From the NCBI GenBank assembly GCA_004322045.1, contig SCRN01000004.1, forward strand, positions 1 through 64,000: a stretch of 64,000 bases of DNA, given 5' to 3'. Position 1 is the stretch's first letter. Each line of letters starts with the position of its first letter. Positions 1 to 64,000 of the stretch are shown here, piece by piece. The position numbers and the translations under genes were made by a program. The stretch is from Paraburkholderia sp. GTDB lineage: Bacteria > Pseudomonadota > Gammaproteobacteria > Burkholderiales > Burkholderiaceae. The notes below the pieces were generated by a model that was given only the letters and a program-made list of their open reading frames with translations, made no database searches and had not been told where the DNA came from.

Positions 1-97
1 CTTCATTTGGCGGTTCTCCTTGGTTCCCTGTCCGGGAAGTTGGTCGTCGAAACCCGATTCTCTCGGATTTCCAACGGGGAACCGCCGCCCTCAACCT

Positions 98-898
98 TCA
101 ACTACGCCCGGGACATTGCCGTGCACGATGATAGAAGTAGGAACTGCGGGCAAGACCCAAAGCGGCTAGCAGCTCCGGCAACGCATAGGTCTCTTTCAGG
201 GCATCAACCAGCATTGTCTTCTCCCGGTTGCTCAGGAGTTGCGGGTTGATGCCCATCCCTTTTTTTATCAGTTCGTTCGCCTTCTTCAGAATATCGTGCT
301 CAAGCTGCAGCTGCCGGATGTCGCGTCGAAGCGATTCGACCTGTTGCTCCAGTTCCGCACGCTCATGGTCCGATGCTGGCTTCCTCTTGCGTTTCATAGA
401 TGCTGGAACCTCTCGACCGAGTAGCTGATTCTTCCAGTTATACAGCGTTGGCCGGCTGACACCGGCTTTCTCGGCAACCACGCGAGCGCTTTGCTCTCTG
501 GTGCACAGTTCAATGACTGCCGCCTGCTTCACCTTTTGTGATTTTGGAACGCTTCCAACGGCTCGGCCAACGATACGCTTGCTGATTTCCGGACACAATT
601 CTTCGATCCAGGTCGCAAGCGTCTCGCGACTCGGATAACCCAAAGCCCTCAAAGTTGCGGCCGCACAGCGGCCATGACTCAAATAGTGATCGACGGCAAT
701 CGTCTTCTGCTCATCAGAATACCTCCGCCTCGAACGGACATAGCCCGCCCGCAGATCGTGGCACTGCTCGTACTCGCGATGCCAGGCTTTAAGAGAGTTC
801 TTGGTCGGATAGCCCAACTGCCGAATGGTAGCTCCGATGCGCTTGTCCAGCTTCAAGTAAAGTCGAACCGCTCGAATGCGATCTTCGTATGAGAACAT
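98..898 (-). pseudogene. IS3-family transposase, OrfA plus the first residues of OrfB, truncated
   Basis: The 266-residue frame carries repeated helix-turn-helix segments of the IS3 type (residues about 5-45, 60-95 and 125-155, the last containing SRPTLYNWKNQLLG). A leucine-zipper-like stretch follows at about 175-210, then the opening of the OrfB part ending LGLARSSYFYHRAR. Homology stops at about position 120, where the frame runs into an unrelated CPGRS tail, so the DDE catalytic core is missing and the element cannot make a full transposase. The start is the ATG at 896-898. Bases 1-97 beyond the break hold nothing I recognise. Confidence 0.75.
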
Positions 899-1026
899 GA
901 ACTACCTCCAGGTAGTCCAAGTTTTTGTCCGCACCCCCAAGAAGATGCGGACGGCGGGTTGCACCGAAAGATGACGCTTTCACGCCGGGTGCATCTGAGC
1001 GTATTTAGCGCAAAGGAGTCACTCGG

Positions 1027-1110
1027 ATGGAGGCACTGCGAGCCCACATCTGTACAGATACCCGTGTAGCCGCGCTCCTAATCTGTATCCGTCAGCGCAT
1101 CCCGTCTTGA
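1027..1110 (+). other. possible 27-codon ORF cut off at the IS66 left end
   Basis: An ATG at 1027 follows a good Shine-Dalgarno stretch (AAAGGAG at 1011-1017), and the frame closes with TGA at 1108-1110, seven bases before the presumed IS66 left end. The peptide is not recognisable. It may be the N-terminus of a gene disrupted by the insertion sequence or simply chance. The rest of 900-1116 shows no gene. Confidence 0.2.
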
Positions 1111-1163
1111 ACGCACGTAAGCGCGGTGCGAATGTGTTGCCATCGTAACGACGGAGCCATGCG

Positions 1164-1580
1164 ATGGACGACACAACGGGAGAAACGGCTGTACCGACGG
1201 GTGCGCGACGCCCCCGGCAAGGCGAGGCATTCTGGCACGAGATGATCATGGCGTGGACAGTAAGCGGACTCGGCGTTCGACGTTTCTGTCATGAGCAGGC
1301 GCTCGCCGTTAGTACATTCGGCCTGTGGCGCAAGAAGCTCTCGGGCCAGGCACGTACAGAGGCGCGCGCGCTCGCGGTCGCACCCGACGCGGCATTTATC
1401 GCCTCCCATCCGGACACCGCACCAGCCATTCAGGCGCCGCCATCGACGGTGGACGCTCCGTCGTCTTCACGTGATCAGGTGACGTTGTCGCTCGCCGGTG
1501 TTCGCATCGAGCTGACCGGCGCTCATGCCGAGCGCATCGTGTGTTTCGTGCTCGGACAGCTTGGAGGTGCACGGTGCTGA
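1164..1580 (+). CDS. tnpA: IS66 TnpA (Orf1) accessory protein
   Basis: The 138-residue protein has the TnpA signature of IS66 elements: an N-terminal helix-turn-helix (residues about 20-55, SGLGVRRFCHEQALAVSTFGLWRKKL in two overlapping helices) followed by a variable linker and a short C-terminal segment. It probably helps the transposase bind the element ends. It overlaps tnpB by 7 bases (GTG at 1574, TGA at 1578-1580), which suggests translational coupling. Confidence 0.85.
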   Translation: MDDTTGETAVPTGARRPRQGEAFWHEMIMAWTVSGLGVRRFCHEQALAVSTFGLWRKKLSGQARTEARALAVAPDAAFIASHPDTAPAIQAPPSTVDAPSSSRDQVTLSLAGVRIELTGAHAERIVCFVLGQLGGARC

Positions 1581-1921
1581 TCGCAGCCGATGTCCGTGCG
1601 TATATCTGCCGTGAGCCGGTCGACATGCGCAAATCGATTGATGGGCTGTCGTATCTGGTCGAACCGCTGCTTGCCCAGAATCCTGTCTCGGGCAATCTGT
1701 TCGTGTTCGTCGGCCGGGATCGCTCGAAAGTCAAATGTCTATACTGGGATCGCACCGGCTTCGCGCTCTGGTACAAGCGCCTGGAACGGCGCCGCTTTCC
1801 GTCACCGTTGGCGCTCGCGCAACGCGGCTTCACGCTTGCTGAACTCAATGCCTGGCTCGAGGGCATTGAGATCCCGGCGTGCGAGCCGCATCGCGCCGTC
1901 GCGGTGACACACGTGAGCTGA
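1574..1921 (+). CDS. tnpB: IS66 TnpB (Orf2) accessory protein
   Basis: The 115-residue product matches the highly conserved IS66 Orf2 family, with the features PVDMRKSIDGL near the N-terminus and LFVFVGRDRSKVKCLYWDRTG in mid-protein. The family is required for IS66 transposition, but its biochemical role is unclear. The GTG at 1574 is preferred over the ATG at 1541 because it follows GGAGGTG at 1563-1569 and begins at the conserved N-terminus. It overlaps tnpA and ends 65 bases before tnpC. Confidence 0.88.
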   Translation: MLIAADVRAYICREPVDMRKSIDGLSYLVEPLLAQNPVSGNLFVFVGRDRSKVKCLYWDRTGFALWYKRLERRRFPSPLALAQRGFTLAELNAWLEGIEIPACEPHRAVAVTHVS

Positions 1922-1986
1922 ACTCGCTGTCGCCTGCGCAGATACAACGCTCCCCGATCTTGTAAACGTAGCGCGAGTTGGGCATC

Positions 1987-3510
1987 ATGATAGCCATGCC
2001 GCCCACCGCCATCACTGTCGCGGAATTGCCGGTCGAGCCCGATGCGCTGCAAGCCTTCGCGCTCGAACAGAACCGGCTGGCATGCGTGCTTTGGGAGCAA
2101 CTGGAAGCGCTGCAGCACCAGATTGTCCAGGCGAACCGCGCCCGCTTCGGCGTCAGTTCCGAGCGACTGGCGGGTCAGGCGGAACTGTTCGATGCCACCA
2201 CGGCGTTACCCGTTCCGCCCGAGCCCGCCGCGGTTCCGGTCGCAGGCCACACCCGCAAGGGGCGTCCGGCCCTGCCGAAGGACCTGCCGCGCACGCGGAT
2301 TGAATACGATCTGAACGACGAACAGAAAGCCGCATTCGATTCGCTCGAGCGTATCGGCGAGGAGCGCAGCGAGACGCTGCACTACGAGCCGTCGAGGCTC
2401 ACCGTCATTGAGCATATCCGCTTCAAGTACGCAGCGAAGAAGGATGGCGAGTCGACCATCGTGACCGCAAGTGCCCAGCCTTCGCCGCTGCCGAAGAGCA
2501 ACGCGAGCGCGAGCCTGCTGGCTAACATCCTGGTCAACACCTATGTCGATAATCTGCCCTTGAACCGGCAGGAGATGCGCTATGCACGACGTGGTGTACA
2601 TCTGCCCCGGGCAACGCTGTGCGAATGGAAGCTGGCGGCAGCCGAACTGCTCGAAGTGCTGCTGCCACCGCTGCGTGCTCACCAGTTGCAGGCACCCCGC
2701 ATGCATGTGGACGACACGACGCTGCCATTGCTCGAGAAGGGTTGCACGGCGACGCGCACAGCACGATTATGGGGATACCTGGGCGCGGGCCGGCGCGAGG
2801 AGAACGGCGTCTGGGTCGACCACCCGCCGGCGGTCGTGTTCGAGTTCGCCGAATCGCGCTCGGGCTCGCATCCACTGCGGTACCTGCAAAAGTACAAAGG
2901 CTATCTGCAGGCGGACGCGTACAGTGGACATGCCGCACTTTACGAAACCGGAAACATTGTCGAGGTCGGATGTTGGGCCCATTGCCGCCGACGCTTCTTC
3001 GAAATCGCGAAGACGCAGAGCAAACCGGGACTTGCGGCGCAGGCGCTGCAGTGGATTGCCAGCCTGTATGCGATCGAGTCGCGGATCCGGGACCAAACAC
3101 CTGATCTCAAATATGCGGCGCGGCAAGCCGAGGCGCTGCCGATACTTGCCCGGTTCCGGCAATGGCTGGAAGGCAATGTCATCGGTTTGCCGGCTCAGGC
3201 GCCGCTCGCAAAGGCGTTCGGCTATGCGTTACGTCATTGGCAGGCACTCATTCGCTACACCGAGAGTGGTATCCTGCTGCCTGATAACAATGCCCTCGAG
3301 CGTCAAATTCGCCCTATCGCCCTGGGGAGAGCCAACTGGACATTCGCGGGCTCGCCGCGTGGCGCCAAGGCCGCCGCCACGATGTACTCGCTGCTCGGTA
3401 CGGCTCGCCTGAACGGTTTCGAACCTTATGCGTGGCTCAAGGACACGCTCGAGAAGCTGCCGTCGTATCCTGTCAATCACGCGCACGAACTGTTGCCGCT
3501 CGCCCGTTAA
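1987..3510 (+). CDS. tnpC: IS66-family DDE transposase TnpC (Orf3)
   Basis: The 507-residue protein has the usual IS66 order. An N-terminal leucine-rich coiled coil (about 15-60) is followed by the region that normally holds a zinc ribbon, the DDE catalytic core with MHVDDT (first Asp) and YLQADAYSGH (second Asp), and the C-terminal NNALERQIRPIALGR (catalytic Glu) with NWTFAGSPRGAKA. It cuts and joins the element ends. The four zinc-binding cysteines common in this family are absent: the positions read KAAFDSLE and YAAKKDGE. The ATG at 1987 is chosen over an upstream TTG. The protein appears intact. Confidence 0.9.
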   Translation: MIAMPPTAITVAELPVEPDALQAFALEQNRLACVLWEQLEALQHQIVQANRARFGVSSERLAGQAELFDATTALPVPPEPAAVPVAGHTRKGRPALPKDLPRTRIEYDLNDEQKAAFDSLERIGEERSETLHYEPSRLTVIEHIRFKYAAKKDGESTIVTASAQPSPLPKSNASASLLANILVNTYVDNLPLNRQEMRYARRGVHLPRATLCEWKLAAAELLEVLLPPLRAHQLQAPRMHVDDTTLPLLEKGCTATRTARLWGYLGAGRREENGVWVDHPPAVVFEFAESRSGSHPLRYLQKYKGYLQADAYSGHAALYETGNIVEVGCWAHCRRRFFEIAKTQSKPGLAAQALQWIASLYAIESRIRDQTPDLKYAARQAEALPILARFRQWLEGNVIGLPAQAPLAKAFGYALRHWQALIRYTESGILLPDNNALERQIRPIALGRANWTFAGSPRGAKAAATMYSLLGTARLNGFEPYAWLKDTLEKLPSYPVNHAHELLPLAR

Positions 3511-3524
3511 ACGCCTTCACGTTC

Positions 3525-4016
3525 ATGGACATTCTCGACTCGCTTCGGCAGGCGCCCAGCGCCGAGCTGTATCGCCTTTATCTCGCCATCGGAAAAATGC
3601 TCGATGACCCGAGACGCATTCTGGAAGTACGTCAGCGCCTGCACCTCGGAATGGCTGTCAGCTATATCGGCGACAATCCGCTGGGACCTCCGTCGCAGGG
3701 CACCGTCGTCGAGCTTCGACACGCACAGGCGATCGTTCAGGACAGTGTGAGCCGGCGGCGCTGGGCGCTGCCGTATGCGGCGATCGTTGCCGATAGCAAG
3801 GCCGCCCCGATTCATCCCGAACCAGCACCGCCACCGCGCGCACGACGCGAAGAGTTCTTCGTCGGCGACACCGTTGGTTTCACCGACAAACACCTGAGCG
3901 AGCGGGTCGGCACCATCGTCAGGCTGAACTCGAAAACTGCCTCGATTGCCGTGACAGACTCCGAAGGACACTGGCGCGTTTCCTACGGCCTGCTGCGGCG
4001 TATCGTCGACCTATAA
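3525..4016 (+). CDS. IS66 passenger protein of unknown function, C-terminal SH3/KOW-like segment
   Basis: I do not recognise a named family. The 163-residue protein starts at the ATG (MDILDSLRQ) 14 bases after the tnpC stop. It has a helical N-terminal half and a C-terminal stretch (about 115-163, VGDTVGFTDKHLSERVGTIVRLN) that reads like a small beta-barrel of the KOW/SH3 kind, so a nucleic-acid or protein contact role is possible. It lies between tnpC and a CcbP-like gene on the same strand, apparently inside the IS. A longer frame starting at 3432 overlaps tnpC and is less likely. Confidence 0.6.
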   Translation: MDILDSLRQAPSAELYRLYLAIGKMLDDPRRILEVRQRLHLGMAVSYIGDNPLGPPSQGTVVELRHAQAIVQDSVSRRRWALPYAAIVADSKAAPIHPEPAPPPRARREEFFVGDTVGFTDKHLSERVGTIVRLNSKTASIAVTDSEGHWRVSYGLLRRIVDL

Positions 4017-4048
4017 CCCCATCTATATGCCGATCACCGTACAACATC

Positions 4049-4417
4049 ATGGCCAAGACCAAAATCAACGCGGAACGTGAACATCGCATCGAGATGGAGG
4101 TGGTCGTCGACGCCTATACCGAGGAAGAGCGGGCGACGTCGTGGTACTGCCATCTGGAAGAGCAGCTCTCGTTTCCGTTCGAGGCCGGCATTCGCAAAGC
4201 AATGGCCTCTTCACCGCTGCGCCCGGGTGAACACGTCTCGGTCACAGGACTCGCTCATGAAGACCTGTGTCGGGTTGGCATCTTCGTTTGGGTTCGGCGG
4301 GGCCAACGTGACGTGGTGGCACCCCTGGCCCAGATCGTTCCCGTGAACTGCGATGAACCGACACAAGTAGCCGTCGCCGACTGGCACTACTGGCATGATC
4401 AAGGTTACGCGTTCTGA
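4049..4417 (+). CDS. small CcbP-like (putative calcium-binding) protein, IS66 passenger
   Basis: The 122-residue acidic protein resembles the small calcium-binding CcbP family first described in cyanobacteria. The resemblance lies in the pattern EEERATSWYCHLEEQLSFPFEA, in the later CRVGIFVWVRR with VAPLAQIVPV, and in the closing VADWHYWHDQGYAF. The family assignment rests on memory of these patterns and could be wrong. It is the last complete gene of the IS66 element and reads in the same direction as the transposase genes, 32 bases after the preceding passenger. Confidence 0.55.
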   Translation: MAKTKINAEREHRIEMEVVVDAYTEEERATSWYCHLEEQLSFPFEAGIRKAMASSPLRPGEHVSVTGLAHEDLCRVGIFVWVRRGQRDVVAPLAQIVPVNCDEPTQVAVADWHYWHDQGYAF

Positions 4418-4529
4418 CATCCAGAAAGCCGTCGCGCTGTCGCAGTGGGATCTCGTTCGCCTCGTCCTGATCTCTCGCAGCGTTGTTGGTCCCGTACTTA
4501 AAATTCCAACTTCTGACGGGTTACGCTGA
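4395..4529 (+). CDS. possible 44-residue ORF at the end of the IS66 element
   Basis: An ATG at 4395 overlaps the end of the CcbP-like gene by 23 bases and opens a 44-codon frame (MIKVTRSDIQKAVALSQWDL at its start) that could form an amphipathic helix. No family is recognised and no clear ribosome-binding site is visible. It may be a third passenger or a chance frame. Confidence 0.25.
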   Translation: MIKVTRSDIQKAVALSQWDLVRLVLISRSVVGPVLKIPTSDGLR

Positions 4530-4652
4530 CGGATACCCTAATCTCCCGCTCGCGCGTCGTCGCCGGAATCCAGGCCCGGCTTCGCTGCTTCGACGCGGTT
4601 CTGAAAATACACCTTGAACGGTGCAAGTTTGCCGGTGGCTGGCACGCCTTAC

Positions 4653-4884
4653 GTTGTGGTGGGCCCGGCGAAAGATACCTCTGCACTGTGTTGATCACGT
4701 TGCCGGGTTCGATCGCGATGTCCGGAGGCTGTTTCCCTAGCGACGCAGAATCCCGATTTCCCATGTACTCCTCGTAGCTGATCACGAGACCGCTCGAAAG
4801 GAGCAACCCTACAACGAGGTTTATCAATTCTTGACTGCGCGACAATGTTAGAGGGTCGTCGTGGGGGGCTCCATAGGCATCCAA
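4653..4884 (-). other. unassigned stretch with a truncated open frame
   Basis: On the minus strand a frame opens with TTG at 4882-4884, directly after the stop of the downstream dehydrogenase. It reads plausible protein (SQELINLVVGLLLSSGLVIS) until about 4653, where the presumed IS66 end begins. It may be the N-terminus of a gene interrupted by the IS66 element. No family is recognised. Confidence 0.2.
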
Positions 4885-5658
4885 TCACGGTGCGGCGCCC
4901 ATTCCTCCGTCGATGCGGTATTGTGCCCCGGTGATAAAGGCGCTTTCGTCACTGGCGAGGAACAAAACCAGGTTTGCTACCTCTTGCGCCTCTGCATATC
5001 TTCCCAACGGAATTCTTCCCGAAAAATCTTTCTGTGCTCTTTCAGAACTCTCAGGATCAAAACCAGATTCGATGGAACGCATCATTCTAGTGTTGACCGG
5101 TGAAGGATGAACAGAATTAACGCGAACATTATATTTTGAAACTTCAAGAGCAGCAGTTTTCGTTAGGCCACTGACTGCATGCTTGCTGGTGATGTACGGA
5201 CCAAGGTTCGGCGTTCCATCAAGGCCGCCGTTGGAGGACATGTTGATAACACTGCCCATTTCTTTTTCTATCATGATTGGCAGAACATGCTTAAGCCCCA
5301 AAAATACCCCGCGGACATTGACTGCCTGTACTCTTTCAAAATCTTCCACCGAGACCTCAATGAGCGGTTGGACCTTCCCTTCAATGCCTGCATTATTGAA
5401 AAATACATCAATCGTGCCAAAAGACTCGATGGTTTTCTGAACGTAATTCTTGACCCGATCTTCTTGTGTCACGTCAGCCTGAATGACTAACAGATCGCCG
5501 AGGCCGGCCATCTCCGATCTGGCCTTTTCAAGTGCTTCATCAGACACGTCCACAATTGCAACCTTAGCCCCTTCTTCCAAAAATCTTCTGGCGGTTGCTT
5601 TTCCAATTCCGCCGCTCCCACCGGTAATGAGGGCGACCTTATTTTTCAGGCGATTCAT
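4885..5658 (-). CDS. SDR-family NAD(P)-dependent oxidoreductase
   Basis: This is a classical short-chain dehydrogenase of 257 residues. It has the nucleotide-binding TGGSGGIG motif at about 13-20, the aspartate after the second strand (IVDVS) that usually favours NAD, NNAG at about 89-92, and the catalytic Ser and Tyr-x-x-x-Lys (YITSK at about 155). The substrate cannot be told. A good AAAGGAG lies just upstream of the ATG. Its base composition is clearly poorer in GC than its neighbours, including the next dehydrogenase, which points to recent acquisition. It follows the second SDR gene by 70 bases on the same strand, so the two are probably one operon acting on related substrates. Confidence 0.88.
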   Translation of the reverse strand: MNRLKNKVALITGGSGGIGKATARRFLEEGAKVAIVDVSDEALEKARSEMAGLGDLLVIQADVTQEDRVKNYVQKTIESFGTIDVFFNNAGIEGKVQPLIEVSVEDFERVQAVNVRGVFLGLKHVLPIMIEKEMGSVINMSSNGGLDGTPNLGPYITSKHAVSGLTKTAALEVSKYNVRVNSVHPSPVNTRMMRSIESGFDPESSERAQKDFSGRIPLGRYAEAQEVANLVLFLASDESAFITGAQYRIDGGMGAAP

Positions 5659-5728
5659 CTTATATCTCCTTTGCTGGCTGTTTGAAGCAAATCAGCGAGC
5701 CTACTCGCTGAGATCAGGTTCGAACGAA

Positions 5729-6538
5729 TCATTGCGCTGTGAATCCGCCGTCGATCGGGATGACCGCGCCCGTGACGAAACGAGCCTCGTCGCTTGCCAA
5801 GTAAAGAATTCCGTAGGCGATGTCTTCGGGTTCGCCAAGGCAGCCGAGCGGATGCAATCTTGCTGCACCGGCACGGGCCGCTTCAGCATCCCCCGTCCTT
5901 TCGAAGAACCCTGCCACCATTGGCGTGGAAACGAAACCCGGGCATATGGCATTAACCCGGATCTTCCTATGGGCGTACATCATGGCATCGCTTTTGGTCA
6001 TCATGATCACCGCACCTTTGGATGCCTGATAGACCGAATAGGGCGAGTCGGCCGACGCGCCGCCGACCAGGCCGTAGATTGACGACAGGTTGATGATGCT
6101 TGCGCCAGCCTGCATCACGGGAATCGCATGCTTGGTGCAGTGAAAGACACCACGGACATTCACGTCCATCACGCGATCGTACTCGGCCGTGGTCACCTCG
6201 TGGATCGGCTTTTGGATGCCGGCCAGCCCCGCGTTATTGACGAGCACGTCCAGCCGCCCCCATTGCTTGACGATCTCGGCGACGACCCGTTGAACGGAGT
6301 CCTCGCTGGCGACATCCAGGCGCGTGAACAGCGCGTCGCCGCCGGCCGATTGGATCGCATCGACCACCTCGGCTCCCTCGTTTTCAGCGAGGTCGCCCAC
6401 CACGACTTTTGCGCCGTGCCGGGCAAGAAGGACCGCAGTCGCCCCGCCGATGCCTTTGGCTCCGCCTGTGACCAGTACAACCTTCCCCCTCACGCGGCCG
6501 GTGCCTAGATTCCCGTTCTGCTCTACGGTCTCTGTCAT
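5729..6538 (-). CDS. SDR-family NAD(P)-dependent oxidoreductase
   Basis: The 269-residue short-chain dehydrogenase has TGGAKGIG (about 25-32), DLAEN after the second strand (probable NAD preference), NNAG (about 103-106), a catalytic Ser in NLSSIYG, and YQASK (about 168-172). The C-terminal GGF is typical of the classical family. It has normal high GC, unlike the downstream SDR gene. It is the upstream gene of the pair. The substrate is unknown; sterols, sugars or small alcohols are all possible in this family. Confidence 0.88.
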   Translation of the reverse strand: MTETVEQNGNLGTGRVRGKVVLVTGGAKGIGGATAVLLARHGAKVVVGDLAENEGAEVVDAIQSAGGDALFTRLDVASEDSVQRVVAEIVKQWGRLDVLVNNAGLAGIQKPIHEVTTAEYDRVMDVNVRGVFHCTKHAIPVMQAGASIINLSSIYGLVGGASADSPYSVYQASKGAVIMMTKSDAMMYAHRKIRVNAICPGFVSTPMVAGFFERTGDAEAARAGAARLHPLGCLGEPEDIAYGILYLASDEARFVTGAVIPIDGGFTAQ

Positions 6539-6804
6539 CGCTGCTTATATGGACGCCTCTCGGTTTGCCAGGTGATATTTGTGTGGGCGGACAGGATCAG
6601 GCTTCAGACTTATCCGGCCTATGACGCGGACGCCAGTCGGCTGGCCCTGATGGAATTCGCCGGGGAAGACCTCATCTCCATGAAGTCCTCGAAGGACAAG
6701 CAACGATTCAGGTTTGCTTCCCTGCGGTCCGACCTGTTTTGCCATCACACGTGTATCTACCTGCGCAACCTATAAGCGACCAATCTCCATAGTAAGTTGA
6801 TGTT

Positions 6805-7105
6805 CTACGCGGCATTGGCCACGTAACCGGGTTGATACGTTCGCTCGTGAGCCAGTAGCGCCCAGATGGTGCGTGCGATCTTGTTAGCTAATGCAACGAC
6901 GGCAACATTGAACTGTCGTCGCGTAAGCAAGCGTTGCAGCGAGTGGCTCACCTGCTTCGAATTAGCGAGCACGACGCGGGCGCCGTGAATGAGCAAAGTG
7001 CGCAAGTACACGTCGCCGCCTTTGCTGATGCCAAGCAACTTGACGCGGCCTTGGCGGCGGCAAACCGTGTTGCTCCGGCGACCGCCTATCCACGACGGTA
7101 TTGCG
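6805..7105 (-). pseudogene. IS110-family transposase, C-terminal remnant
   Basis: The minus strand encodes the characteristic IS110 end: LLGISKGGDVYLRTLLIHGAR, later NVAVVALANKIARTIWALLAHERTYQP. Upstream of about 7036 the match continues only weakly and with frame disturbance (a PSWIG-like piece at about 7095). The DEDD catalytic N-terminal domain is absent. No full element or ends are visible. Confidence 0.75.
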
Positions 7106-7384
7106 GTTTATGCATGACTGATATTGGTGTTTACGATATGATGTCGACAGTCGAGGATGCACATGGCCAGTGTTGCTGCTGCCGCATCATGTCGTTGGTA
7201 GCCAGAATCTGTGCGTGTGAGAGACGTTCCGATGGAACGAAATTGATACGAGGTCAGGCCATGAAGGACGGTGCGTACGCATTTGTTAGCGGCGGTGCAA
7301 AAAGCAACACTAGATGGTGGCGCAAGATTGAGTAAAAGCGCCAATCACAATCGGGTTTTCGGCTTGGGCATGTCCGACGATATG

Positions 7385-7600
7385 GCTGCTGGGCGGAACG
7401 CTTGACTGTCGACCATAAACTAGTAGCCCATGTTCCGAAGTCGCTGTCTTTTTTCGATTGCGCTTCGCTTCCTGTCGGAGCCCTGACCTGTTGGGGTGCT
7501 CTCTTCCTCGACAGGAGTTCGCTCGCGACTAATGTCGATCGCGTGCTGGTCGTCGGCGGCGCGGGCGGCGTCGGATCGATGGCAACGCAGCTTCTTCGAA
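7385..7600 (+). pseudogene. zinc-type alcohol dehydrogenase / quinone oxidoreductase fragment
   Basis: The frame reads like the middle of a medium-chain dehydrogenase: WAERLTVDHKLVAHVPKSLS, then SLPVGALTCWGALF, then the Rossmann motif VLVVGGAGGVGSMATQL. It is broken on both sides, with no start, no catalytic N-terminal domain and no C-terminus, and joins a transposase scrap at about 7600. It is a decayed gene fragment. Confidence 0.65.
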
Positions 7601-7604
7601 AGAA

Positions 7605-7790
7605 GTGGAATGCTTTCATCATATCGACAGCGTCACGGCCCGAATCCCGGTTCTGGCGCTCGGCAAGAGCCGACCGACCAGCAAGGCGGAAATGATCGGT
7701 ACCGTCCGCCGGCATCTGCATCGTCGGCAGAAGGAGCCGCACGTGATCCGCAACCTGTTCAAGGAAAAACATGTCCGGTATGCCGCTTGA
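7605..7790 (+). pseudogene. C-terminal remnant of a transposase
   Basis: The last 60 codons of this frame (MIGTVRRHLHRRQKEPHVI followed by RNLFKEKHVRYAA and stop) look like the C-terminus of a transposase of a kind I have seen in beta-proteobacteria but cannot assign safely to a family. It joins the dehydrogenase fragment without a gap, so the junction is probably an old IS end or deletion. Confidence 0.4.
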
Positions 7791-8395
7791 TCAAGTACGC
7801 ACTATTTGATGCACCCGTCAGTAATGCGGGAATCACATCGATGACGAGCTTGCGGGTTTTCTTGTTGGTATTAATATGTATTCCTATATATAGGGATTTT
7901 CCGTCTGGAGCTGTCGGTGATGGATGAATAGACCCGGCGTACGCGCGCTCAAGGGAACGGACAAAGTCGCATGCCCGAAGGATCGGGTGCAGGACTTGGC
8001 GAAGCGCGCACTTGAGTGAATAAGCGGAAGGTTGGGCTATGCGTCGAACGAAACGACGGTCCGGACGGAATCAACGACTCAGGTGGGACTATGCCATGGC
8101 GTGATTAAACCTGCACGGGACAAGGGGTGGCCTCGTTCGTTTTGATATTACTGTTGGGCGGACTGACCGGATGGTGCACGTTGTCGTCAATGAATTGTTT
8201 CCCCCGCGTTGGACCAGTGGAAAACTTATCCGCCGCTGTGGGACGAAATATGCGAATTGCATGCGAAGGACAAGGGCAAACTAGGCAAATGCATCGGGAA
8301 ATATCGGCTCGGGGTGTTCAGCGTGGCTGACCTTGCCGGCCGTGCTACAGTGAGCCCGTCATGAATATTTTTCTAACAACCTCAGTCGCGCCGAT
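7791..8395. other. 605 bases without a recognisable gene
   Basis: Only short frames are present on either strand and none resembles a family known to me. Given the flanking IS scraps, this is probably decayed island DNA. No hairpin or repeat stands out. Confidence 0.4.
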
Positions 8396-9016
8396 ATGAA
8401 CTATATTCCCCAATTCTCTGCCGTTGCCGGCGTGATGCTTCTCGCCTGCGTTAGTCCAGGTCCCGACCTTATCGCCGTCACGTCCCACGCACTGGCGAAG
8501 CGGCGGACAGGTCTCTTTGCTGCGGCCGGCATCGCGACATCGCATGCGCTGTGGGCAGCGCTGGCAATTTTCGGCCTCGGACTTATCCTCGCGAAGTTGG
8601 CGTGGTTGTATGAAGCGATTCGGATTACCGGCGCGGTCTATCTGCTCTATCTTGGCGGAAAGACCCTGGCCGGGTTGAGGAAGTCCGTCAAGCAAGCTGA
8701 GGTGAGCGCGCAGTTGGTGAAGAGTGATCGGCAGGCTTATCGGCGAGGACTTTTCGTCGGTCTCACGAACCCAAAAGGGGCAGCGTTCTTCGGTAGTCTG
8801 TTCGTCACCGTTCTGCCTGCACATGCTCCGATGTGGGTTTACGGCGCGACCTTGGCAATCGTCACGGTGGTCTCGCTGAGCTGGTTTAGTGCGATGGCGA
8901 TTCTCTTTTCCACGAGTCGTGTACAGGTGGGCTATGTCCGGCTGCGCAAGCCAATTGATGCAGTTTTGGGGACTGTCCTACTCGGGCTGGGTGTGAAACT
9001 TGCCGTGGATCGATAA
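8396..9016 (+). CDS. LysE/RhtB-family exporter
   Basis: The 206-residue inner-membrane protein has the six-helix layout and N-terminal signature of the LysE/RhtB family (VMLLACVSPGPDLIAVTSHA with the conserved S-PGPD, and a GLTNPKGAAFF motif at about 122-132). Members export amino acids or their derivatives; the substrate here is not predictable. The gene is intact although surrounded by decayed mobile-element debris. Its Shine-Dalgarno is weak and the start is taken at the ATG at 8396. Confidence 0.88.
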   Translation: MNYIPQFSAVAGVMLLACVSPGPDLIAVTSHALAKRRTGLFAAAGIATSHALWAALAIFGLGLILAKLAWLYEAIRITGAVYLLYLGGKTLAGLRKSVKQAEVSAQLVKSDRQAYRRGLFVGLTNPKGAAFFGSLFVTVLPAHAPMWVYGATLAIVTVVSLSWFSAMAILFSTSRVQVGYVRLRKPIDAVLGTVLLGLGVKLAVDR

Positions 9017-9276
9017 CTCGCAGAACGGTTACGGTAGTTGCCGACTTATCCCGGGCACGTTGATCACACCCCCGAGTGCGGTAGCCTTATCTGACAGGGG
9101 CTTCAGCCGTCCGGGTGCATCGTCAGCAATGGCTACCTCAGAAGCCTTGGTTCGTCTAAGAATCACGCTTACAGGGCGTTCTTTGGTTGTACTTCGCTCT
9201 CGTCAATGGACAGCAGGTCAATGCTGCGCCGTTCGTGCAGTCCGCGTTTTTTCAGATACTGAAGGGAGACCCCGCT

Positions 9277-9403
9277 TCAATATAGTTTTGTTGCTGCCCC
9301 ATACTGCATGGGACTCATGCCGCCGAGGTAGCTGTGCCGACTGAAGCTGCGAACGGTCCTCGTCCGACAGCAACAAATTAACCTTCGGCCTGCCTATTTC
9401 CAT
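9277..9403 (-). pseudogene. fused scraps of an IS630-like N-terminus and an IS3 OrfB C-terminus
   Basis: Reading the minus strand from 9403, MEIGRPKVNLLLSDEDRSQL resembles the N-terminus of an IS630-like transposase. At about 9340 this breaks into a second frame, RHSYLGGMSPMQYGAATKLY and stop at 9277-9279, which is the typical end of an IS3-family OrfB. Two different insertion sequences have been joined and truncated. The remainder of 9017-9529 shows no gene. Confidence 0.5.
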
Positions 9404-9529
9404 CGCGGTATCTCCGTTGCAAAGATACCCCATTCGCAGGCACGATTAATACCATAAGTACACAAGGCGTTGCTTGTGTTCCGGCTCGTTGGATGAATTA
9501 TTCGAATGACGAGGAGCGGGTCCATCGGC

Positions 9530-10450
9530 TTATCCCGATTGACCGATCAATACGCATGATGTGCCACCCGGCCGGAACCAACCGAGCGGACCACCGTTTC
9601 CACAGCGCACCGGCTCCCCGATTCCCGCTGGCGAAAGCAGGTAGAGATCCTTCCCGTAGTAGCGCAGCGACATATTCCCGGTACGCTGTGCGGCTAGCAA
9701 CTGCCTGGCACCATCGACCTGCCTGAGCAGATCGTCGCGCTGCGCCGCATACGCACGCAACAGATCGGCATCGGATGCGGCTTCGTGATGATTGACGAAC
9801 AGCATCGTCCCGACGGCGAACACCGTGCTGATGCCAGCCGCTGCCACGGTCTTCCGGAGAGTGCGTGTGATTTTCTGCTCAGTTGATCCGATTGCCGCGT
9901 CGGCCGCCGATCGGACTTTGCCAGTGGCTTCCTCGACGGCGTTTCCGAATTGTTGGCGCGACCGTTCGAGCTTCTGTGCGTGTTCGGCCGCACTCGACAT
10001 GAGTGCTCCGCGATCCCCGACCAAACGCTGGGTCACATTGTTTGCGATGGCGTGCGTACTCTTGTCGATCAGCGATTGCAGATGCTTGCCATTCAGTTCG
10101 ACAAGCGTTGCCTGATATTTTTCGGTTGCATTCGTTTCCAGTGCCCGCAGCGACTGACCGATTCGCGTCAGCGCATGGGCTTGCGCTTCCAGTACGTTTT
10201 TAGTCGATTCACCAACGGTTTGCGCTTTGGTGTTGATCTTGCGTAGCGCATGATCGGCTGCTTCTCCGATAGCGCTGGCGGCCTGTTCGATTTCCTCCTG
10301 CAGCGTTACCAGCGTCGCTTGCGTGAGCGCGAACGGTATCCACGATGGATCATCGAAAGTCAGTCCATAGGCTGCCGCCATCGCATAAATATTCTCGCGA
10401 TCCTCGCTGTCCAGCTGTCCGAGCAGCTTGTCGAAAGCTTCCTTGCTCAT
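9530..10450 (-). CDS. TraM/StbC-like membrane-anchored coiled-coil protein of the mobilization leading region
   Basis: The 306-residue protein has a short helical N-terminal domain (1-60), a long alanine- and glutamate-rich coiled coil (about 60-195), one hydrophobic segment (about 200-220, VAAAGISTVFAVGTMLFV), a second short coiled coil and a C-terminal globular tail. It is the third gene of an operon whose members overlap by ATGA. The position corresponds to TraM of RP4 or StbC of R388. That assignment comes from gene order, since I see no sequence signature that proves it. It could tether a relaxosome or partition complex to the membrane. Confidence 0.6.
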   Translation of the reverse strand: MSKEAFDKLLGQLDSEDRENIYAMAAAYGLTFDDPSWIPFALTQATLVTLQEEIEQAASAIGEAADHALRKINTKAQTVGESTKNVLEAQAHALTRIGQSLRALETNATEKYQATLVELNGKHLQSLIDKSTHAIANNVTQRLVGDRGALMSSAAEHAQKLERSRQQFGNAVEEATGKVRSAADAAIGSTEQKITRTLRKTVAAAGISTVFAVGTMLFVNHHEAASDADLLRAYAAQRDDLLRQVDGARQLLAAQRTGNMSLRYYGKDLYLLSPAGIGEPVRCGNGGPLGWFRPGGTSCVLIGQSG

Positions 10451-11232
10451 GCTCGTGCTCCGTCAAGACCGACCACGGACGAGATCCGGTCCAGCTCGGC
10501 ATCGACGGCCTGCATCCAGCGGTACAGGCGTGAGCGTTGCGGCGTCGTCAGCCTCGAATCTTCTCGCGCGGCCGAGAAGGTCAACAGCAATTCGTCAATC
10601 GCAACGAGCACCCCGGCCTGAAGTTTGGGCAAAGCAATTTCGACGCCGCCAAATTGCGGCAGCATCGTGCGCCCGGAACTGGGCGCATTATTCGTATTGC
10701 CATACCACATGAAAAAATCCTCGCGATCCCCGAACCACTGATTGACCGCGACCACGTAGTCGGCCTGCTTGCCCGCGAGTTCGATCATCTCCCGAACCGT
10801 GCGCGTGCTGGCGCTGAACGGCGACAGGACATTGATCAGGGTGGCGCGGTAGCCGTTGCGATCCAGTTCCGCAAAGAACCCGGTATCGGCATCAAACTGT
10901 CTGAGTTGTGTGAGCGAGGCCGCTGGCAGATCGGCCAGAATCAGTGACCGGCCCAGATCGACAGCCGCAAGCAACTGGTCGCGCTCCCGTTCCGGGCCGG
11001 TGAAACGGATCGGAACGACGCCGTTATCGACCTGATCGGACGTCGGCTCGCCGGCCTCATCAAGTCTGGAGTAGAACTGATACAGATTGCCGATTTCTCC
11101 GTCGCCATCGATCAGGAGCGCGTCACGCTGCCCGCGCCGAATCCGGTCGGCCAGTGTCCGCGTCATGAGGCTTTTGCCCGTACCGCCCTTGTCGCCACAG
11201 ACCATCACAAACCGCTTCGTTGCCGATTTCAT
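10447..11232 (-). CDS. ParA/MinD-type P-loop ATPase (TraL/StbB-like)
   Basis: The 261-residue protein starts with a deviant Walker A motif, CGDKGGTGKS at about 12-21, whose lysine and GKS fit the ParA/MinD/Mrp class. It has a following DGDGEIGN (Walker A-prime position) and SLILADLPA in the Walker B position. It lies between a DNA-binding-type gene and a coiled-coil gene, overlapping each by 4 bases (ATGA). That matches TraK-TraL-TraM of RP4 and StbA-StbB-StbC of R388, where the ATPase affects plasmid positioning and conjugation rather than strand transfer itself. Confidence 0.75.
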   Translation of the reverse strand: MKSATKRFVMVCGDKGGTGKSLMTRTLADRIRRGQRDALLIDGDGEIGNLYQFYSRLDEAGEPTSDQVDNGVVPIRFTGPERERDQLLAAVDLGRSLILADLPAASLTQLRQFDADTGFFAELDRNGYRATLINVLSPFSASTRTVREMIELAGKQADYVVAVNQWFGDREDFFMWYGNTNNAPSSGRTMLPQFGGVEIALPKLQAGVLVAIDELLLTFSAAREDSRLTTPQRSRLYRWMQAVDAELDRISSVVGLDGARA

Positions 11233-11723
11233 CGCATACCTCGTTTGGTTGCGCCCTGGCTCAAGGTCGATCCCAGCGGCGTGAGTTCGAGCGGACGCGC
11301 CACGTCCGTCTTGCTATCGGGTTCAGGTTGCGTTGGCCCGGCGGCCTGAACCCGATTGGTTTCCGGTCCCGGCGTTGCCTGTGGAATGGCCGTTGTGGGA
11401 CTCTCTGCAGATGCCGCCCGTTTGTGCGGCCGTTTGGTCCGTGCGCGTTTCGGGTCCGTTACCTGACCATCCAGTGCCTGTCGCAACGCGGTCTGGATCG
11501 TGGTTGCGGATACCTCGATACCCGCCGCATCCTTGAACAGCGTCGCCAGATCGCGAATACGCCAGCCTGAATCGAGCGCCGCCCGCAATGTTTCTGCACG
11601 CCGGGCTATTTCCCGAGACAGCGGCGGCGTCGATCCGGGCGGTATGCGTTCCCGTAATCCATCCAGTGCTGCGTCGAGCCTGCTCCATTGTTCGGCCGAG
11701 GGCCGTTGACGTTTCGTGCTCAT
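11229..11723 (-). CDS. TraK/StbA-like DNA-binding protein next to oriT
   Basis: The 164-residue protein has a helical N-terminal half (1-95) with a probable helix-turn-helix (WRIRDLATLFKDAAGIEVSA, then a recognition-like helix ATTIQTALRQAL) and a basic, proline-rich disordered tail from about 95. As first gene of the three-gene operon, facing the relaxase genes across the putative oriT, it is placed like TraK (oriT binding) or StbA (binding to direct repeats beside oriT). Function is inferred from context and the basic tail. Confidence 0.6.
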   Translation of the reverse strand: MSTKRQRPSAEQWSRLDAALDGLRERIPPGSTPPLSREIARRAETLRAALDSGWRIRDLATLFKDAAGIEVSATTIQTALRQALDGQVTDPKRARTKRPHKRAASAESPTTAIPQATPGPETNRVQAAGPTQPEPDSKTDVARPLELTPLGSTLSQGATKRGMR

Positions 11724-12200
11724 CCTGTGCTCCGTTCAAACCGTTCCCGCCTGGGCATGGTTGAACCGTACACAGAGGACGGCATGGAATCTGTTACAGG
11801 GTTGAATGCTCTGTGTAACGCCTGAACGCAAGTTCGTCTGTCGTCGTGCGCCGTTGTGCAAACCTGCAACCGACGCTTACCAAAGACTTATTCCGTGTGG
11901 TCCGTTCGCGCTGCACACTGATCTGGCATCGAGCCGGAACGGTTGACGTTCTGAATGTGCGCCCGCAGTGATCGACGCCCGTGCAGCTGGTTTTCCGATG
12001 CGTTTGAGGCTGGAGAAGGCATGCATCAACCGCGAGGGCAGGGTGAGGGTTGGGCAACCGCGCGGCATGCGCGCGGTTGCCCACCGCCAGGCAGCCACTC
12101 GCTTATCGCTCGTTTTGCCTGGCTACCCCCTGCTCAGGGCGCTGCCCCGAGACCCCGATACCGCGCGCGGTTCACGCGCGCCCGATATGGCGGAGGCACG
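11724..12200. other. divergent intergenic region, probable origin of transfer (oriT)
   Basis: This 477-base gap separates the traK/stbA-like operon from the mobC-like and relaxase genes, the standard place for oriT in MOBP systems. It contains a perfect 13-bp inverted repeat with a 5-base loop at 12052-12064/12070-12082. A second imperfect hairpin lies at about 12130-12152 (CTCAGGGC/GCCCCGAG), next to a CCCCCTGC run that could be a nick region. I could not identify a certain nic site. Confidence 0.55.
12052..12082. repeat. perfect inverted repeat in the putative oriT
   Basis: GGGCAACCGCGCG at 12052-12064 is exactly complementary to 12070-12082, with loop GCATG. It could be the relaxosome recognition hairpin. 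No T-run follows, so it is not a simple terminator. Confidence 0.8.
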
Positions 12201-12548
12201 ATGACCAGCGGAACGGAGAACAGGCAGCGCACCATCGTCACCGGCATTCGCATGACCGGCGACGAGCATGCCGCGATCATGCAGAAGGCCGCCGACTGCG
12301 GCCTTACGCTGTCAGCGTATTTCCGTGCTTGCGCGCTCGGGCGCAAGACGCGCAACATGACCACAAGCCGTATTCTCGATGCGCTGATCATGCTCGGCAA
12401 CGAGCAGCGCCGGATCGGCGGACTGATCAAGCACCTGCGCGGCGAGGAATACCTGTCGGCCGGCGAGCGTGCCGCGCTGATGGCGCAGATTGAGGCCGCG
12501 CAGCGCGCCGTCATCGACGCGATCCGGCGGGTTGAAGATGCTGGCTAA
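12201..12548 (+). CDS. MobC/TraJ-like relaxosome accessory protein
   Basis: The 115-residue protein fits the small ribbon-helix-helix accessory proteins of MOBP relaxosomes. A basic N-terminus with TGIRMTGDEHAAIMQKAADCGL (strand then helix) is followed by LSAYFRACAL and a helical C-terminus. Such proteins bind oriT and help the relaxase reach its nick site. The ATG at 12201 is 4 bases after GGAGG (12192-12196); a longer in-frame start at 11955 would run through the oriT region and is rejected. It overlaps the relaxase start by 11 bases. Confidence 0.75.
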   Translation: MTSGTENRQRTIVTGIRMTGDEHAAIMQKAADCGLTLSAYFRACALGRKTRNMTTSRILDALIMLGNEQRRIGGLIKHLRGEEYLSAGERAALMAQIEAAQRAVIDAIRRVEDAG

Positions 12549-14385
12549 GGTGCCGAAGAAACGGGGCGACGGCCGCACCAGTTTCCGCTCGCTGGTCGCC
12601 TACGTGACACGAGCTGAAAATGAAGCCGCCGATGTCGAGGTGTTCACGAACTGCCTGTCACTCGACACAGCATCGGCCGAAATGCGCGCTGTCGCCGATC
12701 GCAGCGCGCGTGTGCGCGATCCGGTCTTCCACTTCGTGATCTCGTGGCGCGACGGCGAACAGCCGGGCAGCGATCGGGCATTCGAGGCAGGTCGTGCGGC
12801 GCTCGACGCGCTCGGCATGCCCGCTGACGAACACCAGCATGTATTCGCGCTCCACCGGGACACAGACAATGTGCATCTTCATGTCGTCGTGAACCGGGTG
12901 AACCTGGAAACGGGACGCGCGGTGCATCCGGGCCTGAGCTACCTGAAGCTGGACCGCTGCATGCGCGAACTGGAACTGCGGCAGGGCTGGCAGCATGACC
13001 CCGGGCCGTATGTCGTCGTCGAACGTGACGGCCAGCCTGTCATCGAGCGCGACCACGCGCACCGGCCGGAAAAGGAATCGCGGCCCGCGCGTGCGCGCGA
13101 CATGGAAGCGTTCGCCGGCGTGGAAAGCCTTGCCACGTACATCCACGGTGAGCCGAAGCGCGACGTGCTCGCGGTGCTGAAGGATGCCAGTGCGACCTGG
13201 CAGGACGTGCACGAGGCACTGGCGAAACACGGACTGGAGCTGCGCATCAAGGGACAAGGTCTGGCGATCCACGCGAAAGACCGGCACGACCTGACGCCCT
13301 TGAAGGCCAGCAGCATCCACGAGTCGCTTGGCAAAGGTAAGCTGGAAAAGCGCCTCGGCCCGTGGGTCGAACCGGCCCGCATGATCCGCGTGTCGGACGC
13401 CGAGCGCCGCTATCTCGAACGGGAAACGGACGACGTTCGTGCAGTTCGCCGAGAGCAGCGCGCCAGGGTGCGGGCAGAACTGCGCGTACGGTATGACCGG
13501 CACCATGAGCAGCAGCGGCGCGAATACGACGCCATGCGACGACAGATGCGGGCACGACACGAGCGTGAATACCGCGCACTGCTCGAACGGCACCGGATCG
13601 TGCGCGGGCAGATCAGGAACAGCGGTCTGCCGGCGATCGAACGCAAGGCGGCGTATTCCGTGTCGGCGTTCGAGCGGGCGCGCGATCTGGAAATCCTGCG
13701 CGAGCAGCAGTCCGGGGAACGGGCGAACCTGGTGCGGCCGCTGACGTATCGGGAATGGGTCGAGATGATGGCGCGGCAAGGAGACGAGGCTGCGATCGCA
13801 CAGCTACGGGGCTGGGCGTATGCGGAGCATCGCCGGCACAAACGGCAGCCGGAGCCCGATTACCCCAACCGGATCACGGGCCTGCTCCAGGACGACCGTG
13901 ATCCGCTGCCGCCAAAACGGGCACGCGCGATGGAGCACTGGAGCTGGCACGTTGATACGGTCACCGGAAACGTGGACTATTTGCGCGAGGGCGCGCGGCA
14001 GTTTACCGACGAAGGCTGGGCTGTGGTGTTCCGCTCGAATGACGCGGAATCGGACATCATGCTTGCCGGCCTGCTGCTCGCGCGCCAGAAGTTCGGGTGG
14101 GATATCGACGTGCAGGGCAGCGAGGATTTCCGGGAGCGGACGGTCAGGCTTGCCGCCGAACATCGCGTAGATATCCGCTTCGGCGACGCGATGATGGAAG
14201 CGCAGCGGTTGAATCTGATAAGCCTTCTGGCACAGCAGGAAGAAGCGGAGCGGCTGCGTGCGGCGCACAAGGCTAGGTCCATGCAGCCGCCGCAGCGCAT
14301 GGTCAGCAAGCCACCACGGCCCGCGCCGAAACCGGAGCCCGCGCCGCCACCCCCTACGCTGTCGCCCGACGGGCCGGACCGGTAG
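12538..14385 (+). CDS. MOBP-type relaxase (MobA/VirD2/TraI family) with C-terminal LPD7-like domain
   Basis: The 615-residue protein nicks oriT and stays bound to the 5' end of the transferred strand. Its N-terminal relaxase domain (about 1-250) has the probable catalytic Tyr22 in SLVAYVTRAE and the metal-binding motif HRDTDNVHLHVVVNR with His106, His113 and His115. A long charged coiled coil follows (about 290-400). The C-terminal part (about 465-570, MEHWSWHVDTVTGNVDYL and later GWDIDVQGS) resembles the large polyvalent LPD7 domain of mobile-element proteins, and a proline-rich tail ends the protein. The ATG at 12538 is used because it gives the usual MLAKVPKKR start. It looks intact. Confidence 0.88.
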   Translation: MLAKVPKKRGDGRTSFRSLVAYVTRAENEAADVEVFTNCLSLDTASAEMRAVADRSARVRDPVFHFVISWRDGEQPGSDRAFEAGRAALDALGMPADEHQHVFALHRDTDNVHLHVVVNRVNLETGRAVHPGLSYLKLDRCMRELELRQGWQHDPGPYVVVERDGQPVIERDHAHRPEKESRPARARDMEAFAGVESLATYIHGEPKRDVLAVLKDASATWQDVHEALAKHGLELRIKGQGLAIHAKDRHDLTPLKASSIHESLGKGKLEKRLGPWVEPARMIRVSDAERRYLERETDDVRAVRREQRARVRAELRVRYDRHHEQQRREYDAMRRQMRARHEREYRALLERHRIVRGQIRNSGLPAIERKAAYSVSAFERARDLEILREQQSGERANLVRPLTYREWVEMMARQGDEAAIAQLRGWAYAEHRRHKRQPEPDYPNRITGLLQDDRDPLPPKRARAMEHWSWHVDTVTGNVDYLREGARQFTDEGWAVVFRSNDAESDIMLAGLLLARQKFGWDIDVQGSEDFRERTVRLAAEHRVDIRFGDAMMEAQRLNLISLLAQQEEAERLRAAHKARSMQPPQRMVSKPPRPAPKPEPAPPPPTLSPDGPDR

Positions 14386-14392
14386 GGCCGAT

Positions 14393-14668
14393 TTACGTCG
14401 TCGTCTTGCTCAATACTTCGGCCATGCGCGTCTGCCACCCCGGACCGGTTGCCTTCCAGCGGTCAAGGACGGAAACCGGCAGGCGCAGGGAGATTGCCGC
14501 CTTGGGTTCACCCACCACTGGCCGACCGCGCCTGCGGGCAATCGTTTCGCCGATGGCGCGATTTTCGTCAACTGCACCAGGCTCCTGATTGGCTTCCCGG
14601 CGCACGCGCTCCCAATCCGTCCGGCTTTCACCGCGCGAACGGGCCGCACGCATCTGCTCGCTATTCAT
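14393..14668 (-). CDS. brnA: BrnA-like antitoxin
   Basis: The 91-residue protein has a disordered charged N-terminal half and a C-terminal ribbon-helix-helix (PKAAISLRLPVSVLDRWKAT), the layout of BrnA, which binds BrnT and represses the shared promoter. It overlaps the upstream brnT end by 8 bases when the ATG at 14666-14668 is used. An ATG at 14690-14692 would add eight residues and is possible. It converges with the relaxase gene, stopping 7 bases from its end, and probably stabilises the island. Confidence 0.8.
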   Translation of the reverse strand: MNSEQMRAARSRGESRTDWERVRREANQEPGAVDENRAIGETIARRRGRPVVGEPKAAISLRLPVSVLDRWKATGPGWQTRMAEVLSKTTT

Positions 14669-14951
14669 CGAAGTGATTTTCGAGCCAGTCATGATATGCC
14701 CTCCGTTCGTCCCGTCTGGCCGGGCGGAAACTTACGATCCGGTAGCGATCCTCGCCCGGGACGAATGCTACCGATAACACGGTCAGGACCTCGAACACAT
14801 AGGCGAATGCCTGCTGGCGGAATTCGTCGCGACGAGGGCTGTCCACGATCAGGACGTACCCGCTTTCCAGCACCAGATCGGCATCGGCAAAATCCAGCCC
14901 ATGCTTTTCCAGGTTGGCGGCGCGCTTGGCCTCGTCCCATTCGTAGATCAT
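14661..14951 (-). CDS. brnT: BrnT family toxin
   Basis: The 96-residue protein matches the BrnT ribonuclease-like toxin family: the N-terminal YEWDEAKRAANLEKHGLDF, a central strand-rich part, and the C-terminal RYRIVSFRPARRDERRAYHDW with the conserved ISxRxARxxERR-like motif. BrnT inhibits translation by cleaving RNA and is neutralised by BrnA, encoded directly downstream with overlap. The toxin-first order is normal for this family. Confidence 0.87.
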   Translation of the reverse strand: MIYEWDEAKRAANLEKHGLDFADADLVLESGYVLIVDSPRRDEFRQQAFAYVFEVLTVLSVAFVPGEDRYRIVSFRPARRDERRAYHDWLENHFDE

Positions 14952-15166
14952 GCGAATATTGTATATACGAAAATAAATTAGTCAAGCACCCCGGAAAGCG
15001 GATGCGGGCCAGCGGAATCCAGCCGGCTTTTTCAGGCCTTGCCGATTCGGGGCAAAATCGCCTAGACTGAACAGCACAATCTGATCCGGTCAACGTGCGA
15101 AGCACGACCGAGTACGCGTTAGCGGCCCGTAGTATCGATGTGCGGATGGACGCGCCGTAACGCAAC

Positions 15167-15198
15167 ACCAGAAAGCCTGCGTAAGCAGGCTTTCTGGT
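15167..15198. terminator. strong stem-loop, probable terminator
   Basis: A perfect 14-bp stem (15167-15180 with 15185-15198) closes on a GTAA tetraloop. The T-run after it is short in both directions. It sits in the otherwise gene-free stretch upstream of brnT and of the VirB6 unit. Confidence 0.55.
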
Positions 15199-15307
15199 TT
15201 CCGAGGCCCGGTTTTCCCGCTGGCGTATCAAGCAGCGGATCTATCTTGTCGTGAACCTGTCTCCGTCCGCCCCATCGATCTATGGGCTGGCTCGATGGAG
15301 GCTGCTC

Positions 15308-15430
15308 ATGAGATCGACCACTGTTCAATCCCTGCACCAGTTGCCCGGGCGCCGTGACTGCGCGCAGTCACGGATGCCGGTGGCCCTGATTCGTGCCGTT
15401 GTCGCATGCGCTGCGGGAGGTGTGCGATGA
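15308..15430 (+). CDS. small ORF coupled to the virB6-like gene
   Basis: A 40-codon frame begins at the ATG at 15308, 7 bases after a good GGAGG (15296-15300), and ends in TGA that overlaps the virB6 start as ATGA (15427-15430). The peptide is basic with a short hydrophobic C-terminus and has no recognisable family. It may be a translated leader that couples expression to the channel gene, or a very small partner protein. Confidence 0.4.
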   Translation: MRSTTVQSLHQLPGRRDCAQSRMPVALIRAVVACAAGGVR

Positions 15431-16590
15431 GCGGCCTCTTTACCTCCGTCGGCGGCACCATCGAGAACGGCATGTCGACCTACGTGACCAGCGTGTCGTC
15501 CGCCATTTCCGGCGTCATCGTGCCGGTGGTGACGACAGCCGTTACGATCTGGATCGTCGCGTACGGGTTTGCCGTGATGCGTGGCGAGGCGCACGAGTCG
15601 GTACCCGCATTTGCCTGGCGCGGACTGAAAGTGGCAGCGATACTCTCCTTCGCGCTGGGCACGGGCCTGTACCAGGGCCAGGTCGTCACAGCGATTGAAG
15701 GCGCAACGACTGGCCTCGCAGCAACGATCCAGACAGCGGCCGCGAACGCAGGCGCAGGCAATGCCGGCTGCGGGTCCGTCAGCTCCGGGAGCGTGACGGG
15801 CACCAGCGCCTCGGCGATCTACCAGACCCTCGACTGTTACGATCGTCAGATAGATCTGGTGGTGGATGCCTATGCCGAAAAGGCGACGCATGAAGGTATG
15901 AGCATCGCCGGGATCGTCGCGGGCGTCTGTGACGTGGTCGACGGCTGGCTGGCGGGCCTTGGCGGAGCCATCTTCCTGATTGTCCTTGCGGTCGAAGTCC
16001 TGATGGCAAGAATGCTGCTCGATGTGGTGCTGGCGCTCGGCCCCCTCTTCATTGCGTGCGCCGCCTTCGGGCCGACCGCCCGCTTCTTCGAGGCATGGAC
16101 GGCTAAGATTGCCAACTACGCGCTGCTCCAGGTGCTGGTGTCCGCCTTCCTCGGGCTCGCACTCACGGCGTCTTCTGCCGATCTCGCGCCCTTCCAGGTC
16201 ACCACGTCGGCGCCGGATACGAACGCGCCAGCGCTGCTCGCCGCGGTGCAGACCGCCCTTGATGCCGGCGCGCCCGCCGCCGCCGCGCTGGGCATGCTGG
16301 TGACGGGACTGCTGCTTGCCGCAATCGGATGGCAGTTGCCCGCAGTCGCATCGGGGCTCGCGGGCGGCGCAACGATGTCCGGGTTTGGTGCTTTCCTCGC
16401 GGGCTATGCTTCTCGCAGTGTCGCAACGGCTGTCGGGAAATTTGCTGGACGGGGCCGTGGTCCGCGCAGGCCCGGTGGCCGTATCGACGATGGTGGGGGC
16501 GAGCGCCGTCAACCATCAGGCCCATCGGGCGAGCGGCTGCCTGCGTATCAGCGCGCGGCACTCGACCATCTCCGGAACCTGGAGGACTGA
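15427..16590 (+). CDS. TrbL/VirB6-family type IV secretion channel protein
   Basis: The 387-residue protein has the VirB6/TrbL layout. An N-terminal helix pair (about 15-75) is followed by a periplasmic loop with two cysteines (about 118 and 138) and then by several strongly hydrophobic helices between about 160 and 330, including AIFLIVLAVEVLMARMLLDVVLALGPLF. The C-terminal tail is hydrophilic and Gly/Arg-rich. VirB6 proteins form part of the inner-membrane channel for DNA transfer. The start is the ATG at 15427 after GGGAGG. No other type IV secretion gene is in the window, so it is an orphan here and may act with a helper element's apparatus. Confidence 0.82.
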   Translation: MSGLFTSVGGTIENGMSTYVTSVSSAISGVIVPVVTTAVTIWIVAYGFAVMRGEAHESVPAFAWRGLKVAAILSFALGTGLYQGQVVTAIEGATTGLAATIQTAAANAGAGNAGCGSVSSGSVTGTSASAIYQTLDCYDRQIDLVVDAYAEKATHEGMSIAGIVAGVCDVVDGWLAGLGGAIFLIVLAVEVLMARMLLDVVLALGPLFIACAAFGPTARFFEAWTAKIANYALLQVLVSAFLGLALTASSADLAPFQVTTSAPDTNAPALLAAVQTALDAGAPAAAALGMLVTGLLLAAIGWQLPAVASGLAGGATMSGFGAFLAGYASRSVATAVGKFAGRGRGPRRPGGRIDDGGGERRQPSGPSGERLPAYQRAALDHLRNLED

Positions 16591-16615
16591 GATGCCATGG
16601 AACGAGTGGATCGGG

Positions 16616-17017
16616 CTACTGGAAGCCGGCGTCGTCGACATCACCACCGTCGCCCAGAGACTGCCGGCCGCTGCGGACGTACAGCCAGACGAGGCCAATG
16701 GGAGCGATGAAGATGGCGAAGGTCCAGCACAGCAGCATCGTGAACAGCTTCACTGCGCCGAAAAGGATGACGGGAAAGATGAACGCATTGTCTCCCACAA
16801 TATAGCCGACCACGCTTTCGTAGACGAAACGCGAGTAGGGGTAAAGAAGCGTATTGATTACCAGAATCACCTGCAGATGCACGGGCAGGGCAAGCAGCGC
16901 CTTGCCGTGCGTCGACGCGAGAAACAGGAGCACGGGAAAGCACAGCCCGAACAGGAACTGTCGGACGTAGTATCCCGGCGGCAGGCCGCCGAACGATTTC
17001 GCAAGGACCGGATGCAT
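16616..17017 (-). CDS. small membrane protein of unknown function beside virB6
   Basis: The 133-residue protein has a short soluble N-terminus and three or four hydrophobic segments (about 22-38, 47-60, 70-90, 92-112), and is probably in the inner membrane. A good GGGAGG lies 4 bases before the ATG. It converges on the virB6-like gene with a 25-base gap. A secretion accessory role or an entry-exclusion role would fit the location, but no sequence signature supports either. Confidence 0.55.
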   Translation of the reverse strand: MHPVLAKSFGGLPPGYYVRQFLFGLCFPVLLFLASTHGKALLALPVHLQVILVINTLLYPYSRFVYESVVGYIVGDNAFIFPVILFGAVKLFTMLLCWTFAIFIAPIGLVWLYVRSGRQSLGDGGDVDDAGFQ

Positions 17018-17242
17018 GCTGCCTCCCTTGTTCCCGTGCCACGGGTTGGTCGCCTCCGGCTGCTGATCGCGTGTCCGGTTTCGGTCTGGGTCGGCTGGCA
17101 GGTGACTGTGAAAGCGCCCGCCACGCGCGCCGGATGCTGGATGTCACAGCGATTCTGCTCCGGGTTGCTTGGGCAGGATACTCCCAGCTTTCGGAGGGTT
17201 GACCCGATCCTGGCGAAGTACTCACGGCGGTGGCCGGGGTGC

Positions 17243-17689
17243 TCACATCGCGACCGAAATGCACATCAACGGCTGGCGCTCACGAGCCGCGTTGCCGTTG
17301 GCCGGCTCCAGTCGCACCAGGAAGTCGAGGTCGCGTTCCGCGAGCCTTGCGAACTGTTCCTGCACGGCGTCAAGCTTGAGAAGGCACTGCACGTGCCAGT
17401 TCAGCCCGACCATGAGCCAGTCCGACAGGCCGTTCCATTCGGTGAGGAGGATGGCGCCTGCGGTGCCATTTTCTTCGGCGAATTTCTCGATCCGTTTCTC
17501 GATGATGCGGGCGTCATCCCGGAGCATCGTGCCGGAGATATGCAGCGAGACGGCATGTGCAGTCTGGTCGTGCGCGAGATACACCGTCGCGATGCCACCG
17601 AGATGTTGCCTGACCCGTTCGATCTGCTCCGCTTCCAGGTCGTCATGCACGGGCAGCGAGCCCGAAAGGACGTACGTTCCCTTGTCCAT
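17243..17689 (-). CDS. conserved island protein of unknown function, paralogue of the next gene
   Basis: I do not recognise the family. The 148-residue protein aligns along most of its length with the product of 17720-18151. Shared features are a YxxxGxL start, a middle with HVYFA/TVYLA-type strand and repeated beta-alpha pattern, the segment AGAILLTEWNG facing AGAIFIRQRYG, then a similar helical C-terminus. It is probably cytoplasmic. It lies 30 bases downstream of its paralogue on the same strand, so both are probably one operon, with a divergent XRE regulator upstream. Confidence 0.65.
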   Translation of the reverse strand: MDKGTYVLSGSLPVHDDLEAEQIERVRQHLGGIATVYLAHDQTAHAVSLHISGTMLRDDARIIEKRIEKFAEENGTAGAILLTEWNGLSDWLMVGLNWHVQCLLKLDAVQEQFARLAERDLDFLVRLEPANGNAARERQPLMCISVAM

Positions 17690-17719
17690 GGCAGCTATCC
17701 TTGTACGCCTGAAGTCATG

Positions 17720-18151
17720 TCACTGGTCCGTGACCGGTTCGGTTTCGGCTTCGCCTTCGGTGGCCGTTGCTCCGAGCTGGTCGAGAATGAAGGCCTGGCG
17801 GCCCAGCAGTGCATCCAGTTGCAGATGGAGATCGGCAAGCTCATCGAGCAGTTCGACGTGGGATGCGAGTCCGAACGCTACGAACGACGGCTCACCATAG
17901 CGTTGCCGGATGAAGATCGCGCCGGCTGCCGCCCATTTTTGCGAGAACCGTGTGAGCGTGTCCTCGACCGATTGCTGCTCATCCGTCGAGAGGCCGCCAC
18001 GCACGCGGATGACGAGCGAGCGGCTTACGGCATCGGTGGCGAAATAGACATGGGCTGGCTTTGCGAGGCTTTCAGCCAGTTGCTGCGCGTGGACGTGTTT
18101 GAAGCCGGCGCGGACCGACAGGGCGCCGCGGATTTCGTAATTGGGTAGCAC
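17720..18151 (-). CDS. conserved island protein of unknown function, paralogue of the downstream gene
   Basis: The 143-residue product starts at the GTG at 18149-18151, chosen because AAAGGAGGG lies 5 bases before it. The frame is open further upstream to 18253, but that part runs through the divergent promoter region. The protein pairs with the neighbouring 148-residue protein (see there), has an alternating beta-alpha pattern and a disordered acidic tail. No catalytic motif is visible. Regulation by the divergent XRE protein is likely from the shared intergenic region of about 125 bases. Confidence 0.65.
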   Translation of the reverse strand: MLPNYEIRGALSVRAGFKHVHAQQLAESLAKPAHVYFATDAVSRSLVIRVRGGLSTDEQQSVEDTLTRFSQKWAAAGAIFIRQRYGEPSFVAFGLASHVELLDELADLHLQLDALLGRQAFILDQLGATATEGEAETEPVTDQ

Positions 18152-18275
18152 GAGATCCCTCCTTTCGGCAGAGGCAAACCGTCTGTCGAGGCGAAAAACA
18201 GGTACGTATCGCGGTGGTCGCGATACTATGACTAGATAGTCAATCGGATACACGGCTTAACAATAGTATCTAATC

Positions 18276-18659
18276 GTGAATATTTCAAGTGCGACTTCAC
18301 AAATGAATGCTTTTTCCACCCGTCTGAAGCAGGAGCGACGTCGGCTCCGCCTCAGCCAGGCAGAACTGGCGAACGCGGGCGGCGTGCAAAAGCATGCGCA
18401 GCTCAATTATGAGAAGGGGCTGAGATGTCCCGACGCCAGCTATCTGGCCGGAGTTGCGGAGGCCGGCGTCGATGTGCTGTACCTGCTGACCGGGCGCACG
18501 TCCGATCCTGCCACGCTTGCACTTGATCCCGATGAAGAGCGACTGCTTGCCGGATATCGTGAGCTGAAGCCCAGGGAGAAAAGGGGAGTTCTGGGACTGC
18601 TGGCTGCAACTATCGGGGCGCCAGGGGACGCGGCCGGCGGGGAATCAGAACCTGAGTGA
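18276..18659 (+). CDS. XRE-family transcriptional regulator
   Basis: The 127-residue protein has an N-terminal helix-turn-helix of the Cro/CI type (about 15-65: RLKQERRRLRLSQAELANA, then a recognition helix near HAQLNYEKG, then YLAGVAEAGVDVLYLLTG). This arrangement is common in island and phage repressors. It starts with GTG at 18276, or possibly ATG at 18303, which would still keep the whole DNA-binding domain. It diverges from the paralogue pair and probably represses them and itself. Confidence 0.8.
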   Translation: MNISSATSQMNAFSTRLKQERRRLRLSQAELANAGGVQKHAQLNYEKGLRCPDASYLAGVAEAGVDVLYLLTGRTSDPATLALDPDEERLLAGYRELKPREKRGVLGLLAATIGAPGDAAGGESEPE

Positions 18660-18761
18660 AGCTGTCGCATTTCCCGGGCACTCCCGTTGATTTCAACAAC
18701 GGGCAAGCCTTGGGTCAGTGTTCTTTCTTTTGAGGCAATGGTGGTCTAACGTTATTTCATC

Positions 18762-19292
18762 ATGAGCGCGATCCCTTGCTCCGTCGAAATGCAATTACGT
18801 CGCTGCGCGAGCGACGGCGGTGCACTGCCCGCCCATGCGATACGCCTTTGCTGCGAGGGGTTTCGTTTGCACATGGAGCGGGAAACGCGGCGCTTCCGCT
18901 TTATGCCCGCCATCGTAGTGGGACCGTTTGTCCTGCTCGTTGTGCTCACACTGGTATTCGGCTATCTCTGCTGGCTTGGCCCCACGGTCGATTGCTTTGT
19001 TGGGGTGCTTGGATGGCTCGTGATCTTCTACGGCCTGTCCGGTCAGATGTACGGCGAACGGATGCGCTCTGCGAGGCGGCTGCAGGCGGGACGCATCAAT
19101 GCGTGGACAACCATGCTTGGGCGGCTCTCGCTTTCATTTCGCCACACCGTTGAGCGGCACATTCGGATCGTGGTCAACATGCTGCCAGTCATTCTTTGCG
19201 GCCTGCGGGCCTGCCTGCGACTGCGGCTTGGCTTGATCGATGCCAATCTCACAACATTCCGTCTCGTCCCCCCCGAGGTCGCGCGCGCCTGA
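18762..19292 (+). CDS. putative membrane protein of unknown function
   Basis: The 176-residue frame contains two adjacent hydrophobic helices (about 50-70 and 75-95) and a weaker third near 140-155. The N-terminal 37 residues look less protein-like, and an internal ATG at 18873 with GAGGGG upstream may be the true start. No family is recognised. It could be a non-coding frame, but its position in a run of same-strand genes and the clear membrane segments favour a gene. Confidence 0.4.
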   Translation: MSAIPCSVEMQLRRCASDGGALPAHAIRLCCEGFRLHMERETRRFRFMPAIVVGPFVLLVVLTLVFGYLCWLGPTVDCFVGVLGWLVIFYGLSGQMYGERMRSARRLQAGRINAWTTMLGRLSLSFRHTVERHIRIVVNMLPVILCGLRACLRLRLGLIDANLTTFRLVPPEVARA

Positions 19293-19381
19293 GCGTTGCG
19301 CGGTTTCCTCGCCTCTTGCCGCGCCCGCGGTGCTTTTCCCGATGACCGTAAAGAGGCTGCCTGCTTTCCGGAGGCAGTCCG

Positions 19382-19645
19382 ATGGCCCGCAAGACGTCCG
19401 TTCCAGCGCCAGCTGTGCCGCTCGCACCCGGTTACCTGCTGCGCTTCGCTGATCTCCGTCCGTACATCCGCATTTCCCGGCAGACCGTCCTGACACTGGA
19501 GCAGGCCGGTCGCTTTCCGCGCGCCGTTCGCTTCGGCCCGCGTTGCACGCTCTGGCGCACGGCCGACGTGATCGATTGGCTTGCCGACCCCGAGCACTAC
19601 CGTGCGCCGTCATCGGCGGGGCAGGAGAACGGCGATGGACAATGA
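19382..19645 (+). CDS. AlpA-like excisionase / DNA-binding protein
   Basis: The 87-residue protein has a MerR/AlpA-type helix-turn-helix: LLRFADLRPYIRISRQTVLT, then EQAGRFPRAVRFGPRCTLWR and DVIDWL. Proteins like this act as recombination directionality factors or activate integrase genes. It overlaps the next excisionase-like gene by 11 bases and belongs to the integration module beside the tRNA. Confidence 0.8.
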   Translation: MARKTSVPAPAVPLAPGYLLRFADLRPYIRISRQTVLTLEQAGRFPRAVRFGPRCTLWRTADVIDWLADPEHYRAPSSAGQENGDGQ

Positions 19646-19970
19646 ACCCGCCCTCACGCTGCGCCAGGTTGCCGACCGGCTCCAGCTTTCCTACAGCACC
19701 GTGTTCACGATGCGCCACCGCATCGGCTTTCGCCTGCCCGGTTCGCGCGTGTGGCGGGTCCTGCCTTCCCGTCTTGCTGAACTGTGCGAAAGCCAAGACA
19801 ATAGACCTCGGCTACCGCTGCGGGTCGGTGGAGAAATGCAATGCCCATCCGCAAAGATAAAAAATCCGGTATCTGGCACCTCGACATCCGCACACCTGGC
19901 GGTCAGAGAATTAGACGCTCTACTGAAACCTCGGACCGAAAGGCGGCGCAGGAATACCACGACCGGCTGA
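19635..19970 (+). CDS. excisionase-family helix-turn-helix protein overlapping the integrase gene
   Basis: The 111-residue protein begins at the ATG at 19635. Residues 8-55 form a typical excisionase helix-turn-helix (LTLRQVADRLQLSYSTVFTM, then GFRLPGSRVWRVLPSRL). From about residue 69 the frame overlaps the start of the integrase gene for 130 bases in another frame, an unusually long overlap. The tail may be dispensable read-through of that overlap. Confidence 0.7.
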   Translation: MDNEPALTLRQVADRLQLSYSTVFTMRHRIGFRLPGSRVWRVLPSRLAELCESQDNRPRLPLRVGGEMQCPSAKIKNPVSGTSTSAHLAVRELDALLKPRTERRRRNTTTG

Positions 19971-20908
19971 AAGCCGATCTGTGGCGGCAAGACAAGCTCG
20001 GCGAGACGCCCGACAGGACGTTCGAGGAAGCCGCCGTGCGATTCCTGCATGAATGTGAGGGCCAGCGTGACTACAGCACGAAGCTGCGTCACGTCGAATA
20101 CTGGCGTGCGAAGTTTGCAGGCCGACCGGTTCGCTCTTTAACAGCAGACGACATCATCGATGCGTTGCCGACGCATCAGATCGTTGACGGAAAACCAGGA
20201 AAGCCTCTGACCGGAGCGACGCGTAATCGCTACATTGCCACAATCAAACGGATGCTCAATCTGTGCGAGGACTGGAAATGGGTTGAGCGCGTGCCGAAGC
20301 TGCCCAGATACCATGAGCCAGATGTACGCGTGCGCTGGGAGCCGCCCGAAGTCATCGCTACACTCATCCGGGCGCTTCGGTTGCCATGGATGCGTGATGC
20401 GGCGATTGTGGCGGTCGCTACGGGCATGCGGGAAGGGGAGTTGTTTGGTCTGACTCCCGCTCAGCTAGACTTGGCCAATTGCAATGCATGGATCACACAC
20501 GAAGGGGCGAAGTCCAAGCGCGCGCGGACCGTGCCACTGAATGAAGATGCGATGGGAGTGTTGACCCGGCGCCTGGAAACGGCGGTTCGCCTTGTGTTCA
20601 CTCGTGGGGAAGGGCTAACCGCTCGTGTTCAGCAGATCGACAAGCGGGATTTCGAGCGTGCCTGCAAAGTTGCCGAAGTTGAGGATTTCCATTGGCATGA
20701 TCTGCGGCACACCTGGGCGAGCTGGCATGTCCAGCGTGGTACGCCGCTCATGGTGCTCAAGGAACTTGGTGGGTGGGAAACGCTTGAGATGGTGCAGAAG
20801 TATGCTCATCTGGCCCCGAGCCATCTGGCGCAGCACGCGGCCACGGTCAAGTTTTGGTCAAGCTTCGGGGAGCAGAAAGAAAAAACGCCACCTGTTGAGG
20901 CGGCGTAA
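19841..20908 (+). CDS. int: tyrosine-type site-specific integrase of the tRNA-Met island
   Basis: The 355-residue phage-type integrase has an N-terminal arm-binding region (about 1-55), a SAM-like core-binding domain (about 60-160) and a catalytic domain with Arg197 (TGMREGE), His286-x-x-Arg289 (WHDLRHTW), Trp312 in the second-histidine position (GGWETLEMV) and the nucleophile Tyr321 (QKYAHLAP). It integrates and, with an excisionase, excises the island at the 3' end of the tRNA-Met gene, which begins 26 bases after the integrase stop. All catalytic residues are present. Confidence 0.92.
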   Translation: MPIRKDKKSGIWHLDIRTPGGQRIRRSTETSDRKAAQEYHDRLKADLWRQDKLGETPDRTFEEAAVRFLHECEGQRDYSTKLRHVEYWRAKFAGRPVRSLTADDIIDALPTHQIVDGKPGKPLTGATRNRYIATIKRMLNLCEDWKWVERVPKLPRYHEPDVRVRWEPPEVIATLIRALRLPWMRDAAIVAVATGMREGELFGLTPAQLDLANCNAWITHEGAKSKRARTVPLNEDAMGVLTRRLETAVRLVFTRGEGLTARVQQIDKRDFERACKVAEVEDFHWHDLRHTWASWHVQRGTPLMVLKELGGWETLEMVQKYAHLAPSHLAQHAATVKFWSSFGEQKEKTPPVEAA

Positions 20909-20933
20909 TCTCTTGATTCTAAACAACAAATAA

Positions 20934-21010
<77 letters not shown>

Positions 21011-21112
21011 AAAGAAAACGGATTATGGGCACAACGGGCCACCCTGTCAACCCCTGCTGCGCAGGAAGCCGCCCCCCAGCGGCCTCCCGCGCCACGGCCC
21101 GTCACACCTTGC

Positions 21113-22771
21113 TTAGTCCCTCGAATAGATATTCGAGTCCTTGGTCTCCTTCACGAACAACATGCCGATCACGAACGTGCCGAGCGCGACCACGACCGGA
21201 TACCACAACCCCGAGTAAATGTTGCCCTGCGCCGCGACGATCGCGAACGCCGTCGCCGGCAGGAAGCCGCCGAACCAGCCATTGCCGATGTGATACGGCA
21301 GCGACATCGACGTATAACGGATCCGTGTCGGGAACATCTCGACCAGCATCGCCGCGATCGGCCCGTACACCATCGTCACATAGATCACGAGCAGCGCCAG
21401 AATCGCCACCGTCATCGGCCAATTCAACTGCGATGGATCGGCCTTCGCCGGATAACCCGCGCTCTTGAGCGTACCGCTCAGCGTCTTGTCGAACGTAGTC
21501 GCCTTGTCCTTCGCGTCCGCCGCCTTGCCGTCGTAAGTGTCGATCACGGTGTCGCCCACCTTGATCTGCGCTTGCGTGCCGGCCGGCGCCGCAACGTTCG
21601 CGTAGTTCAAGCCCGACTTGGCCAGGGCGCTCTTGGCGATGTCGCACGAACTCGTGAATTTCGCCGTGCCCACCGGGTTGAACTGGAACGAACATTCGTC
21701 AGGGTTGGCGATGACGACGATCGGCGCTTTCTGCTCAGCCGCTTCGAGCGCCGGATTCGCATAGTGCGTGAGCGCCTTGAACAGCGGGAAGTAGGTCAAC
21801 GCGGCAATCAGGCAGCCCGCCATGATCACAGGCTTGCGGCCGATCCGGTCCGACAGCGAGCCGAAGAACACGAAAAACGGCGTGCCGATCAACAGCCCCA
21901 GCGCGATCAGGATGTTCGCGCTCGTGCCATCCACCTTCAGCGTTTGGGTGAGGAAGAACAGCGCGTAGAACTGGCCCGTGTACCACACCACGGCTTGACC
22001 GGCGGTCAGGCCGATCAACGCGAGAATCACGACCTTCAGGTTGCTCCATTGACCGAACGCCTCGGTCAGCGGCGCCTTCGACGTCTTGCCCTCGGCCTTG
22101 ATCCGCTCGAACGCGGGCGATTCGGACAGTTGCAAGCGAATCCAGACCGACACGGCCAAGAGGATCAGCGACGCGATGAACGGAATGCGCCAGCCCCACG
22201 CGCCGAACGATTGCTCGCCCATCGTCGTACGCACGCCCAGGATCACGAGCAGCGAGAGGAACAGACCCAGCGTCGCCGTCGTTTGAATCCACGAGGTGTA
22301 GTAGCCGCGTCGATTGGCCGGCGCATGTTCCGCAACGTAGGTCGCCGCGCCGCCGTACTCGCCGCCGAGCGCCAGGCCCTGCAGCAACCGCATGGCAATG
22401 AAGATGACCGGAGAAGCAAACCCGATCGCCGCATAGCCGGGCAGGAAACCGACCACGAACGTCGACAAGCCCATGATCACGATCGTAATCAGGAACGTGT
22501 GCTTGCGCCCCACCATGTCGCCCAGACGCCCAAACACGAGCGCGCCGAACGGGCGCACCGCGAAGCCGGCAGCAAAGCCGAGCAGCGTGAAGATGAAAGC
22601 GGCCGTCGGGTTGATGCCGGAGAAAAAGCTCTTGCTGATGTAAGACGCGAGCGAACCCGCTAGATAGAAGTCGTACCACTCGAAAACGGTGCCGAGCGAA
22701 GAGGCGAAGATCACCCGCTTCTCGTCGCTCGTCATCGGCGCGTGCGAAATTTGCCCGCCAACGGTTGCCAT
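21113..22771 (-). CDS. MFS transporter, metabolite:H+ symporter (MHS) family
   Basis: The 552-residue inner-membrane carrier has the MHS/ProP-type features. SSLGTVFEWYDFYLAG is at the first helix, RPFGALVFGRLGDMVGRK at the loop between helices 2 and 3, and GEYGGAATYVAEHAP is in helix 4. The repeat motif SLSDRIGRKP is in the second half. A long extramembrane insertion of about 120 residues (about 345-460, with two cysteines) sits between helices 9 and 10, longer than in most MFS carriers. The substrate is probably an organic acid or betaine. GGAG precedes the ATG at 22771. It is the first backbone gene beyond the tRNA. Confidence 0.88.
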   Translation of the reverse strand: MATVGGQISHAPMTSDEKRVIFASSLGTVFEWYDFYLAGSLASYISKSFFSGINPTAAFIFTLLGFAAGFAVRPFGALVFGRLGDMVGRKHTFLITIVIMGLSTFVVGFLPGYAAIGFASPVIFIAMRLLQGLALGGEYGGAATYVAEHAPANRRGYYTSWIQTTATLGLFLSLLVILGVRTTMGEQSFGAWGWRIPFIASLILLAVSVWIRLQLSESPAFERIKAEGKTSKAPLTEAFGQWSNLKVVILALIGLTAGQAVVWYTGQFYALFFLTQTLKVDGTSANILIALGLLIGTPFFVFFGSLSDRIGRKPVIMAGCLIAALTYFPLFKALTHYANPALEAAEQKAPIVVIANPDECSFQFNPVGTAKFTSSCDIAKSALAKSGLNYANVAAPAGTQAQIKVGDTVIDTYDGKAADAKDKATTFDKTLSGTLKSAGYPAKADPSQLNWPMTVAILALLVIYVTMVYGPIAAMLVEMFPTRIRYTSMSLPYHIGNGWFGGFLPATAFAIVAAQGNIYSGLWYPVVVALGTFVIGMLFVKETKDSNIYSRD

Positions 22772-23015
22772 GTGTCGTCTCCAATCGATTTTGATAATAA
22801 GTGTGCAGGTGACCGTACTCGGCTCACACCCGTCGTCGATTATTGGAAGACAAACTTACGGCCTACTGACGCCGAAGCACTCATTGTCGTCTGGTTGTTA
22901 GCCGATCGGGTTCTTCTAATTGGCGCGTTCGTCGGCTAAATTGCCGCTAAAATCTCCCATCATTGGGTTGGCGCGGTATTTTCCCGATAAATTTCGATCT
23001 TGCCGGCCGTGCCGC

Positions 23016-24581
23016 CTAGGGTAACTCCGGGGTGCTCGACGAAATCGGCAGGCTGACGCGCACGAGCGTGCCCGTCAGACGTAGAGATGGCTGATAGACA
23101 TGATCGTCGAGCGTCAGCGTGCCGCCGTGCATCGTTGCAATCTCGCGGACAATGGCGAGACCCAAGCCGCTGCCGTCGCCTTCGCGTCCCAGAATCCGAT
23201 AGAACCGCTCGACCACCTTCGGACGCTCGGCCGGCGCGATCCCCGGACCCGTGTCTTCCACTTCGATATGGACCTGGCCCGCGTCGCGCTGCGGCGACAC
23301 GCGAACCGTGATCCGCCCCCCGGCCGGCGTGTAGCGGATGGCGTTATCGATGATGTTCGACAGCATTTCCCGCAGCATGACCGGGTTCCCATCGACGAAA
23401 ACGGGCTCCTCGGGTCCTTCGTAGCCCAGATCCATTTGCTTGGCGAGCGCCGCGCGCACCCAGTCGCGCACCGCGAGGCGCGCCAGGTGCGCAACCTCCA
23501 CGTGCGTGAAGACTTGTCCCGACATCCGGTTCTCGGCCCGCGCCAGCGCAAGCAGTTGCGTCACGAGGCGCGCGGCTTGATCGGCGCCCGTCGCGATTTG
23601 TTCGAGCGAGCGGCGCACCTCCGGCGATGCATCCTCGCGCAGCGCCAGCTCGGCCTGCATGTGCAGGCCCGCCAGCGGCGTCTTCATCTGATGCGCCGCG
23701 TCGGCGATAAAGCGTTTTTGCAAATCGATGTTTTGCGCGAGCCGCGTCAGCAGTTCATTGAACGACGTGACGAGCGGCTCGATTTCCGGCGGCGCGCTCG
23801 ACGCTTCGAGCGGCGAGAGATCGTCGGGATGGCGGGTGCGCAGGTTCTCCTGCAGCGCGGTGAGCGGGGCAAGCCCGCGCGAGAGCCCGAACCAGACGAG
23901 CACGATCGCCAACGGCAAGATCACGAACTGCGGCAGGATCACGCCCTTGATGATGTCGTTGGCGAGGACGCTGCGTTTGTCGAATGTCTCCGCCACTTGC
24001 ACGAGCGCCGCTTGCCCGCCGTCGCCGGGCAATTCCACCGTCGTATAGGCGATGCGAATATCGTTGCCGCGCAGCGAAGCGTCGCGAAATTCGACCAGGC
24101 CGGGCTGCGGTCGATCGTCCTCGGGCGGCAGCGGCATGTCGCTCACCCCGGCCACGAGTTCGCCGCGCGTGCCGAGCACTTGGTAGAAAACTTTGTCGAC
24201 GTTGTCGCCGCTCAGAAAATCGCGCGCGGCATCGGGCAGCGTCAGCGTCGCCACGCCGTTCACCGGGTGAATCTGCCGCGCCAGCACGTAGGCGTCGGTT
24301 TCGAGGCCGCGATCGAACGGCCCGTTCGCAATCGTCTTGGCGACAAGATACGTGACGGCGATGCTCATCGGCCAAAGCAGCAATAGCGGCGCGAGCATCC
24401 AATCGAGAATCTCGCCGAACAGCGAGCGGGGCCGGCGCGTCGTTGCCGTGTCCGTTTCGTCGGGCGGCGCGAACGGGTTCGGGCGCCCGGCCTCGGCCGC
24501 GGCGCCGGCCGGGGGCGGCGTGGCCGAAGCCGGGCCGGGCGCGCGCTCGGCGCCGTCGTTTGCGGAAACGGGTGAAGCCAC
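23016..24581 (-). CDS. sensor histidine kinase (TctE/QseC-like)
   Basis: The 521-residue membrane kinase has two transmembrane helices (about 55-75 and 210-235) around a periplasmic sensor domain resembling that of TctE-type kinases. The HisKA box follows with FIADAAHQMKTPLAG (phospho-accepting His), then the ATPase motifs NIIDNAIRYTP (N box), VEDTGPGI (G1) and GSGLGLAIV (G2). The GTG at 24579-24581 is chosen as start; it lies 7 bases after the regulator stop, and no in-frame ATG precedes the first membrane segment. Residues 1-50 are a low-complexity Ala/Pro segment. It phosphorylates the regulator encoded upstream. Confidence 0.88.
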   Translation of the reverse strand: MASPVSANDGAERAPGPASATPPPAGAAAEAGRPNPFAPPDETDTATTRRPRSLFGEILDWMLAPLLLLWPMSIAVTYLVAKTIANGPFDRGLETDAYVLARQIHPVNGVATLTLPDAARDFLSGDNVDKVFYQVLGTRGELVAGVSDMPLPPEDDRPQPGLVEFRDASLRGNDIRIAYTTVELPGDGGQAALVQVAETFDKRSVLANDIIKGVILPQFVILPLAIVLVWFGLSRGLAPLTALQENLRTRHPDDLSPLEASSAPPEIEPLVTSFNELLTRLAQNIDLQKRFIADAAHQMKTPLAGLHMQAELALREDASPEVRRSLEQIATGADQAARLVTQLLALARAENRMSGQVFTHVEVAHLARLAVRDWVRAALAKQMDLGYEGPEEPVFVDGNPVMLREMLSNIIDNAIRYTPAGGRITVRVSPQRDAGQVHIEVEDTGPGIAPAERPKVVERFYRILGREGDGSGLGLAIVREIATMHGGTLTLDDHVYQPSLRLTGTLVRVSLPISSSTPELP

Positions 24582-24588
24582 GGGATGC

Positions 24589-25371
24589 CTATTTCGGTCG
24601 GGCGTTCGCGGCGGGCTCGGCCGATGTCGAGGCAGAGACGGAGGCGGAGGCGGGTACACGCGCGACGTCCTCCGCGCTCGCGGCCGAGCTGCCGGTGCAG
24701 GTCGAGGCGGGCTTCTCCAAGCAGTAGCCGAGGCCGCGCACGGTGATGATGCGCACGCCGCTCGGCTCGATCTTCTTGCGCAGGCGGTGGACGTAAACCT
24801 CGATCGCGTTGTTGCTGACCTCTTCGCCCCACTCGCACAGATGGTCGACGAGCTGCTCTTTCGAGACGAGCCGGCCGATCCGCTGCAGCAGCACTTCGAG
24901 CACACCCAACTCGCGAGCCGATAGTTCGAGCACCTGGTCGTTGACGGAAGCAATCCGTCCGACTTGATCGTACGTGAGCGAGCCATGCCGCACGACAGCC
25001 GGGCCGCCGCCGCTGCCGCGCCGCGTGAGGGCGCGCACGCGTGCTTCGAGTTCGTTCAGATGAAAGGGCTTGGCCATGTAATCGTCGGCGCCCAGGTCGA
25101 GCCCTTTCACGCGCTCGTCGACGCCGTCGGCGGCCGTCAAAATCAGCACGGGCAAGCTCGAGTTGCGCGCGCGCAAGCGGCGCAAGACCTCGAGCCCGGA
25201 CATGCGCGGCAGGCCCAGGTCCAGGATCAATAGGTCGAACGATTGCATCGACAGGGCGGCATCGGCTTCGCTGCCGCCTTTGACGTGGTCGACGGCATAG
25301 CCCGATTGGCGGAGTGATCGGACGAGACCGTCCGCGAGTATGCTGTCGTCTTCGGCAATGAGTATTCGCAT
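24589..25371 (-). CDS. OmpR-family response regulator
   Basis: The 260-residue protein has a receiver domain (about 1-120) with the acidic pair EDD, the phospho-acceptor Asp in [13 protein letters not shown], the Thr/Ser position in LTA and the conserved Lys in AKPF. A winged-helix DNA-binding domain follows (about 128-220, [35 protein letters not shown]). A Ser/Ala-rich tail of about 40 residues after the winged helix is unusual. The ATG at 25371 gives the normal N-terminus MRILIAEDD. It is cotranscribed with the kinase gene and diverges from recA. Confidence 0.9.
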
Positions 25372-25523
25372 GGTGCGCCGTGCGGCCGGCTGGTGCTTGC
25401 GCGCCGGCGTAGGGCCGCTGTCTCCGATGGTCTTATATAGATCTGACGTGGGCGGTTTGCAAGGCGCCGCCTGGTTGCTCCGTTGCCGCAACGCAAATCG
25501 CCGTATCGGGCTTGCAAAGAACC

Positions 25524-25539
25524 CTGTTTTTTTATACAG
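25524..25539. promoter_or_regulatory. LexA (SOS) box upstream of recA
   Basis: CTGTTTTTTTATACAG fits the LexA consensus CTG-N10-CAG with an AT-rich centre. It lies 134 bases before the recA start codon, in the recA promoter region, and implies SOS control. Confidence 0.8.
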
Positions 25540-25672
25540 TGTCTGCGTTTCGTGCGCTAGCCGGAAAGACCTGTCGCGAGTACTCGCGAGCGCGCCACAA
25601 GCCTGTGGCGTCAGGCTCTCTTCGCCGGCCCGCCCGCCTCAGACGCCCGCTCATCATAGCAAAGGACGATTC

Positions 25673-26743
25673 ATGGAAGAAAGCAAGAAAGGCCCGGCTG
25701 GACTGACGGCTGAAAAGAGCAAGGCGCTTGCCGCGGCGCTCGCACAGATCGAAAAGCAGTTCGGCAAAGGGTCGGTCATGCGGCTCGGGGCCGGCGAAGT
25801 GGTCGAGGACATCCAAGTGGTGTCGACGGGCTCGCTCGGTCTGGACATCGCACTGGGCGTCGGCGGTCTACCGCGCGGGCGCGTGGTCGAAATCTACGGG
25901 CCGGAATCGTCGGGCAAGACCACGCTGACGCTGCAAGTCATCGCCGAAATGCAAAAGCTCGGCGGCACGGCGGCGTTTATCGACGCCGAGCACGCGCTCG
26001 ACATTCAATATGCGCAGAAGCTGGGCGTGAACGTCAGCGATCTACTCGTCTCTCAGCCCGACACGGGCGAGCAGGCGCTCGAGATTGCCGATGCCCTGGT
26101 GCGCTCGGGGTCGATCGACATGATCGTCATCGATTCGGTCGCGGCGCTCGTGCCGAAGGCCGAAATCGAAGGGGAGATGGGCGATTCGCTGCCGGGCTTG
26201 CAAGCCCGTCTGATGTCGCAGGCGCTGCGCAAGCTCACCGGCACGATCAAGCGTACGAACTGCCTCGTCATCTTCATCAACCAAATCCGGATGAAGATCG
26301 GCGTCATGTTCGGCAATCCGGAAACCACGACGGGCGGCAATGCGCTGAAGTTCTACGCGTCGGTGCGTCTCGACATCCGTCGGATCGGCTCGATCAAGAA
26401 GAACGACGAAGTGATCGGCAACGAAACGCGCGTGAAGGTCGTCAAGAACAAGGTATCGCCGCCGTTCCGCGAAGCCATCTTCGATATTCTCTACGGCGAA
26501 GGTATTTCCCGCCAAGGCGAGATCATCGATCTCGGCGTGCAAGCGAAGATCGTCGACAAGGCTGGTGCTTGGTACAGCTACAGCGGCGAACGCATTGGCC
26601 AGGGCAAGGACAACGCGCGCGAATTCCTGCGCGAGAATCCCGAGATTGCGCGCGAGATCGAAAACCGCATCCGCGAGTCGCTCGGCGTGAATGCGATGCC
26701 GGTAGGCAGCGGCGCGGTCGAAGTGGCCGACGAAGAAGAGTAA
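25673..26743 (+). CDS. recA: RecA recombinase
   Basis: The 356-residue protein is a full-length RecA with Walker A GPESSGKT (about 66-73), [13 protein letters not shown] (Walker B), the L1/L2 DNA-binding loops (including [17 protein letters not shown]), and an acidic C-terminus ending DEEE. It forms filaments on single-stranded DNA, drives strand exchange and stimulates LexA self-cleavage. The ATG at 25673 follows AAAGGACG; an upstream in-frame GTG at 25340 lies before the LexA box and is rejected. recX follows. Confidence 0.97.
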
Positions 26744-26750
26744 GCCGCGC

Positions 26751-27428
26751 GTGATACGTAAAGGGCGGGTGGCGCCGGGCGGGCAGCGCGAAGCGCGCCG
26801 CCCCGGTGCCCGGCACGGGCATCGAACAGAATCCGCGCGTGCCGAAGCGCCTTGCGCAGCGGCGGATCCAAGCGCCGATCCACTCGATCCATCGTCGAAT
26901 TACCCGGCGCCAGATTCCTCGTCTTCCGCCCCCGAGCCGGCCAGCCGGTCGCGCCGGCCCACTCGCTCTCTCAAGATGAGAGCGATCGCTTACCTATCCA
27001 GGCGTGAATACAGCCGCGCCGAACTCACTCGCAAGCTGACGCCGTTCATCGAAGAAAGCGATGCACAAAGCAGCGCATTGGATCCGCTGCTCGATTCCCT
27101 TGAGCGTGAAGGCTGGCTCTCCGATGCGCGCTTCGCCGAAAGCGTGATGAATCGGCGTTCCCCCCGCATGGGCGCAAGCCGTATCGTCAATGAACTGCGC
27201 CGGCACGGGCTCGATCAAGGCCTCGTCGAATCGGTCGGCTCGCAACTGCGCGACACCGAGCGCGCTCGCGCGCTGGCGGTATGGCGCAAGAAGTTCGGCG
27301 AGCCGCCGCAGTCGCCTGCCGATCGCGCCAAGCAGGCGCGCTTTCTCGCCATGCGCGGGTTCTCGCATGCGACCATCTCGCAGGTGCTCAAGGGCGATGA
27401 CGATTGGAGCGACGCGAGCGACGAGTAG
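26751..27428 (+). CDS. recX: RecX, regulatory protein of RecA
   Basis: The product has the three-helix RecX repeats: RAIAYLSRREYSRAELTRKL, LDSLEREGWLSDARFAESVM with the family's FAxS pattern, and SRIVNELRRHGL, then QARFLAMRGFSHATI. RecX limits RecA filaments. The GTG at 26751, 7 bases after the recA stop, gives a 225-residue protein with a 75-residue Pro/Ala/Ser-rich N-terminus; a later ATG at 26976 would give about 150 residues, nearer the usual size. Operon position behind recA supports the call. Confidence 0.88.
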   Translation: MIRKGRVAPGGQREARRPGARHGHRTESARAEAPCAAADPSADPLDPSSNYPAPDSSSSAPEPASRSRRPTRSLKMRAIAYLSRREYSRAELTRKLTPFIEESDAQSSALDPLLDSLEREGWLSDARFAESVMNRRSPRMGASRIVNELRRHGLDQGLVESVGSQLRDTERARALAVWRKKFGEPPQSPADRAKQARFLAMRGFSHATISQVLKGDDDWSDASDE

Positions 27429-27591
27429 GACATCAAGCTCGCGAGCCTGGCCACAAAAGCCTCACCTACATCGCGCAGCCCACCGGTGTCACCGATCGCC
27501 ACCGGACGGGCCGGGCGAAATGGGACGCCGGTGTCTCGAATACTCAGTATGGTAAAATCGGTCGGTTTTCCTCTGCAGCCGTTCCCCTCGC

Positions 27592-28290
27592 ATGCCGCTT
27601 TCCCCGCCCGTTTCCCGCCAGTTGCGTCATCGTCGCGCAATCCGAGCGGAAGCCTACGAGCGTGACGACGGCCTGTGGGACCTCGAGGCGTGTCTGACCG
27701 ATCACAAGCCGCGCGACGTCGCATTGGCGCCCGGTGTCCGGCCTAAAGGCCTACCGATCCATGAACTCTGGCTCCGCGTCACCATCGATAGCAAGCTCAC
27801 CATCGTCGACGCCGAAGCTTCGTCGGAATGGGTGCCTTATCCCGGTCACTGCGAAGCCGCCAATCCCGCCTACCGCGCCCTCATCGGTCTCAACCTCCTC
27901 CAAGATTTCCGCCGCCACGCACGGCGCTTGCTCGCCGGAACGGCAGGCTGCACGCATCTCACCGAACTTTGCTCCGTCTTGCCTACGGCCGCGATTCAAG
28001 CGTTCGCCGGCGACGTCTGGAGCACGCGCGACAGCGCGACCGACATGCAGGACAACGCGCCCGCGGGCGAGGCTTCGCACCGCGAGCCGCCGTTCCAGCT
28101 CGACCGTTGCCATGCGCTGCGGTTCGACGGCGAAGCGGTGCGGCGCTTCTATCCGCGCTGGTACGGTCACGTACCGCGCAGCTTGGCACAGCGCCAAGTG
28201 TCCGGAGCGAGCGGCTCGACAGCGCTCGGCGATACAGATCAAGATCACGAAGTTCAATCCAACTCTCAGACTGAAGGGAATCACGCATGA
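27592..28290 (+). CDS. DUF2889-family protein
   Basis: The 232-residue protein resembles DUF2889 proteins: [20 protein letters not shown] (start of domain), [18 protein letters not shown], the cysteine-bearing [11 protein letters not shown], and a C-terminal part with [18 protein letters not shown]. The function is unknown; the conserved histidines and cysteines could bind a ligand. It overlaps the sucC start by ATGA (28287-28290), so the genes are translationally coupled. That suggests cotranscription with succinyl-CoA synthetase rather than a known metabolic link. Confidence 0.8.
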
Positions 28291-29453
28291 AGATTCACGA
28301 GTACCAGGGTAAGGAAATCCTGCGGAAATTCGGCGTCGCGGTACCGCGCGGCAAGCCGGTGTTTTCGGTGGATGACGCGGTCAAGGCCGCTGAAGAGCTC
28401 GGCGGCCCGGTCTGGGTTGTCAAGGCGCAAATTCATGCGGGCGGTCGCGGTAAGGGCGGCGGCGTGAAAGTGGCCAAGACGCTCGAGCAAGTTCGCGAGT
28501 ACGCGAACCAGATCCTCGGCATGCAACTCGTCACGCACCAAACCGGTCCGGAAGGCCAGAAGGTGAACCGCCTGCTGATCGAAGAAGGCGCGGACATCAA
28601 GAAGGAACTCTACGTCGGTCTCGTGATCGATCGCGTTTCGCAAAAGGTCGTTGTGATGGCGTCGAGCGAAGGCGGGATGGACATCGAAGAAGTCGCCGCC
28701 AAGACGCCGGAAGCGATCCACAAGGTGGCCGTCGATCCGTCGAAGGGGTTGCTCGATTCGGAAGCCGACGATCTCGCCAAGAAGATCGGCGTGCCCGACG
28801 CCTCGATCCCGCAAGCGCGCGCCATCCTGCAAGGTCTGTACAAGGCCACGTGGGAAACGGACGCATCGCTCGCTGAAATCAACCCGCTGATCCTGACGGG
28901 CGACGGCAAGGTCATCGCGCTCGACGCCAAGTTCAACTTCGATTCGAACGCGCTGTTCCGTCATCCGGAAATCGTCGCGTACCGCGATCTGGACGAAGAG
29001 GATCCGGCCGAAGTCGAAGCGTCGAAGTTCGATCTCGCGTACATCTCGCTCGACGGCAACATCGGCTGCCTCGTGAACGGCGCGGGCCTGGCCATGGCTA
29101 CGATGGACACGATCAAGTTGTTCGGCGGCGAGCCGGCGAACTTCCTCGATGTGGGCGGCGGCGCGACGACCGAGAAGGTCACCGAAGCGTTCAAGCTCAT
29201 GTTGAAGAACCCGGGCCTGAAGGCGATTCTCGTGAACATCTTCGGCGGCATCATGCGCTGCGATGTGATCGCGGAGGGTGTGATCGCCGGCTCCAAGGCC
29301 GTGAACCTGAACGTTCCGCTCGTCGTGCGCATGAAGGGCACCAACGAAGACCTGGGCAAGAAAATGCTCGCCGAATCCGGCCTGCCGATCATTTCGGCGG
29401 ACAGCATGGAAGAGGCGGCCCAGAAAGTCGTCGCGGCTGCCGCGGGCAAATAA
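28287..29453 (+). CDS. sucC: succinyl-CoA synthetase (ADP-forming) beta subunit
   Basis: The 388-residue protein matches SucC: ATP-grasp domain from the N-terminus ([17 protein letters not shown], then [17 protein letters not shown]), the EINPL motif with metal ligands (about 196-200), [11 protein letters not shown], and the C-terminal CoA-ligase domain with GGGAT and [10 protein letters not shown]. With SucD it interconverts succinyl-CoA and succinate in the citric acid cycle with ATP formation. The length is that of the family. It is the first enzyme gene of the sucCD operon. Confidence 0.97.
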
Positions 29454-29555
29454 GGCGCTTCGCATCACGGATACGCATGGCGGCGCGAGTGCGCCCCCGC
29501 AGCGTGCCATCGCACGCAGGGGCGCGGCGCGGCGCCGAACGAACAGAGGTCATAC

Positions 29556-30437
29556 ATGTCGATTCTGATCAACAAAGACACGAAGGTCATCACGCAGGGC
29601 ATCACCGGTAAGACCGGCCAGTTCCATACGCGCGCATGCCGCGAGTACGCGAACGGCCGCGAGGCATTCGTTGCGGGCGTGAACCCGAAGAAGGCCGGCG
29701 AAGATTTCGAAGGCATTCCCATCTACGCGAGCGTCAAGGAAGCGAAGGCCGAAACGGGCGCGACCGTCTCGGTGATCTACGTGCCGCCGGCAGGCGCCGC
29801 GGCAGCCATCTGGGAAGCGGTCGAAGCCGATCTCGATCTGGCGATCTGCATCACCGAAGGCATTCCCGTTCGTGACATGATCGAAGTGCGCGATCGCATG
29901 CGTCGCGAGAACCGCAAGACACTGCTGCTCGGGCCGAACTGCCCCGGCACGATCACGCCGGATGAGCTCAAGATCGGCATCATGCCGGGCCATATTCACC
30001 GCAAGGGCCGGATCGGCGTCGTGTCGCGCTCGGGCACGTTGACGTACGAAGCTGTCGGCCAATTGACCGCGCTCGGCCTTGGCCAATCGTCGGCAGTCGG
30101 TATCGGCGGCGATCCGATCAACGGTCTGAAGCACATCGACGTCATGAAGATGTTCAACGACGATCCCGATACGGACGCCGTCATCATGATCGGTGAGATC
30201 GGCGGCCCGGACGAGGCCAACGCCGCTTACTGGATCAAGGACAACATGAAGAAGCCCGTCGTCGGCTTCATCGCCGGTGTGACGGCGCCTCCGGGCAAGC
30301 GCATGGGCCATGCCGGCGCGCTGATCTCGGGCGGGGCCGATACGGCCGAAGCAAAGCTCGAAATCATGGAAGCCTGCGGCATCAAAGTGACGAAGAATCC
30401 GTCGGAGATGGGGCGTCTGCTGAAGTCGATCCTGTAA
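29556..30437 (+). CDS. sucD: succinyl-CoA synthetase (ADP-forming) alpha subunit
   Basis: The 293-residue protein is SucD: CoA-binding Rossmann domain (INKDTKVITQGITGKTGQFH, NPKKAGEDFEGIPI), LLGPNCPGTITP, SRSGTLTYE, GIGGDPINGL, and the phospho-accepting histidine in GHAGALISGG (about 246). It carries the phosphohistidine intermediate. It lies 102 bases after sucC, and the intervening sequence shows no promoter I can defend. A good terminator follows. Confidence 0.97.
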   Translation: MSILINKDTKVITQGITGKTGQFHTRACREYANGREAFVAGVNPKKAGEDFEGIPIYASVKEAKAETGATVSVIYVPPAGAAAAIWEAVEADLDLAICITEGIPVRDMIEVRDRMRRENRKTLLLGPNCPGTITPDELKIGIMPGHIHRKGRIGVVSRSGTLTYEAVGQLTALGLGQSSAVGIGGDPINGLKHIDVMKMFNDDPDTDAVIMIGEIGGPDEANAAYWIKDNMKKPVVGFIAGVTAPPGKRMGHAGALISGGADTAEAKLEIMEACGIKVTKNPSEMGRLLKSIL

Positions 30438-30538
30438 GTGCGGCGATCGCACCGGCGGCAATGCAACGCCGGCGCGAGCAGTAAGCGTTTTTGGTATCCT
30501 TGCGAAATTCTTTCGTAAGGCTGCCGACAGGCTAGAAG

Positions 30539-30575
30539 AAGCGAGGGAGAGAAGATTTGCTCCCTCGCTTTTTTA
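30539..30575 (+). terminator. rho-independent terminator after sucCD
   Basis: AAGCGAGGGAG (30539-30549) pairs with CTCCCTCGCTT (30560-30570), with a 10-base loop and six T residues at the end of the stem. It separates sucCD from the TerC-family gene. Confidence 0.8.
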
Positions 30576-30625
30576 TCGGCGCAGCTCGCGCCCTTCCCCC
30601 TGGACCTGGAACGGCGATTGCCCTC

Positions 30626-31369
30626 ATGCTCGACGCTATGCTCGAATTCTTCTCGACGCTCCATTGGGGCGCAGTGTTTCAGATCATCATCATCGATATA
30701 TTGCTCGGCGGCGATAACGCCGTCGTGATCGCGCTCGCGTGCCGCAATCTGCCCGCTGCGCAGCGCATACGGGGCGTGCTGTGGGGCACGGCCGGCGCCA
30801 TCGTGCTGCGCGTCGTTCTAATCGTGTTCGCGGTCGCGCTGCTCGACGTCCCTTTCCTGAAGTTCGCCGGCGGTCTCTTGTTGCTGTGGATCGGGGTGCG
30901 TTTGATGGCGCCAAGCCACGACGCGCATGAAAACATCAAACCGGCGGACAAGCTCTTCTCCGCCATCAAGACGATCATCATTGCCGATGCCGTCATGAGC
31001 CTCGATAACGTGATCGCCATCGCGGGCGCGGCCGAGGCGGCCGACCCCGCGCATCGCATCGCGCTGGTCGTATTCGGCCTCATCGTGAGCATTCCCTTGA
31101 TCGTCTGGGGCAGTACGCTCGTGTTGCGCATGCTCGATCGCTTTCCCATCATCGTCACGCTCGGCGCAGCGCTGCTCGGCTGGATCGCGGGCGGGCTCAT
31201 CATCAACGATCCGGCCGGCGATCGCTGGCCGCTGCTCGATGCGCCCGCGGCCGAGTACGGGGCGCACATCGCCGGCGCGATCTTCGTCGTGCTGCTCGGC
31301 TATTGGCTCAAGCGCCGTGCGCTGCGCCGCGAGGCGGCCGGGGGCTCGCGGCCGCATCACTCGCGCTGA
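30626..31369 (+). CDS. TerC/YjbE-family integral membrane protein
   Basis: The 247-residue protein has the TerC pattern: IIIIDILLGGDNAVVIALA near the N-terminus, then IIIADAVMSLDNVIAIAGA in the second half, each with conserved Asp and Asn in the membrane, and seven predicted helices. TerC-like proteins have been linked to metal-ion export and protein metalation; the substrate here is unknown. The ATG at 30626 is chosen so that the protein begins at the first helix. The earlier frame start at 30557 overlaps the terminator. Confidence 0.85.
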   Translation: MLDAMLEFFSTLHWGAVFQIIIIDILLGGDNAVVIALACRNLPAAQRIRGVLWGTAGAIVLRVVLIVFAVALLDVPFLKFAGGLLLLWIGVRLMAPSHDAHENIKPADKLFSAIKTIIIADAVMSLDNVIAIAGAAEAADPAHRIALVVFGLIVSIPLIVWGSTLVLRMLDRFPIIVTLGAALLGWIAGGLIINDPAGDRWPLLDAPAAEYGAHIAGAIFVVLLGYWLKRRALRREAAGGSRPHHSR

Positions 31370-31519
31370 CGCGCGCAAGCGCCTGAACGCGCGGCTGGCC
31401 GGTTCTCGGTCCGCACTTGGCCATCCGGCCGACTGCACGGCCGAGCGTTGCGGGGATACGCTTCGCACCTGTTGCCCGCTCCTTCGTTGGCGGGCCGCCG
31501 TAGAGGAGCGTACCCGTCG

Positions 31520-32146
31520 ATGTCAGCCGTCGTTGTTTCTTTTGCCCATCGTTTAGTGTCTTGCGCGGTCCGGCGCGTGCCATCGTATCGGTCGACGAAC
31601 GAGCGGCCGTTTGCGACCGAGCCGCGCGCCGATAAGCTCGGCTTTACGCTGATCGAATTGATGATCGTGCTCGCCATCGTCGGGATCGTCGCTGCTTATG
31701 CGGTGCCAGCCTACCAGGATTATTTGGGTCGCAGCCGGGTGGGGGAGGGTCTTGCACTGGCCTCGGGCGCGCGGCTTGCGGTGGCGGAGAATGCCGCGGG
31801 CGGTAACGTATTCGGCAGTGGTTATGTTGCGCCGCCCGGCACACGCAACGTCGAGTCGATCGACGTCGACGACGACACTGGGGAAATCACGATCCGCTAC
31901 ACGTCGCGCGTGGCGCCGGCGGGCAGTGAAGTACTCGTGCTCGTGCCGTCGCTGCCCGATGCCTCGGATCCGCCCACCTCCAGGGTCGCGCTCGCCTCCG
32001 GGGTGATGCAGGGCGGGACGCTGACGTGGGAATGCTTTGCGTCGGGCAAGTCGTCCTCGACGCTGCCCGCGCCGGGCGAGGGGCCTGCGCCGCTCACCGG
32101 CGCGACGCTGCCCGCCAAGCTCGCGCCCCCGGAATGTCGCGCTTAA
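31520..32146 (+). CDS. pilA: type IV pilin-like protein (PilA type)
   Basis: The prepilin has the class III signal [21 protein letters not shown] with Glu at position 5 after the cleavage site, then [13 protein letters not shown] and a globular domain. A C-terminal cysteine pair (ECFASG and PPEC) encloses a Ser/Thr/Pro/Ala-rich loop. PilD would cleave and methylate it, and it is exported to the pilus or pseudopilus. From the ATG at 31520 the leader would be 41 residues, much longer than usual; a GTG at 31577 would give about 22. The adjacent pglL suggests it is O-glycosylated in that loop. Confidence 0.83.
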
Positions 32147-32227
32147 ATACGCGCGAGCGCTAAATGTGCGCGGACACTGAAAGAAAATTTTTGTATAGTG
32201 CGCCGGTTGCCGACGGTCCCCATCCTC

Positions 32228-34021
32228 ATGACCTCTCCATTTGCACGCTATCTATCGTTCACGTCTTTGGCCTTTGCGTTGCTGGTGCCCTATGCGGTCA
32301 CCCGCCATACGTACCCCATCCCGACGTTCTACGCCGAGTACACGGCGCTGGCGCTGTACCTGCTCGTCGGTGCTTCCGTCCTGGTCCTGACGGCGTCGGA
32401 GGGGCCGCGTACGCCGTACGCGTTGCCCACCGTCGCGCTCGTGCCGCTCGCATTCGGCGGCTTGCTCGTCCTGCAGACGGCGGTCCTGCCCCTCGCGCAG
32501 CCTTCGATGGCGTGGCTCGGTGCCGGCTTTCTCTTGGCGGGGGGCATGGCCACGCAGGCCGGCTATGGGTTCGCGCGCGCAGGCGTTGCCGAGCGTGCGC
32601 TTCGCTGGGCGGCCGGGGCGCTGATCGTCGGCGGGCTATTCGCGGTGTTTTGCCAGCTCGTGCAGTTGTTTCATGCGGAGGCGCGATTCTCACCCTTCGT
32701 CGTCGCTTACAACGTGACTTCCGACCGGCGTCCGTTCGGCAACATGGCGCAGGCCAATCATCTCGCGACGGTGATCGCCTTCGCCCTCGCAGGCGCGATG
32801 TATTTGGTACAGACCCGCCGCCTGAACGTAGTGGTATGGGCGCTCGTCTCGTCGATCTGCGTGCTCGGGCAGGCACTGACGGTATCGCGTGGGCCTTGGT
32901 TGCAAACAGCCGTCATCGTGGTCGCCGGTTTCTGGATGGCGCTCGTGCTGCCGCGTCGTGACGGGGCGCAAGGGCGAAGCTTGCGGGCATGGATGATTCC
33001 GGTCGGGCTCATCGTCTTGTTTTGCGCCGTGAACATCGGCGTGCGTTGGGCGAACACGCGCTTCGACCTTGGATTGGATGTGTCTGCCGCGCATCGCTTT
33101 CAGGACAAAGGCCAATTCGTCCTGCGTCTGGCGATGTGGAAATACGGATGGACGATGTTCACGCAGCATCCGTTGCTGGGTGTGGGCTGGGGCGAGTTCC
33201 CGCGCTATGAGTTCGAGCTCGTGAAGCGTCTGGGCGATGTCGAGATCGCGAACAACTCGCACGATATCGTGATCGATTTGCTTGCGAAGACCGGCATTGC
33301 GGGCATCGCCATCGTTTTAGTGGGGCTGCTCGCTTGGCTCTGGCGCGTGTTGCGTGCCCCGCATACGGCCGAGCGCGTGTTCGGCTTGGCGTTGATCGGC
33401 GCGCTGCTCATGCACGCGCTGGTCGAGTATCCGCAGCAGTACATGTTCTTCCTGCTGCCGGCCATGTTCGTGTTCGGCATCTTGGAGACGAAGCCGATTT
33501 CGTTCGTGCCGCCTCGCATCGCGATGGGATGGCAATTGCTGCTCGTCGTCGGCGGGCTCGCCGCCTTGCACCCGATCTACCGCGACTACGCGCGCGCGGA
33601 AGTGTTGTATTACGGTGCGCATCCGGCCGACGAATACCGGGCTGCGCCGTCCAAGCTTTTCGGCGCATGGGGCGAGTACGGCATGGCGACGCTGCTGCCG
33701 ATCGACGGCAACGACCTGTCGACCAAACTGGCGATGCACGAGAAGGCGCTCGCGCTCTTGCCCGGCGAGACCGTGCTGCGGCGCTATGCGGTGCTGCAGG
33801 CGCTGGACGGCAAACAAGACCAGGCGTTCGATACGGTGGAGCGGCTGAAGATCTTTGCCGGTGTGCTGCACGACTGGCCGGCGCAGCTATCGGCCCTGTA
33901 CGACTTGTGCGAGGACGAGCCTAAGCTCGCGGGCTTCAAGGCCGAGCTTTTGAAGCGTTATGGGCCCGCACCGAAGGCGGCCGCCACCGAGGACGACAGT
34001 GACAGCGATAGCGAGGAATGA
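32228..34021 (+). CDS. pglL: PglL-type O-oligosaccharyltransferase (Wzy_C family)
   Basis: The 597-residue membrane protein has about eleven hydrophobic helices. It carries the Wzy/WaaL/PglL core with a large periplasmic loop containing PFGNMAQANHLATV and the later HPLLGVGWGEFPRYEF and NNSHDIVIDLLAKTG, whose histidine is typical of the active region. A C-terminal soluble part (about 430-590) follows, of the kind seen in pilin glycosyltransferases. It would transfer lipid-linked glycans to Ser or Thr of exported proteins in the periplasm. It lies 81 bases after the pilin gene, which is the likely substrate. The ATG at 32228 precedes the first helix. Confidence 0.87.
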   Translation: MTSPFARYLSFTSLAFALLVPYAVTRHTYPIPTFYAEYTALALYLLVGASVLVLTASEGPRTPYALPTVALVPLAFGGLLVLQTAVLPLAQPSMAWLGAGFLLAGGMATQAGYGFARAGVAERALRWAAGALIVGGLFAVFCQLVQLFHAEARFSPFVVAYNVTSDRRPFGNMAQANHLATVIAFALAGAMYLVQTRRLNVVVWALVSSICVLGQALTVSRGPWLQTAVIVVAGFWMALVLPRRDGAQGRSLRAWMIPVGLIVLFCAVNIGVRWANTRFDLGLDVSAAHRFQDKGQFVLRLAMWKYGWTMFTQHPLLGVGWGEFPRYEFELVKRLGDVEIANNSHDIVIDLLAKTGIAGIAIVLVGLLAWLWRVLRAPHTAERVFGLALIGALLMHALVEYPQQYMFFLLPAMFVFGILETKPISFVPPRIAMGWQLLLVVGGLAALHPIYRDYARAEVLYYGAHPADEYRAAPSKLFGAWGEYGMATLLPIDGNDLSTKLAMHEKALALLPGETVLRRYAVLQALDGKQDQAFDTVERLKIFAGVLHDWPAQLSALYDLCEDEPKLAGFKAELLKRYGPAPKAAATEDDSDSDSEE

Positions 34022-34041
34022 GGGGTGCTGCGCGGCGACGG

Positions 34042-34064
34042 CGGCGCTCGAGCGCCGATTTTTT
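34042..34064 (+). terminator. rho-independent terminator after pglL
   Basis: CGGCGCTCGAGCGCCG at 34042-34057 is a perfect palindrome followed by ATTTTTT. It lies between the convergent pglL and the 70-residue membrane-protein gene, with the T-run on the plus strand. Confidence 0.7.
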
Positions 34065-34079
34065 ATAGGACGAGCGCCG

Positions 34080-34292
34080 TCACAGCCCCCGTCGGCGGCG
34101 CGGCCGGGACTCGATGCCATTCGCAGCCAGTAGCCTGCGAAGCCGATGGTTTTCCGCGAACAGACCGACAATCACGATGGTCATGATGATCGGCCCCGAC
34201 CACTCCCCGGTGTAATGGTAGAAGGCCCACGCACCCAATGCGCATGCAATGGCGGTCAGGACCAGGGCGATACGGTCAAGAATCCAGTTCAT
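34080..34292 (-). CDS. 70-residue two-helix membrane protein, possible immunity partner
   Basis: The small protein has two hydrophobic helices (about 7-25 and 31-48) and a strongly basic C-terminal tail ending RPRRRRGL. It is the second gene of a two-gene unit, overlapping its partner by ATGA (34289-34292). Small two-helix inner-membrane proteins encoded directly after a protein with a helical hairpin are often immunity factors, but this is inference. No family is recognised. Confidence 0.55.
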   Translation of the reverse strand: MNWILDRIALVLTAIACALGAWAFYHYTGEWSGPIIMTIVIVGLFAENHRLRRLLAANGIESRPRRRRGL

Positions 34293-34762
34293 GCGAGCGC
34301 CACCTGCTTTCGAGGTGTCGCGGCGCGATGGCGGGACGCATAGCCTCTCCGCGAAGGGGAATCGATGATGACGTCTGGGTTGCGCTGCAAGAAGGCCAAC
34401 ATCGTCACCGGAATATGTACGCGGTTGCGACCGGCCCATCGTGTGACCGATGATGATACTTGTGCGCCGTTGGTGCAGACCATCGAATCACTGGCCGCAA
34501 CCATGAGACTTCCGATCACAGCGCCGGTGTAGGCCGCAGCGCCAATCCCCGCTATCGCCGCCAGGACCTCCAATCCAGTTGTCGCGCCAATCATTTCGGC
34601 AACAGTGGCGTCCGCACCAAGCTTGGACAGTGCGCCGAGCATTGCAGACAGGTTGGTCATTGCAGTCGTGTACGTCGAGAACAGACCGTCGGGTGCGGGC
34701 AGGTTCAGGGCGGCCATGTTCTTCTGGAATGCCGCTTTAAAGCTAGGGCAAGTGACGGGCAT
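34289..34762 (-). CDS. 157-residue protein with hydrophobic hairpin, candidate membrane-active effector
   Basis: The protein has no N-terminal signal. Residues about 1-60 are amphipathic. About 68-101 forms a hydrophobic stretch rich in Ala and Gly (LEVLAAIAGIGAAAYTGAVI, followed by GSLMVAAS) like the hairpin of pore-forming toxins. A basic C-terminal third follows. It contains two cysteines (positions 5 and about 107). GAGG lies 6 bases before the ATG at 34760-34762. It is translationally coupled to the 70-residue membrane protein. I do not recognise a family; an effector role is a hypothesis from architecture and pairing. Confidence 0.5.
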   Translation of the reverse strand: MPVTCPSFKAAFQKNMAALNLPAPDGLFSTYTTAMTNLSAMLGALSKLGADATVAEMIGATTGLEVLAAIAGIGAAAYTGAVIGSLMVAASDSMVCTNGAQVSSSVTRWAGRNRVHIPVTMLAFLQRNPDVIIDSPSRRGYASRHRAATPRKQVALA

Positions 34763-35037
34763 ATTGGTCCTCGGATATTTTTGTCTGGGAATTTTATCCG
34801 ACAAATGGCTCCCTGCTGCCTCTGGACGGGGCCAAGCGGTCCGAGGGACCGCGACGCTGCGCATGCGGCGAGCAAAGCGCAAACGACAGTCGTTGCAGTG
34901 ATTCCCGTCTCCTTGGGACAGGATCGACTCTGAAAGCCGTCGCTGAAACGGTGGACGTGTGCAGCACGGGATCAACGACCGACCAGGGGACTATGAGCGT
35001 TGAAGGGAAAACCCTCTTGAACAGTGACTTAGCTTTC

Positions 35038-35158
35038 CGCCACCCAATCCCCCGACTTCCCGCCATGCTTCTCCATCACCTTCACATCGGTGATGACCAT
35101 CCCCCGATCCACCGCTTTGCACATGTCGTAGACGGTCAGGAGGCCCACCTGCACGGCC
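35038..35158 (-). repeat. displaced moaC 3'-end fragment, left border (att) of the moaC island
   Basis: These 121 bases match the 3' end of moaC at 44088-44208 without gaps, with about 14 mismatches by hand count and two exact runs of 27 and 30 bases. Read on the minus strand they encode the last 40 or so residues of MoaC ([17 protein letters not shown] through KSGDWVAES). This is the gene end displaced when the element integrated; it has no start and makes no protein. Confidence 0.9.
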
Positions 35159-35206
35159 TTTAAAATCAATTGCTTACGTTCGCTTAGATGTTCGATCTCG
35201 GCCAAT

Positions 35207-35237
35207 CCTGTTGGTTGAGCGGAGCAGCGTTGGAGCA
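35207..35237 (+). repeat. left arm-like repeat of the moaC island
   Basis: CCTGTT, then GGAGCAGCGTTGGAGCA at 35221-35237, repeats the sequence at 43941-43970 (15 of 17 bases in the second part, same orientation). It lies 49 bases inside the left border and may be an integrase or excisionase arm site. Confidence 0.55.
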
Positions 35238-35346
35238 GACTGGAATCAGGAAGATTTGCTGTTCCAACACCAAGCGCAAGTTTACGTTATGCGTAGCCTG
35301 AGACGCCAGCGGCGCAGCACGACGCCTCCCATCAGATTGTGCGCCC

Positions 35347-35460
35347 GTTGGACATGCGCTAAGGCGTGGCGACGCGCTGCACCGGCGCTACGTGAGTCTC
35401 GATGTCCGCGATGTCGCCGGTCCGCTAGCGGAGATTCAGGCAGCGTTGATGGCGCGAACG
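35347..35460 (+). pseudogene. degraded C-terminus of a tyrosine integrase
   Basis: The frame GHALRRGDALHRRYVSLDV followed by RDVAGPLAEIQAALMA is the end of a phage-type integrase, with the RYV tyrosine. The upstream catalytic region is missing. The DNA at 35346-35380 is clearly related to 41150-41195, another fragment of the same integrase type. The remainder of 35238-35556 has no gene. The reading frame happens to stay open into the GIY-YIG gene. Confidence 0.55.
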
Positions 35461-35556
35461 CGTTCGGGCAGCCTTGGACAGCGGACAGCCCTTACGACGT
35501 TCTGTGGCGGGCGAAGTCGTCCACCAGCAGGGTGCCGTTTCGATGGGCGACCGGAT

Positions 35557-36303
35557 ATGATGGGACACGAAAGCATGTCGCTTCTAGACGACGACACTCA
35601 TGACGGGGAAAGCATGGAGATTCCTTTCAAGCCGACAAGATCGTTCTGCTATCACTTTTCGCGTTACCAAGCGTTGCCTGAGATCCTCGAAAGCCCAGAA
35701 GCCGTCAGCGGTGCGCCGTTCCGGCTACTGGACGTATCCAAACGCGTGATCGACAAGTATCTGACGCCTGAGCAGCAGGCAACCATGCTGAAACGCGCAG
35801 AATCCGACCGCGAAGACCCGATGCTTCGCGTCATCAAGTATTACATTCCCTTCATAGCGAAGAACACCGACCAGTTGATCCCTTTGGGGAACGGCATGTT
35901 CCGACTGCCTACGGTGGACGACATCAGCGACGACGATCTCGAAGAGGCGGCGCTGGAAGATGAAGCGGATGCGGACGCAGATGATTTCGATGGAAGTGTC
36001 TATGCGTTCAGCTTTCCGGCGCTGGTCAAGGACAACGCCCCGTTCCCGATCAAGGTCGGAAGGACCACAGGCGACGTAGACGCCCGCGTACAACAACAGT
36101 GCAAGGGCGCGGCGACATTCGATAATCCGGTCATCTTGGGACGCTGGCCGGTCAAGAGGGTCGGGGCTGTCGAGTCCGCCATTCACAGCGTTCTTCGCTC
36201 GCGCGGCAAGTGGCGCGAGAACGTACCGGGAATCGAGTGGTTCGATACAACGGTTCGCGAGATCGAATCAATCGTCAGCTTTGTTGTGAATTCGCCCGTG
36301 TGA
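35557..36303 (+). CDS. GIY-YIG superfamily protein (T5orf172/MUG113-like)
   Basis: The product of about 248 residues has an uncharacterised N-terminal half with an acidic stretch (about 128-147). Its C-terminal domain fits the T5orf172 branch of GIY-YIG nucleases: VYAFSFP (GIY-position strand), FPIKVGRTTGDVDARVQQQ (YIG-position strand with conserved Arg), AVESAIHSVLRSRGKWRENV (conserved Glu and His) and IEWFD. Such domains occur in phage and defence-island proteins and may cut nucleic acid. Starts at 35557, 35575 and 35611 are all possible. It is the first full gene of the moaC island. Confidence 0.7.
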   Translation: MMGHESMSLLDDDTHDGESMEIPFKPTRSFCYHFSRYQALPEILESPEAVSGAPFRLLDVSKRVIDKYLTPEQQATMLKRAESDREDPMLRVIKYYIPFIAKNTDQLIPLGNGMFRLPTVDDISDDDLEEAALEDEADADADDFDGSVYAFSFPALVKDNAPFPIKVGRTTGDVDARVQQQCKGAATFDNPVILGRWPVKRVGAVESAIHSVLRSRGKWRENVPGIEWFDTTVREIESIVSFVVNSPV

Positions 36304-36337
36304 TTGATAGCAGGGCGGTAGCTCTGCAAATACCAAT

Positions 36338-36688
36338 ATGAAAAGAACTCTTCTGCTGGCCGCCGTCCTGCCGTCGATAGCTGTTGCTTCAACCATCTCA
36401 GACTTCACGTCGCAGGTCCGTTGGACATCCCGAAACGGCCAACTGCTTTATGGCGGCCCGTGCCAAGCCACGTTCGGAACCACCGGTGTTTCACCGACGA
36501 AGCCGCTCGCTATCACGCTGTCGTGTCCGGGTTATGCGGAAGCACGCATATACATCTGGACCCAGACCGATCTCGCGACTGTCGGTACTTTACCTGCGAG
36601 GGTGACGCACAAGCAGCGACGGTCGATGTCTCTCCTAACTGCTGAAGGGGAAACGCTCACCTTCTCCATCGATCCGAACGCTGAGTGA
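36338..36688 (+). CDS. small exported protein of unknown function
   Basis: The 116-residue protein opens with a signal peptide (MKRTLLLAAVLPSIAVAS) and continues with a beta-rich region holding two cysteines (GGPCQATFG and TLSCPGYAE) likely to form a disulfide in the periplasm. No family is recognised. It lies 34 bases after the GIY-YIG gene on the same strand. Confidence 0.6.
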   Translation: MKRTLLLAAVLPSIAVASTISDFTSQVRWTSRNGQLLYGGPCQATFGTTGVSPTKPLAITLSCPGYAEARIYIWTQTDLATVGTLPARVTHKQRRSMSLLTAEGETLTFSIDPNAE

Positions 36689-36728
36689 CAACTGCACTGG
36701 CATCGGTGCATATCGAACTTAGAAGCCT

Positions 36729-37811
36729 ATGAAGACCATCGAAGATTTACGTCCGACCGAAAAGCAGCTAGTTTCACAGGTTGTCCGAGCCGTAGGCATT
36801 CCGACCGACGATTGGAAAGGTGCCGATGATCCGAGCAAACGATCAAACTGGTGTTTCGGAGAAGCCGGGAAAGCGAATGTTGCGTTCATCTGGCACAACA
36901 ACCTTCGACGCGACGGCGATCATATCTATGTTGTAAATGACGCCGCAGAACGTGCCGATATTTGCAGGCGAGATGGGCAGCATCAGCGCGCAAAGCGTGC
37001 CGACAATCTTGATCGACTGATCAGTCAGTCGTATTTCAAGAAGAAGCCGATCAGGGTCGCCATAGTGTCGGGTAGTGCTGACATGGATCACGACAAGGCG
37101 AAGTATCGTGTTCTCGACGACGAATCGTGGTTTCCTCATCATCGCGATCCTGATACCGGAAAAATCATAGTCATTCGTGGCGTGCCACAATCGGATGACT
37201 TTGACCCTTCGGCCAATTTCTTGGGAACTGGGTCTTCGTCAGCGCTGGGTGGGACGGCGACCGAAGCGCAATCTCTGAAGGAACCCGCAATTTCGGAATC
37301 CCTGCAAACGCAGGCGGATAAATCCATTCTCTCGACTATCGATGAGGCTTCCCAAACGCACGAAGTTCATGAAGAGCTTCCTGCGCAGTTGCCAGATGCT
37401 GTTGAACCGATTTACCCCGATGAAGTGCCAGATGTGCCCACGAACGGTACTTTTGCCGAGGGTGCAACGCGGCAAGTGCTTGTCAATCAGTATGAGCGTA
37501 ACCTGCGTGCACGATCAGCATGCATACGGCATTGGGGAACCGTGTGCTACGTATGCGGCTTCGATTTTCAAAAAGCATACGGGGACATGGGCCGTGGATT
37601 CATTCATGTGCACCACCTGACTGAGATCGCCAGTATCGGCGCTGAATACGAAGTTGACCCTCACGCCGACCTACGACCCGTATGCCCGAACTGTCACGCT
37701 ATACTGCATTCGCAGCGACCGGCCATCGACATTGACGAACTGAAGTCAATGCTGGCTGTAAGGCGCAGTAGTGGGGAATCGGACGATGAACCGAATGTGC
37801 TGACTGCATAA
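36729..37811 (+). CDS. HNH endonuclease, possible modification-dependent restriction enzyme
   Basis: The 360-residue protein has a C-terminal HNH nuclease domain (about 270-340): CYVCGFDFQKAYGDMGRGF, then HVHHLTEIASIG, DPHADLRPVCPNCHAILH, with the paired CxxC zinc ligands and the catalytic HH. Its N-terminal domain (about 1-150) ends with a VLDDESWFPHHRDPDTGKII pattern, reminiscent of recognition domains found in McrA-like enzymes, joined by an acidic linker. The nuclease assignment is firm; recognition of modified DNA is only suggested by that architecture. No methyltransferase gene is nearby. Confidence 0.8.
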   Translation: MKTIEDLRPTEKQLVSQVVRAVGIPTDDWKGADDPSKRSNWCFGEAGKANVAFIWHNNLRRDGDHIYVVNDAAERADICRRDGQHQRAKRADNLDRLISQSYFKKKPIRVAIVSGSADMDHDKAKYRVLDDESWFPHHRDPDTGKIIVIRGVPQSDDFDPSANFLGTGSSSALGGTATEAQSLKEPAISESLQTQADKSILSTIDEASQTHEVHEELPAQLPDAVEPIYPDEVPDVPTNGTFAEGATRQVLVNQYERNLRARSACIRHWGTVCYVCGFDFQKAYGDMGRGFIHVHHLTEIASIGAEYEVDPHADLRPVCPNCHAILHSQRPAIDIDELKSMLAVRRSSGESDDEPNVLTA

Positions 37812-37838
37812 CTCGTTGATCTCGGGGGGGAAAGCCGG

Positions 37839-38540
37839 ATGAACTGGAAGCGAATGCGGAAGTTCATGCGCCGATGGCTTTTGTACACGATCCACGATGC
37901 GTTTGCGCAGACGTTCGGCTGGCTTACCCTGTTCGGTGGATCGGTCGGCGGCTTCGTTCTCGCCAAGTTCGGAATTCGCACGGCCAGCGACCAGTTAACG
38001 ACTAACATCATCGGCGCGTTTGGCGGCTTCTTACTTGGTCTGTGCGTCTATGCGGTGGTCGGCTTCTTCAAGACCCAGCGATACATGCAGCCGCTTGCGT
38101 TGTCGATCACGGACGACGTTCGGTCGCCGGACTTCGCCTTCAACGATCAGTTTCGCGGCTACAGCGTGGCGACTATCGTCAGGAACCGTTCAGATGTGCA
38201 CTGGAAGGACTGCACCGCCCACGTGATGAACGCCCCACTGCACGACGGATCGACGGGCCCGCGTTATGTCGAGAAATTCGACCTGCCGCCGAAGTCGAGG
38301 AAGACGGTCTATATCGCCTACTGGTTCTCGCGCGAACCACCTAACCCCGATGACAACGACATCGGGCTTACGGGACCGGAAGCCGCATGTTGGGGCGGCA
38401 ACATATGCTGGGTTCCGGGCACTGGGGCGAATCTTCACATTCGGATTCGCCCACAAGACGCTGAATCCAAGGACCTTCACTGTCGGGTGTGGATCGACAC
38501 GACCGCTCGTAAGCTGAGAGCGGAACCGTTGCCGGATTGA
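37839..38540 (+). CDS. two-helix membrane protein with cytoplasmic domain, unknown function
   Basis: The 233-residue protein has a basic N-terminus and two hydrophobic helices rich in glycine (about 22-45 and 57-75), followed by a soluble domain of about 150 residues containing many aromatic and acidic positions. GGGGGGAAAG precedes the ATG. It lies between two HNH-type genes on the same strand. The layout resembles membrane-anchored effectors of defence systems only in outline; no family is recognised. Confidence 0.55.
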   Translation: MNWKRMRKFMRRWLLYTIHDAFAQTFGWLTLFGGSVGGFVLAKFGIRTASDQLTTNIIGAFGGFLLGLCVYAVVGFFKTQRYMQPLALSITDDVRSPDFAFNDQFRGYSVATIVRNRSDVHWKDCTAHVMNAPLHDGSTGPRYVEKFDLPPKSRKTVYIAYWFSREPPNPDDNDIGLTGPEAACWGGNICWVPGTGANLHIRIRPQDAESKDLHCRVWIDTTARKLRAEPLPD

Positions 38541-38562
38541 CCCATGCGTCTTCCATCATCTC

Positions 38563-39441
38563 ATGGCTGATTATTCAAAGAATCTCGCAGAGCGGTTTTC
38601 GAACCGTGGGCCGAAGGTAGGTTACTGTGCGATCTGTCGAACGCACGGCCCGCTTACGGCAGACCATGTGCCGCCAAAGAACTGCGGCAACATCAACGAC
38701 TCGATATTCACGGATGTCTACGGTCCAAGTCCTGAAAGACCGCGCAAGCCAGTTATGTCTCAGGGCGGGTCACATTTCAGGACGATCTGTGCGTATTGCA
38801 ACAACACGGTACTTGGTACGGAGTACGATCCCGCCCTCCGCGACGTAGTTCATCAGATAGAGACGTACTTCACGCTGGCTTCCCGTAGCCGCTTGTCGTT
38901 ACCCCGGACGCAACTGTTCGATTACCAGCCAAACAGGTTCCTACGTGCCGTCGCTGGACACTTGTTGGCCGCCAACGGCGTGCCTGATGTGGTATCAATT
39001 GATCCGGTTGCGCCACTGGACGCCGCATTGCGGGAGTACGTGCTGGACCCGGCGCGATGTCTTCCCGACGAGTTGTGCGTCTACTACTGGTTCTATCCGC
39101 ATCGACGCCGTGTCGTGATGAAACATTCTGCGATGGGGTTCTTCGGTGGCAACGGTGCGACCATCTATGGACACGTCTTCAAGTTCTTCCCGTTCGGGTT
39201 CTGGTTGGTATGGAACGAAGACGGTGGCCGAAGCCGTCAGTTCGCGTTGCGGCAAATGAAAGGCTCATCTCCATTCATCTCAGCCACGTCGCGTCTGGCG
39301 CTGGACCTATGGCCGCTACAGTCGCTGAACTTCCCGGAAGCGCCGTCGAATGACGGCATGTGGCTTGTGGCCGATCAGTATGTTTCTCAGGCAGACGACC
39401 GCAAGAAGCAGGGGGAAGCAAGAAGCGCAGAGTACCCGTAA
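38563..39441 (+). CDS. HNH-like zinc protein of unknown function
   Basis: The 292-residue protein begins with an HNH-like zinc core: YCAICRTHGPLTADHVPPKN (CxxC and DH), then TICAYCNN (CxxC-N). The rest (about 90-292) is a larger domain with aromatic strands (VYYWFYPHRRRVVMKHSAM, HVFKFFPFGFWLVW). The core resembles HNH nucleases of the DHVPP type; whether the C-terminal region recognises DNA or another target cannot be told. It starts 22 bases after the membrane-protein gene. Confidence 0.65.
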   Translation: MADYSKNLAERFSNRGPKVGYCAICRTHGPLTADHVPPKNCGNINDSIFTDVYGPSPERPRKPVMSQGGSHFRTICAYCNNTVLGTEYDPALRDVVHQIETYFTLASRSRLSLPRTQLFDYQPNRFLRAVAGHLLAANGVPDVVSIDPVAPLDAALREYVLDPARCLPDELCVYYWFYPHRRRVVMKHSAMGFFGGNGATIYGHVFKFFPFGFWLVWNEDGGRSRQFALRQMKGSSPFISATSRLALDLWPLQSLNFPEAPSNDGMWLVADQYVSQADDRKKQGEARSAEYP

Positions 39442-39903
39442 CGGTGACACTGCTACCGGCACGGTGGCCCAACGACCGGTGACGGTGACACTGGTTACAG
39501 TGTCACTGATAGCGTTTGCGCACACCACGGTCGGAATCCAGTGTCACCCGTTGACGTTGGTGTTGCCAGCACGCGGATGAGAGTGATATATACCGTGATT
39601 GGTGTTCGCGGTTGCTGGTACAACCGTGGTATCCGCCATGATGGTCGGCGACACGCCATTGGTGGTGTCTACCATTCCGATACCGTCACGTAGCACCATT
39701 GCCGCAGGATCAGACAGCACCATTGCCTTGATCAGTATGGTGCGCCACGGTGGGTACGTGGTCGATTGTGTGGTTGCCGTCGCGGGCACCATGAATGTCA
39801 ATGCCGCGACATGGCTGCTGTGCCTATGCGTGCACTACAGCACTGTCCCGCTGAGCATCGCGTTCGATGCTGCTCGCTGGCCTCAAGTCAACCGAGGGCG
39901 ATC
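39442..39903. other. 462-base repeat-rich intergenic region of the moaC island
   Basis: The first 110 bases hold four copies of the 9-mer GTGACACTG: two forward at 39444 and 39485, two inverted at 39498 and 39539. The spacing within each pair is 41 bases, and the inner two form a perfect hairpin with a GTTA loop. The rest is rich in ACCATTG/CAATGGT-like pieces. Short frames on both strands have a repetitive Thr/Val-rich composition and are probably not genes. Confidence 0.6.
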
Positions 39904-41058
39904 ATGCAGATGCGGAAATTGGTTCGGGCGGCTGTCGTCGTATTCTCGGCCTCGTCAAGTGGGGCGTTTGCGCAAGGTGCACCACAACCCGATCTGTCAG
40001 GGAATGACGCGCATTGGATCAAGCTCACGGTTTGGGGGCAGGATTGTTGGACGTTTGACCCTAACCCCGTTCGAGGCGAGTACGTAACGTGGAGCGGTGG
40101 TTGTTCAAACGAACTTACATCTGGAGCAGGAACTGAAACATGGTATCACCCGAATGGTGTTCTTAGTGGCACATCCACAGGCACGATGGTCAACGGTTAT
40201 TTTGAAGGTCAAGTGACGCAAGAGCACACGATAAATGGCGCGAGGCATCACGACGTTGGAAAATTTGTCCATGGCATTCAAAATGGTCACTCAACATTAG
40301 AAACTTACGACTCGAACGGTCGAATAACGGAGAGGGATGAAGTATATTTAATCAATAATATTGCCAGCGGACCGGGGAGTAAAACGCTATATCGACCAGA
40401 TGGGAGTGTATCTTGGCAATATACCGGCCCGTTTGCAAATGGTCGCCCTGCCCCGGGGCAATCGGCTGCCCCATCTGTTCCAAAAAATACGCCAACCATT
40501 TCTCAGAAAGCGGCTTCTCAGCAACCTGTTCAGGGTGTTTTTGATAATACTTCAAAAGCAAGCTTCACGTTTATGGGCATCAGGCTGGGCGTGCCTATAA
40601 CGGCGTCGGTGCCTGAGTGCCCCGCTGCCCCGGAAAAAGGACAAGTATGCTACGAAAATATTCGGGGCACATTGAATTTGAGTAATTTTCCCGAAATTGG
40701 ATTGGCATATTTACTTGGCATCTTAACCCTATACGACGACAACAAAAACCCGATTTACGAAATAGATATCAATTTCCTGGAAGCAGATTTGTCGGATGTT
40801 GTTGCAATGTTTACGGCGAAATACTTAAAACCAACATCAACAAAGACGGCTTACATTGACGTCAATGGTGAAAGGCAGGGCTACACATCGCCAACGTGGG
40901 ATTTGGGGGAGATAAAAATTGTCATATTTATGCAAGCTATAAACAATGGCATCAATCCTTTGGTGAAGATCATTGATAAGAAACTTAATGCCATACAAGA
41001 AGCCTACGATGCACGACAGAAGGAAAACCAGATTCAAAGCGGCGCATCAAAGTTCTGA
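39904..41058 (+). CDS. exported protein with MORN-like repeats
   Basis: The 384-residue protein starts at the ATG at 39904 (GAGGG six bases upstream) with a signal peptide ending near SSSGAFAQ. Residues about 50-180 contain glycine-centred repeats such as ETWYHPNGVLSGTSTGTMVN, NGYFEGQVTQE, HGIQNGHSTLETYDSNG and KTLYRPDGSVSWQYTGPFANG, like MORN-type variants. The C-terminal part (about 215-384) is a separate domain with two cysteines. The gene is AT-rich compared with its neighbours. Function unknown; a periplasmic or secreted binding protein is likely. Confidence 0.6.
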   Translation: MQMRKLVRAAVVVFSASSSGAFAQGAPQPDLSGNDAHWIKLTVWGQDCWTFDPNPVRGEYVTWSGGCSNELTSGAGTETWYHPNGVLSGTSTGTMVNGYFEGQVTQEHTINGARHHDVGKFVHGIQNGHSTLETYDSNGRITERDEVYLINNIASGPGSKTLYRPDGSVSWQYTGPFANGRPAPGQSAAPSVPKNTPTISQKAASQQPVQGVFDNTSKASFTFMGIRLGVPITASVPECPAAPEKGQVCYENIRGTLNLSNFPEIGLAYLLGILTLYDDNKNPIYEIDINFLEADLSDVVAMFTAKYLKPTSTKTAYIDVNGERQGYTSPTWDLGEIKIVIFMQAINNGINPLVKIIDKKLNAIQEAYDARQKENQIQSGASKF

Positions 41059-41073
41059 TGGTCACATTCTTTG

Positions 41074-41235
41074 ATGATGAAGAGAAGATCGGGAGCGCCG
41101 GAGTTCATCCTCCACGATCTGCGAGAGCTACTTGCCAGCGTGGCAGCCCGACAGGGCGTCTCAGACGCGATCCTGCGCCGCATTCTTGGACATGCGCCGA
41201 AGCGTGGCGACGTGCTTACGTCAGAGCGTAGGTAG
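41074..41235 (+). pseudogene. second degraded tyrosine integrase fragment
   Basis: A 53-codon frame encodes FILHDLRELLASVAARQGVS, then DAILRRILGHAPKRGDVL. That is the HxLR box and the second-histidine motif of a phage integrase, followed by an early stop before the catalytic tyrosine. It differs from both intact integrases in the window and is related in DNA to the fragment at about 35346-35380. Confidence 0.6.
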
Positions 41236-41314
41236 GGGGGAGAAGGAAGACGTTCAGTCATTCGTTCGCAATCGCACTATTTTTTGAGCCACACACCGCT
41301 ATGCTAAGTTTTCC

Positions 41315-42124
41315 ATGCAAGAAGGGCGAACTGTAAATAATTTGAAATATATGCGGGGGGTGCTGGACATGTTTGGAATTAATGGAGCGGTTGCGCAAGG
41401 CTTCTACGATAAGGCGCCAAACACATTTAAAGTGATGCAGCACTTGGTTATGGCGATGGATGATGTCGCTAAACATGCTGGGAAAAAGACTTGGTTTGGT
41501 CGAGATAAGACTGAACAGGTAGCCGCAGCGTTGGCCCAGAATATCGAGAGAGCAATTGCGGCGATGCGAAGCGATGGAATTATTGCGGAATTAGTATCGG
41601 CAGAAGATGTTCGTCATCAGTTACAAGAACAACTCGCAAAATTTTTTGAAGCCTTCCCGACGTGGGTTAACGCACAAATCTTCGCAACGATTTTCTTTTC
41701 TCAGGATAGCTCTTTGCAGATCGTGAAAGATCACATGAGAGCGTTGAATCGTGGGGATAAAGGTGGAACACTTTATGATAAAGCAAAAGCCGCGAGTCGA
41801 GAAATAATCATTGCAGGCTATCGTGAAATTGCTAGGCAAGCTGAGTGTGCGCCTAGCTCAAAGACGTCAGATGATGAGATTATCGAGATTTATCAGATCG
41901 TTGCGACAGCTTTCCATGAAGTCGCGGAGATAAGGGGTGAAAGGTTGTCGGCTGGCATCAAGAATGCGATCGTTCTAAAATTCCTTCAGTTAAAAGAATT
42001 GGACGTTTCCGTTGATTTTTTCGCGGAACATCTCAAATATGAACTGGATCGCTATCGCGCGAGTGGTCTACGAGATGACTATAAGCGCGAAATAAATCTA
42101 ATCAAAGTGCTTGGCTTGGAGTAG
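41315..42124 (+). CDS. helical protein of unknown function, low GC
   Basis: The 269-residue protein is predicted almost wholly alpha-helical, with no membrane segment, signal or catalytic motif I recognise. Its GC content is far below the backbone. It is followed 46 bases later by the 128-residue gene with a good AAAGGAG between them, so the two form an operon. A start at the ATG at 41351 is also possible. Confidence 0.6.
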   Translation: MQEGRTVNNLKYMRGVLDMFGINGAVAQGFYDKAPNTFKVMQHLVMAMDDVAKHAGKKTWFGRDKTEQVAAALAQNIERAIAAMRSDGIIAELVSAEDVRHQLQEQLAKFFEAFPTWVNAQIFATIFFSQDSSLQIVKDHMRALNRGDKGGTLYDKAKAASREIIIAGYREIARQAECAPSSKTSDDEIIEIYQIVATAFHEVAEIRGERLSAGIKNAIVLKFLQLKELDVSVDFFAEHLKYELDRYRASGLRDDYKREINLIKVLGLE

Positions 42125-42170
42125 GTGCCGGTTCAGATGCTGGTGCCGGCATCAATAAAGGAGAGACCAA

Positions 42171-42557
42171 ATGGGCTTGTTTTCGACAGTACGGGGCGCG
42201 TTCGCAGTTAGTTTGGAACTTGAAAAGGCAAAGACTCTGGCTAAAGAAATTGAAGACGCCATGAAGAACATATCACTTGCGGAAGAAAATCTGCGCATAG
42301 CGATATGTCAGGAGTTTCTGAGTCAGCGCCAGATTCTTCTCCGCGTAAAACCTACCTTGACTACCGAGCAACAAATCGAAATGGGGCGACGTCAACGTCG
42401 TTCCGCAGAAGACATAAGTAGGAAAGCGCGTAGCCGGGCCGATGAAGCACTCGGTTACGGGATGTGGCTTGGCGGTGCTTGGCTTGAATGTGGCGCTTCA
42501 AAATTTGAGCCTTGTGTTGTTGCTTACACCGTAATGGAACAGATGGTTCGCGGCTAA
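42171..42557 (+). CDS. small helical protein of unknown function, second gene of a low-GC operon
   Basis: The 128-residue protein has a hydrophobic or amphipathic start (MGLFSTVRGAFAVSLEL), a coiled-coil-prone stretch (about 18-50) and a C-terminal region with two cysteines (LECGASKFEPC). AAAGGAGAG lies just before the ATG. No family is recognised. It ends near a run of ten G residues. Confidence 0.55.
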   Translation: MGLFSTVRGAFAVSLELEKAKTLAKEIEDAMKNISLAEENLRIAICQEFLSQRQILLRVKPTLTTEQQIEMGRRQRRSAEDISRKARSRADEALGYGMWLGGAWLECGASKFEPCVVAYTVMEQMVRG

Positions 42558-42955
42558 TCATGAATGTGGGGGGGGGGACGCAATAGCCGGTAACACGCCT
42601 ATAATCGTCGGTGCCCATCATTGCGGTCACCGACCGCTGTACCGTGGTCGGTTGCATTGGTGCGGTCACCACCATTGAAAGTGAAGCACTGTTGCCGCCA
42701 ATGGTGGCGATGTTGCACTTTCGCCGCCGACTGTCGCACCGACCGTTGCCAATGCAATTGACCGGCGAAACAGTTGTTCCGGTGGCCGCGCACTGGTACT
42801 CGAAGTATTTTGAGACTTCAGAGACGAGAGTTGCTTTATCCATGGCTATCGGCTCAATTTAAGCGGTTTCCACATGGGGGAGCGCAGTTTCGCGAAATCT
42901 GTTCGTCTGCCAAGGTAGTCGGGCGACACTTCACACATGTCGCCCCCAAAACCGG
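42558..42955. other. intergenic region with a G10 tract and inverted repeats
   Basis: A run of ten G residues lies at 42568-42577. Further on, CCACCATTG (42669-42677) is inverted at 42699-42707, and GGTCACC/ACCGAC pieces recur. The composition resembles the gap at 39,550-39,900. An open frame on the minus strand from 42843 lacks a ribosome-binding site and overlaps the 128-residue gene, so I do not call it. Confidence 0.5.
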
Positions 42956-43939
42956 TCAACCTAGCTTTTTTGCCAACTCCGTGGCGGATGGATGGTAGTA
43001 CCTCTTCAACATCCCCAAGTTTCGGTGTCCCGAGACTGCGGCCAGTTCGATCAGGTTCGGTAGTTTTTTCGATAATCGGGTGATCGCAGTGTGCCGCAGG
43101 TCATGCCAGTGGAAGTCCCCGATGTTCGCACGTTTGCAGGCCTTTCTGAAGGCTGCATGCAATGTGTTGCCTTTGACCGGAATAACCAGACCATCAATCG
43201 AACGGGGCAGGTCAGCCAAGATACTGATTGCCCTTCGGGACAGTGGGACGGTTCGCGAAGCACCATTCTTCGTGATCGGCAAATATGCGGTCTGGGCTTC
43301 AAGATCGACGTTTGTCCATCGTAGCTCAAGCAGTTCACCGCGTCTCATTGCCGTTTCCAAGCTGAGAATGGCCGCAGGAAGCAGCCATATGCTTCGCCGT
43401 CCGGTTGCCACCATGGCCGCAAGAAGGCGTGTTTCTTCGTCGGTGGCGAGAACACTATCTCTGCCTTGTGTTGCTGGCGGCTTGCGAACCAACGTGACCG
43501 GATTGGTGACGTTGATATCCCACTCACGGCGCGCGTGATTGATGATTGCCGACAGGTACGCCAGTTCCCGAGTCACGGTGGCTGGCTTGAGCTTCTTCAG
43601 ACGCTCATCCCGGTAGGCAGCAATAGCCTTTGGGGTTAGGGCAGCGATACTCAGTTTCGCGAGTTTGGTGCGACAGGTCGCCCGAAGTCGCACTATGTCG
43701 TCCGCTCCCCCGCGCTGCGTGGGGCAGACCTCATCGATGTAACGCTCGATGATGTCTTGCAGTGTGTTGGCTTCGGCTTCACTGCGGCTGACGAAGCCTC
43801 CACGATCCATCTCCGTTTCAACTGATCGCGCCCACTGTTCTGCGTCGGCCCGGATACTGAAGGTCTTTACTTCGACTGGGAATCCCTTGCGGCGGATGCG
43901 TACTTGCCATTTGTCACTTCTACGATGTATAGCGGCCAT
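42956..43939 (-). CDS. int: tyrosine-type site-specific integrase of the moaC island
   Basis: The 327-residue integrase has an N-terminal arm-binding domain (about 1-50), a core-binding domain (about 55-150) and a catalytic domain with Arg199 (TAMRRGEL), Lys224 (ITKNG), His279-x-x-Arg282 (WHDLRHT), His305 (SGHRN) and Tyr314 in LKRYYHP. All catalytic positions are present. It faces away from moaC, whose stop lies 140 bases beyond its start codon, and would catalyse integration at the moaC 3' end. The repeat at 43941-43970 lies directly before its start. Confidence 0.92.
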   Translation of the reverse strand: MAAIHRRSDKWQVRIRRKGFPVEVKTFSIRADAEQWARSVETEMDRGGFVSRSEAEANTLQDIIERYIDEVCPTQRGGADDIVRLRATCRTKLAKLSIAALTPKAIAAYRDERLKKLKPATVTRELAYLSAIINHARREWDINVTNPVTLVRKPPATQGRDSVLATDEETRLLAAMVATGRRSIWLLPAAILSLETAMRRGELLELRWTNVDLEAQTAYLPITKNGASRTVPLSRRAISILADLPRSIDGLVIPVKGNTLHAAFRKACKRANIGDFHWHDLRHTAITRLSKKLPNLIELAAVSGHRNLGMLKRYYHPSATELAKKLG

Positions 43940-43940
43940 G

Positions 43941-43970
43941 CCTGTTCCTTAGTGGAGCAGGATTGGAGCA
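43941..43970 (+). repeat. right arm-like repeat of the moaC island
   Basis: CCTGTT, then GGAGCAGGATTGGAGCA at 43954-43970, mirrors the left repeat at 35207-35237 in the same orientation. It lies between the integrase start and the moaC end, where an integrase could also control its own promoter. Confidence 0.55.
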
Positions 43971-44078
43971 AGATCGATTATTCGTACCGCAAACGAGCGA
44001 GATTCCCGAAGCGCGACAAGGCCGCAACTGTGATGCAGAGTTCGTAAGGCGTCGAATTACGACTTACAAAATAATGCC

Positions 44079-44558
44079 TTACCCCTGCGCCACCCAATCC
44101 CCCGACTTCCCGCCGTGCTTCTCCATCACCTTCACGTCGGTGATCGTCATCCCCCGATCCACCGCTTTGCACATGTCATAAACGGTGAGCAACCCAATCT
44201 GCACTGCCGTCAGCGCTTCCATTTCCACGCCCGTGCGGCCGAGCGTTTCGACCTGCACTGTGCAGTGCACGCCGGGCAACGCCTCATCGAGCGCAAAATC
44301 GACGGCAACGCGCGTGAGCGCGAGCGGGTGGCACAGCGGGATCAAATCGGCCGTGCGCTTCGCCCCTTGGATCGCCGCGATGCGGGCGATGCCGATGACG
44401 TCGCCCTTCTTGGCGTTCCCATCGCGAATGAGCGCGAACGTCTCCGGCTTCATCCGAATCGTGCCGCGCGCCACGGCGATGCGTTTCGTTTCGTCTTTGC
44501 CGCCGACGTCGACCATATGGGCTTGGCCGGCCGCGTCGAAATGGGTCAATTCAGGCAT
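44079..44558 (-). CDS. moaC: cyclic pyranopterin monophosphate synthase
   Basis: The 159-residue protein is a full Moa[21 protein letters not shown] at the N-terminus, [32 protein letters not shown] with the conserved His and Cys, [20 protein letters not shown] and KHGGKSGDW at the C-terminus. It converts the GTP-derived cyclic intermediate to cPMP in molybdenum-cofactor synthesis. Its last 43 codons or so lie in the duplicated segment supplied by the integrated element, so the terminal residues (WVAQG) differ from those in the displaced fragment (WVAES). Confidence 0.95.
44088..44208 (-). repeat. right border (att) of the moaC island, inside moaC
   Basis: This is the functional copy of the repeat described at 35038-35158 and forms the present 3' end of moaC. 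The crossover point cannot be placed exactly; the exact 30-base run 44148-44177 is one candidate core. Confidence 0.85.
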
Positions 44559-44662
44559 TTCATGCTCCTTCGAACGGCGCTTATCTTAGCAGTCGCCGAA
44601 GCAGCGCAGGACGCGCCGCCGATGGCTGGCGAGATGCCGCCAACCCTCGGCTCAGACTTGCC

Positions 44663-45616
44663 TCACGCAAACCGGAAGAGCTTGGCGGGCGTGTCCACCA
44701 GCACGGCGCGCCTTGCGTGCTCGGTCGGCAACAGCTTGAGCATCAGCGCATAAACGGCGCCGTAACTTTCCACCTGCTCGAACTGCGTATGCGGCCAATC
44801 GCTGCCCCATATCAGCCGATCGAATCCGAACGCGCTTTCGAGCAGCGGCATGGCCGCGAGCGCGGTTGCTGCGCCGTTTGCATCGGGGCCGGACTTCGCC
44901 ACCGCGTTGCGGTACGCGCCCGACACCTTGACCCACACGCGCCTCGTCGCGCCGAGCGTGAGCAGATAGCGAAAGCCCGGATCGTCGATGCCAAGCGCCG
45001 GCTTCGGCCGTCCGAAGTGATCGACGACGATGTCGATCGGCTCGCCGCGGCGCTCGAGCAACGGTCCGACGACGCTCGGCAACCGCTGCGCCTCGCAATG
45101 CACTTCGATCTGCCAACCGAGCGAAGCGATCTTCTCGAGCGTCGTTTGCCAAACGGCGCTCGTATAGTCGGGGTCGGGCAGGCTGAACAGATTGAGCCGA
45201 ATCCCGACGATGCCGGCGCGTGCGAGCGCATCCAACTGGCCGGGCGCTGCCGCCACGGCCGCGGGATCGATGACGGCGATGCCGCGCAAGCGCTGCGGCG
45301 CCTGTGCGATCGATTGCGTCAGATATCGGTTGTCGGTGCCGAGGAAGCTCGGCTGGATCAGCACGCCGTGCGACACGTCATGGGCATCGAGCTGCGCGAG
45401 ATAACGCGAGAGCGGCGCGTCGTAGGCCGGCGCGTAGCGGCGCCGTTGCGCGAGCGGCAGGTCGTGGGAAAACACGTGCGCGTGCGTGTCGATCGCCGTG
45501 ATCTTGCCGGCGCGCGCGCGTTTGGGCGTATCCGCGCAGGCGCCTAGCGCGGTCGTCGTCAACATGGCCAATAGTCCTCGATTGAAAGTTCGGCGCGTCA
45601 GCTTACCGTTCGCCAT
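44663..45616 (-). CDS. TAT-exported amidohydrolase-family protein (possible lipoprotein)
   Basis: The 317-residue protein belongs to the amidohydrolase_2 family: IDTHAHVF (metal-binding HxH) after the signal, IRLNLF, IEVHCEAQ, VDHFGRPKP and the late WGSDWPHTQ with the catalytic Asp. The N-terminus carries a twin-arginine signal (KLTRRTFNRG) followed by a lipobox-like LGAC. Relatives hydrolyse lactones such as 2-pyrone-4,6-dicarboxylate. The ATG at 45616 follows GGAG. The downstream position to an MFS carrier gene on the same strand suggests uptake and hydrolysis of one compound. Confidence 0.82.
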   Translation of the reverse strand: MANGKLTRRTFNRGLLAMLTTTALGACADTPKRARAGKITAIDTHAHVFSHDLPLAQRRRYAPAYDAPLSRYLAQLDAHDVSHGVLIQPSFLGTDNRYLTQSIAQAPQRLRGIAVIDPAAVAAAPGQLDALARAGIVGIRLNLFSLPDPDYTSAVWQTTLEKIASLGWQIEVHCEAQRLPSVVGPLLERRGEPIDIVVDHFGRPKPALGIDDPGFRYLLTLGATRRVWVKVSGAYRNAVAKSGPDANGAATALAAMPLLESAFGFDRLIWGSDWPHTQFEQVESYGAVYALMLKLLPTEHARRAVLVDTPAKLFRFA

Positions 45617-45691
45617 TCGGTCGTCTCCAGTCATGTGTCGTGTTGGACGGGACGCCGGCATGCGGCGGCCCCGAGAGTATGCCTCGCACGT

Positions 45692-46984
45692 TCATCGGCG
45701 CGCGGGCGCGACGCCGGATGAGCTTGCATGCGCGTCGCCGTCCGGCAAGGCATCCGCTAGCGCACGGCCGCGTGTTTCGGGCAGCATCAGGACGGCGAAG
45801 ACGACAATGGAGTAGGCGATCGCCGCATCGACGCCGATAGCGAAACCGAGCGTCGTTGTTTTGGCGAGGTGACCCACCATCACGGGAAAGGCAGCGGACA
45901 CGACGCGCCCGAAGTTGTAGCAAAAGCCGACACCGGTGCCGCGCATGCCGCGCGGGTACAACTCGTTGAAGAGCGCACCCATGCTGGCGGGGATCCCGGC
46001 GGCAAAGAATCCGAGCGGGAAGCCGACCACGAGCATCGCCCCGTTGGTCAACGGCACGAACAGATAGACGAGCACGGTGGCGACGCACGCAATCGAAAAC
46101 AGCAAGATGGTCCCGCGGCGGCCGATCCGATCGAGCAGTTGCGAACTTGCGATGCAGCCGCAAAAGAACGCGAAGATGATCACGGCAAGATAGCCGCCGG
46201 TGCCGAGGACGGACAGGTGACGCTCGGTTTTGAGGTAGGTGGGCAGCCACGTCATGAGGGCGTAGTAACCGCCGTGCGCCCCGACGCCAAGCAGTGCGCC
46301 GATCAGCGTCATCCGCAAGACGCGCGGCAAAAAGATATCGAAAAACGGAATGCCGGGCGCGCTGCTTCGTGCGGCGTTGCGGCGTTCGGCGGGCGCTACC
46401 GGTTCGACCACGCCACGGCGCACGTAGATGACGAGCAAGGCGGGCAGGAGTCCGAGCGCGAACATGGCGCGCCATGCCGTCGCGCCGGGGAGCAGCGAAA
46501 ACATGGCGGTATAGAGCAGGACGGCGGCGGCCCAGCCCACGGCCCACGCGCTCTGCACGGTGCCCATCGCTTTGCCGCGATGCTCGGCGCGAATCGACTC
46601 GGCCATCAGCACGGCCCCGGCTGCCCATTCGCCGCCGAAACCGAGCCCCTGCAGCGTCTTGAGCACGAGGAACTGGGTGAAGTCCTGCGAGAAGGCGCAG
46701 GCGAAGGTGAAGACCGAGAAGAAGGCCACTGTGAGCTGCAGCGTCCGGACGCGGCCGATGCGATCGGCCAGTGCGCCCGCGATCCAACCGCCGAGCGCCG
46801 AAGCGACGAGCGTCGCGCCGCTCACGAGGCCTGCTTCGGTTTTACCAATGGCCCATTCGGCGATGATCGCGGGAATGACCAGGCTGAACATCTGCACGTC
46901 GAGCGCATCGAGGGCCCAGCCGCCGAAGCACGCCCAAAACGTGCGGCGCTCGGTGGGGGAAATGTCTTTGAACCAGCTGAACAT
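45692..46984 (-). CDS. MFS transporter (aromatic acid/sialic acid:H+ symporter type)
   Basis: The 430-residue carrier has twelve predicted helices, the motif GALADRIGRVRTLQ between helices 2 and 3, GLGFGGEWAAGAVLMAE in helix 4, DRIGRRG in the second half and a final LPETRGRAL. It resembles carriers for aromatic or other carboxylic acids. It is flanked by a GntR regulator gene upstream and the amidohydrolase gene downstream, all on the minus strand, forming a likely catabolic unit. Confidence 0.87.
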   Translation of the reverse strand: MFSWFKDISPTERRTFWACFGGWALDALDVQMFSLVIPAIIAEWAIGKTEAGLVSGATLVASALGGWIAGALADRIGRVRTLQLTVAFFSVFTFACAFSQDFTQFLVLKTLQGLGFGGEWAAGAVLMAESIRAEHRGKAMGTVQSAWAVGWAAAVLLYTAMFSLLPGATAWRAMFALGLLPALLVIYVRRGVVEPVAPAERRNAARSSAPGIPFFDIFLPRVLRMTLIGALLGVGAHGGYYALMTWLPTYLKTERHLSVLGTGGYLAVIIFAFFCGCIASSQLLDRIGRRGTILLFSIACVATVLVYLFVPLTNGAMLVVGFPLGFFAAGIPASMGALFNELYPRGMRGTGVGFCYNFGRVVSAAFPVMVGHLAKTTTLGFAIGVDAAIAYSIVVFAVLMLPETRGRALADALPDGDAHASSSGVAPARR

Positions 46985-47071
46985 CGTGTGTCTCCTGATA
47001 GCGCTTGGGCGCTAGTTATCCTGGGCTGCCGCGCGTTGTGGGGTGCGACGCCTTGCAATCGGGCTGCGTCC

Positions 47072-47794
47072 TCACCGAATCTCGACTTGATAAATGAATT
47101 CGCTGGCCGGCCCGCGCGAGCGCCGCCATTCGAGCGGTCGGCGGTCGTAGCCGTAGGCGAGCCGCTCGATCACCACGACGGGGGTGCCCGGCTCGATCCG
47201 CAGCAATCGTCCATACATCGCGTCGACGGTTTCGACGGTGAGCGTCTCGCTCGCCGATGCGATGACTTGGTTGCACTCGGCTTCGTAGACGGGATAAAGC
47301 AGATCGCCGATCTCGTCGGCGGCAAGGGTCGCGAAGGCGGCAAAACGCTCGTAAGGCAACCAGATTTCTTCCGCGAGGATCGGGTGCTCGTCGATCAGAC
47401 GCAGCCGCGACATGTGGATTACCCGCGCATCGGCATCGATCTGCAGCGCCGTGCTGAGGGCCGAGGGCGCCGCCACCACCTCGCGCATCAAAATCCGGCT
47501 TGTCGGAATGCGGCGCTCGCCCCGGCGGTTTTGAAAGCGGAAGAAGCGGAACAGCGAGCCGTCGAAGCTCGCGCGGCGCACGAACGTCCCGCGCCCCTGA
47601 AAGCGCTCGAGCATCCCTTCGGCGACGAGTTGATCGACGGCCTTGCGCACGGTGCCGACCGCGACGCCGTGGGTGCGAGCAAGTTCTTGCTCGGTTGGAA
47701 TGGCTTCGCCGGGACGCCAACGGTGCTGGCCGATTTGGGCGGCGAGTTCGTCGCGCAGGCGCTGGTAGCGGGGAAGGCGTTCGTCGGCTTGCAT
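47072..47794 (-). CDS. GntR-family (HutC/UTRA type) transcriptional regulator
   Basis: The 240-residue protein has a winged helix (about 8-75: YQRLRDELAAQIGQHRWRPG, TEQELARTHGVAVGTVRKAV, GRGTFV) and a C-terminal UTRA effector domain (about 90-238, with RLRLIDEHPILAEEIWLP and the final EWRRSRGPASEFIYQVEI). Such proteins repress a neighbouring transport or catabolic operon until a ligand binds. The ATG at 47794 is preferred to the one 13 codons upstream. AT-rich sequence at 47820-47850, containing TTGGTCAACTAGTCA, could hold its operator. Confidence 0.87.
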   Translation of the reverse strand: MQADERLPRYQRLRDELAAQIGQHRWRPGEAIPTEQELARTHGVAVGTVRKAVDQLVAEGMLERFQGRGTFVRRASFDGSLFRFFRFQNRRGERRIPTSRILMREVVAAPSALSTALQIDADARVIHMSRLRLIDEHPILAEEIWLPYERFAAFATLAADEIGDLLYPVYEAECNQVIASASETLTVETVDAMYGRLLRIEPGTPVVVIERLAYGYDRRPLEWRRSRGPASEFIYQVEIR

Positions 47795-48023
47795 GGGGCG
47801 TCCTTCAAACATAAGGCAAAGATATTTGGTCAACTAGTCATATATATGTTTATATGAAGCGAGTTCATGGGCAATACGGGAAGACCCTCGGGACCATCGA
47901 TCAGGGGAGAGGCGGGGGACGCGCCCTCTGGCGCCCCGGCCTATCAGCAAGGCGCCAGGGGAACGAGCGAGAAGAAACGCCCGCAGTGCTTGGCCGCAGG
48001 GTTAAGGAGCGAAATGCCGCGCT

Positions 48024-48608
48024 TCAGCAGGCGTCTTGGCCTGCGCTAGCCGGACTGGTCACGAAGCCGAAGCGCGCGGGCACCTCGGCGCGGCGCACGG
48101 TTTCGATGGCTAGCTGCCGATTGGAGCGCCAATCGAGTGTGCCCGACAGAGCGTCGGCGTCGAGCGTCGCCAGTTGCGTGAACAAGTCCAGATCGTGATC
48201 GTGCAGCACCGCCACGCGTGCCCGTGGCGATGCATCGGGGAACAGGACGTTGCCTTCGTCGTCGATGAGGACGGCCACCGGCTCGAACAGCGCGCCCGTT
48301 TGGTCGGTCAACGTGGGTTCGCCCGGCGCGGGCAACGCAAGCCGCACGACCCACGGGGTATACGCCAACTCGACGAACACGCGTTGCGGTCCGTTCTGAA
48401 AGAACCAACGGCCGGCACCGTCGCATTCGTAGTTGCGCTCGATGAAGCTTCGCAGCGCCGCGTGGCGGATAGGCGTGCCCAATTCCTCGCGCGCCTGTGC
48501 GCCTTCGTCGCGCATGCGCCAATCGCCGCGCCGATCCAACAGCAGCCAGCCCGTGCAGTGCGGCACGTTGGGCCATTTGGCGAGCGCGGCTTTGACGATG
48601 TCATCCAT
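48024..48608 (-). CDS. conserved beta-proteobacterial protein of unknown function
   Basis: The 194-residue soluble protein starts MDDIVKAALAKWPNVPHCTG and has the segments GWLLLDRRGDWRMRD, RNYECDGAGRWFFQNGPQRV and LIDDEGNVLFPD. I recall similar proteins encoded next to this hydrolase in Burkholderia but cannot name the family with confidence. It overlaps the upstream hydrolase by 8 bases (48601-48608), so the two are coupled. Confidence 0.7.
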   Translation of the reverse strand: MDDIVKAALAKWPNVPHCTGWLLLDRRGDWRMRDEGAQAREELGTPIRHAALRSFIERNYECDGAGRWFFQNGPQRVFVELAYTPWVVRLALPAPGEPTLTDQTGALFEPVAVLIDDEGNVLFPDASPRARVAVLHDHDLDLFTQLATLDADALSGTLDWRSNRQLAIETVRRAEVPARFGFVTSPASAGQDAC

Positions 48609-49653
48609 TGCGCGTATGCGGTTCGAGGAAGGTGAAGATGCGACGTGGCAGCCAATCGATGCGGCCCGGAAACGGCCCGGTCATGAAGCCGACGTGCCCG
48701 CCTGCCTCGGGCTGATCAAGCTCGATCGCAGCCGAGACTTCGGCGCGCGTAGGCAGCGCGGCGCTCGGTAGAAACGGGTCGTTGCGCGCGTTGAGCAGGA
48801 GCGTGGGCACGACGACCTCGGGCAGGAGCGGGCGCGTCGTCGCTCGCGTCCAGTAATCTTGCGCGTCGCGAAAGCCGTGCAAGGGGGCGGTCACCGCATT
48901 GTCGTACTCGTACATCGTCCGGCTCGCCAGCATGGCGTCGCGGTCGAACAGTCCCGGATACTGCTCCAACTTTTGCAGCCCCTTGCGCTTGAGCGTCTTC
49001 AGGAAGCTCAGCGTATAAACGAGCGCGAATCCTTGCGACAGCGCGCGGCCACCCGCATGGACATCGAGCGGCGTGGAAATGGCCGCTGCCGCCGCGACGA
49101 ACGAGGCATCGGCGCCGCGCTCGCCGAGCCAGCGCAGCAAGACGTTGCCGCCGAGCGAGACGCCAGCTACGACGATAGGCCCGGGGTGCGCCGCGTGCAG
49201 CCGGCGCAGCACCCAGTCCACCTCCGCGCTGTCCGCGAGGTGATAGAACCGGGGGGCTAGATTGATCTGGCCGCTGCAGCTACGAAAATGCGGCACGACG
49301 CCGTGCCAGCCGAGCGCCCGAGCCGACGCCATCAATACGCGCGCATAGTGCGAATCGGAGCTGCCTTCGAGCCCGTGAAACAGCACGAACAACGGCGCGT
49401 CGCGCGCGGGCGCGGCGGCCGAGCCCGGCGGGTACGCGATCCAATCCAAGTCGATGAAGTCGTGATCGGGCGTGTCCCACCGCTCGCGTCGATAGTCGAC
49501 GCTCGGACGGCGCGCGAACAGGGCGGGGATGATCGTTTGAGCGTGGCTGGTGGGCAGCCATCGGGGCGGGCTATAGAGCAATTCGACGAGCCCGCCTGCG
49601 GCCGCGCGTTCGTCGGCCGGTGACGAAGCCGGTTTGTCATGTGTCGTGCTCAT
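48601..49653 (-). CDS. alpha/beta hydrolase, YheT family
   Basis: The 350-residue protein is an alpha/beta-fold hydrolase of the YheT/EMB8 type: PRWLPTSHAQTIIPALFARR, LFVLFHGLEGSSDSHYARVL (oxyanion region), HFRSCSGQIN, VAGVSLGGNVLLRWLGE (nucleophilic Ser in GxSxGG), late DPFLP (Asp) and GGHVGF (His). Substrate unknown; short-chain esters are likely. The ATG at 49653 is chosen over a longer start. Confidence 0.87.
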   Translation of the reverse strand: MSTTHDKPASSPADERAAAGGLVELLYSPPRWLPTSHAQTIIPALFARRPSVDYRRERWDTPDHDFIDLDWIAYPPGSAAAPARDAPLFVLFHGLEGSSDSHYARVLMASARALGWHGVVPHFRSCSGQINLAPRFYHLADSAEVDWVLRRLHAAHPGPIVVAGVSLGGNVLLRWLGERGADASFVAAAAAISTPLDVHAGGRALSQGFALVYTLSFLKTLKRKGLQKLEQYPGLFDRDAMLASRTMYEYDNAVTAPLHGFRDAQDYWTRATTRPLLPEVVVPTLLLNARNDPFLPSAALPTRAEVSAAIELDQPEAGGHVGFMTGPFPGRIDWLPRRIFTFLEPHTRNG

Positions 49654-49713
49654 GACCTTCCCCAAAAACAGGTCCGCAGCCGGCCCGCCGCATGCGAGCG
49701 CTTGCCAGTGACC

Positions 49714-50166
49714 TCAGTGCAATGCCCCTTGTCCGTGTCGAATCTTGGCGGCGAACTCGCTGGCCGTGTCCTCCGGCATCGGGCTCGCGTGAATATGCGC
49801 GATCCGCCATTCGCCGCGCTCATGAACCATCACGTACGTTGCATAGACCATCCGCGGCGGCGCGAGCGGTTCTTGGAACCGATGCGCTTCCGCGACCGTG
49901 TAGACGACCGTGCCGAGGCTGTCGTACACGCGCACGTCGAGCGGATCGATCGCCGTCGGGAGCGCGTGGGCGTCAGCTAGGGCGACGAGGCCGGCGCGGA
50001 TCTGATCCACGCCATGCCAGTGCGCCCCGCCCGCGTTGACGTAACTCGCGAACTCCTCATCGATCCAGAGAGCCATCAGCGTGTCCACGTTGCCGTCGGC
50101 GACGGTCTGATAGAACGCGTTGAGCGTGTCGGCTGCAGCTTCGAATAAGCGGGCAAAACGTGGCAT
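49714..50166 (-). CDS. SnoaL/NTF2-like domain protein
   Basis: The 150-residue protein fits the SnoaL_3/DUF4440 branch of the NTF2-like fold: an N-terminal helix AAADTLNAFYQTVADGNVDT, the MALWIDEEFASYVNAGGAHW pattern, a central GVDQIRAGL, then strands VYDSLGTVVYTVAEA and EWRIAHIHAS. Such proteins act as steroid-isomerase-like enzymes or unknown binders. The ATG at 50166 gives the usual length; longer starts run into the waaF gene. Confidence 0.78.
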   Translation of the reverse strand: MPRFARLFEAAADTLNAFYQTVADGNVDTLMALWIDEEFASYVNAGGAHWHGVDQIRAGLVALADAHALPTAIDPLDVRVYDSLGTVVYTVAEAHRFQEPLAPPRMVYATYVMVHERGEWRIAHIHASPMPEDTASEFAAKIRHGQGALH

Positions 50167-50282
50167 GGCTCTGGGCTCGTGGGTAGCGCGCGCAATCGCG
50201 CCGGGCTTTCGTTGATCAGTCAGGCTCGGCGAGCGGCGTCCACGAGACAATGAACGCATAAAGGCGCGCGGCCTTCCGTGCG

Positions 50283-51317
50283 TCAGCGCTCGCCAAGCAG
50301 CATGGCGCGCAAATCGGCGAACACTTGCTCCGGCGACAACTCGCGCAGGCAGCGCAAATGGCCGAGCGGACACTCGCGTGCAAAGCACGGGCTGCACTCG
50401 AGATGCAGCCATTGTACCTTCGCAAAGTCCGATAACGGCGGCGTGTGGCGCGGATCGCTCGATCCGTAAATGGCCACGAGCGGCCGGCGCAGCGCCGCGG
50501 CGACATGCATGAGGCCCGAGTCGTTACTGACCACGGCGCCCGCGCGTGCAATCAACGCGCAGGCTTCCCCGAGCGCCGTCTGCCCGCACAAGTTGCGCAC
50601 GTTCGGCGCTTGCTCGGCGATCGCTTGCGCAAGCGGGGCATCCTTGTTCGAGCCGAGCGCGACGATCTGCGTGTAGGGGAACGACTGGCCCACCATGCGC
50701 GCGAGCGCGGCGAAATGCTCGGTCGGCCAGCGCTTGGCGCCGCCGTACTCCGCGCCGGGGCAGAACACGAGAAGCGGCACTCGCGTATCGAGGTGAAAAC
50801 GCGCCGAGACCCGCACCGACTCATTTGGATCGGCCTCGAGACGCGGCATCGGCAACCGCGCGCCGAGGTCGGGCACGTTGGCCCCCGGCGCATACGCGAG
50901 CGCGGCGTAATGTTGCGCCATCGGCCCGCGTTGTTCCTTGCTCCGATTGGGGTGGCGCACGTTCAGCAGCCCGATGCGCCCTTCGCCCGTGTAGCCGATG
51001 CGCAGGCGAATCCCGGCGAGCCAAGGGATCAGGGCCGATTTCAGCGAATTGGGCAGCACGTAAGCGACGTCGTAGCCGTGCTCGCGCAAATCGCTCGCGA
51101 GCTGCCAGCGTCTGAACAATTGCAGCTTGCCGTGCGCGAGATCGGTGGCGTGTACTGTCCCGATTTCAGGCATGCGTTCGAGCACGGAGGCGACCCAAGT
51201 GGGCGCAACCGCGTCGATGACGAGGCGAGGGTGAAGTTGTTTGAGCAGCGAGAACAGCGGCTGCGCCATTAATGCGTCACCGATCCAATTCGGTGCGATA
51301 ACCAACGCGCGACGCAT
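50283..51317 (-). CDS. waaF: ADP-heptose:LPS heptosyltransferase II
   Basis: The 344-residue glycosyltransferase family 9 enzyme has the WaaF signatures: LVIAPNWIGDALMAQPLF at the N-terminus, LPNSLKSALIPWLAGI with IGYTGEGR, FCPGAEYGGAKRWP (donor binding), NLCGQTALGE and VSNDSGLMHVAAAL, ending with a Cys-rich segment typical of the family. It adds the second heptose to the lipopolysaccharide inner core on the cytoplasmic face of the inner membrane. Confidence 0.93.
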   Translation of the reverse strand: MRRALVIAPNWIGDALMAQPLFSLLKQLHPRLVIDAVAPTWVASVLERMPEIGTVHATDLAHGKLQLFRRWQLASDLREHGYDVAYVLPNSLKSALIPWLAGIRLRIGYTGEGRIGLLNVRHPNRSKEQRGPMAQHYAALAYAPGANVPDLGARLPMPRLEADPNESVRVSARFHLDTRVPLLVFCPGAEYGGAKRWPTEHFAALARMVGQSFPYTQIVALGSNKDAPLAQAIAEQAPNVRNLCGQTALGEACALIARAGAVVSNDSGLMHVAAALRRPLVAIYGSSDPRHTPPLSDFAKVQWLHLECSPCFARECPLGHLRCLRELSPEQVFADLRAMLLGER

Positions 51318-51514
51318 CAGTGTGTGTCCGAAAGAAGGCTAGCGCGGCGCGCGACAGGCGCCGCATTCGGCGATGAGGTGGCGGGCGTCGCCCGGCGGTT
51401 CGCGGCTCGCCGCCTGACGGCGACGGCAAGCCGCTGCCCGCTAAGCGCCGTCACGCGTAGCGCCGGCTTTGCGCGGCGTTACGCGCCGGGCGGCGCAGCG
51501 GGGGACGCGGCGGA

Positions 51515-51709
51515 TCAGTGGTGCTTGACGAGCTCGCCGTCGCGCAGCTTGTAGCGCGTGCCGCAATAGGGGCAGCGCGCTTCGCCGTGCGTGATGTCGA
51601 TGAACACGCGCGGGTGCGTGCTCCAGCGCGGCATCGACGGGTTCGGGCAATAGGCGGGCAAATCTTTGGCTGACAGCTCGACCAACGGCATTTCCTTCGT
51701 TTCGCTCAT
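51515..51709 (-). CDS. zinc-finger (zf-CHCC type) domain protein
   Basis: The 64-residue protein has the CHCC pattern: YCPNPSMPRWSTHPRVFIDI, then ARCPYCGTRYKL. One Cys, one His and a CxxC bind zinc, as in the domain also present in a mitochondrial complex I subunit. The role in bacteria is unclear. It lies 44 bases after ilvE on the same strand and ends the ilvE unit. Confidence 0.82.
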   Translation of the reverse strand: MSETKEMPLVELSAKDLPAYCPNPSMPRWSTHPRVFIDITHGEARCPYCGTRYKLRDGELVKHH

Positions 51710-51753
51710 GAGACGATTCTCGTTATAGGCGGTATGGCGTGTGGCGTTCCGAA

Positions 51754-52677
51754 TCAAATCTTCGTGAGCCAGTGCGTGTACTTCGGATTCTTTCCGGCGA
51801 TGACGTCGAAGAATGCCGACTGCAGCTTTTCCGTGATGGGGCCGCGCGAGCCGGCGCCGATCGTGCGGTTGTCGAGTTCGCGGATGGGCGTGACTTCAGC
51901 CGCCGTGCCGGTGAAGAACGCTTCGTCGGCCGTATAGACTTCGTCGCGCGTGATGCGCTTTTCGATCACTTCGATGCCGGCGTCGCGCGCGAGCGTCATC
52001 ACCGTATCGCGCGTGATGCCGTCCAGGCACGAGGCGAGATCGGGCGTATAGAGCTTGCCGTTGTTGACGAGGAAGAAGTTCTCCCCCGAGCCTTCCGACA
52101 CATAGCCGTCGACGTCGAGCAAGAGGGCCTCGTCGTAGCCGTCGGTCGTGGCTTCCTGGTTCGCGAGGATCGAGTTCACGTACCAGCCGGACGCCTTCGC
52201 GCGCACCATCGACACGTTCACGTGATGGCGCGTGAACGAGGAAGTCTTCACGCGAATGCCCCGGGTCATGCCTTCTTCGCCGAGATACGCGCCCCACGGC
52301 CAGGCGGCGATCGCCACGTGGATCGTGTTGCCGCGCGCCGACACGCCGAGCTTTTCCGAGCCGACCCAAATGATCGGGCGCAGATAGGCCGTCTCGAGCT
52401 TGTTCTCGCGCACGACTTCGCACTGCGCGGCGGCGAGCGTCTCGTGATCGAACGGCACGTTCATTTGGAAAATCTTCGCCGAATTCAACAGGCGCTTGGT
52501 GTGCTCTTTCAGGCGGAAGATGGCGCTCGCGCCGTCGACCGTCTTGTAGGCGCGCACGCCTTCGAATACGCCCATGCCATAGTGCAGCGTATGCGTGAGG
52601 ACGTGGATCTTGGCGTCGCGCCAGTCGATCAGCTTGCCGTCCATCCAGATCTTGCCGTCACGATCGGCCATTGACAT
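51754..52677 (-). CDS. ilvE: branched-chain amino acid aminotransferase
   Basis: The 307-residue class IV aminotransferase has THTLHYGMGVFEGVRAY, GNTIHVAIAAWPWGAYL, the PLP lysine at about 161 in MVRAKASGWYVNS, DGYVSEGSGENFFLV and DGITRDTVMTLA. It catalyses the last step of leucine, isoleucine and valine synthesis with glutamate as amino donor. Start at the ATG at 52677 or, two codons later, at 52671. Confidence 0.95.
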   Translation of the reverse strand: MSMADRDGKIWMDGKLIDWRDAKIHVLTHTLHYGMGVFEGVRAYKTVDGASAIFRLKEHTKRLLNSAKIFQMNVPFDHETLAAAQCEVVRENKLETAYLRPIIWVGSEKLGVSARGNTIHVAIAAWPWGAYLGEEGMTRGIRVKTSSFTRHHVNVSMVRAKASGWYVNSILANQEATTDGYDEALLLDVDGYVSEGSGENFFLVNNGKLYTPDLASCLDGITRDTVMTLARDAGIEVIEKRITRDEVYTADEAFFTGTAAEVTPIRELDNRTIGAGSRGPITEKLQSAFFDVIAGKNPKYTHWLTKI

Positions 52678-52811
52678 AGGTATCTCCTAGCGTTGCGGTG
52701 GGGCTAGCCCGACGAGTTCGCCATTTTAGCGTCTTTTGCCACAGTGCCAATCACGCGGTAGCAGGTTTGGGTCGCTCGGCCTCTATAATCTGACACCTTC
52801 CAATTCGAATC

Positions 52812-53627
52812 ATGAGCGGCAGGGTGCGCAAAACGCGCCGCCGCCGCGCGCCGCCCATGCTCTCTCGCCTCAGCCCCGCCGATCGCGCCGCCTTCATGAG
52901 CGGCGTGCGCGACTATTCGCCGACGCTGATGGCGATGTTCTCGTGGGGGCTCGTGACCGGCGTGGCCATGAGCAAGTCGGTGTTGACCGTGCCGCAGGCG
53001 CTCGGCATGTCGGTGCTCGTCTACGCGGGTTCCTCGCAGCTCGCGATTTTGCCGCTTTTGGCGGCCAAGCTGCCGATCTGGACCGTCTTGCTCACCGCCG
53101 CGATGGTCAATACGCGTTTCATCATCTTCAGTGCGGGGCTCGCGCCGCACTTCTCGTATCTGCCCTTTTGGCGGCGGCTGTTGCTCGGCTATTTCAACGG
53201 CGACATCGTCTACCTGCTGTTTCTGAAGAAATCGTTCGCGAACGGCTATGTGCCGGGCAAGGAGCCGTATTTCTGGGGGATGTCGGTGCTGAGCTGGGTG
53301 TTCTGGCAAGGGTCGTCGATCGCCGGCATCCTGCTCGCGAGCGTCGTCCCCGACAATTGGGGGCTCGAACTGGCGGGCACGCTCGCGCTCGTGCCGCTCA
53401 TCGTCAGCGCCGTCATGAACCGTTCGACGTTGGCGGCCGTGGTCATGGCCGGCGTGGTCGCACTCGTGGCGATCGATTTACCCTACCGGCTGGCGCTGCC
53501 GCTCGCCGTGTGCGCGGCCATCGCGTCGGGCAGCATCGCCGATCTGCTGGCTGAGCGCGCCGATTTTCGCCGCATCCGCGCCGCGCGTCCCGGCAAGCGC
53601 AGCGCCGGTTTCGGCAAGGAGCGCTGA
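52812..53627 (+). CDS. azlC: AzlC-family branched-chain amino acid exporter, large subunit
   Basis: The 271-residue membrane protein has the AzlC pattern: FSWGLVTGVAMSKSVLTVPQ, SVLVYAGSSQLAILPLLAA, TAAMVNTRFIIFSAGLAPHF and several further helices. With AzlD it forms an amino acid exporter in the inner membrane. It diverges from ilvE, whose start lies 134 bases away, so a shared control by branched-chain amino acid status is plausible. Basic residues at the N-terminus may mean that translation starts later, at the ATG at 52857. Confidence 0.87.
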   Translation: MSGRVRKTRRRRAPPMLSRLSPADRAAFMSGVRDYSPTLMAMFSWGLVTGVAMSKSVLTVPQALGMSVLVYAGSSQLAILPLLAAKLPIWTVLLTAAMVNTRFIIFSAGLAPHFSYLPFWRRLLLGYFNGDIVYLLFLKKSFANGYVPGKEPYFWGMSVLSWVFWQGSSIAGILLASVVPDNWGLELAGTLALVPLIVSAVMNRSTLAAVVMAGVVALVAIDLPYRLALPLAVCAAIASGSIADLLAERADFRRIRAARPGKRSAGFGKER

Positions 53628-53630
53628 GCG

Positions 53631-53954
53631 ATGTCGGCTACGCAGATCTGGCTCGCGATCATCGGCATGACGCTCGTCACGGCCGCGACGCGCGCGTTTT
53701 TTCTGCTCGGCGGCGAGCGCGCCGTGCTGCCCGAGCGCGTGCAACGGGCGTTGCGCTACGCCCCGGCGGCGGCGCTCGTCGCCGTCGTGCTGCCCGATGT
53801 CCTGCAAACGCCGCAGGGCCTTTCGGTCGCGCTGTCGAATCACGCGCTCTACGGCACGCTGGCCGGGCTGGCATGGTTCCTGTGGCGACGCGGGATGCTC
53901 GGCACCATCGTGGTCGGCATGCTCGCCTATACGGTGCTGCGTTTTTGGGCCTAG
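53631..53954 (+). CDS. azlD: AzlD-family branched-chain amino acid exporter, small subunit
   Basis: The 107-residue protein has four hydrophobic helices and the AzlD features TAATRAFFLLGGERAVLPERVQRAL and YAPAAALVAVVLPD. It starts 3 bases after azlC, which indicates an operon. It is the usual partner subunit of AzlC. Confidence 0.88.
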   Translation: MSATQIWLAIIGMTLVTAATRAFFLLGGERAVLPERVQRALRYAPAAALVAVVLPDVLQTPQGLSVALSNHALYGTLAGLAWFLWRRGMLGTIVVGMLAYTVLRFWA

Positions 53955-54138
53955 CCAGCCCCGTCGGATTCACACAAAAACGACATACCTTCCCCGAATA
54001 CGCGACATTCGTCCGCGTATCGGCGAGGGCAGGGAGACGATCGGCTAAAATGCACGTCTGCCGCCGTGCCGTGATCTGGGCCGACCCGTTCGCCGCGCGC
54101 GCCGCCGCCCGCCAATCAACCTGCATGCGTACATTCCC

Positions 54139-55332
54139 ATGAGCCAAGTATTGCGTCTCTCCGATCTGATCGCAAAGGGCTTGCTGTCCGGCAAGCGCGT
54201 CTTCATCCGCGCCGATCTCAACGTGCCGCAGGACGAGCACGGCAACATCACCGAAGACACGCGCATCCGCGCGTCCGTGCCGGCCATCCAGGCCGCGCTC
54301 GGTGCCGGGGCGGCGGTGATGGTCACCTCCCACCTCGGGCGTCCGACCGAAGGCGAGTTCAAGCATGAGGATTCGCTCGCGCCCGTGGCGGCGCGGCTCG
54401 GCGAGTTGCTCGGCCGCGAGGTGCCGCTCGTCGCCAACTGGGTCGAGAACGGTGTGAACGTCGCGCCGGGCCAGCTCGTGCTGCTCGAAAACTGTCGCGT
54501 CAACAAGGGCGAAAAGAAGAACAGCGACGAACTCGCGCAGAAAATGGCGCAACTGTGCGATGTCTACGTGAACGACGCGTTCGGCACCGCGCACCGCGCC
54601 GAAGCAACGACGCACGGCATCGCCAAGTACGCGCCGGTCGCCTGCGCGGGCCCGCTGCTGGCGGCCGAGCTCGAGGCGCTCGGCAAGGCGCTCGGCAATC
54701 CGAAGCGCCCGCTCGTCGCGATCGTCGCGGGCTCTAAAGTCTCGACCAAGCTGACGATCCTCAAATCGCTCGCCGAAAAGGTCGATCAGTTGATCGTCGG
54801 GGGCGGCATCGCCAATACCTTCATGCTCGCGGCCGGTCTGAACATCGGCAAGTCGCTCGCCGAGCCCGATCTCTTGAACGAAGCGAAAGCCATTATCGAA
54901 GGCGCCCGCGCGCGCGGCGCGTCGGTGCCGATCCCGTCGGACGTCGTGGTCGCCAAGGAATTCTCGGCTACCGCCGCCGCCGTCACCAAGCCCGTGGCCG
55001 AGATCGAAGCCGACGACATGATTCTCGACATCGGTCCGCAAACGGCGCAGGCGCTCGCCTCGCAGCTCGCCAGCGCCGGCACGATCGTCTGGAACGGCCC
55101 GGTCGGCGTGTTCGAATTCGATCAGTTCGGCAACGGCACGAAGACGCTCGCCGAGGCGATCGCGCATTCGTCGGCGTTCTCGATCGCCGGTGGCGGCGAT
55201 ACGCTCGCGGCGATCGCCAAATACGGCATTCACGACCAGGTCAGCTACATTTCCACGGGCGGAGGCGCGTTCCTCGAATTCCTGGAAGGCAAGAAGCTGC
55301 CCGCCGTCGAAGTGCTCGAATCGCGAGCCTGA
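54139..55332 (+). CDS. pgk: phosphoglycerate kinase
   Basis: The 397-residue protein is full-length Pgk: [32 protein letters not shown], the substrate His/Arg residues in [25 protein letters not shown], the ATP-site [33 protein letters not shown] and the final [13 protein letters not shown]. It catalyses 1,3-bisphosphoglycerate + ADP to 3-phosphoglycerate + ATP. It begins a glycolytic gene run with pyk and fba in the same direction. Confidence 0.97.
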
Positions 55333-55664
55333 CCGTGGGCGCGCGCGCTCCGAAGTCCACCAAGCGCCCGGCGCGCCGCCCCGCGGCCGCCGAAGCCCCG
55401 GCTCGGGCGCAGCCCGATGCAGCCGCCCCGGTGGTGCTCGGCGAGCCGCCGTTGCCCGCCGAACCCGCGGCTGCAGCGGCGCCGGCCGGCACGGCCGCGG
55501 AAGTCCTCGCCAGGTCGGATCCGGCCATTCTCAATAAAGTCCATAAAGCGACGCCGGCACGACCCGGCGCGCAATCCAGCACGAGCGCTTTGCCCCAGCC
55601 CCAGGCGCCCGACGCATCGTCTCGCAGCCCGTTTACCAGCGACACCACTCAGACGAGGAGATAC

Positions 55665-57101
55665 ATGCATCGCGCCACCAAGATTGTCGCCACGATCGGA
55701 CCGGCATCGAGTTCGCCCGAGGTACTTTTCCAGATGATGCAAGCGGGCCTGGACGTCGTACGCCTGAACTTTTCGCACGGCACGGCCGACGATCACCGCA
55801 AGCGCGCCGAATACGTGCGCGAGGCGGCGCGCCAGACGGGGCGCGAAGTCGCCATCATGGCCGATCTGCAAGGCCCGAAGATTCGCGTCGGCAAGTTCGA
55901 GAAGGGCAAGACGATGTTGGAGCCGGGGCAGCCGTTCGTCCTCGACGCGAACTGCGAGCTCGGCAACGACGAGCGCGTCGGCCTCGATTATCGCGACCTG
56001 CCGCGCGATCTGCGCCCGGGCGATGCGCTGCTGCTCAACGACGGGCTCATCGTGTTGACGGTTTCGCGCGTCATCGGCGAAGAGATCCACACGATCGTCA
56101 AAGTGGGCGGCGAGCTGTCGAACAACAAAGGCATCAACCGCCAAGGCGGCGGCCTGACGGCGCCTGCGCTGACGGCCAAGGACATGGAAGACATTCGCAC
56201 GGCGATGTCGATCGGCGTCGATTACATCGCCGTGTCGTTCCCGAAGAACGCGACCGACATGGAAATGGCGCGTCAACTCGCGAACATCGCCGGTGTGCCG
56301 TATGGCAACAAGCCCAAGATGATCGCGAAGATCGAACGCGCCGAGGCCATTCCGGCGCTGCAAGGTATCTTGGACGCCTCCGACGGCATCATGGTCGCGC
56401 GCGGTGACCTGGCCGTGGAAGTAGGCAACGCCGCTGTGCCCGCGCTGCAAAAGCGCATGATCCGCATGGCGCGCGAATCGAACAAGCTCGTGATCACGGC
56501 CACGCAGATGATGGAGTCGATGATCCACGCGCCGGTGCCCACGCGCGCCGAAGTGTCGGACGTCGCGAACGCCGTGCTCGACGGCACCGACGCCGTGATG
56601 CTTTCGGCCGAGACGGCGGCGGGCAAGTACCCCGTGCAAACCATCGAGGCGATGGCGGCGATCTGTGTCGAAGCGGAAAAGTCCGAGCACGTCGAACTCG
56701 ACAAGGATTTTCTCGACCGCACATTCACGCGCATCGATCAGTCGATCGCCATGGGCGCGTTGTTCACGGCCTATCACCTCGGCGCGAAGGCGATCGTTGC
56801 GCTGACCGAATCGGGCGCAACCGCCCTGTGGCTGTCGCGTCACTGGTCGCACGTGCCGATCTTCGCGCTCACCTCGCGCGTGACGAGCGAGCGCGGCATG
56901 GCGCTGTATCGCAACGTCACGCCGCTGGCGGTCGAGCCCAACAGCGATCGCGATCAAGCGCTGAAGCAGGCGGTCGAAGTGGTCGTGTCCAAGGGCTTCG
57001 CCTCGCACGGCGACATGGTCGTGCTGACCGTCGGCGAGCCGATGGGCCAGGCCGGCGGCACCAATACGCTGAAGATCGTGCGCGTGGGCGACCCTTATTG
57101 A
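55665..57101 (+). CDS. pyk: pyruvate kinase
   Basis: The 478-residue protein has the usual length. Motifs include TKIVATIGPASS, VRLNFSHG, MADLQGPKIRVG, the catalytic KIERAEAI, DGIMVARGDLAVEVG, TATQMMESMIHAPVPTRAEV and DGTDAVMLSAETAAGKYP. It makes pyruvate and ATP from phosphoenolpyruvate. The ATG at 55665 follows GAGGAG closely. The same frame is open upstream for 110 codons to a GTG at 55335, just after the pgk stop; that Ala/Pro-rich stretch is more likely untranslated spacer. Confidence 0.96.
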   Translation: MHRATKIVATIGPASSSPEVLFQMMQAGLDVVRLNFSHGTADDHRKRAEYVREAARQTGREVAIMADLQGPKIRVGKFEKGKTMLEPGQPFVLDANCELGNDERVGLDYRDLPRDLRPGDALLLNDGLIVLTVSRVIGEEIHTIVKVGGELSNNKGINRQGGGLTAPALTAKDMEDIRTAMSIGVDYIAVSFPKNATDMEMARQLANIAGVPYGNKPKMIAKIERAEAIPALQGILDASDGIMVARGDLAVEVGNAAVPALQKRMIRMARESNKLVITATQMMESMIHAPVPTRAEVSDVANAVLDGTDAVMLSAETAAGKYPVQTIEAMAAICVEAEKSEHVELDKDFLDRTFTRIDQSIAMGALFTAYHLGAKAIVALTESGATALWLSRHWSHVPIFALTSRVTSERGMALYRNVTPLAVEPNSDRDQALKQAVEVVVSKGFASHGDMVVLTVGEPMGQAGGTNTLKIVRVGDPY

Positions 57102-57126
57102 CGCCTGTCGGCTCAGTTGTCGGCAA

Positions 57127-57157
57127 GCGGCGCACCGGACGTTGCCCGGTGCGCCGC
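57127..57157 (+). terminator. stem-loop between pyk and fba
   Basis: GCGGCGCACCGG (57127-57138) pairs perfectly with 57146-57157 over 12 bases, with a 7-base loop. There is no T-run, so it may be a weak terminator or an RNA-stabilising hairpin. Confidence 0.45.
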
Positions 57158-57259
57158 TCGATCCCAAGTGCGGGTGAGGCCCCGGCTTCGCGATAAAATC
57201 GCGCATTCGCACAAAAAAGTGCCGACCGAGCACCCAGATTTCAATCCAAGGAGTACAGC

Positions 57260-58324
57260 ATGCCTCTCGTATCAATGCGTCAACTACTGGATCATGCCGC
57301 CGAGCACGGCTACGGCCTGCCGGCATTCAACGTGAACAATCTCGAGCAAGTGCAAGCGATCATGGCGGCGGCCGATCAGGTGGGCGCCCCGGTCATCATG
57401 CAAGCGTCGGCAGGCGCCCGCAAATATGCGGGCGAGGCGTTTTTGCGCCACTTGATCGAAGCGGCAATCGAGTCGTATCCGCATATTCCGGTCGTGATGC
57501 ACCAGGATCACGGCCAGTCGCCGGCCGTGTGCATGGCTGCGATCCGCAGCGGCTTCACGAGCGTGATGATGGACGGCTCCCTGCAGGCCGACGGCAAGAG
57601 CGTCGCGTCGTACGAATACAACGTCGATGTCTCGCGCAAGGTCGTGGAGATGGCGCATTCGATTGGCGTGACGGTGGAGGCCGAGCTAGGTGTGCTGGGC
57701 TCGCTCGAAACGATGAAGGGCGACAAGGAAGACGGCCATGGCGCCGAAGGCACGATGACGCGCGAGCAGCTCTTGACGGACGTCGAGCAGGCCGCCGATT
57801 TCGTGCAAAAGACGCAGTGCGACGCACTGGCAATCGCGATCGGCACCTCGCACGGCGCCTATAAGTTCACGAAGAAGCCGACGGGCGACATCCTCGCGAT
57901 CGACCGCATCAAGCAAATCCACGCGCGCATCCCGAACACGCATCTCGTGATGCACGGCTCGTCGTCGGTGCCGCAGGAATTGCTGGCCGAGATCCGCGAG
58001 TTCGGCGGCGACATGAAGGAAACCTACGGCGTGCCGGTCGAGGAAATCCAAGAAGGGATCAAGCACGGCGTGCGCAAGATCAACATCGACACCGATCTGC
58101 GCCTGGCGATCACGGGCGCGATCCGCCGTTACCTGTTCGAGAATCCGAGCAAGTTCGACCCGCGCGATTACCTGAAGCCGGCGCGCGAAGCCGCCAAGAA
58201 GGTGTGCGTCGACCGCTACCTCGCATTCGGTTGCGAAGGGCAGGCAGGCAAGATCAAGCCGATCGCGCTCGACAAGATGGCGGAGAAGTACAAGGCGGGC
58301 GAGCTGGCGCAAGTGGTGCGCTAG
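57260..58324 (+). CDS. fba: class II fructose-bisphosphate aldolase (Calvin-cycle type)
   Basis: The 354-residue protein is a class II zinc aldolase: [29 protein letters not shown] with Asp83 and zinc-binding His84, [18 protein letters not shown], the dimetal and substrate histidines in GTSHGAYKF and [10 protein letters not shown], then [12 protein letters not shown]. It splits fructose 1,6-bisphosphate. A GGAG ribosome-binding site precedes the ATG. It follows pyk after a stem-loop. Confidence 0.96.
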
Positions 58325-58407
58325 CCCCCGTTGCCGCGCTAGGGCCTGTTCACGCTCGTTGCCTGCTTGCAAGCGTGGTCAGGCCGGGCGTGGCGGTTGT
58401 GAGCGAT

Positions 58408-58450
58408 CGCCGTTCCCGATCCGATCGATGGGAACGGCGTTTGCCTTTTG
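58408..58450 (+). terminator. terminator-like hairpin after fba
   Basis: CGCCGTTCCC (58408-58417) pairs with GGGAACGGCG (58430-58439), followed by TTTGCCTTTTG. It lies in the 239-base gap between fba and purC. Confidence 0.6.
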
Positions 58451-58563
58451 TTGTTTTGCAGTGTGTGGTTGGCGGGCGGTCGTTCTCGGCCGCTTGCGCG
58501 CATGACGCTTGCCGGCGTCTTTCGTTTCATTCGTTCATCACTTTTGACTGACGGCTCACGACG

Positions 58564-59454
58564 ATGTCTACCCTTTACGAATCTTCGCTTCACTCGCTGC
58601 CGCTGCTCGGGCGCGGCAAGGTCCGCGACAACTACGCGGTCGGCAACGACAAGCTGCTGATCGTCACGACCGATCGTTTGTCGGCTTTCGACGTCATCAT
58701 GGGTGAGCCGATTCCGCGCAAGGGCGAGGTGCTGAACCAGATGGCCAATTTCTGGTTCGAGCGGTTGCAGCACATCGTGCCGAACCATATGACGGGCATC
58801 GCGCCCGAGTCGGTCGTCGCGGCCGATGAAGTCGAGCAAGTGAAGGGGCGCGCGGTGGTCGTCAAGCGGCTGGAGCCGATCCTCGTCGAAGCCGTCGTGC
58901 GCGGCTACCTCGCCGGCAGCGGCTGGAAGGATTACCAAGCGACGGGCGCCGTGTGCGGCGTCGCGCTGCCGCCCGGGCTGCAAAACGCGCAGAAGCTGCC
59001 CGAGCCGATTTTCACGCCGGCGGCCAAGGCCGAAATGGGACAGCACGACGAGAACATCACGTTCGAGGACTGCGAGCGCCGCATCGGCACCGAGCTCGCC
59101 GCGACCATCCGCGACATCTCGATCAAGCTGTACAAGGAAGCGTCCGAATACGCAGCCACGCGCGGCATCATCATCGCCGACACGAAGTTCGAATTCGGTC
59201 TGGACAACCACGGCGAACTGTTCCTGATGGATGAGGCTTTGACGGCGGATTCGTCGCGTTTTTGGCCGGCCGATCAATACCAAATCGGGACGAACCCGCC
59301 GTCGTTCGACAAACAGTTCGTCCGCGATTGGCTCGAAGCGCAGAACTGGGGCAAAACGCCGCCCGCGCCGAAGCTGCCCGTGGATGTGATTGCCAAGACG
59401 AGCGAGAAGTATCAAGAAGCACTCGAGCGGCTAACGGGTCGCAAGCTCGCGTGA
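58564..59454 (+). CDS. purC: phosphoribosylaminoimidazole-succinocarboxamide synthase
   Basis: The 296-residue SAICAR synthetase has [55 protein letters not shown], the [11 protein letters not shown] loop and DTKFEFGL with the conserved EF residues, then WPADQYQIG. This is the longer form of the enzyme common in beta-proteobacteria and yeast-like lineages. It joins aspartate to CAIR in purine synthesis. purE and purK follow in order. Confidence 0.95.
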
Positions 59455-59486
59455 GCGCGCGCTCGCTTCGAAAGGAAAACCGCACG

Positions 59487-60017
59487 ATGAGCGAAGCAGC
59501 ACAAACGGCCCAAACGGCCCACACGCATAGCGCGCCGGTGATCGGCGTGTTGATGGGATCGAGTTCCGATTGGGACGTCATGAAGCACGCCGTCGCGATC
59601 TTGCACGATTTCGGGGTGCCCTACGAGGCAAAGGTCGTTTCGGCGCACCGCATGCCGGACGAAATGTTCGCGTATGCGCAAACGGCGCGCGAGCGCGGCT
59701 TGCGCGCGATCATCGCCGGCGCCGGGGGCGCGGCTCATCTGCCCGGGATGCTGGCCGCGAAGACCACGCTGCCGGTGCTGGGCGTGCCCGTGGCCAGCAA
59801 GTATCTGAAGGGCGTCGATTCGTTGCATTCGATCGTGCAGATGCCCAAGGGCGTTCCGGTCGCGACGTTCGCGATCGGCGAGGCCGGTGCGGCGAACGCG
59901 GCGCTGTTCGCCGTGGCGATATTGGCGGGTACGTCGTCGGAGTATGCCGAGCGGCTCGCGGCGTTTCGCGTCAAGCAAAATGAGGCGGCCCACGCGATGG
60001 TGCTGCCGGCGCTGTAA
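59487..60017 (+). CDS. purE: N5-carboxyaminoimidazole ribonucleotide mutase
   Basis: The 176-residue class I PurE has [31 protein letters not shown] (active-site His), [40 protein letters not shown]-type sequence and a C-terminal helix. It converts N5-CAIR to CAIR. The ATG at 59487 follows AAAGGAA, 32 bases after purC, which supports one transcript. Confidence 0.95.
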
Positions 60018-60049
60018 AAGCAGTGGCCCGCCGTGGCGGCGGGCTGCTT
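60018..60049 (+). terminator. possible attenuating hairpin between purE and purK
   Basis: AAGCA (60018-60022) and GCCCGCC (60026-60032) pair with GGCGGGC (60038-60044) and TGCTT (60045-60049), with a small bulge. A T5 run lies 12 bases later. It could reduce read-through into purK. Confidence 0.4.
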
Positions 60050-60129
60050 CACCGGTCCCGTTTTTGCGACCATGGTTTCCCGTCCCGCTTGCTGCTCGAT
60101 GAGCCGCGGGCGTGACCGATGACTCTACG

Positions 60130-61338
60130 ATGACTCAAGAGAACACCCCCGTTTCACCGATCATGCCCGGCGCTTGGCTCGGGATGGTCGGCGGCGGCCA
60201 ACTCGGCCGCATGTTCTGCTTCGCGGCCCAGGCGATGGGCTACCGTGTGGCAGTGCTCGATCCCGACGAAGCGAGCCCCGCCGGCAGCGTAGCCGACCGG
60301 CATGTGCGCGCCGCCTATACAGACGAAGCGGCGCTGACCGAGCTGGCGCGCCTGTGCGCGGCCGTGTCGACCGAGTTCGAGAACGTGCCGGCCGCGAGCC
60401 TGGACTTTCTGGCCCGCACGACGTTCGTCAGCCCAGCCGGGCGCTGCGTTGCGATCGCTCAAGACCGGATCGCCGAAAAACGCTTCATTGCCGAGGCAGG
60501 GGTGCCGGTTGCGCCGCACGTTGCGATCGAGTCGTCCGATGCGCTCGCCGCCATCGACGACGCGGCGCTCGCTGCCGTGCTGCCGGGCATTTTGAAGACG
60601 GCGCGGCTCGGCTACGACGGCAAGGGCCAAGTGCGCGTCGCAAGCGTCGACGAAGCGCGCGAGGCCTACAGCGCGCTCGGCGGCGTCCCGTGCGTGTTGG
60701 AAAAGCGGCTTCCTCTCAAATTCGAAGTCTCGGCGCTCATCGCGCGCGGGGCCAATAGTGCAACGGCCGTCTATCCGCTCGCGCAAAACCTTCATCGCGG
60801 CGGCGTGCTTGCGGTGACGATGGTGCCCGCGCCCGATGCGTCGCCCGCGATCGTCGAACAGGCGCAGTTGGCCGCGGCCAGTATTGCCGAGAAGCTCGAC
60901 TATGTCGGCGTGCTCTGCGTCGAGTTTTTCGTGCTCGAAGACGGCTCGCTCGTCGCGAACGAAATGGCGCCGCGCCCGCACAATTCCGGCCATTACACGG
61001 TCGATGCCTGCGCGGCGAGCCAATTCGAACAGCAAGTGCGCGCGATGACGGGCATGCCGCTGGGCGACACGCGTCAGCATTCGCCTGCGGTCATGCTCAA
61101 TATCCTCGGCGATGTCTGGTTCCCCGCCAGCCCGAAGGGCGGCGCCGGCACGACGCCTGTCACGCCGCCTTGGCACGAGGTGGCGGCGATGCCGGCCGCA
61201 CGCTTGCATCTTTACGGCAAAGAAGAGGCGCGGCCCGGGCGTAAGATGGGGCACGTGAATTTCACCGCCGCGACGCTCGACGAAGCGCGCACGGCCGCGC
61301 GCGATTGCGCGCGTCTGCTGCATATCTCGCTCGCCTGA
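60130..61338 (+). CDS. purK: 5-(carboxyamino)imidazole ribonucleotide synthase
   Basis: The ATP-grasp enzyme of about 402 residues has [75 protein letters not shown] and a C-terminal domain. It makes N5-CAIR from AIR, bicarbonate and ATP, feeding PurE. The ATG at 60130 is used; a GTG at 60112 would add six residues and neither has a strong ribosome-binding site. Confidence 0.94.
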
Positions 61339-61369
61339 GCGGGCGGCCCATCGTTCAGGCGTGGCAACG

Positions 61370-62410
61370 ATGCCCAACCGCTCTCCTTCCCCCGGCGTGC
61401 CGACCGTGTCCGATGCGCAAATCGATGAAGCCGCTGCGCTGCTCGATGCGGGCGAGCTCGTCGCATTTCCGACCGAGACCGTCTACGGCCTCGGGGGCGA
61501 TGCCGAGAGCCCCGCTGCCGTCGCGCGTATCTACGCGGCCAAGGGGCGGCCGGCGAACCATCCGGTGATCGTTCATTTGGCGCCGCACGGCGATCCGCAA
61601 TACTGGGTGGTGCATTTGCCTTCCGATGCGCGCAAGCTGATCGATGCATTTTGGCCGGGGCCGCTCACGCTGATCCTCGAACGTGCGCCGCACATTCCCG
61701 ATGCCGTGAGCGGGGGACAAACTTCCGTTGGCTTGCGCTGCCCATCGCATCCGGTGGCGCAAAGGCTGCTCGCGGCGTTCAGCGCGCGGCGCGGTGGGCA
61801 TGGCGGCGTGGCGGCTCCGTCCGCCAATCGTTTCGGCCACGTGAGCCCGACCACGGCGCAGCACGTGCGCGACGAGTTCGGCGAAGCGATTCACGTGATC
61901 GACGGCGGGCCGTGCGACGTGGGGATCGAATCGACGATTCTCGATCTTTCGCGCGGCTTTCCTGCGTTGCTGCGCCCGGGGCGGGTGACGCCGCTGGAGA
62001 TTGCCGCCGTGCTCGGCGTCGCGCCGAGGCTGCCGGACGGCAGCGATGCGACGGCGCCCCGCGCCTCGGGCACGCTCAAGGCGCATTACGCACCGCGCAC
62101 GCCGCTTGCGCTGTTGCCGTTCGCGGCGCTCGAACCGATGCTGGGCGAAGCCAGCGCGGCAGGCGTGCGCGTCGCATTGGTCGCTCGCGTTTCGCGCGCC
62201 GGCGCATGGGCGGACGCGCCCAACGTTCATTTCATCGCGGCGCCCGAAGATCCGCATCTCTACGCGCGCGAACTCTACGGCTTGCTGCGCGCGCTCGACC
62301 GTGCGCAGGTGGCTCGCATCTTCGTCGAAAAGCTCCCCGACACGCCTGAATGGATCGCGGTCAACGACCGGCTCGGCCGCGCGGCGGCGGCGTTCGCGTC
62401 CGACGCGTAG
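61370..62410 (+). CDS. Sua5/YciO/YrdC-family L-threonylcarbamoyladenylate synthase
   Basis: The protein of about 346 residues has the YrdC domain (about 15-205: LVAFPTETVYGLGGDA, KGRPANHPVIVHL, FWPGPLTLIL, SVGLRCPSHP, APSANRFGHVSPT, ESTILDLS) and a C-terminal Sua5 domain (from about 230, ASGTLKAHYAPRTPL). It makes threonylcarbamoyl-AMP for the t6A modification of ANN-decoding tRNAs. This is the long Sua5 form rather than the short TsaC form. A GTG start at 61361 is also possible. Confidence 0.92.
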   Translation: MPNRSPSPGVPTVSDAQIDEAAALLDAGELVAFPTETVYGLGGDAESPAAVARIYAAKGRPANHPVIVHLAPHGDPQYWVVHLPSDARKLIDAFWPGPLTLILERAPHIPDAVSGGQTSVGLRCPSHPVAQRLLAAFSARRGGHGGVAAPSANRFGHVSPTTAQHVRDEFGEAIHVIDGGPCDVGIESTILDLSRGFPALLRPGRVTPLEIAAVLGVAPRLPDGSDATAPRASGTLKAHYAPRTPLALLPFAALEPMLGEASAAGVRVALVARVSRAGAWADAPNVHFIAAPEDPHLYARELYGLLRALDRAQVARIFVEKLPDTPEWIAVNDRLGRAAAAFASDA

Positions 62411-62436
62411 CGCCGCGCGCGCCGCCTCGCCCGCTA

Positions 62437-63567
62437 TTACTTGCCGATGCCGGCTGCAGCAATCTGGCGTTCGACTTGCTGCGCGAACAACGCGTGCAGG
62501 CGTGTCGTCGGGTGCACGCTGTCGGCGAACATATAGCTCTGATCGGCCCCGGCCACCGTGTACATCTGCGGCGAGCAGAACAGCGATGAGGCGAGCGAAG
62601 CGCCGAACTGCGCGGGCGTCATGCCGTTCAGGACGCTCGGGTTGGCCTGGCCGTACGCGGTGGCCGAGGAGGCCATCTGCGTGAGGTTGCAGGCCGTGCC
62701 CGTGTTGGCGACGGCGAAGCCGTTGGCCGTTGCGTTCGCCGACACGTTGTCGATGAACGAATAGGCGTCGACGTAGATCACCTTGTTCATGATGCCGCCC
62801 TGCGTCAGGGCCGTGGTGAGCGTCAGATTGAATGCTTGGCTCAACTGCGTGAGCAGCGCGCCGCCGTCCGACGACGACAAGCCTGCCGGCGTCTTGCCGA
62901 TGTCGGGCACATTCGCGAGCACGACCTTCGTCGCGCCGTTTTGCAGCAGCGTGCCCACGGCGCCGGCGAGCGCGATTGCCGCGTTTTCCACCGCGGTCAC
63001 TTCCGTCGCCGCGCTGGCCGGATTGGCGGCGATGATTGCTGCAGCCGTGAAGATGTCGTTCGGGCCGCCTTGGATCATCACGAGCTGGTTGCCGTTGAAG
63101 CTGCCGTGCGCGCTCAGGTAGTTTTGGATCTGCGTCGTAATCGGCACCGTGCTCAGAACCGGGTTGCCGACGCCGGGTTGCAGCGCGACGCGCGCGCCCC
63201 CTTGTGCGTAGCCTAGACCCGATTGCGCGGTGGGCGTGGCCATCGTGAAGCCGCCGGAGTAGGCGGGCGTGAGCGAACTACCGTAGTAGGCGGCGACGTC
63301 TTCGACCCAAACCGAACCCGGGTTCGTCGTGAACTCGCCGCCGCCGAAGTTGGCCTTCGCGTACCAGGCGTAGGTGCCGACGTCGGAGAGACTATCGCCG
63401 AACGAGACGGCCTGCAGCGCCACGCCGCTCGGCGGCGTCGAACTGGCCGGCGTCGAGCTGCCGCCACCGCCGCCGCAGGCTGCGAGCAGCGCGAACGCCG
63501 CGCTCGCGATCGAGCTTTGCGCGAGGCGCAGCCAAGTGTTTCTTCGTGTGTTCTTACCGTGTTCCAT
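62437..63567 (-). CDS. SGNH/GDSL-hydrolase lipoprotein (esterase/lipase type)
   Basis: The 376-residue protein starts with a signal ending in a lipobox (ALLAACGGGGGSS), so it is probably an outer-membrane or secreted lipoprotein. The SGNH blocks are FGDSLSDVGTYA (nucleophile Ser), a Gly in the second block, GGPNDIF (Asn) and the late DSVHPTTRLHALFA with the Asp/His pair. Similar proteins hydrolyse lipids or phospholipids. The ATG at 63565-63567 is placed correctly after GAGGAG; an earlier ATG nine bases upstream is too close to it. It follows the sterol-desaturase-family gene by 5 bases. Confidence 0.87.
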   Translation of the reverse strand: MEHGKNTRRNTWLRLAQSSIASAAFALLAACGGGGGSSTPASSTPPSGVALQAVSFGDSLSDVGTYAWYAKANFGGGEFTTNPGSVWVEDVAAYYGSSLTPAYSGGFTMATPTAQSGLGYAQGGARVALQPGVGNPVLSTVPITTQIQNYLSAHGSFNGNQLVMIQGGPNDIFTAAAIIAANPASAATEVTAVENAAIALAGAVGTLLQNGATKVVLANVPDIGKTPAGLSSSDGGALLTQLSQAFNLTLTTALTQGGIMNKVIYVDAYSFIDNVSANATANGFAVANTGTACNLTQMASSATAYGQANPSVLNGMTPAQFGASLASSLFCSPQMYTVAGADQSYMFADSVHPTTRLHALFAQQVERQIAAAGIGK

Positions 63568-63572
63568 CGACT

Positions 63573-64000
63573 TCATCTCCTCGTGTATGCGGCATGGCCG
63601 TGATCTGATGTGTATTGCGCTCGCGCCGCGTGGTAAGCCGCCGCCCATTCGGGCGGTCCGAAGATGGCGCGCAGTTTATCGGCAAAGCGGGGCGCGCGCA
63701 TCGCGTCGGCGAGCATCGAGCGCCACTCATGAAAAGTGGCTGTCAAAGGGTTGTAGGTGCGCAGCGGTTCAACGATGCCGTACTGCGGCGCATCGTCCTC
63801 GTCCTCGGGCACATAGGTGCCGAACATCCTGTCCCAGATCACCAGCACGCCCGCAAAATTGCGATCGATGTAACGCGGGTTGCGAGCATGATGGCAGCGA
63901 TGGATCGAAGGTGTGTTCAGCACGTATTCGAGCCAGCCCAAGCGACCGATCGCCTGTGTATGCACGAAGAATTGAAATGCCAGATTGATGAGCACGATGG
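63573..64000 (-). CDS. sterol desaturase / fatty acid hydroxylase family protein, 5' end outside the window
   Basis: The visible C-terminal 142 residues or so contain the histidine motif NTPSIHRCHHARN (HxxHH type) and NFAGVLVIWDRMFGTY, standard for the membrane-bound di-iron fatty acid hydroxylase superfamily. Upstream residues (LINLAFQFFVHTQAIG, with FQFFVHTQ) belong to the preceding membrane segment and histidine box. The start lies beyond base 64,000. Substrate unknown. Confidence 0.85.
   Translation of the reverse strand, partial: IVLINLAFQFFVHTQAIGRLGWLEYVLNTPSIHRCHHARNPRYIDRNFAGVLVIWDRMFGTYVPEDEDDAPQYGIVEPLRTYNPLTATFHEWRSMLADAMRAPRFADKLRAIFGPPEWAAAYHAARAQYTSDHGHAAYTRR

Follow-up and report, generated by a model that had tools for sequence, protein, structure and literature searches.

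The locus analysed here raises the question of how one gene came to have two ends. In a 64,000-nucleotide stretch of Paraburkholderia sp. DNA (the window), the 3' part of moaC, a gene of molybdenum cofactor synthesis, is present twice, and an integrase gene lies between the two copies. A sequence-only reading had proposed that an integrative element occupies the 3' end of moaC, and this proposal is supported by empty sites, a recurring moaC-integrase junction, displaced moaC ends and paired border motifs. We conclude, with a probability of about 0.92, that the locus holds an integrative element of 9,050 bp, neither conjugative nor a phage, which its own lambda-type tyrosine integrase inserted in moaC (Table 1).

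A second moaC end beyond an integrase gene

A repeat search over positions 33500-46000 recovered a direct repeat, 35020-35158 and 44070-44208, with a spacing of 9050 and 85% identity over 139 bases. Within it, 35038-35158 aligns without gaps to nucleotides (nt) 351-471 of moaC, 9,050 bases apart, with 107 of 121 positions identical (88.4%) and identical runs of 30, 27 and 20 bases, in agreement with an earlier hand count of gapless, roughly 88% identity at the same spacing. This block had been described as the last 121 bases of moaC; the repeat is real, but the final 9 bases of the gene, including the stop codon, lie outside it and mostly differ. Because the five other direct-repeat families listed for this interval are only 25-32 nt long and 70-87% identical, the moaC repeat stands far above background. 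GC content is 53.7% inside the element and 63.9% (25000-34000) and 65.3% (44210-60000) outside.

The target gene appears intact in the carrier: its predicted product matches the MoaC family and aligns gaplessly to solved MoaC (4pyd/1ekr) over residues 1-156. As had been noted, moaC ends in WVAQG where the displaced copy, at the attR border, ends in WVAES; the latter still reads in frame.

The gene at the moaC end is, as the sequence-only reading held, an integrase. It matches phrog_1 (2.5e-61), and R199, H279, R282, H305 and Y315, which we take to be its catalytic residues, are invariant in 29 sequences. In an AlphaFold model (pLDDT 88, pTM 0.63) the nearest solved folds are those of the Tn1549 and lambda integrases at 18-22% identity. 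Pfam, the model and the fold comparison together indicate a tyrosine recombinase with a predicted N-terminal domain of the arm-binding type.

Table 1. Features of the moaC element and its borders, in window coordinates
Feature	Position	Strand	Basis or remark
O-antigen/protein-glycosylation ligase gene, native moaC neighbour	32198..34021	+	Pfam Wzy_C_2, Wzy_C, PglL_A; adjoins moaC in 4 relatives
Probable older insert, two small genes	34080..34797	-	One within 34289-34975 ORF; other is MNWILD ORF ending at 34080
Displaced moaC 3' end	35029..35158	-	nt 351-480, ends WVAES, stop 35029-35031; repeat comparison
Probable strand-exchange core, attR, ATGTGCA	35118..35124	-	attL/attR comparison of 13 elements
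Paired arm-type motif TGCTCCAACGCTGCTCC, far arm	35221..35237	-	Half-sites at -113 and -102 of core
Conserved far-end stretch	35348..35448	+	By eye resembles C-terminus of another integrase
Cargo T5orf172-domain protein	35392..36303	+	Pfam 5.6e-10; start uncertain
Cargo ORF, 116 aa	36338..36688	+	91% identical homologue in P. silviterrae region (L098)
Cargo HNH-type protein, 360 aa	36729..37811	+	phrog HNH 8.6e-7, PADLOC mREase_IV 7.2e-5; Pfam HNH below cut-off
Cargo ORF, 233 aa	37839..38540	+	Homologues in L023, L027 adjoin those of the next ORF
Cargo ORF, 292 aa	38563..39441	+	phrog_21495 1.7e-28; homologues in L023, L027
Cargo ORF, up to 430 aa	39766..41058	+	Weak MORN_2 match below cut-off; start uncertain
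Cargo ORF, 269 aa	41315..42124	+	No family match
Cargo ORF, 128 aa	42171..42557	+	Weak PADLOC PD-Lambda-5_A match 7.8e-4
Tyrosine integrase, 327 aa	42956..43939	-	Pfam PF00589 (Phage_integrase) 7.7e-26; N-terminal three-strand and catalytic domains
Paired arm-type motif TGCTCCAATCCTGCTCC, integrase-side arm	43954..43970	-	14 bases upstream of int start; one of two genomic copies
moaC, 159 aa	44079..44558	-	Pfam MoaC 7e-58; host part upstream of core, element-supplied 3' part downstream; ends WVAQG
Probable strand-exchange core, attL, ATGTGCA	44168..44174	-	moaC nt 385-391: codons M129, C130, first base of K131

Empty sites and relatives of the element

Comparison with related genomes, which had been proposed as a check, revealed empty sites: among 10 other genomes of the genus, four (G009, G004, G003, G001) have the ligase gene within ~150 bases after moaC, while in three (L014, L015, L017) no match to the ligase was found behind moaC. 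In sibling elements the ligase gene lies directly behind attR (L098, L025), behind a sheath-like gene (L097) or farther away (L028, L023). The sequence-only reading had expected an empty moaC to be followed by the genes at 34,080-34,762; one of them is so placed in G005 and both in G006, but neither in the 4 clean relatives, and for that reason they seem to be an earlier insertion at this moaC position. A moaC fragment in a strain without the element had been named as evidence against insertion. Such fragments occur in a weak form: in G006 a 27-nt copy of the moaC end is present, but the older genes sit between it and moaC; in G008, another of the 10 same-genus genomes, where moaC is cut by an insertion-like sequence, a 27-nt match lies on another contig beside that break. 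No copies of at least 15 bases of the tRNA-Met at 20934, considered as the att site of a second integrase, were found within the window.

A search for integrases next to moaC in other Burkholderiaceae had also been proposed. The integrase directly follows moaC in 17 of the 18 further genomes whose integrase has ≥68% identity, a count that pools a contig scan and further integrase loci with duplicates counted once. The contig scan gave full-length integrase relatives (72-88%) at 8 of 9 loci, all 8 with moaC directly upstream at a gap of 142-146 bases; the ninth was a 62-residue, 41% match without moaC. Among 29 loci, moaC lies within 1.5 kb upstream in 11/11 at ≥68% identity, 3/4 at 54-57% and 0/14 below. 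On the integrase tree of 33 rows the moaC label needs 2 changes, a number that none of 500 shuffles matched. Integrase alignment and trees omit L027 (129 aa to the first stop) and L038 (10 aa) and include L028 as 298 aa; L030, L031, L034 and L040 were omitted because named contigs already represent their genomes. In G466, whose integrase is 81% identical, no moaC was found in 19.9 kb around int, and a transposase-like frame lies directly upstream.

A probable core and paired arm motifs

Several observations bear on where and how the element would recombine. ATGTGCA is the only 7-mer of 85 positions that is identical in attL and attR of 13/13 elements, and the exchange point is probably this heptamer, at moaC nt 385-391. 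From the core onward, the displaced copy may represent the original gene end of the host. Its likeness to hosts is weak, however: over nt 412-465 the R end is closer than the L end to only 6 of 10 same-genus hosts, and for the closest host the two ends differ by one match. The L end is element-like over the same interval, being nearer than the R end to 8/8 carriers by a margin of 3 bases each, and its post-stop bases resemble those of carriers. In some attR sites moaC likeness extends upstream of the core, from ~nt 351 (window, G212, G176, G195, G109) or ~nt 309 (G350), which counts against one simple crossover as a sufficient explanation. We also considered the whole 121-base copy as host DNA exchanged at nt 351. 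We think this less likely because no block but ATGTGCA at nt 385 is shared without change by all 13 pairs, and attP would still need moaC sequence from nt 351. Host-likeness by segment along the repeat gives no clear choice between exchange points.

The paired motifs have two copies in the 5.99 Mb genome, one at each element end, and a reversed control gave 0. On the integrase side the half-sites of the window element stand at +204/+215 from the core; the first half-site falls at +203 to +209 in 13/13 elements, and in 12/13 the far pair lies between -114 and -101. The arm type is the same at both ends in 16/16 elements, comprising the 13 compared elements and, by eye, G223, G273 and element 1 of G313. 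The type is GCTCC in the window element, GTCCAA in most elements seen, including that of P. silviterrae, and others in genus g13; two GCTCC elements also have lone GTCCAA-like half-sites at a greater distance from the core (-230 in the window element, -184 in G443). Motif type tracks integrase N-terminal residues 5, 16 and 22, and when arm type was compared with residue 16 across independent pairs, 3/3 pairs on well-supported branches agreed, too few for significance. Moreover, integrase domain trees conflict across elements at a constant moaC target. This conflict points to swaps of the N-terminal domain, along with the two arm motifs, between sibling elements, the target remaining constant. 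In the one case of G313, two tandem elements differ in arm type by eye, the first being of GCTCG-type at both ends and the second of GGCCTAA-type at its far end; the latter element yielded no integrase.

We suggest that the integrase brings attP of the element together with an attB located within moaC, and that strands are exchanged at ATGTGCA, between the codons of D128 and K131. Because attP would supply the remaining part of a moaC gene, the gene after joining would be intact with a new ending (WVAQG) from about residue 131, and the host's own ending (WVAES) would be displaced to the far border. The N-terminal domain would bind the paired motifs at -113/-102 and +204/+215 and hold the synapse on them; excision is likewise presumed. 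Since the +204/+215 motif adjoins the int start, the integrase probably also represses itself. In KplE1 intS, the int promoter overlaps attL and self-repression is demonstrated (PMC2951348), whereas in the moaC element it is only predicted.

Class of the element and its place among known systems

Could the second moaC end be a partial duplication that arose through homologous or illegitimate recombination, the nearby integrase being unrelated to it? The copy is a gene fragment only and sibling fragments vary in length, in keeping with such an event. However, a second, displaced moaC end accompanies the integrase at moaC in 12 further elements (that of G070 on another contig), with three more in genus g13, uninterrupted moaC sites exist, and the paired motifs match at the two ends; duplication is extremely improbable. 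It is unlikely, too, that the motifs are operators for another regulator rather than arm sites of the integrase. One copy does lie immediately before int, and their arm-site role is predicted, but motif type goes with the N-terminal residues named above, and the modelled N-terminal domain has, like arm-binding domains, three strands and a helix.

As to the class of the element, the 8 cargo ORFs searched gave no match to relaxase or type IV secretion genes, as would mark an ICE, and no excisionase was recognised in the element. The phrog_1 match of the integrase, a cargo ORF assigned to a functionally uncharacterised phage family and a tail-sheath-like gene between attR and the ligase gene in sibling G443 would fit a decayed prophage that lost its structural genes; this is very unlikely, given that none of the 8 ORFs matches virion, lysis or packaging families, that an IMG/VR scan with six peptide patterns confirmed no relative, and that all 560 matching phage records have <60% identity to the integrase, the best listed being 39%. 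An island of the phage-satellite type, moved by a helper phage, is possible but doubtful: element size, the BT4734-N and helicase-domain gene of G443 and the co-oriented doubled motif per arm, which resembles that reported for HE-PICIs (PMC10111431), speak for it, but the same ORFs gave no match to the AlpA, primase or packaging-related genes of PICIs. DNA like the conserved far-end stretch occurs near the far end in L098, L097, L028 and L025. The first 31 bases of this stretch have a partial copy at 41186-41216.

The moaC element, which we regard as integrated by its own enzyme, resembles several described systems. As described in PMC10111431, icd-type islands have a long identity block where the site lies well inside the gene, and their attP carries replacement sequence such that the target gene still works. 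The moaC element appears to share the long identity block and the replacement gene end but differs in its target; literature searches, judged from bibliographic entries, returned no recognisable report of moaC in this role. The same paper describes HE-PICI attP sites with a doubled co-oriented motif per arm at a constant spacing from the centre (81 upstream and 132 downstream). Each arm of the moaC element has such a doubled motif, whereas motif, distances and target differ from those of HE-PICIs, and neither AlpA nor primase was found. The integrase resembles those of lambda and Tn1549 in predicted fold, including the modelled N-terminal three-strand domain, but not in its sites or, at the low identity given above, in sequence. 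In cluster K mycobacteriophages, according to PMC3203893, one attB is combined with differing arm-type sites, N-terminal residues 17 and 19 are proposed to matter, and Pixie and Tweety have a common site with different arm sequences. Constant target, varying arm types and N-terminal residues recur in the moaC elements; as a difference, the tree conflict here points to exchange of the N-terminal domain and both arms.

Altogether, the element belongs to a known kind of island, with a tyrosine integrase and gene restoration; among the elements at moaC, arms and N-terminal domain seem to have been exchanged as modules. Tentatively, moaC-site elements may diversify into arm-specificity groups, such that tandem elements could be excised one by one without cross-reaction. 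The finding places moaC among the protein-coding genes that serve as attachment sites, and the target lies on codons of a conserved MoaC motif. It also provides a natural series for studying arm recognition by integrases, in which the core target is constant while arm domain and arm sites are exchanged, and the element family explains why, in the genomes examined, variable genes occur between moaC and the gene for the glycosylation ligase.

Repeat, borders and uninterrupted sites

In a direct-repeat comparison of the window, 107 of 121 bases are identical, without gaps, between the end of moaC (nt 351-471, minus strand) and a displaced copy located 9,050 bases away. The displaced copy has kept its reading frame and ends in WVAES, and moaC itself ends in WVAQG. 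The GC content is 54% inside the element vs about 64-65% outside.

Features in the window
Feature	Position	Strand	Remark
moaC	44079-44558	-	
Repeat copy in moaC	44088-44208	-	
Displaced copy	35038-35158		
Integrase gene	42956-43939	same as moaC	points away; begins 139 bases beyond moaC stop
Arm motif, near copy	43954-43970		
Arm motif, far copy	35221-35237		
Ligase gene	32198-34021	+	protein-glycosylation/O-antigen ligase
Two small genes	34080-34975	-	adjoining
Integrase-like stretch 1	35348-35448	+	
Integrase-like stretch 2	about 41079-41216	+	
Second tyrosine integrase gene	19841-20908	+	Pfam 3.1e-26; 25 bases from tRNA-Met gene
tRNA-Met gene	20934-21010	-	

Ten other genomes of the same genus were compared for the uninterrupted site. 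In four of them (G009, G004, G003, and G001), the ligase gene lies at most about 150 bases behind moaC. In G005, a single small gene from the 34080-34797 block stands between moaC and the ligase gene; behind moaC in G006 come both genes and, after them, a copy of 27 nt from the moaC end. In G008, an insertion-like sequence cuts moaC and a 27-nt match is on a separate contig, and a ligase match behind moaC is absent in the remaining three (L014, L015, and L017). These arrangements are best explained if the 34080-34797 block is an older insert that went into the site the element uses. The sequence-only reading, according to which uninterrupted moaC is followed by the genes at 34,080-34,762, is thus right only in part: both genes follow moaC in G006 and one in G005, and the four genomes in which the ligase gene follows directly lack them. 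Of the two small genes at 34080-34975, one is without a family match and the other, a short gene, has only a sub-threshold DUF998 match; both are found again at the moaC site of G006 and the shorter one also in G005 and the L027 region. That they form an effector-immunity pair is a guess.

The cargo comprises an HNH-type protein, a T5orf172 protein, a gene pair common to the carrier loci L023 and L027, and unknown ORFs. Its PADLOC matches are weak (best 7.2e-5), and a search of eight cargo ORFs revealed no gene for virions, conjugation or replication. By eye, the two integrase-like stretches resemble the C-terminus of another integrase, and DNA similar to the first is present near the far end of L097, L098 (P. 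silviterrae), L028, and L025. In G443, a phage tail-sheath-like gene (L097:16239-17288) lies between the far border and the ligase gene. The end of the second integrase's element is not visible because no 15-base copy of the tRNA-Met gene occurs elsewhere in the window.

Integrases at moaC and the probable exchange core

A contig scan with the window's integrase returned nine loci. Eight hold full-length relatives (72-88%), each with moaC directly upstream; from the last aligned MoaC residue to the integrase start there are 142-146 bases. The remaining locus lacks moaC and matches over 62 residues (41%). At a threshold of E 1e-80 or better, 35 of 398 genomes of the family, taken from a larger group, had integrase matches, the window's own counted in. 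Apart from the window's own, 29 matches come with a locus here, and nine further matches come without one. Scored on 1.5 kb upstream, 11 of 11 loci with integrase identities of 68% and above are at moaC, as are three of four at 54-57%, which belong to genus g13 with genomes of about 2 Mb, and none of the 14 below. Among 144 genomes of genus g21, ten carriers turned up, of which three (G443, G466, and G445) were new; two further genera (60 and 65 genomes) gave four and two carriers, none new. Several genomes are repeats of named contigs, as judged by coordinates; when each is counted once, 18 genomes besides the window's carry an integrase with 68% identity or more, and it adjoins moaC in 17. 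The sole exception, G466, has no moaC within the 19.9 kb examined around the integrase gene; the reading frame immediately preceding that gene is transposase-like. On a tree of 33 integrases, location at moaC requires two changes. Elsewhere in the window's own genome (L002, G000:C53), there is a 47% identical integrase with no moaC in the stretch examined.

Second moaC-end copies were located for further carriers, on a separate contig in G070. In seven carriers (L023, L025, L027, L028, G123, G070, and G443), the copy has a sharp start at nt 382-385, while likeness to moaC begins at about nt 351-355 in the window, G212, G176, G109, and G195, and at about nt 309 in G350. Over 85 positions, ATGTGCA at moaC nt 385 is the only 7-mer identical in 13 of 13 pairs of borders; several others are identical in 12. 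This probable core reaches from codon M129 through C130 into the first position of codon K131, so that the element would, judging from sequence, supply the MoaC end from about residue 131. MoaC aligns gaplessly to the solved enzyme (4pyd/1ekr), in which D128 and K131 are active-site residues of the E. coli protein.

Arm types and the integrase N-terminal domain

The TGCTCCAAnnCTGCTCC pair has exactly two copies in 5.99 Mb, and its reversed control has none. Most other carriers have a TTGTCCAAATTCTGTCCAA-like pair, and L038, of which one end only is known, has another variant. Half-sites within a pair are spaced by 11 bases. The first lies at +203 to +209 from the core in 13 of 13 elements, and for 12 of 13 the far pair falls at -114 to -101. 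In the remaining one, G350, whose moaC piece is longer, the far pair lies correspondingly farther out (-184/-173). In the G350 region (L113), this shift is about 71 bases outward, as if the attP had captured target-gene sequence. The strict pattern finds a single far half-site in L025, where the partner reads GGTCCAA.

Both ends are of the same arm type in 16 of 16 elements: GCTCC in four (window, L027, G350, and G443), GTCCAA in nine of the 13 with paired borders, and a matching type in each of three g13 elements. The g13 types, assigned by eye, are GTCCAA in G223, GGCCTAA/TGTCC in G273, and GCTCG in element 1 of G313. The latter genome, of about 1.9 Mb, carries a tandem of two elements at moaC (L109), in which the moaC end occurs three times and the arms are of two types.

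Alignment columns 5, 16, and 22, chosen post hoc out of the whole integrase alignment, are the only ones separating GCTCC (4) from GTCCAA (10) integrases. Four later integrases (L027, L089, L091, and L095) fit these columns, with N-termini close to earlier ones. In the predicted structure, residue 5 is in a three-stranded sheet and residues 16 and 22 are at its edge. A tree of the N-terminal 52 residues unites the GCTCC types with weak support (62/70), and the rest of the integrase rejects this grouping (AU p 4e-39); these and the following p values are only descriptive because the groups were named after the sequences were seen. Outside the N-terminus, the window's integrase is sister to that of P. 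silviterrae (99/99), a grouping that the N-terminus rejects (p 0.006); in the N-terminus, it joins that of P. madseniana (90/83), which the rest of the sequence rejects (p 0.003). Two further pairs are less clear. The N-terminus rejects L024 with L025 (p 0.002) and the rest does not (0.154); neither part rejects L021 with L026 (0.469 and 0.084, respectively). The catalytic-domain tree has four arm-type changes. On well-supported branches, residue 16 tracks arm type in three of three independent pairs, and the far arm likewise tracks the near arm in three of three, both too few for significance.

In a literature search of titles and abstracts, we recognized no report of integration into moaC or other genes for the molybdenum cofactor. 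Divergent arm sites at one shared attB have a precedent in PMC3203893. The modular part is therefore a stronger instance of a known phenomenon; what is new is the moaC target.
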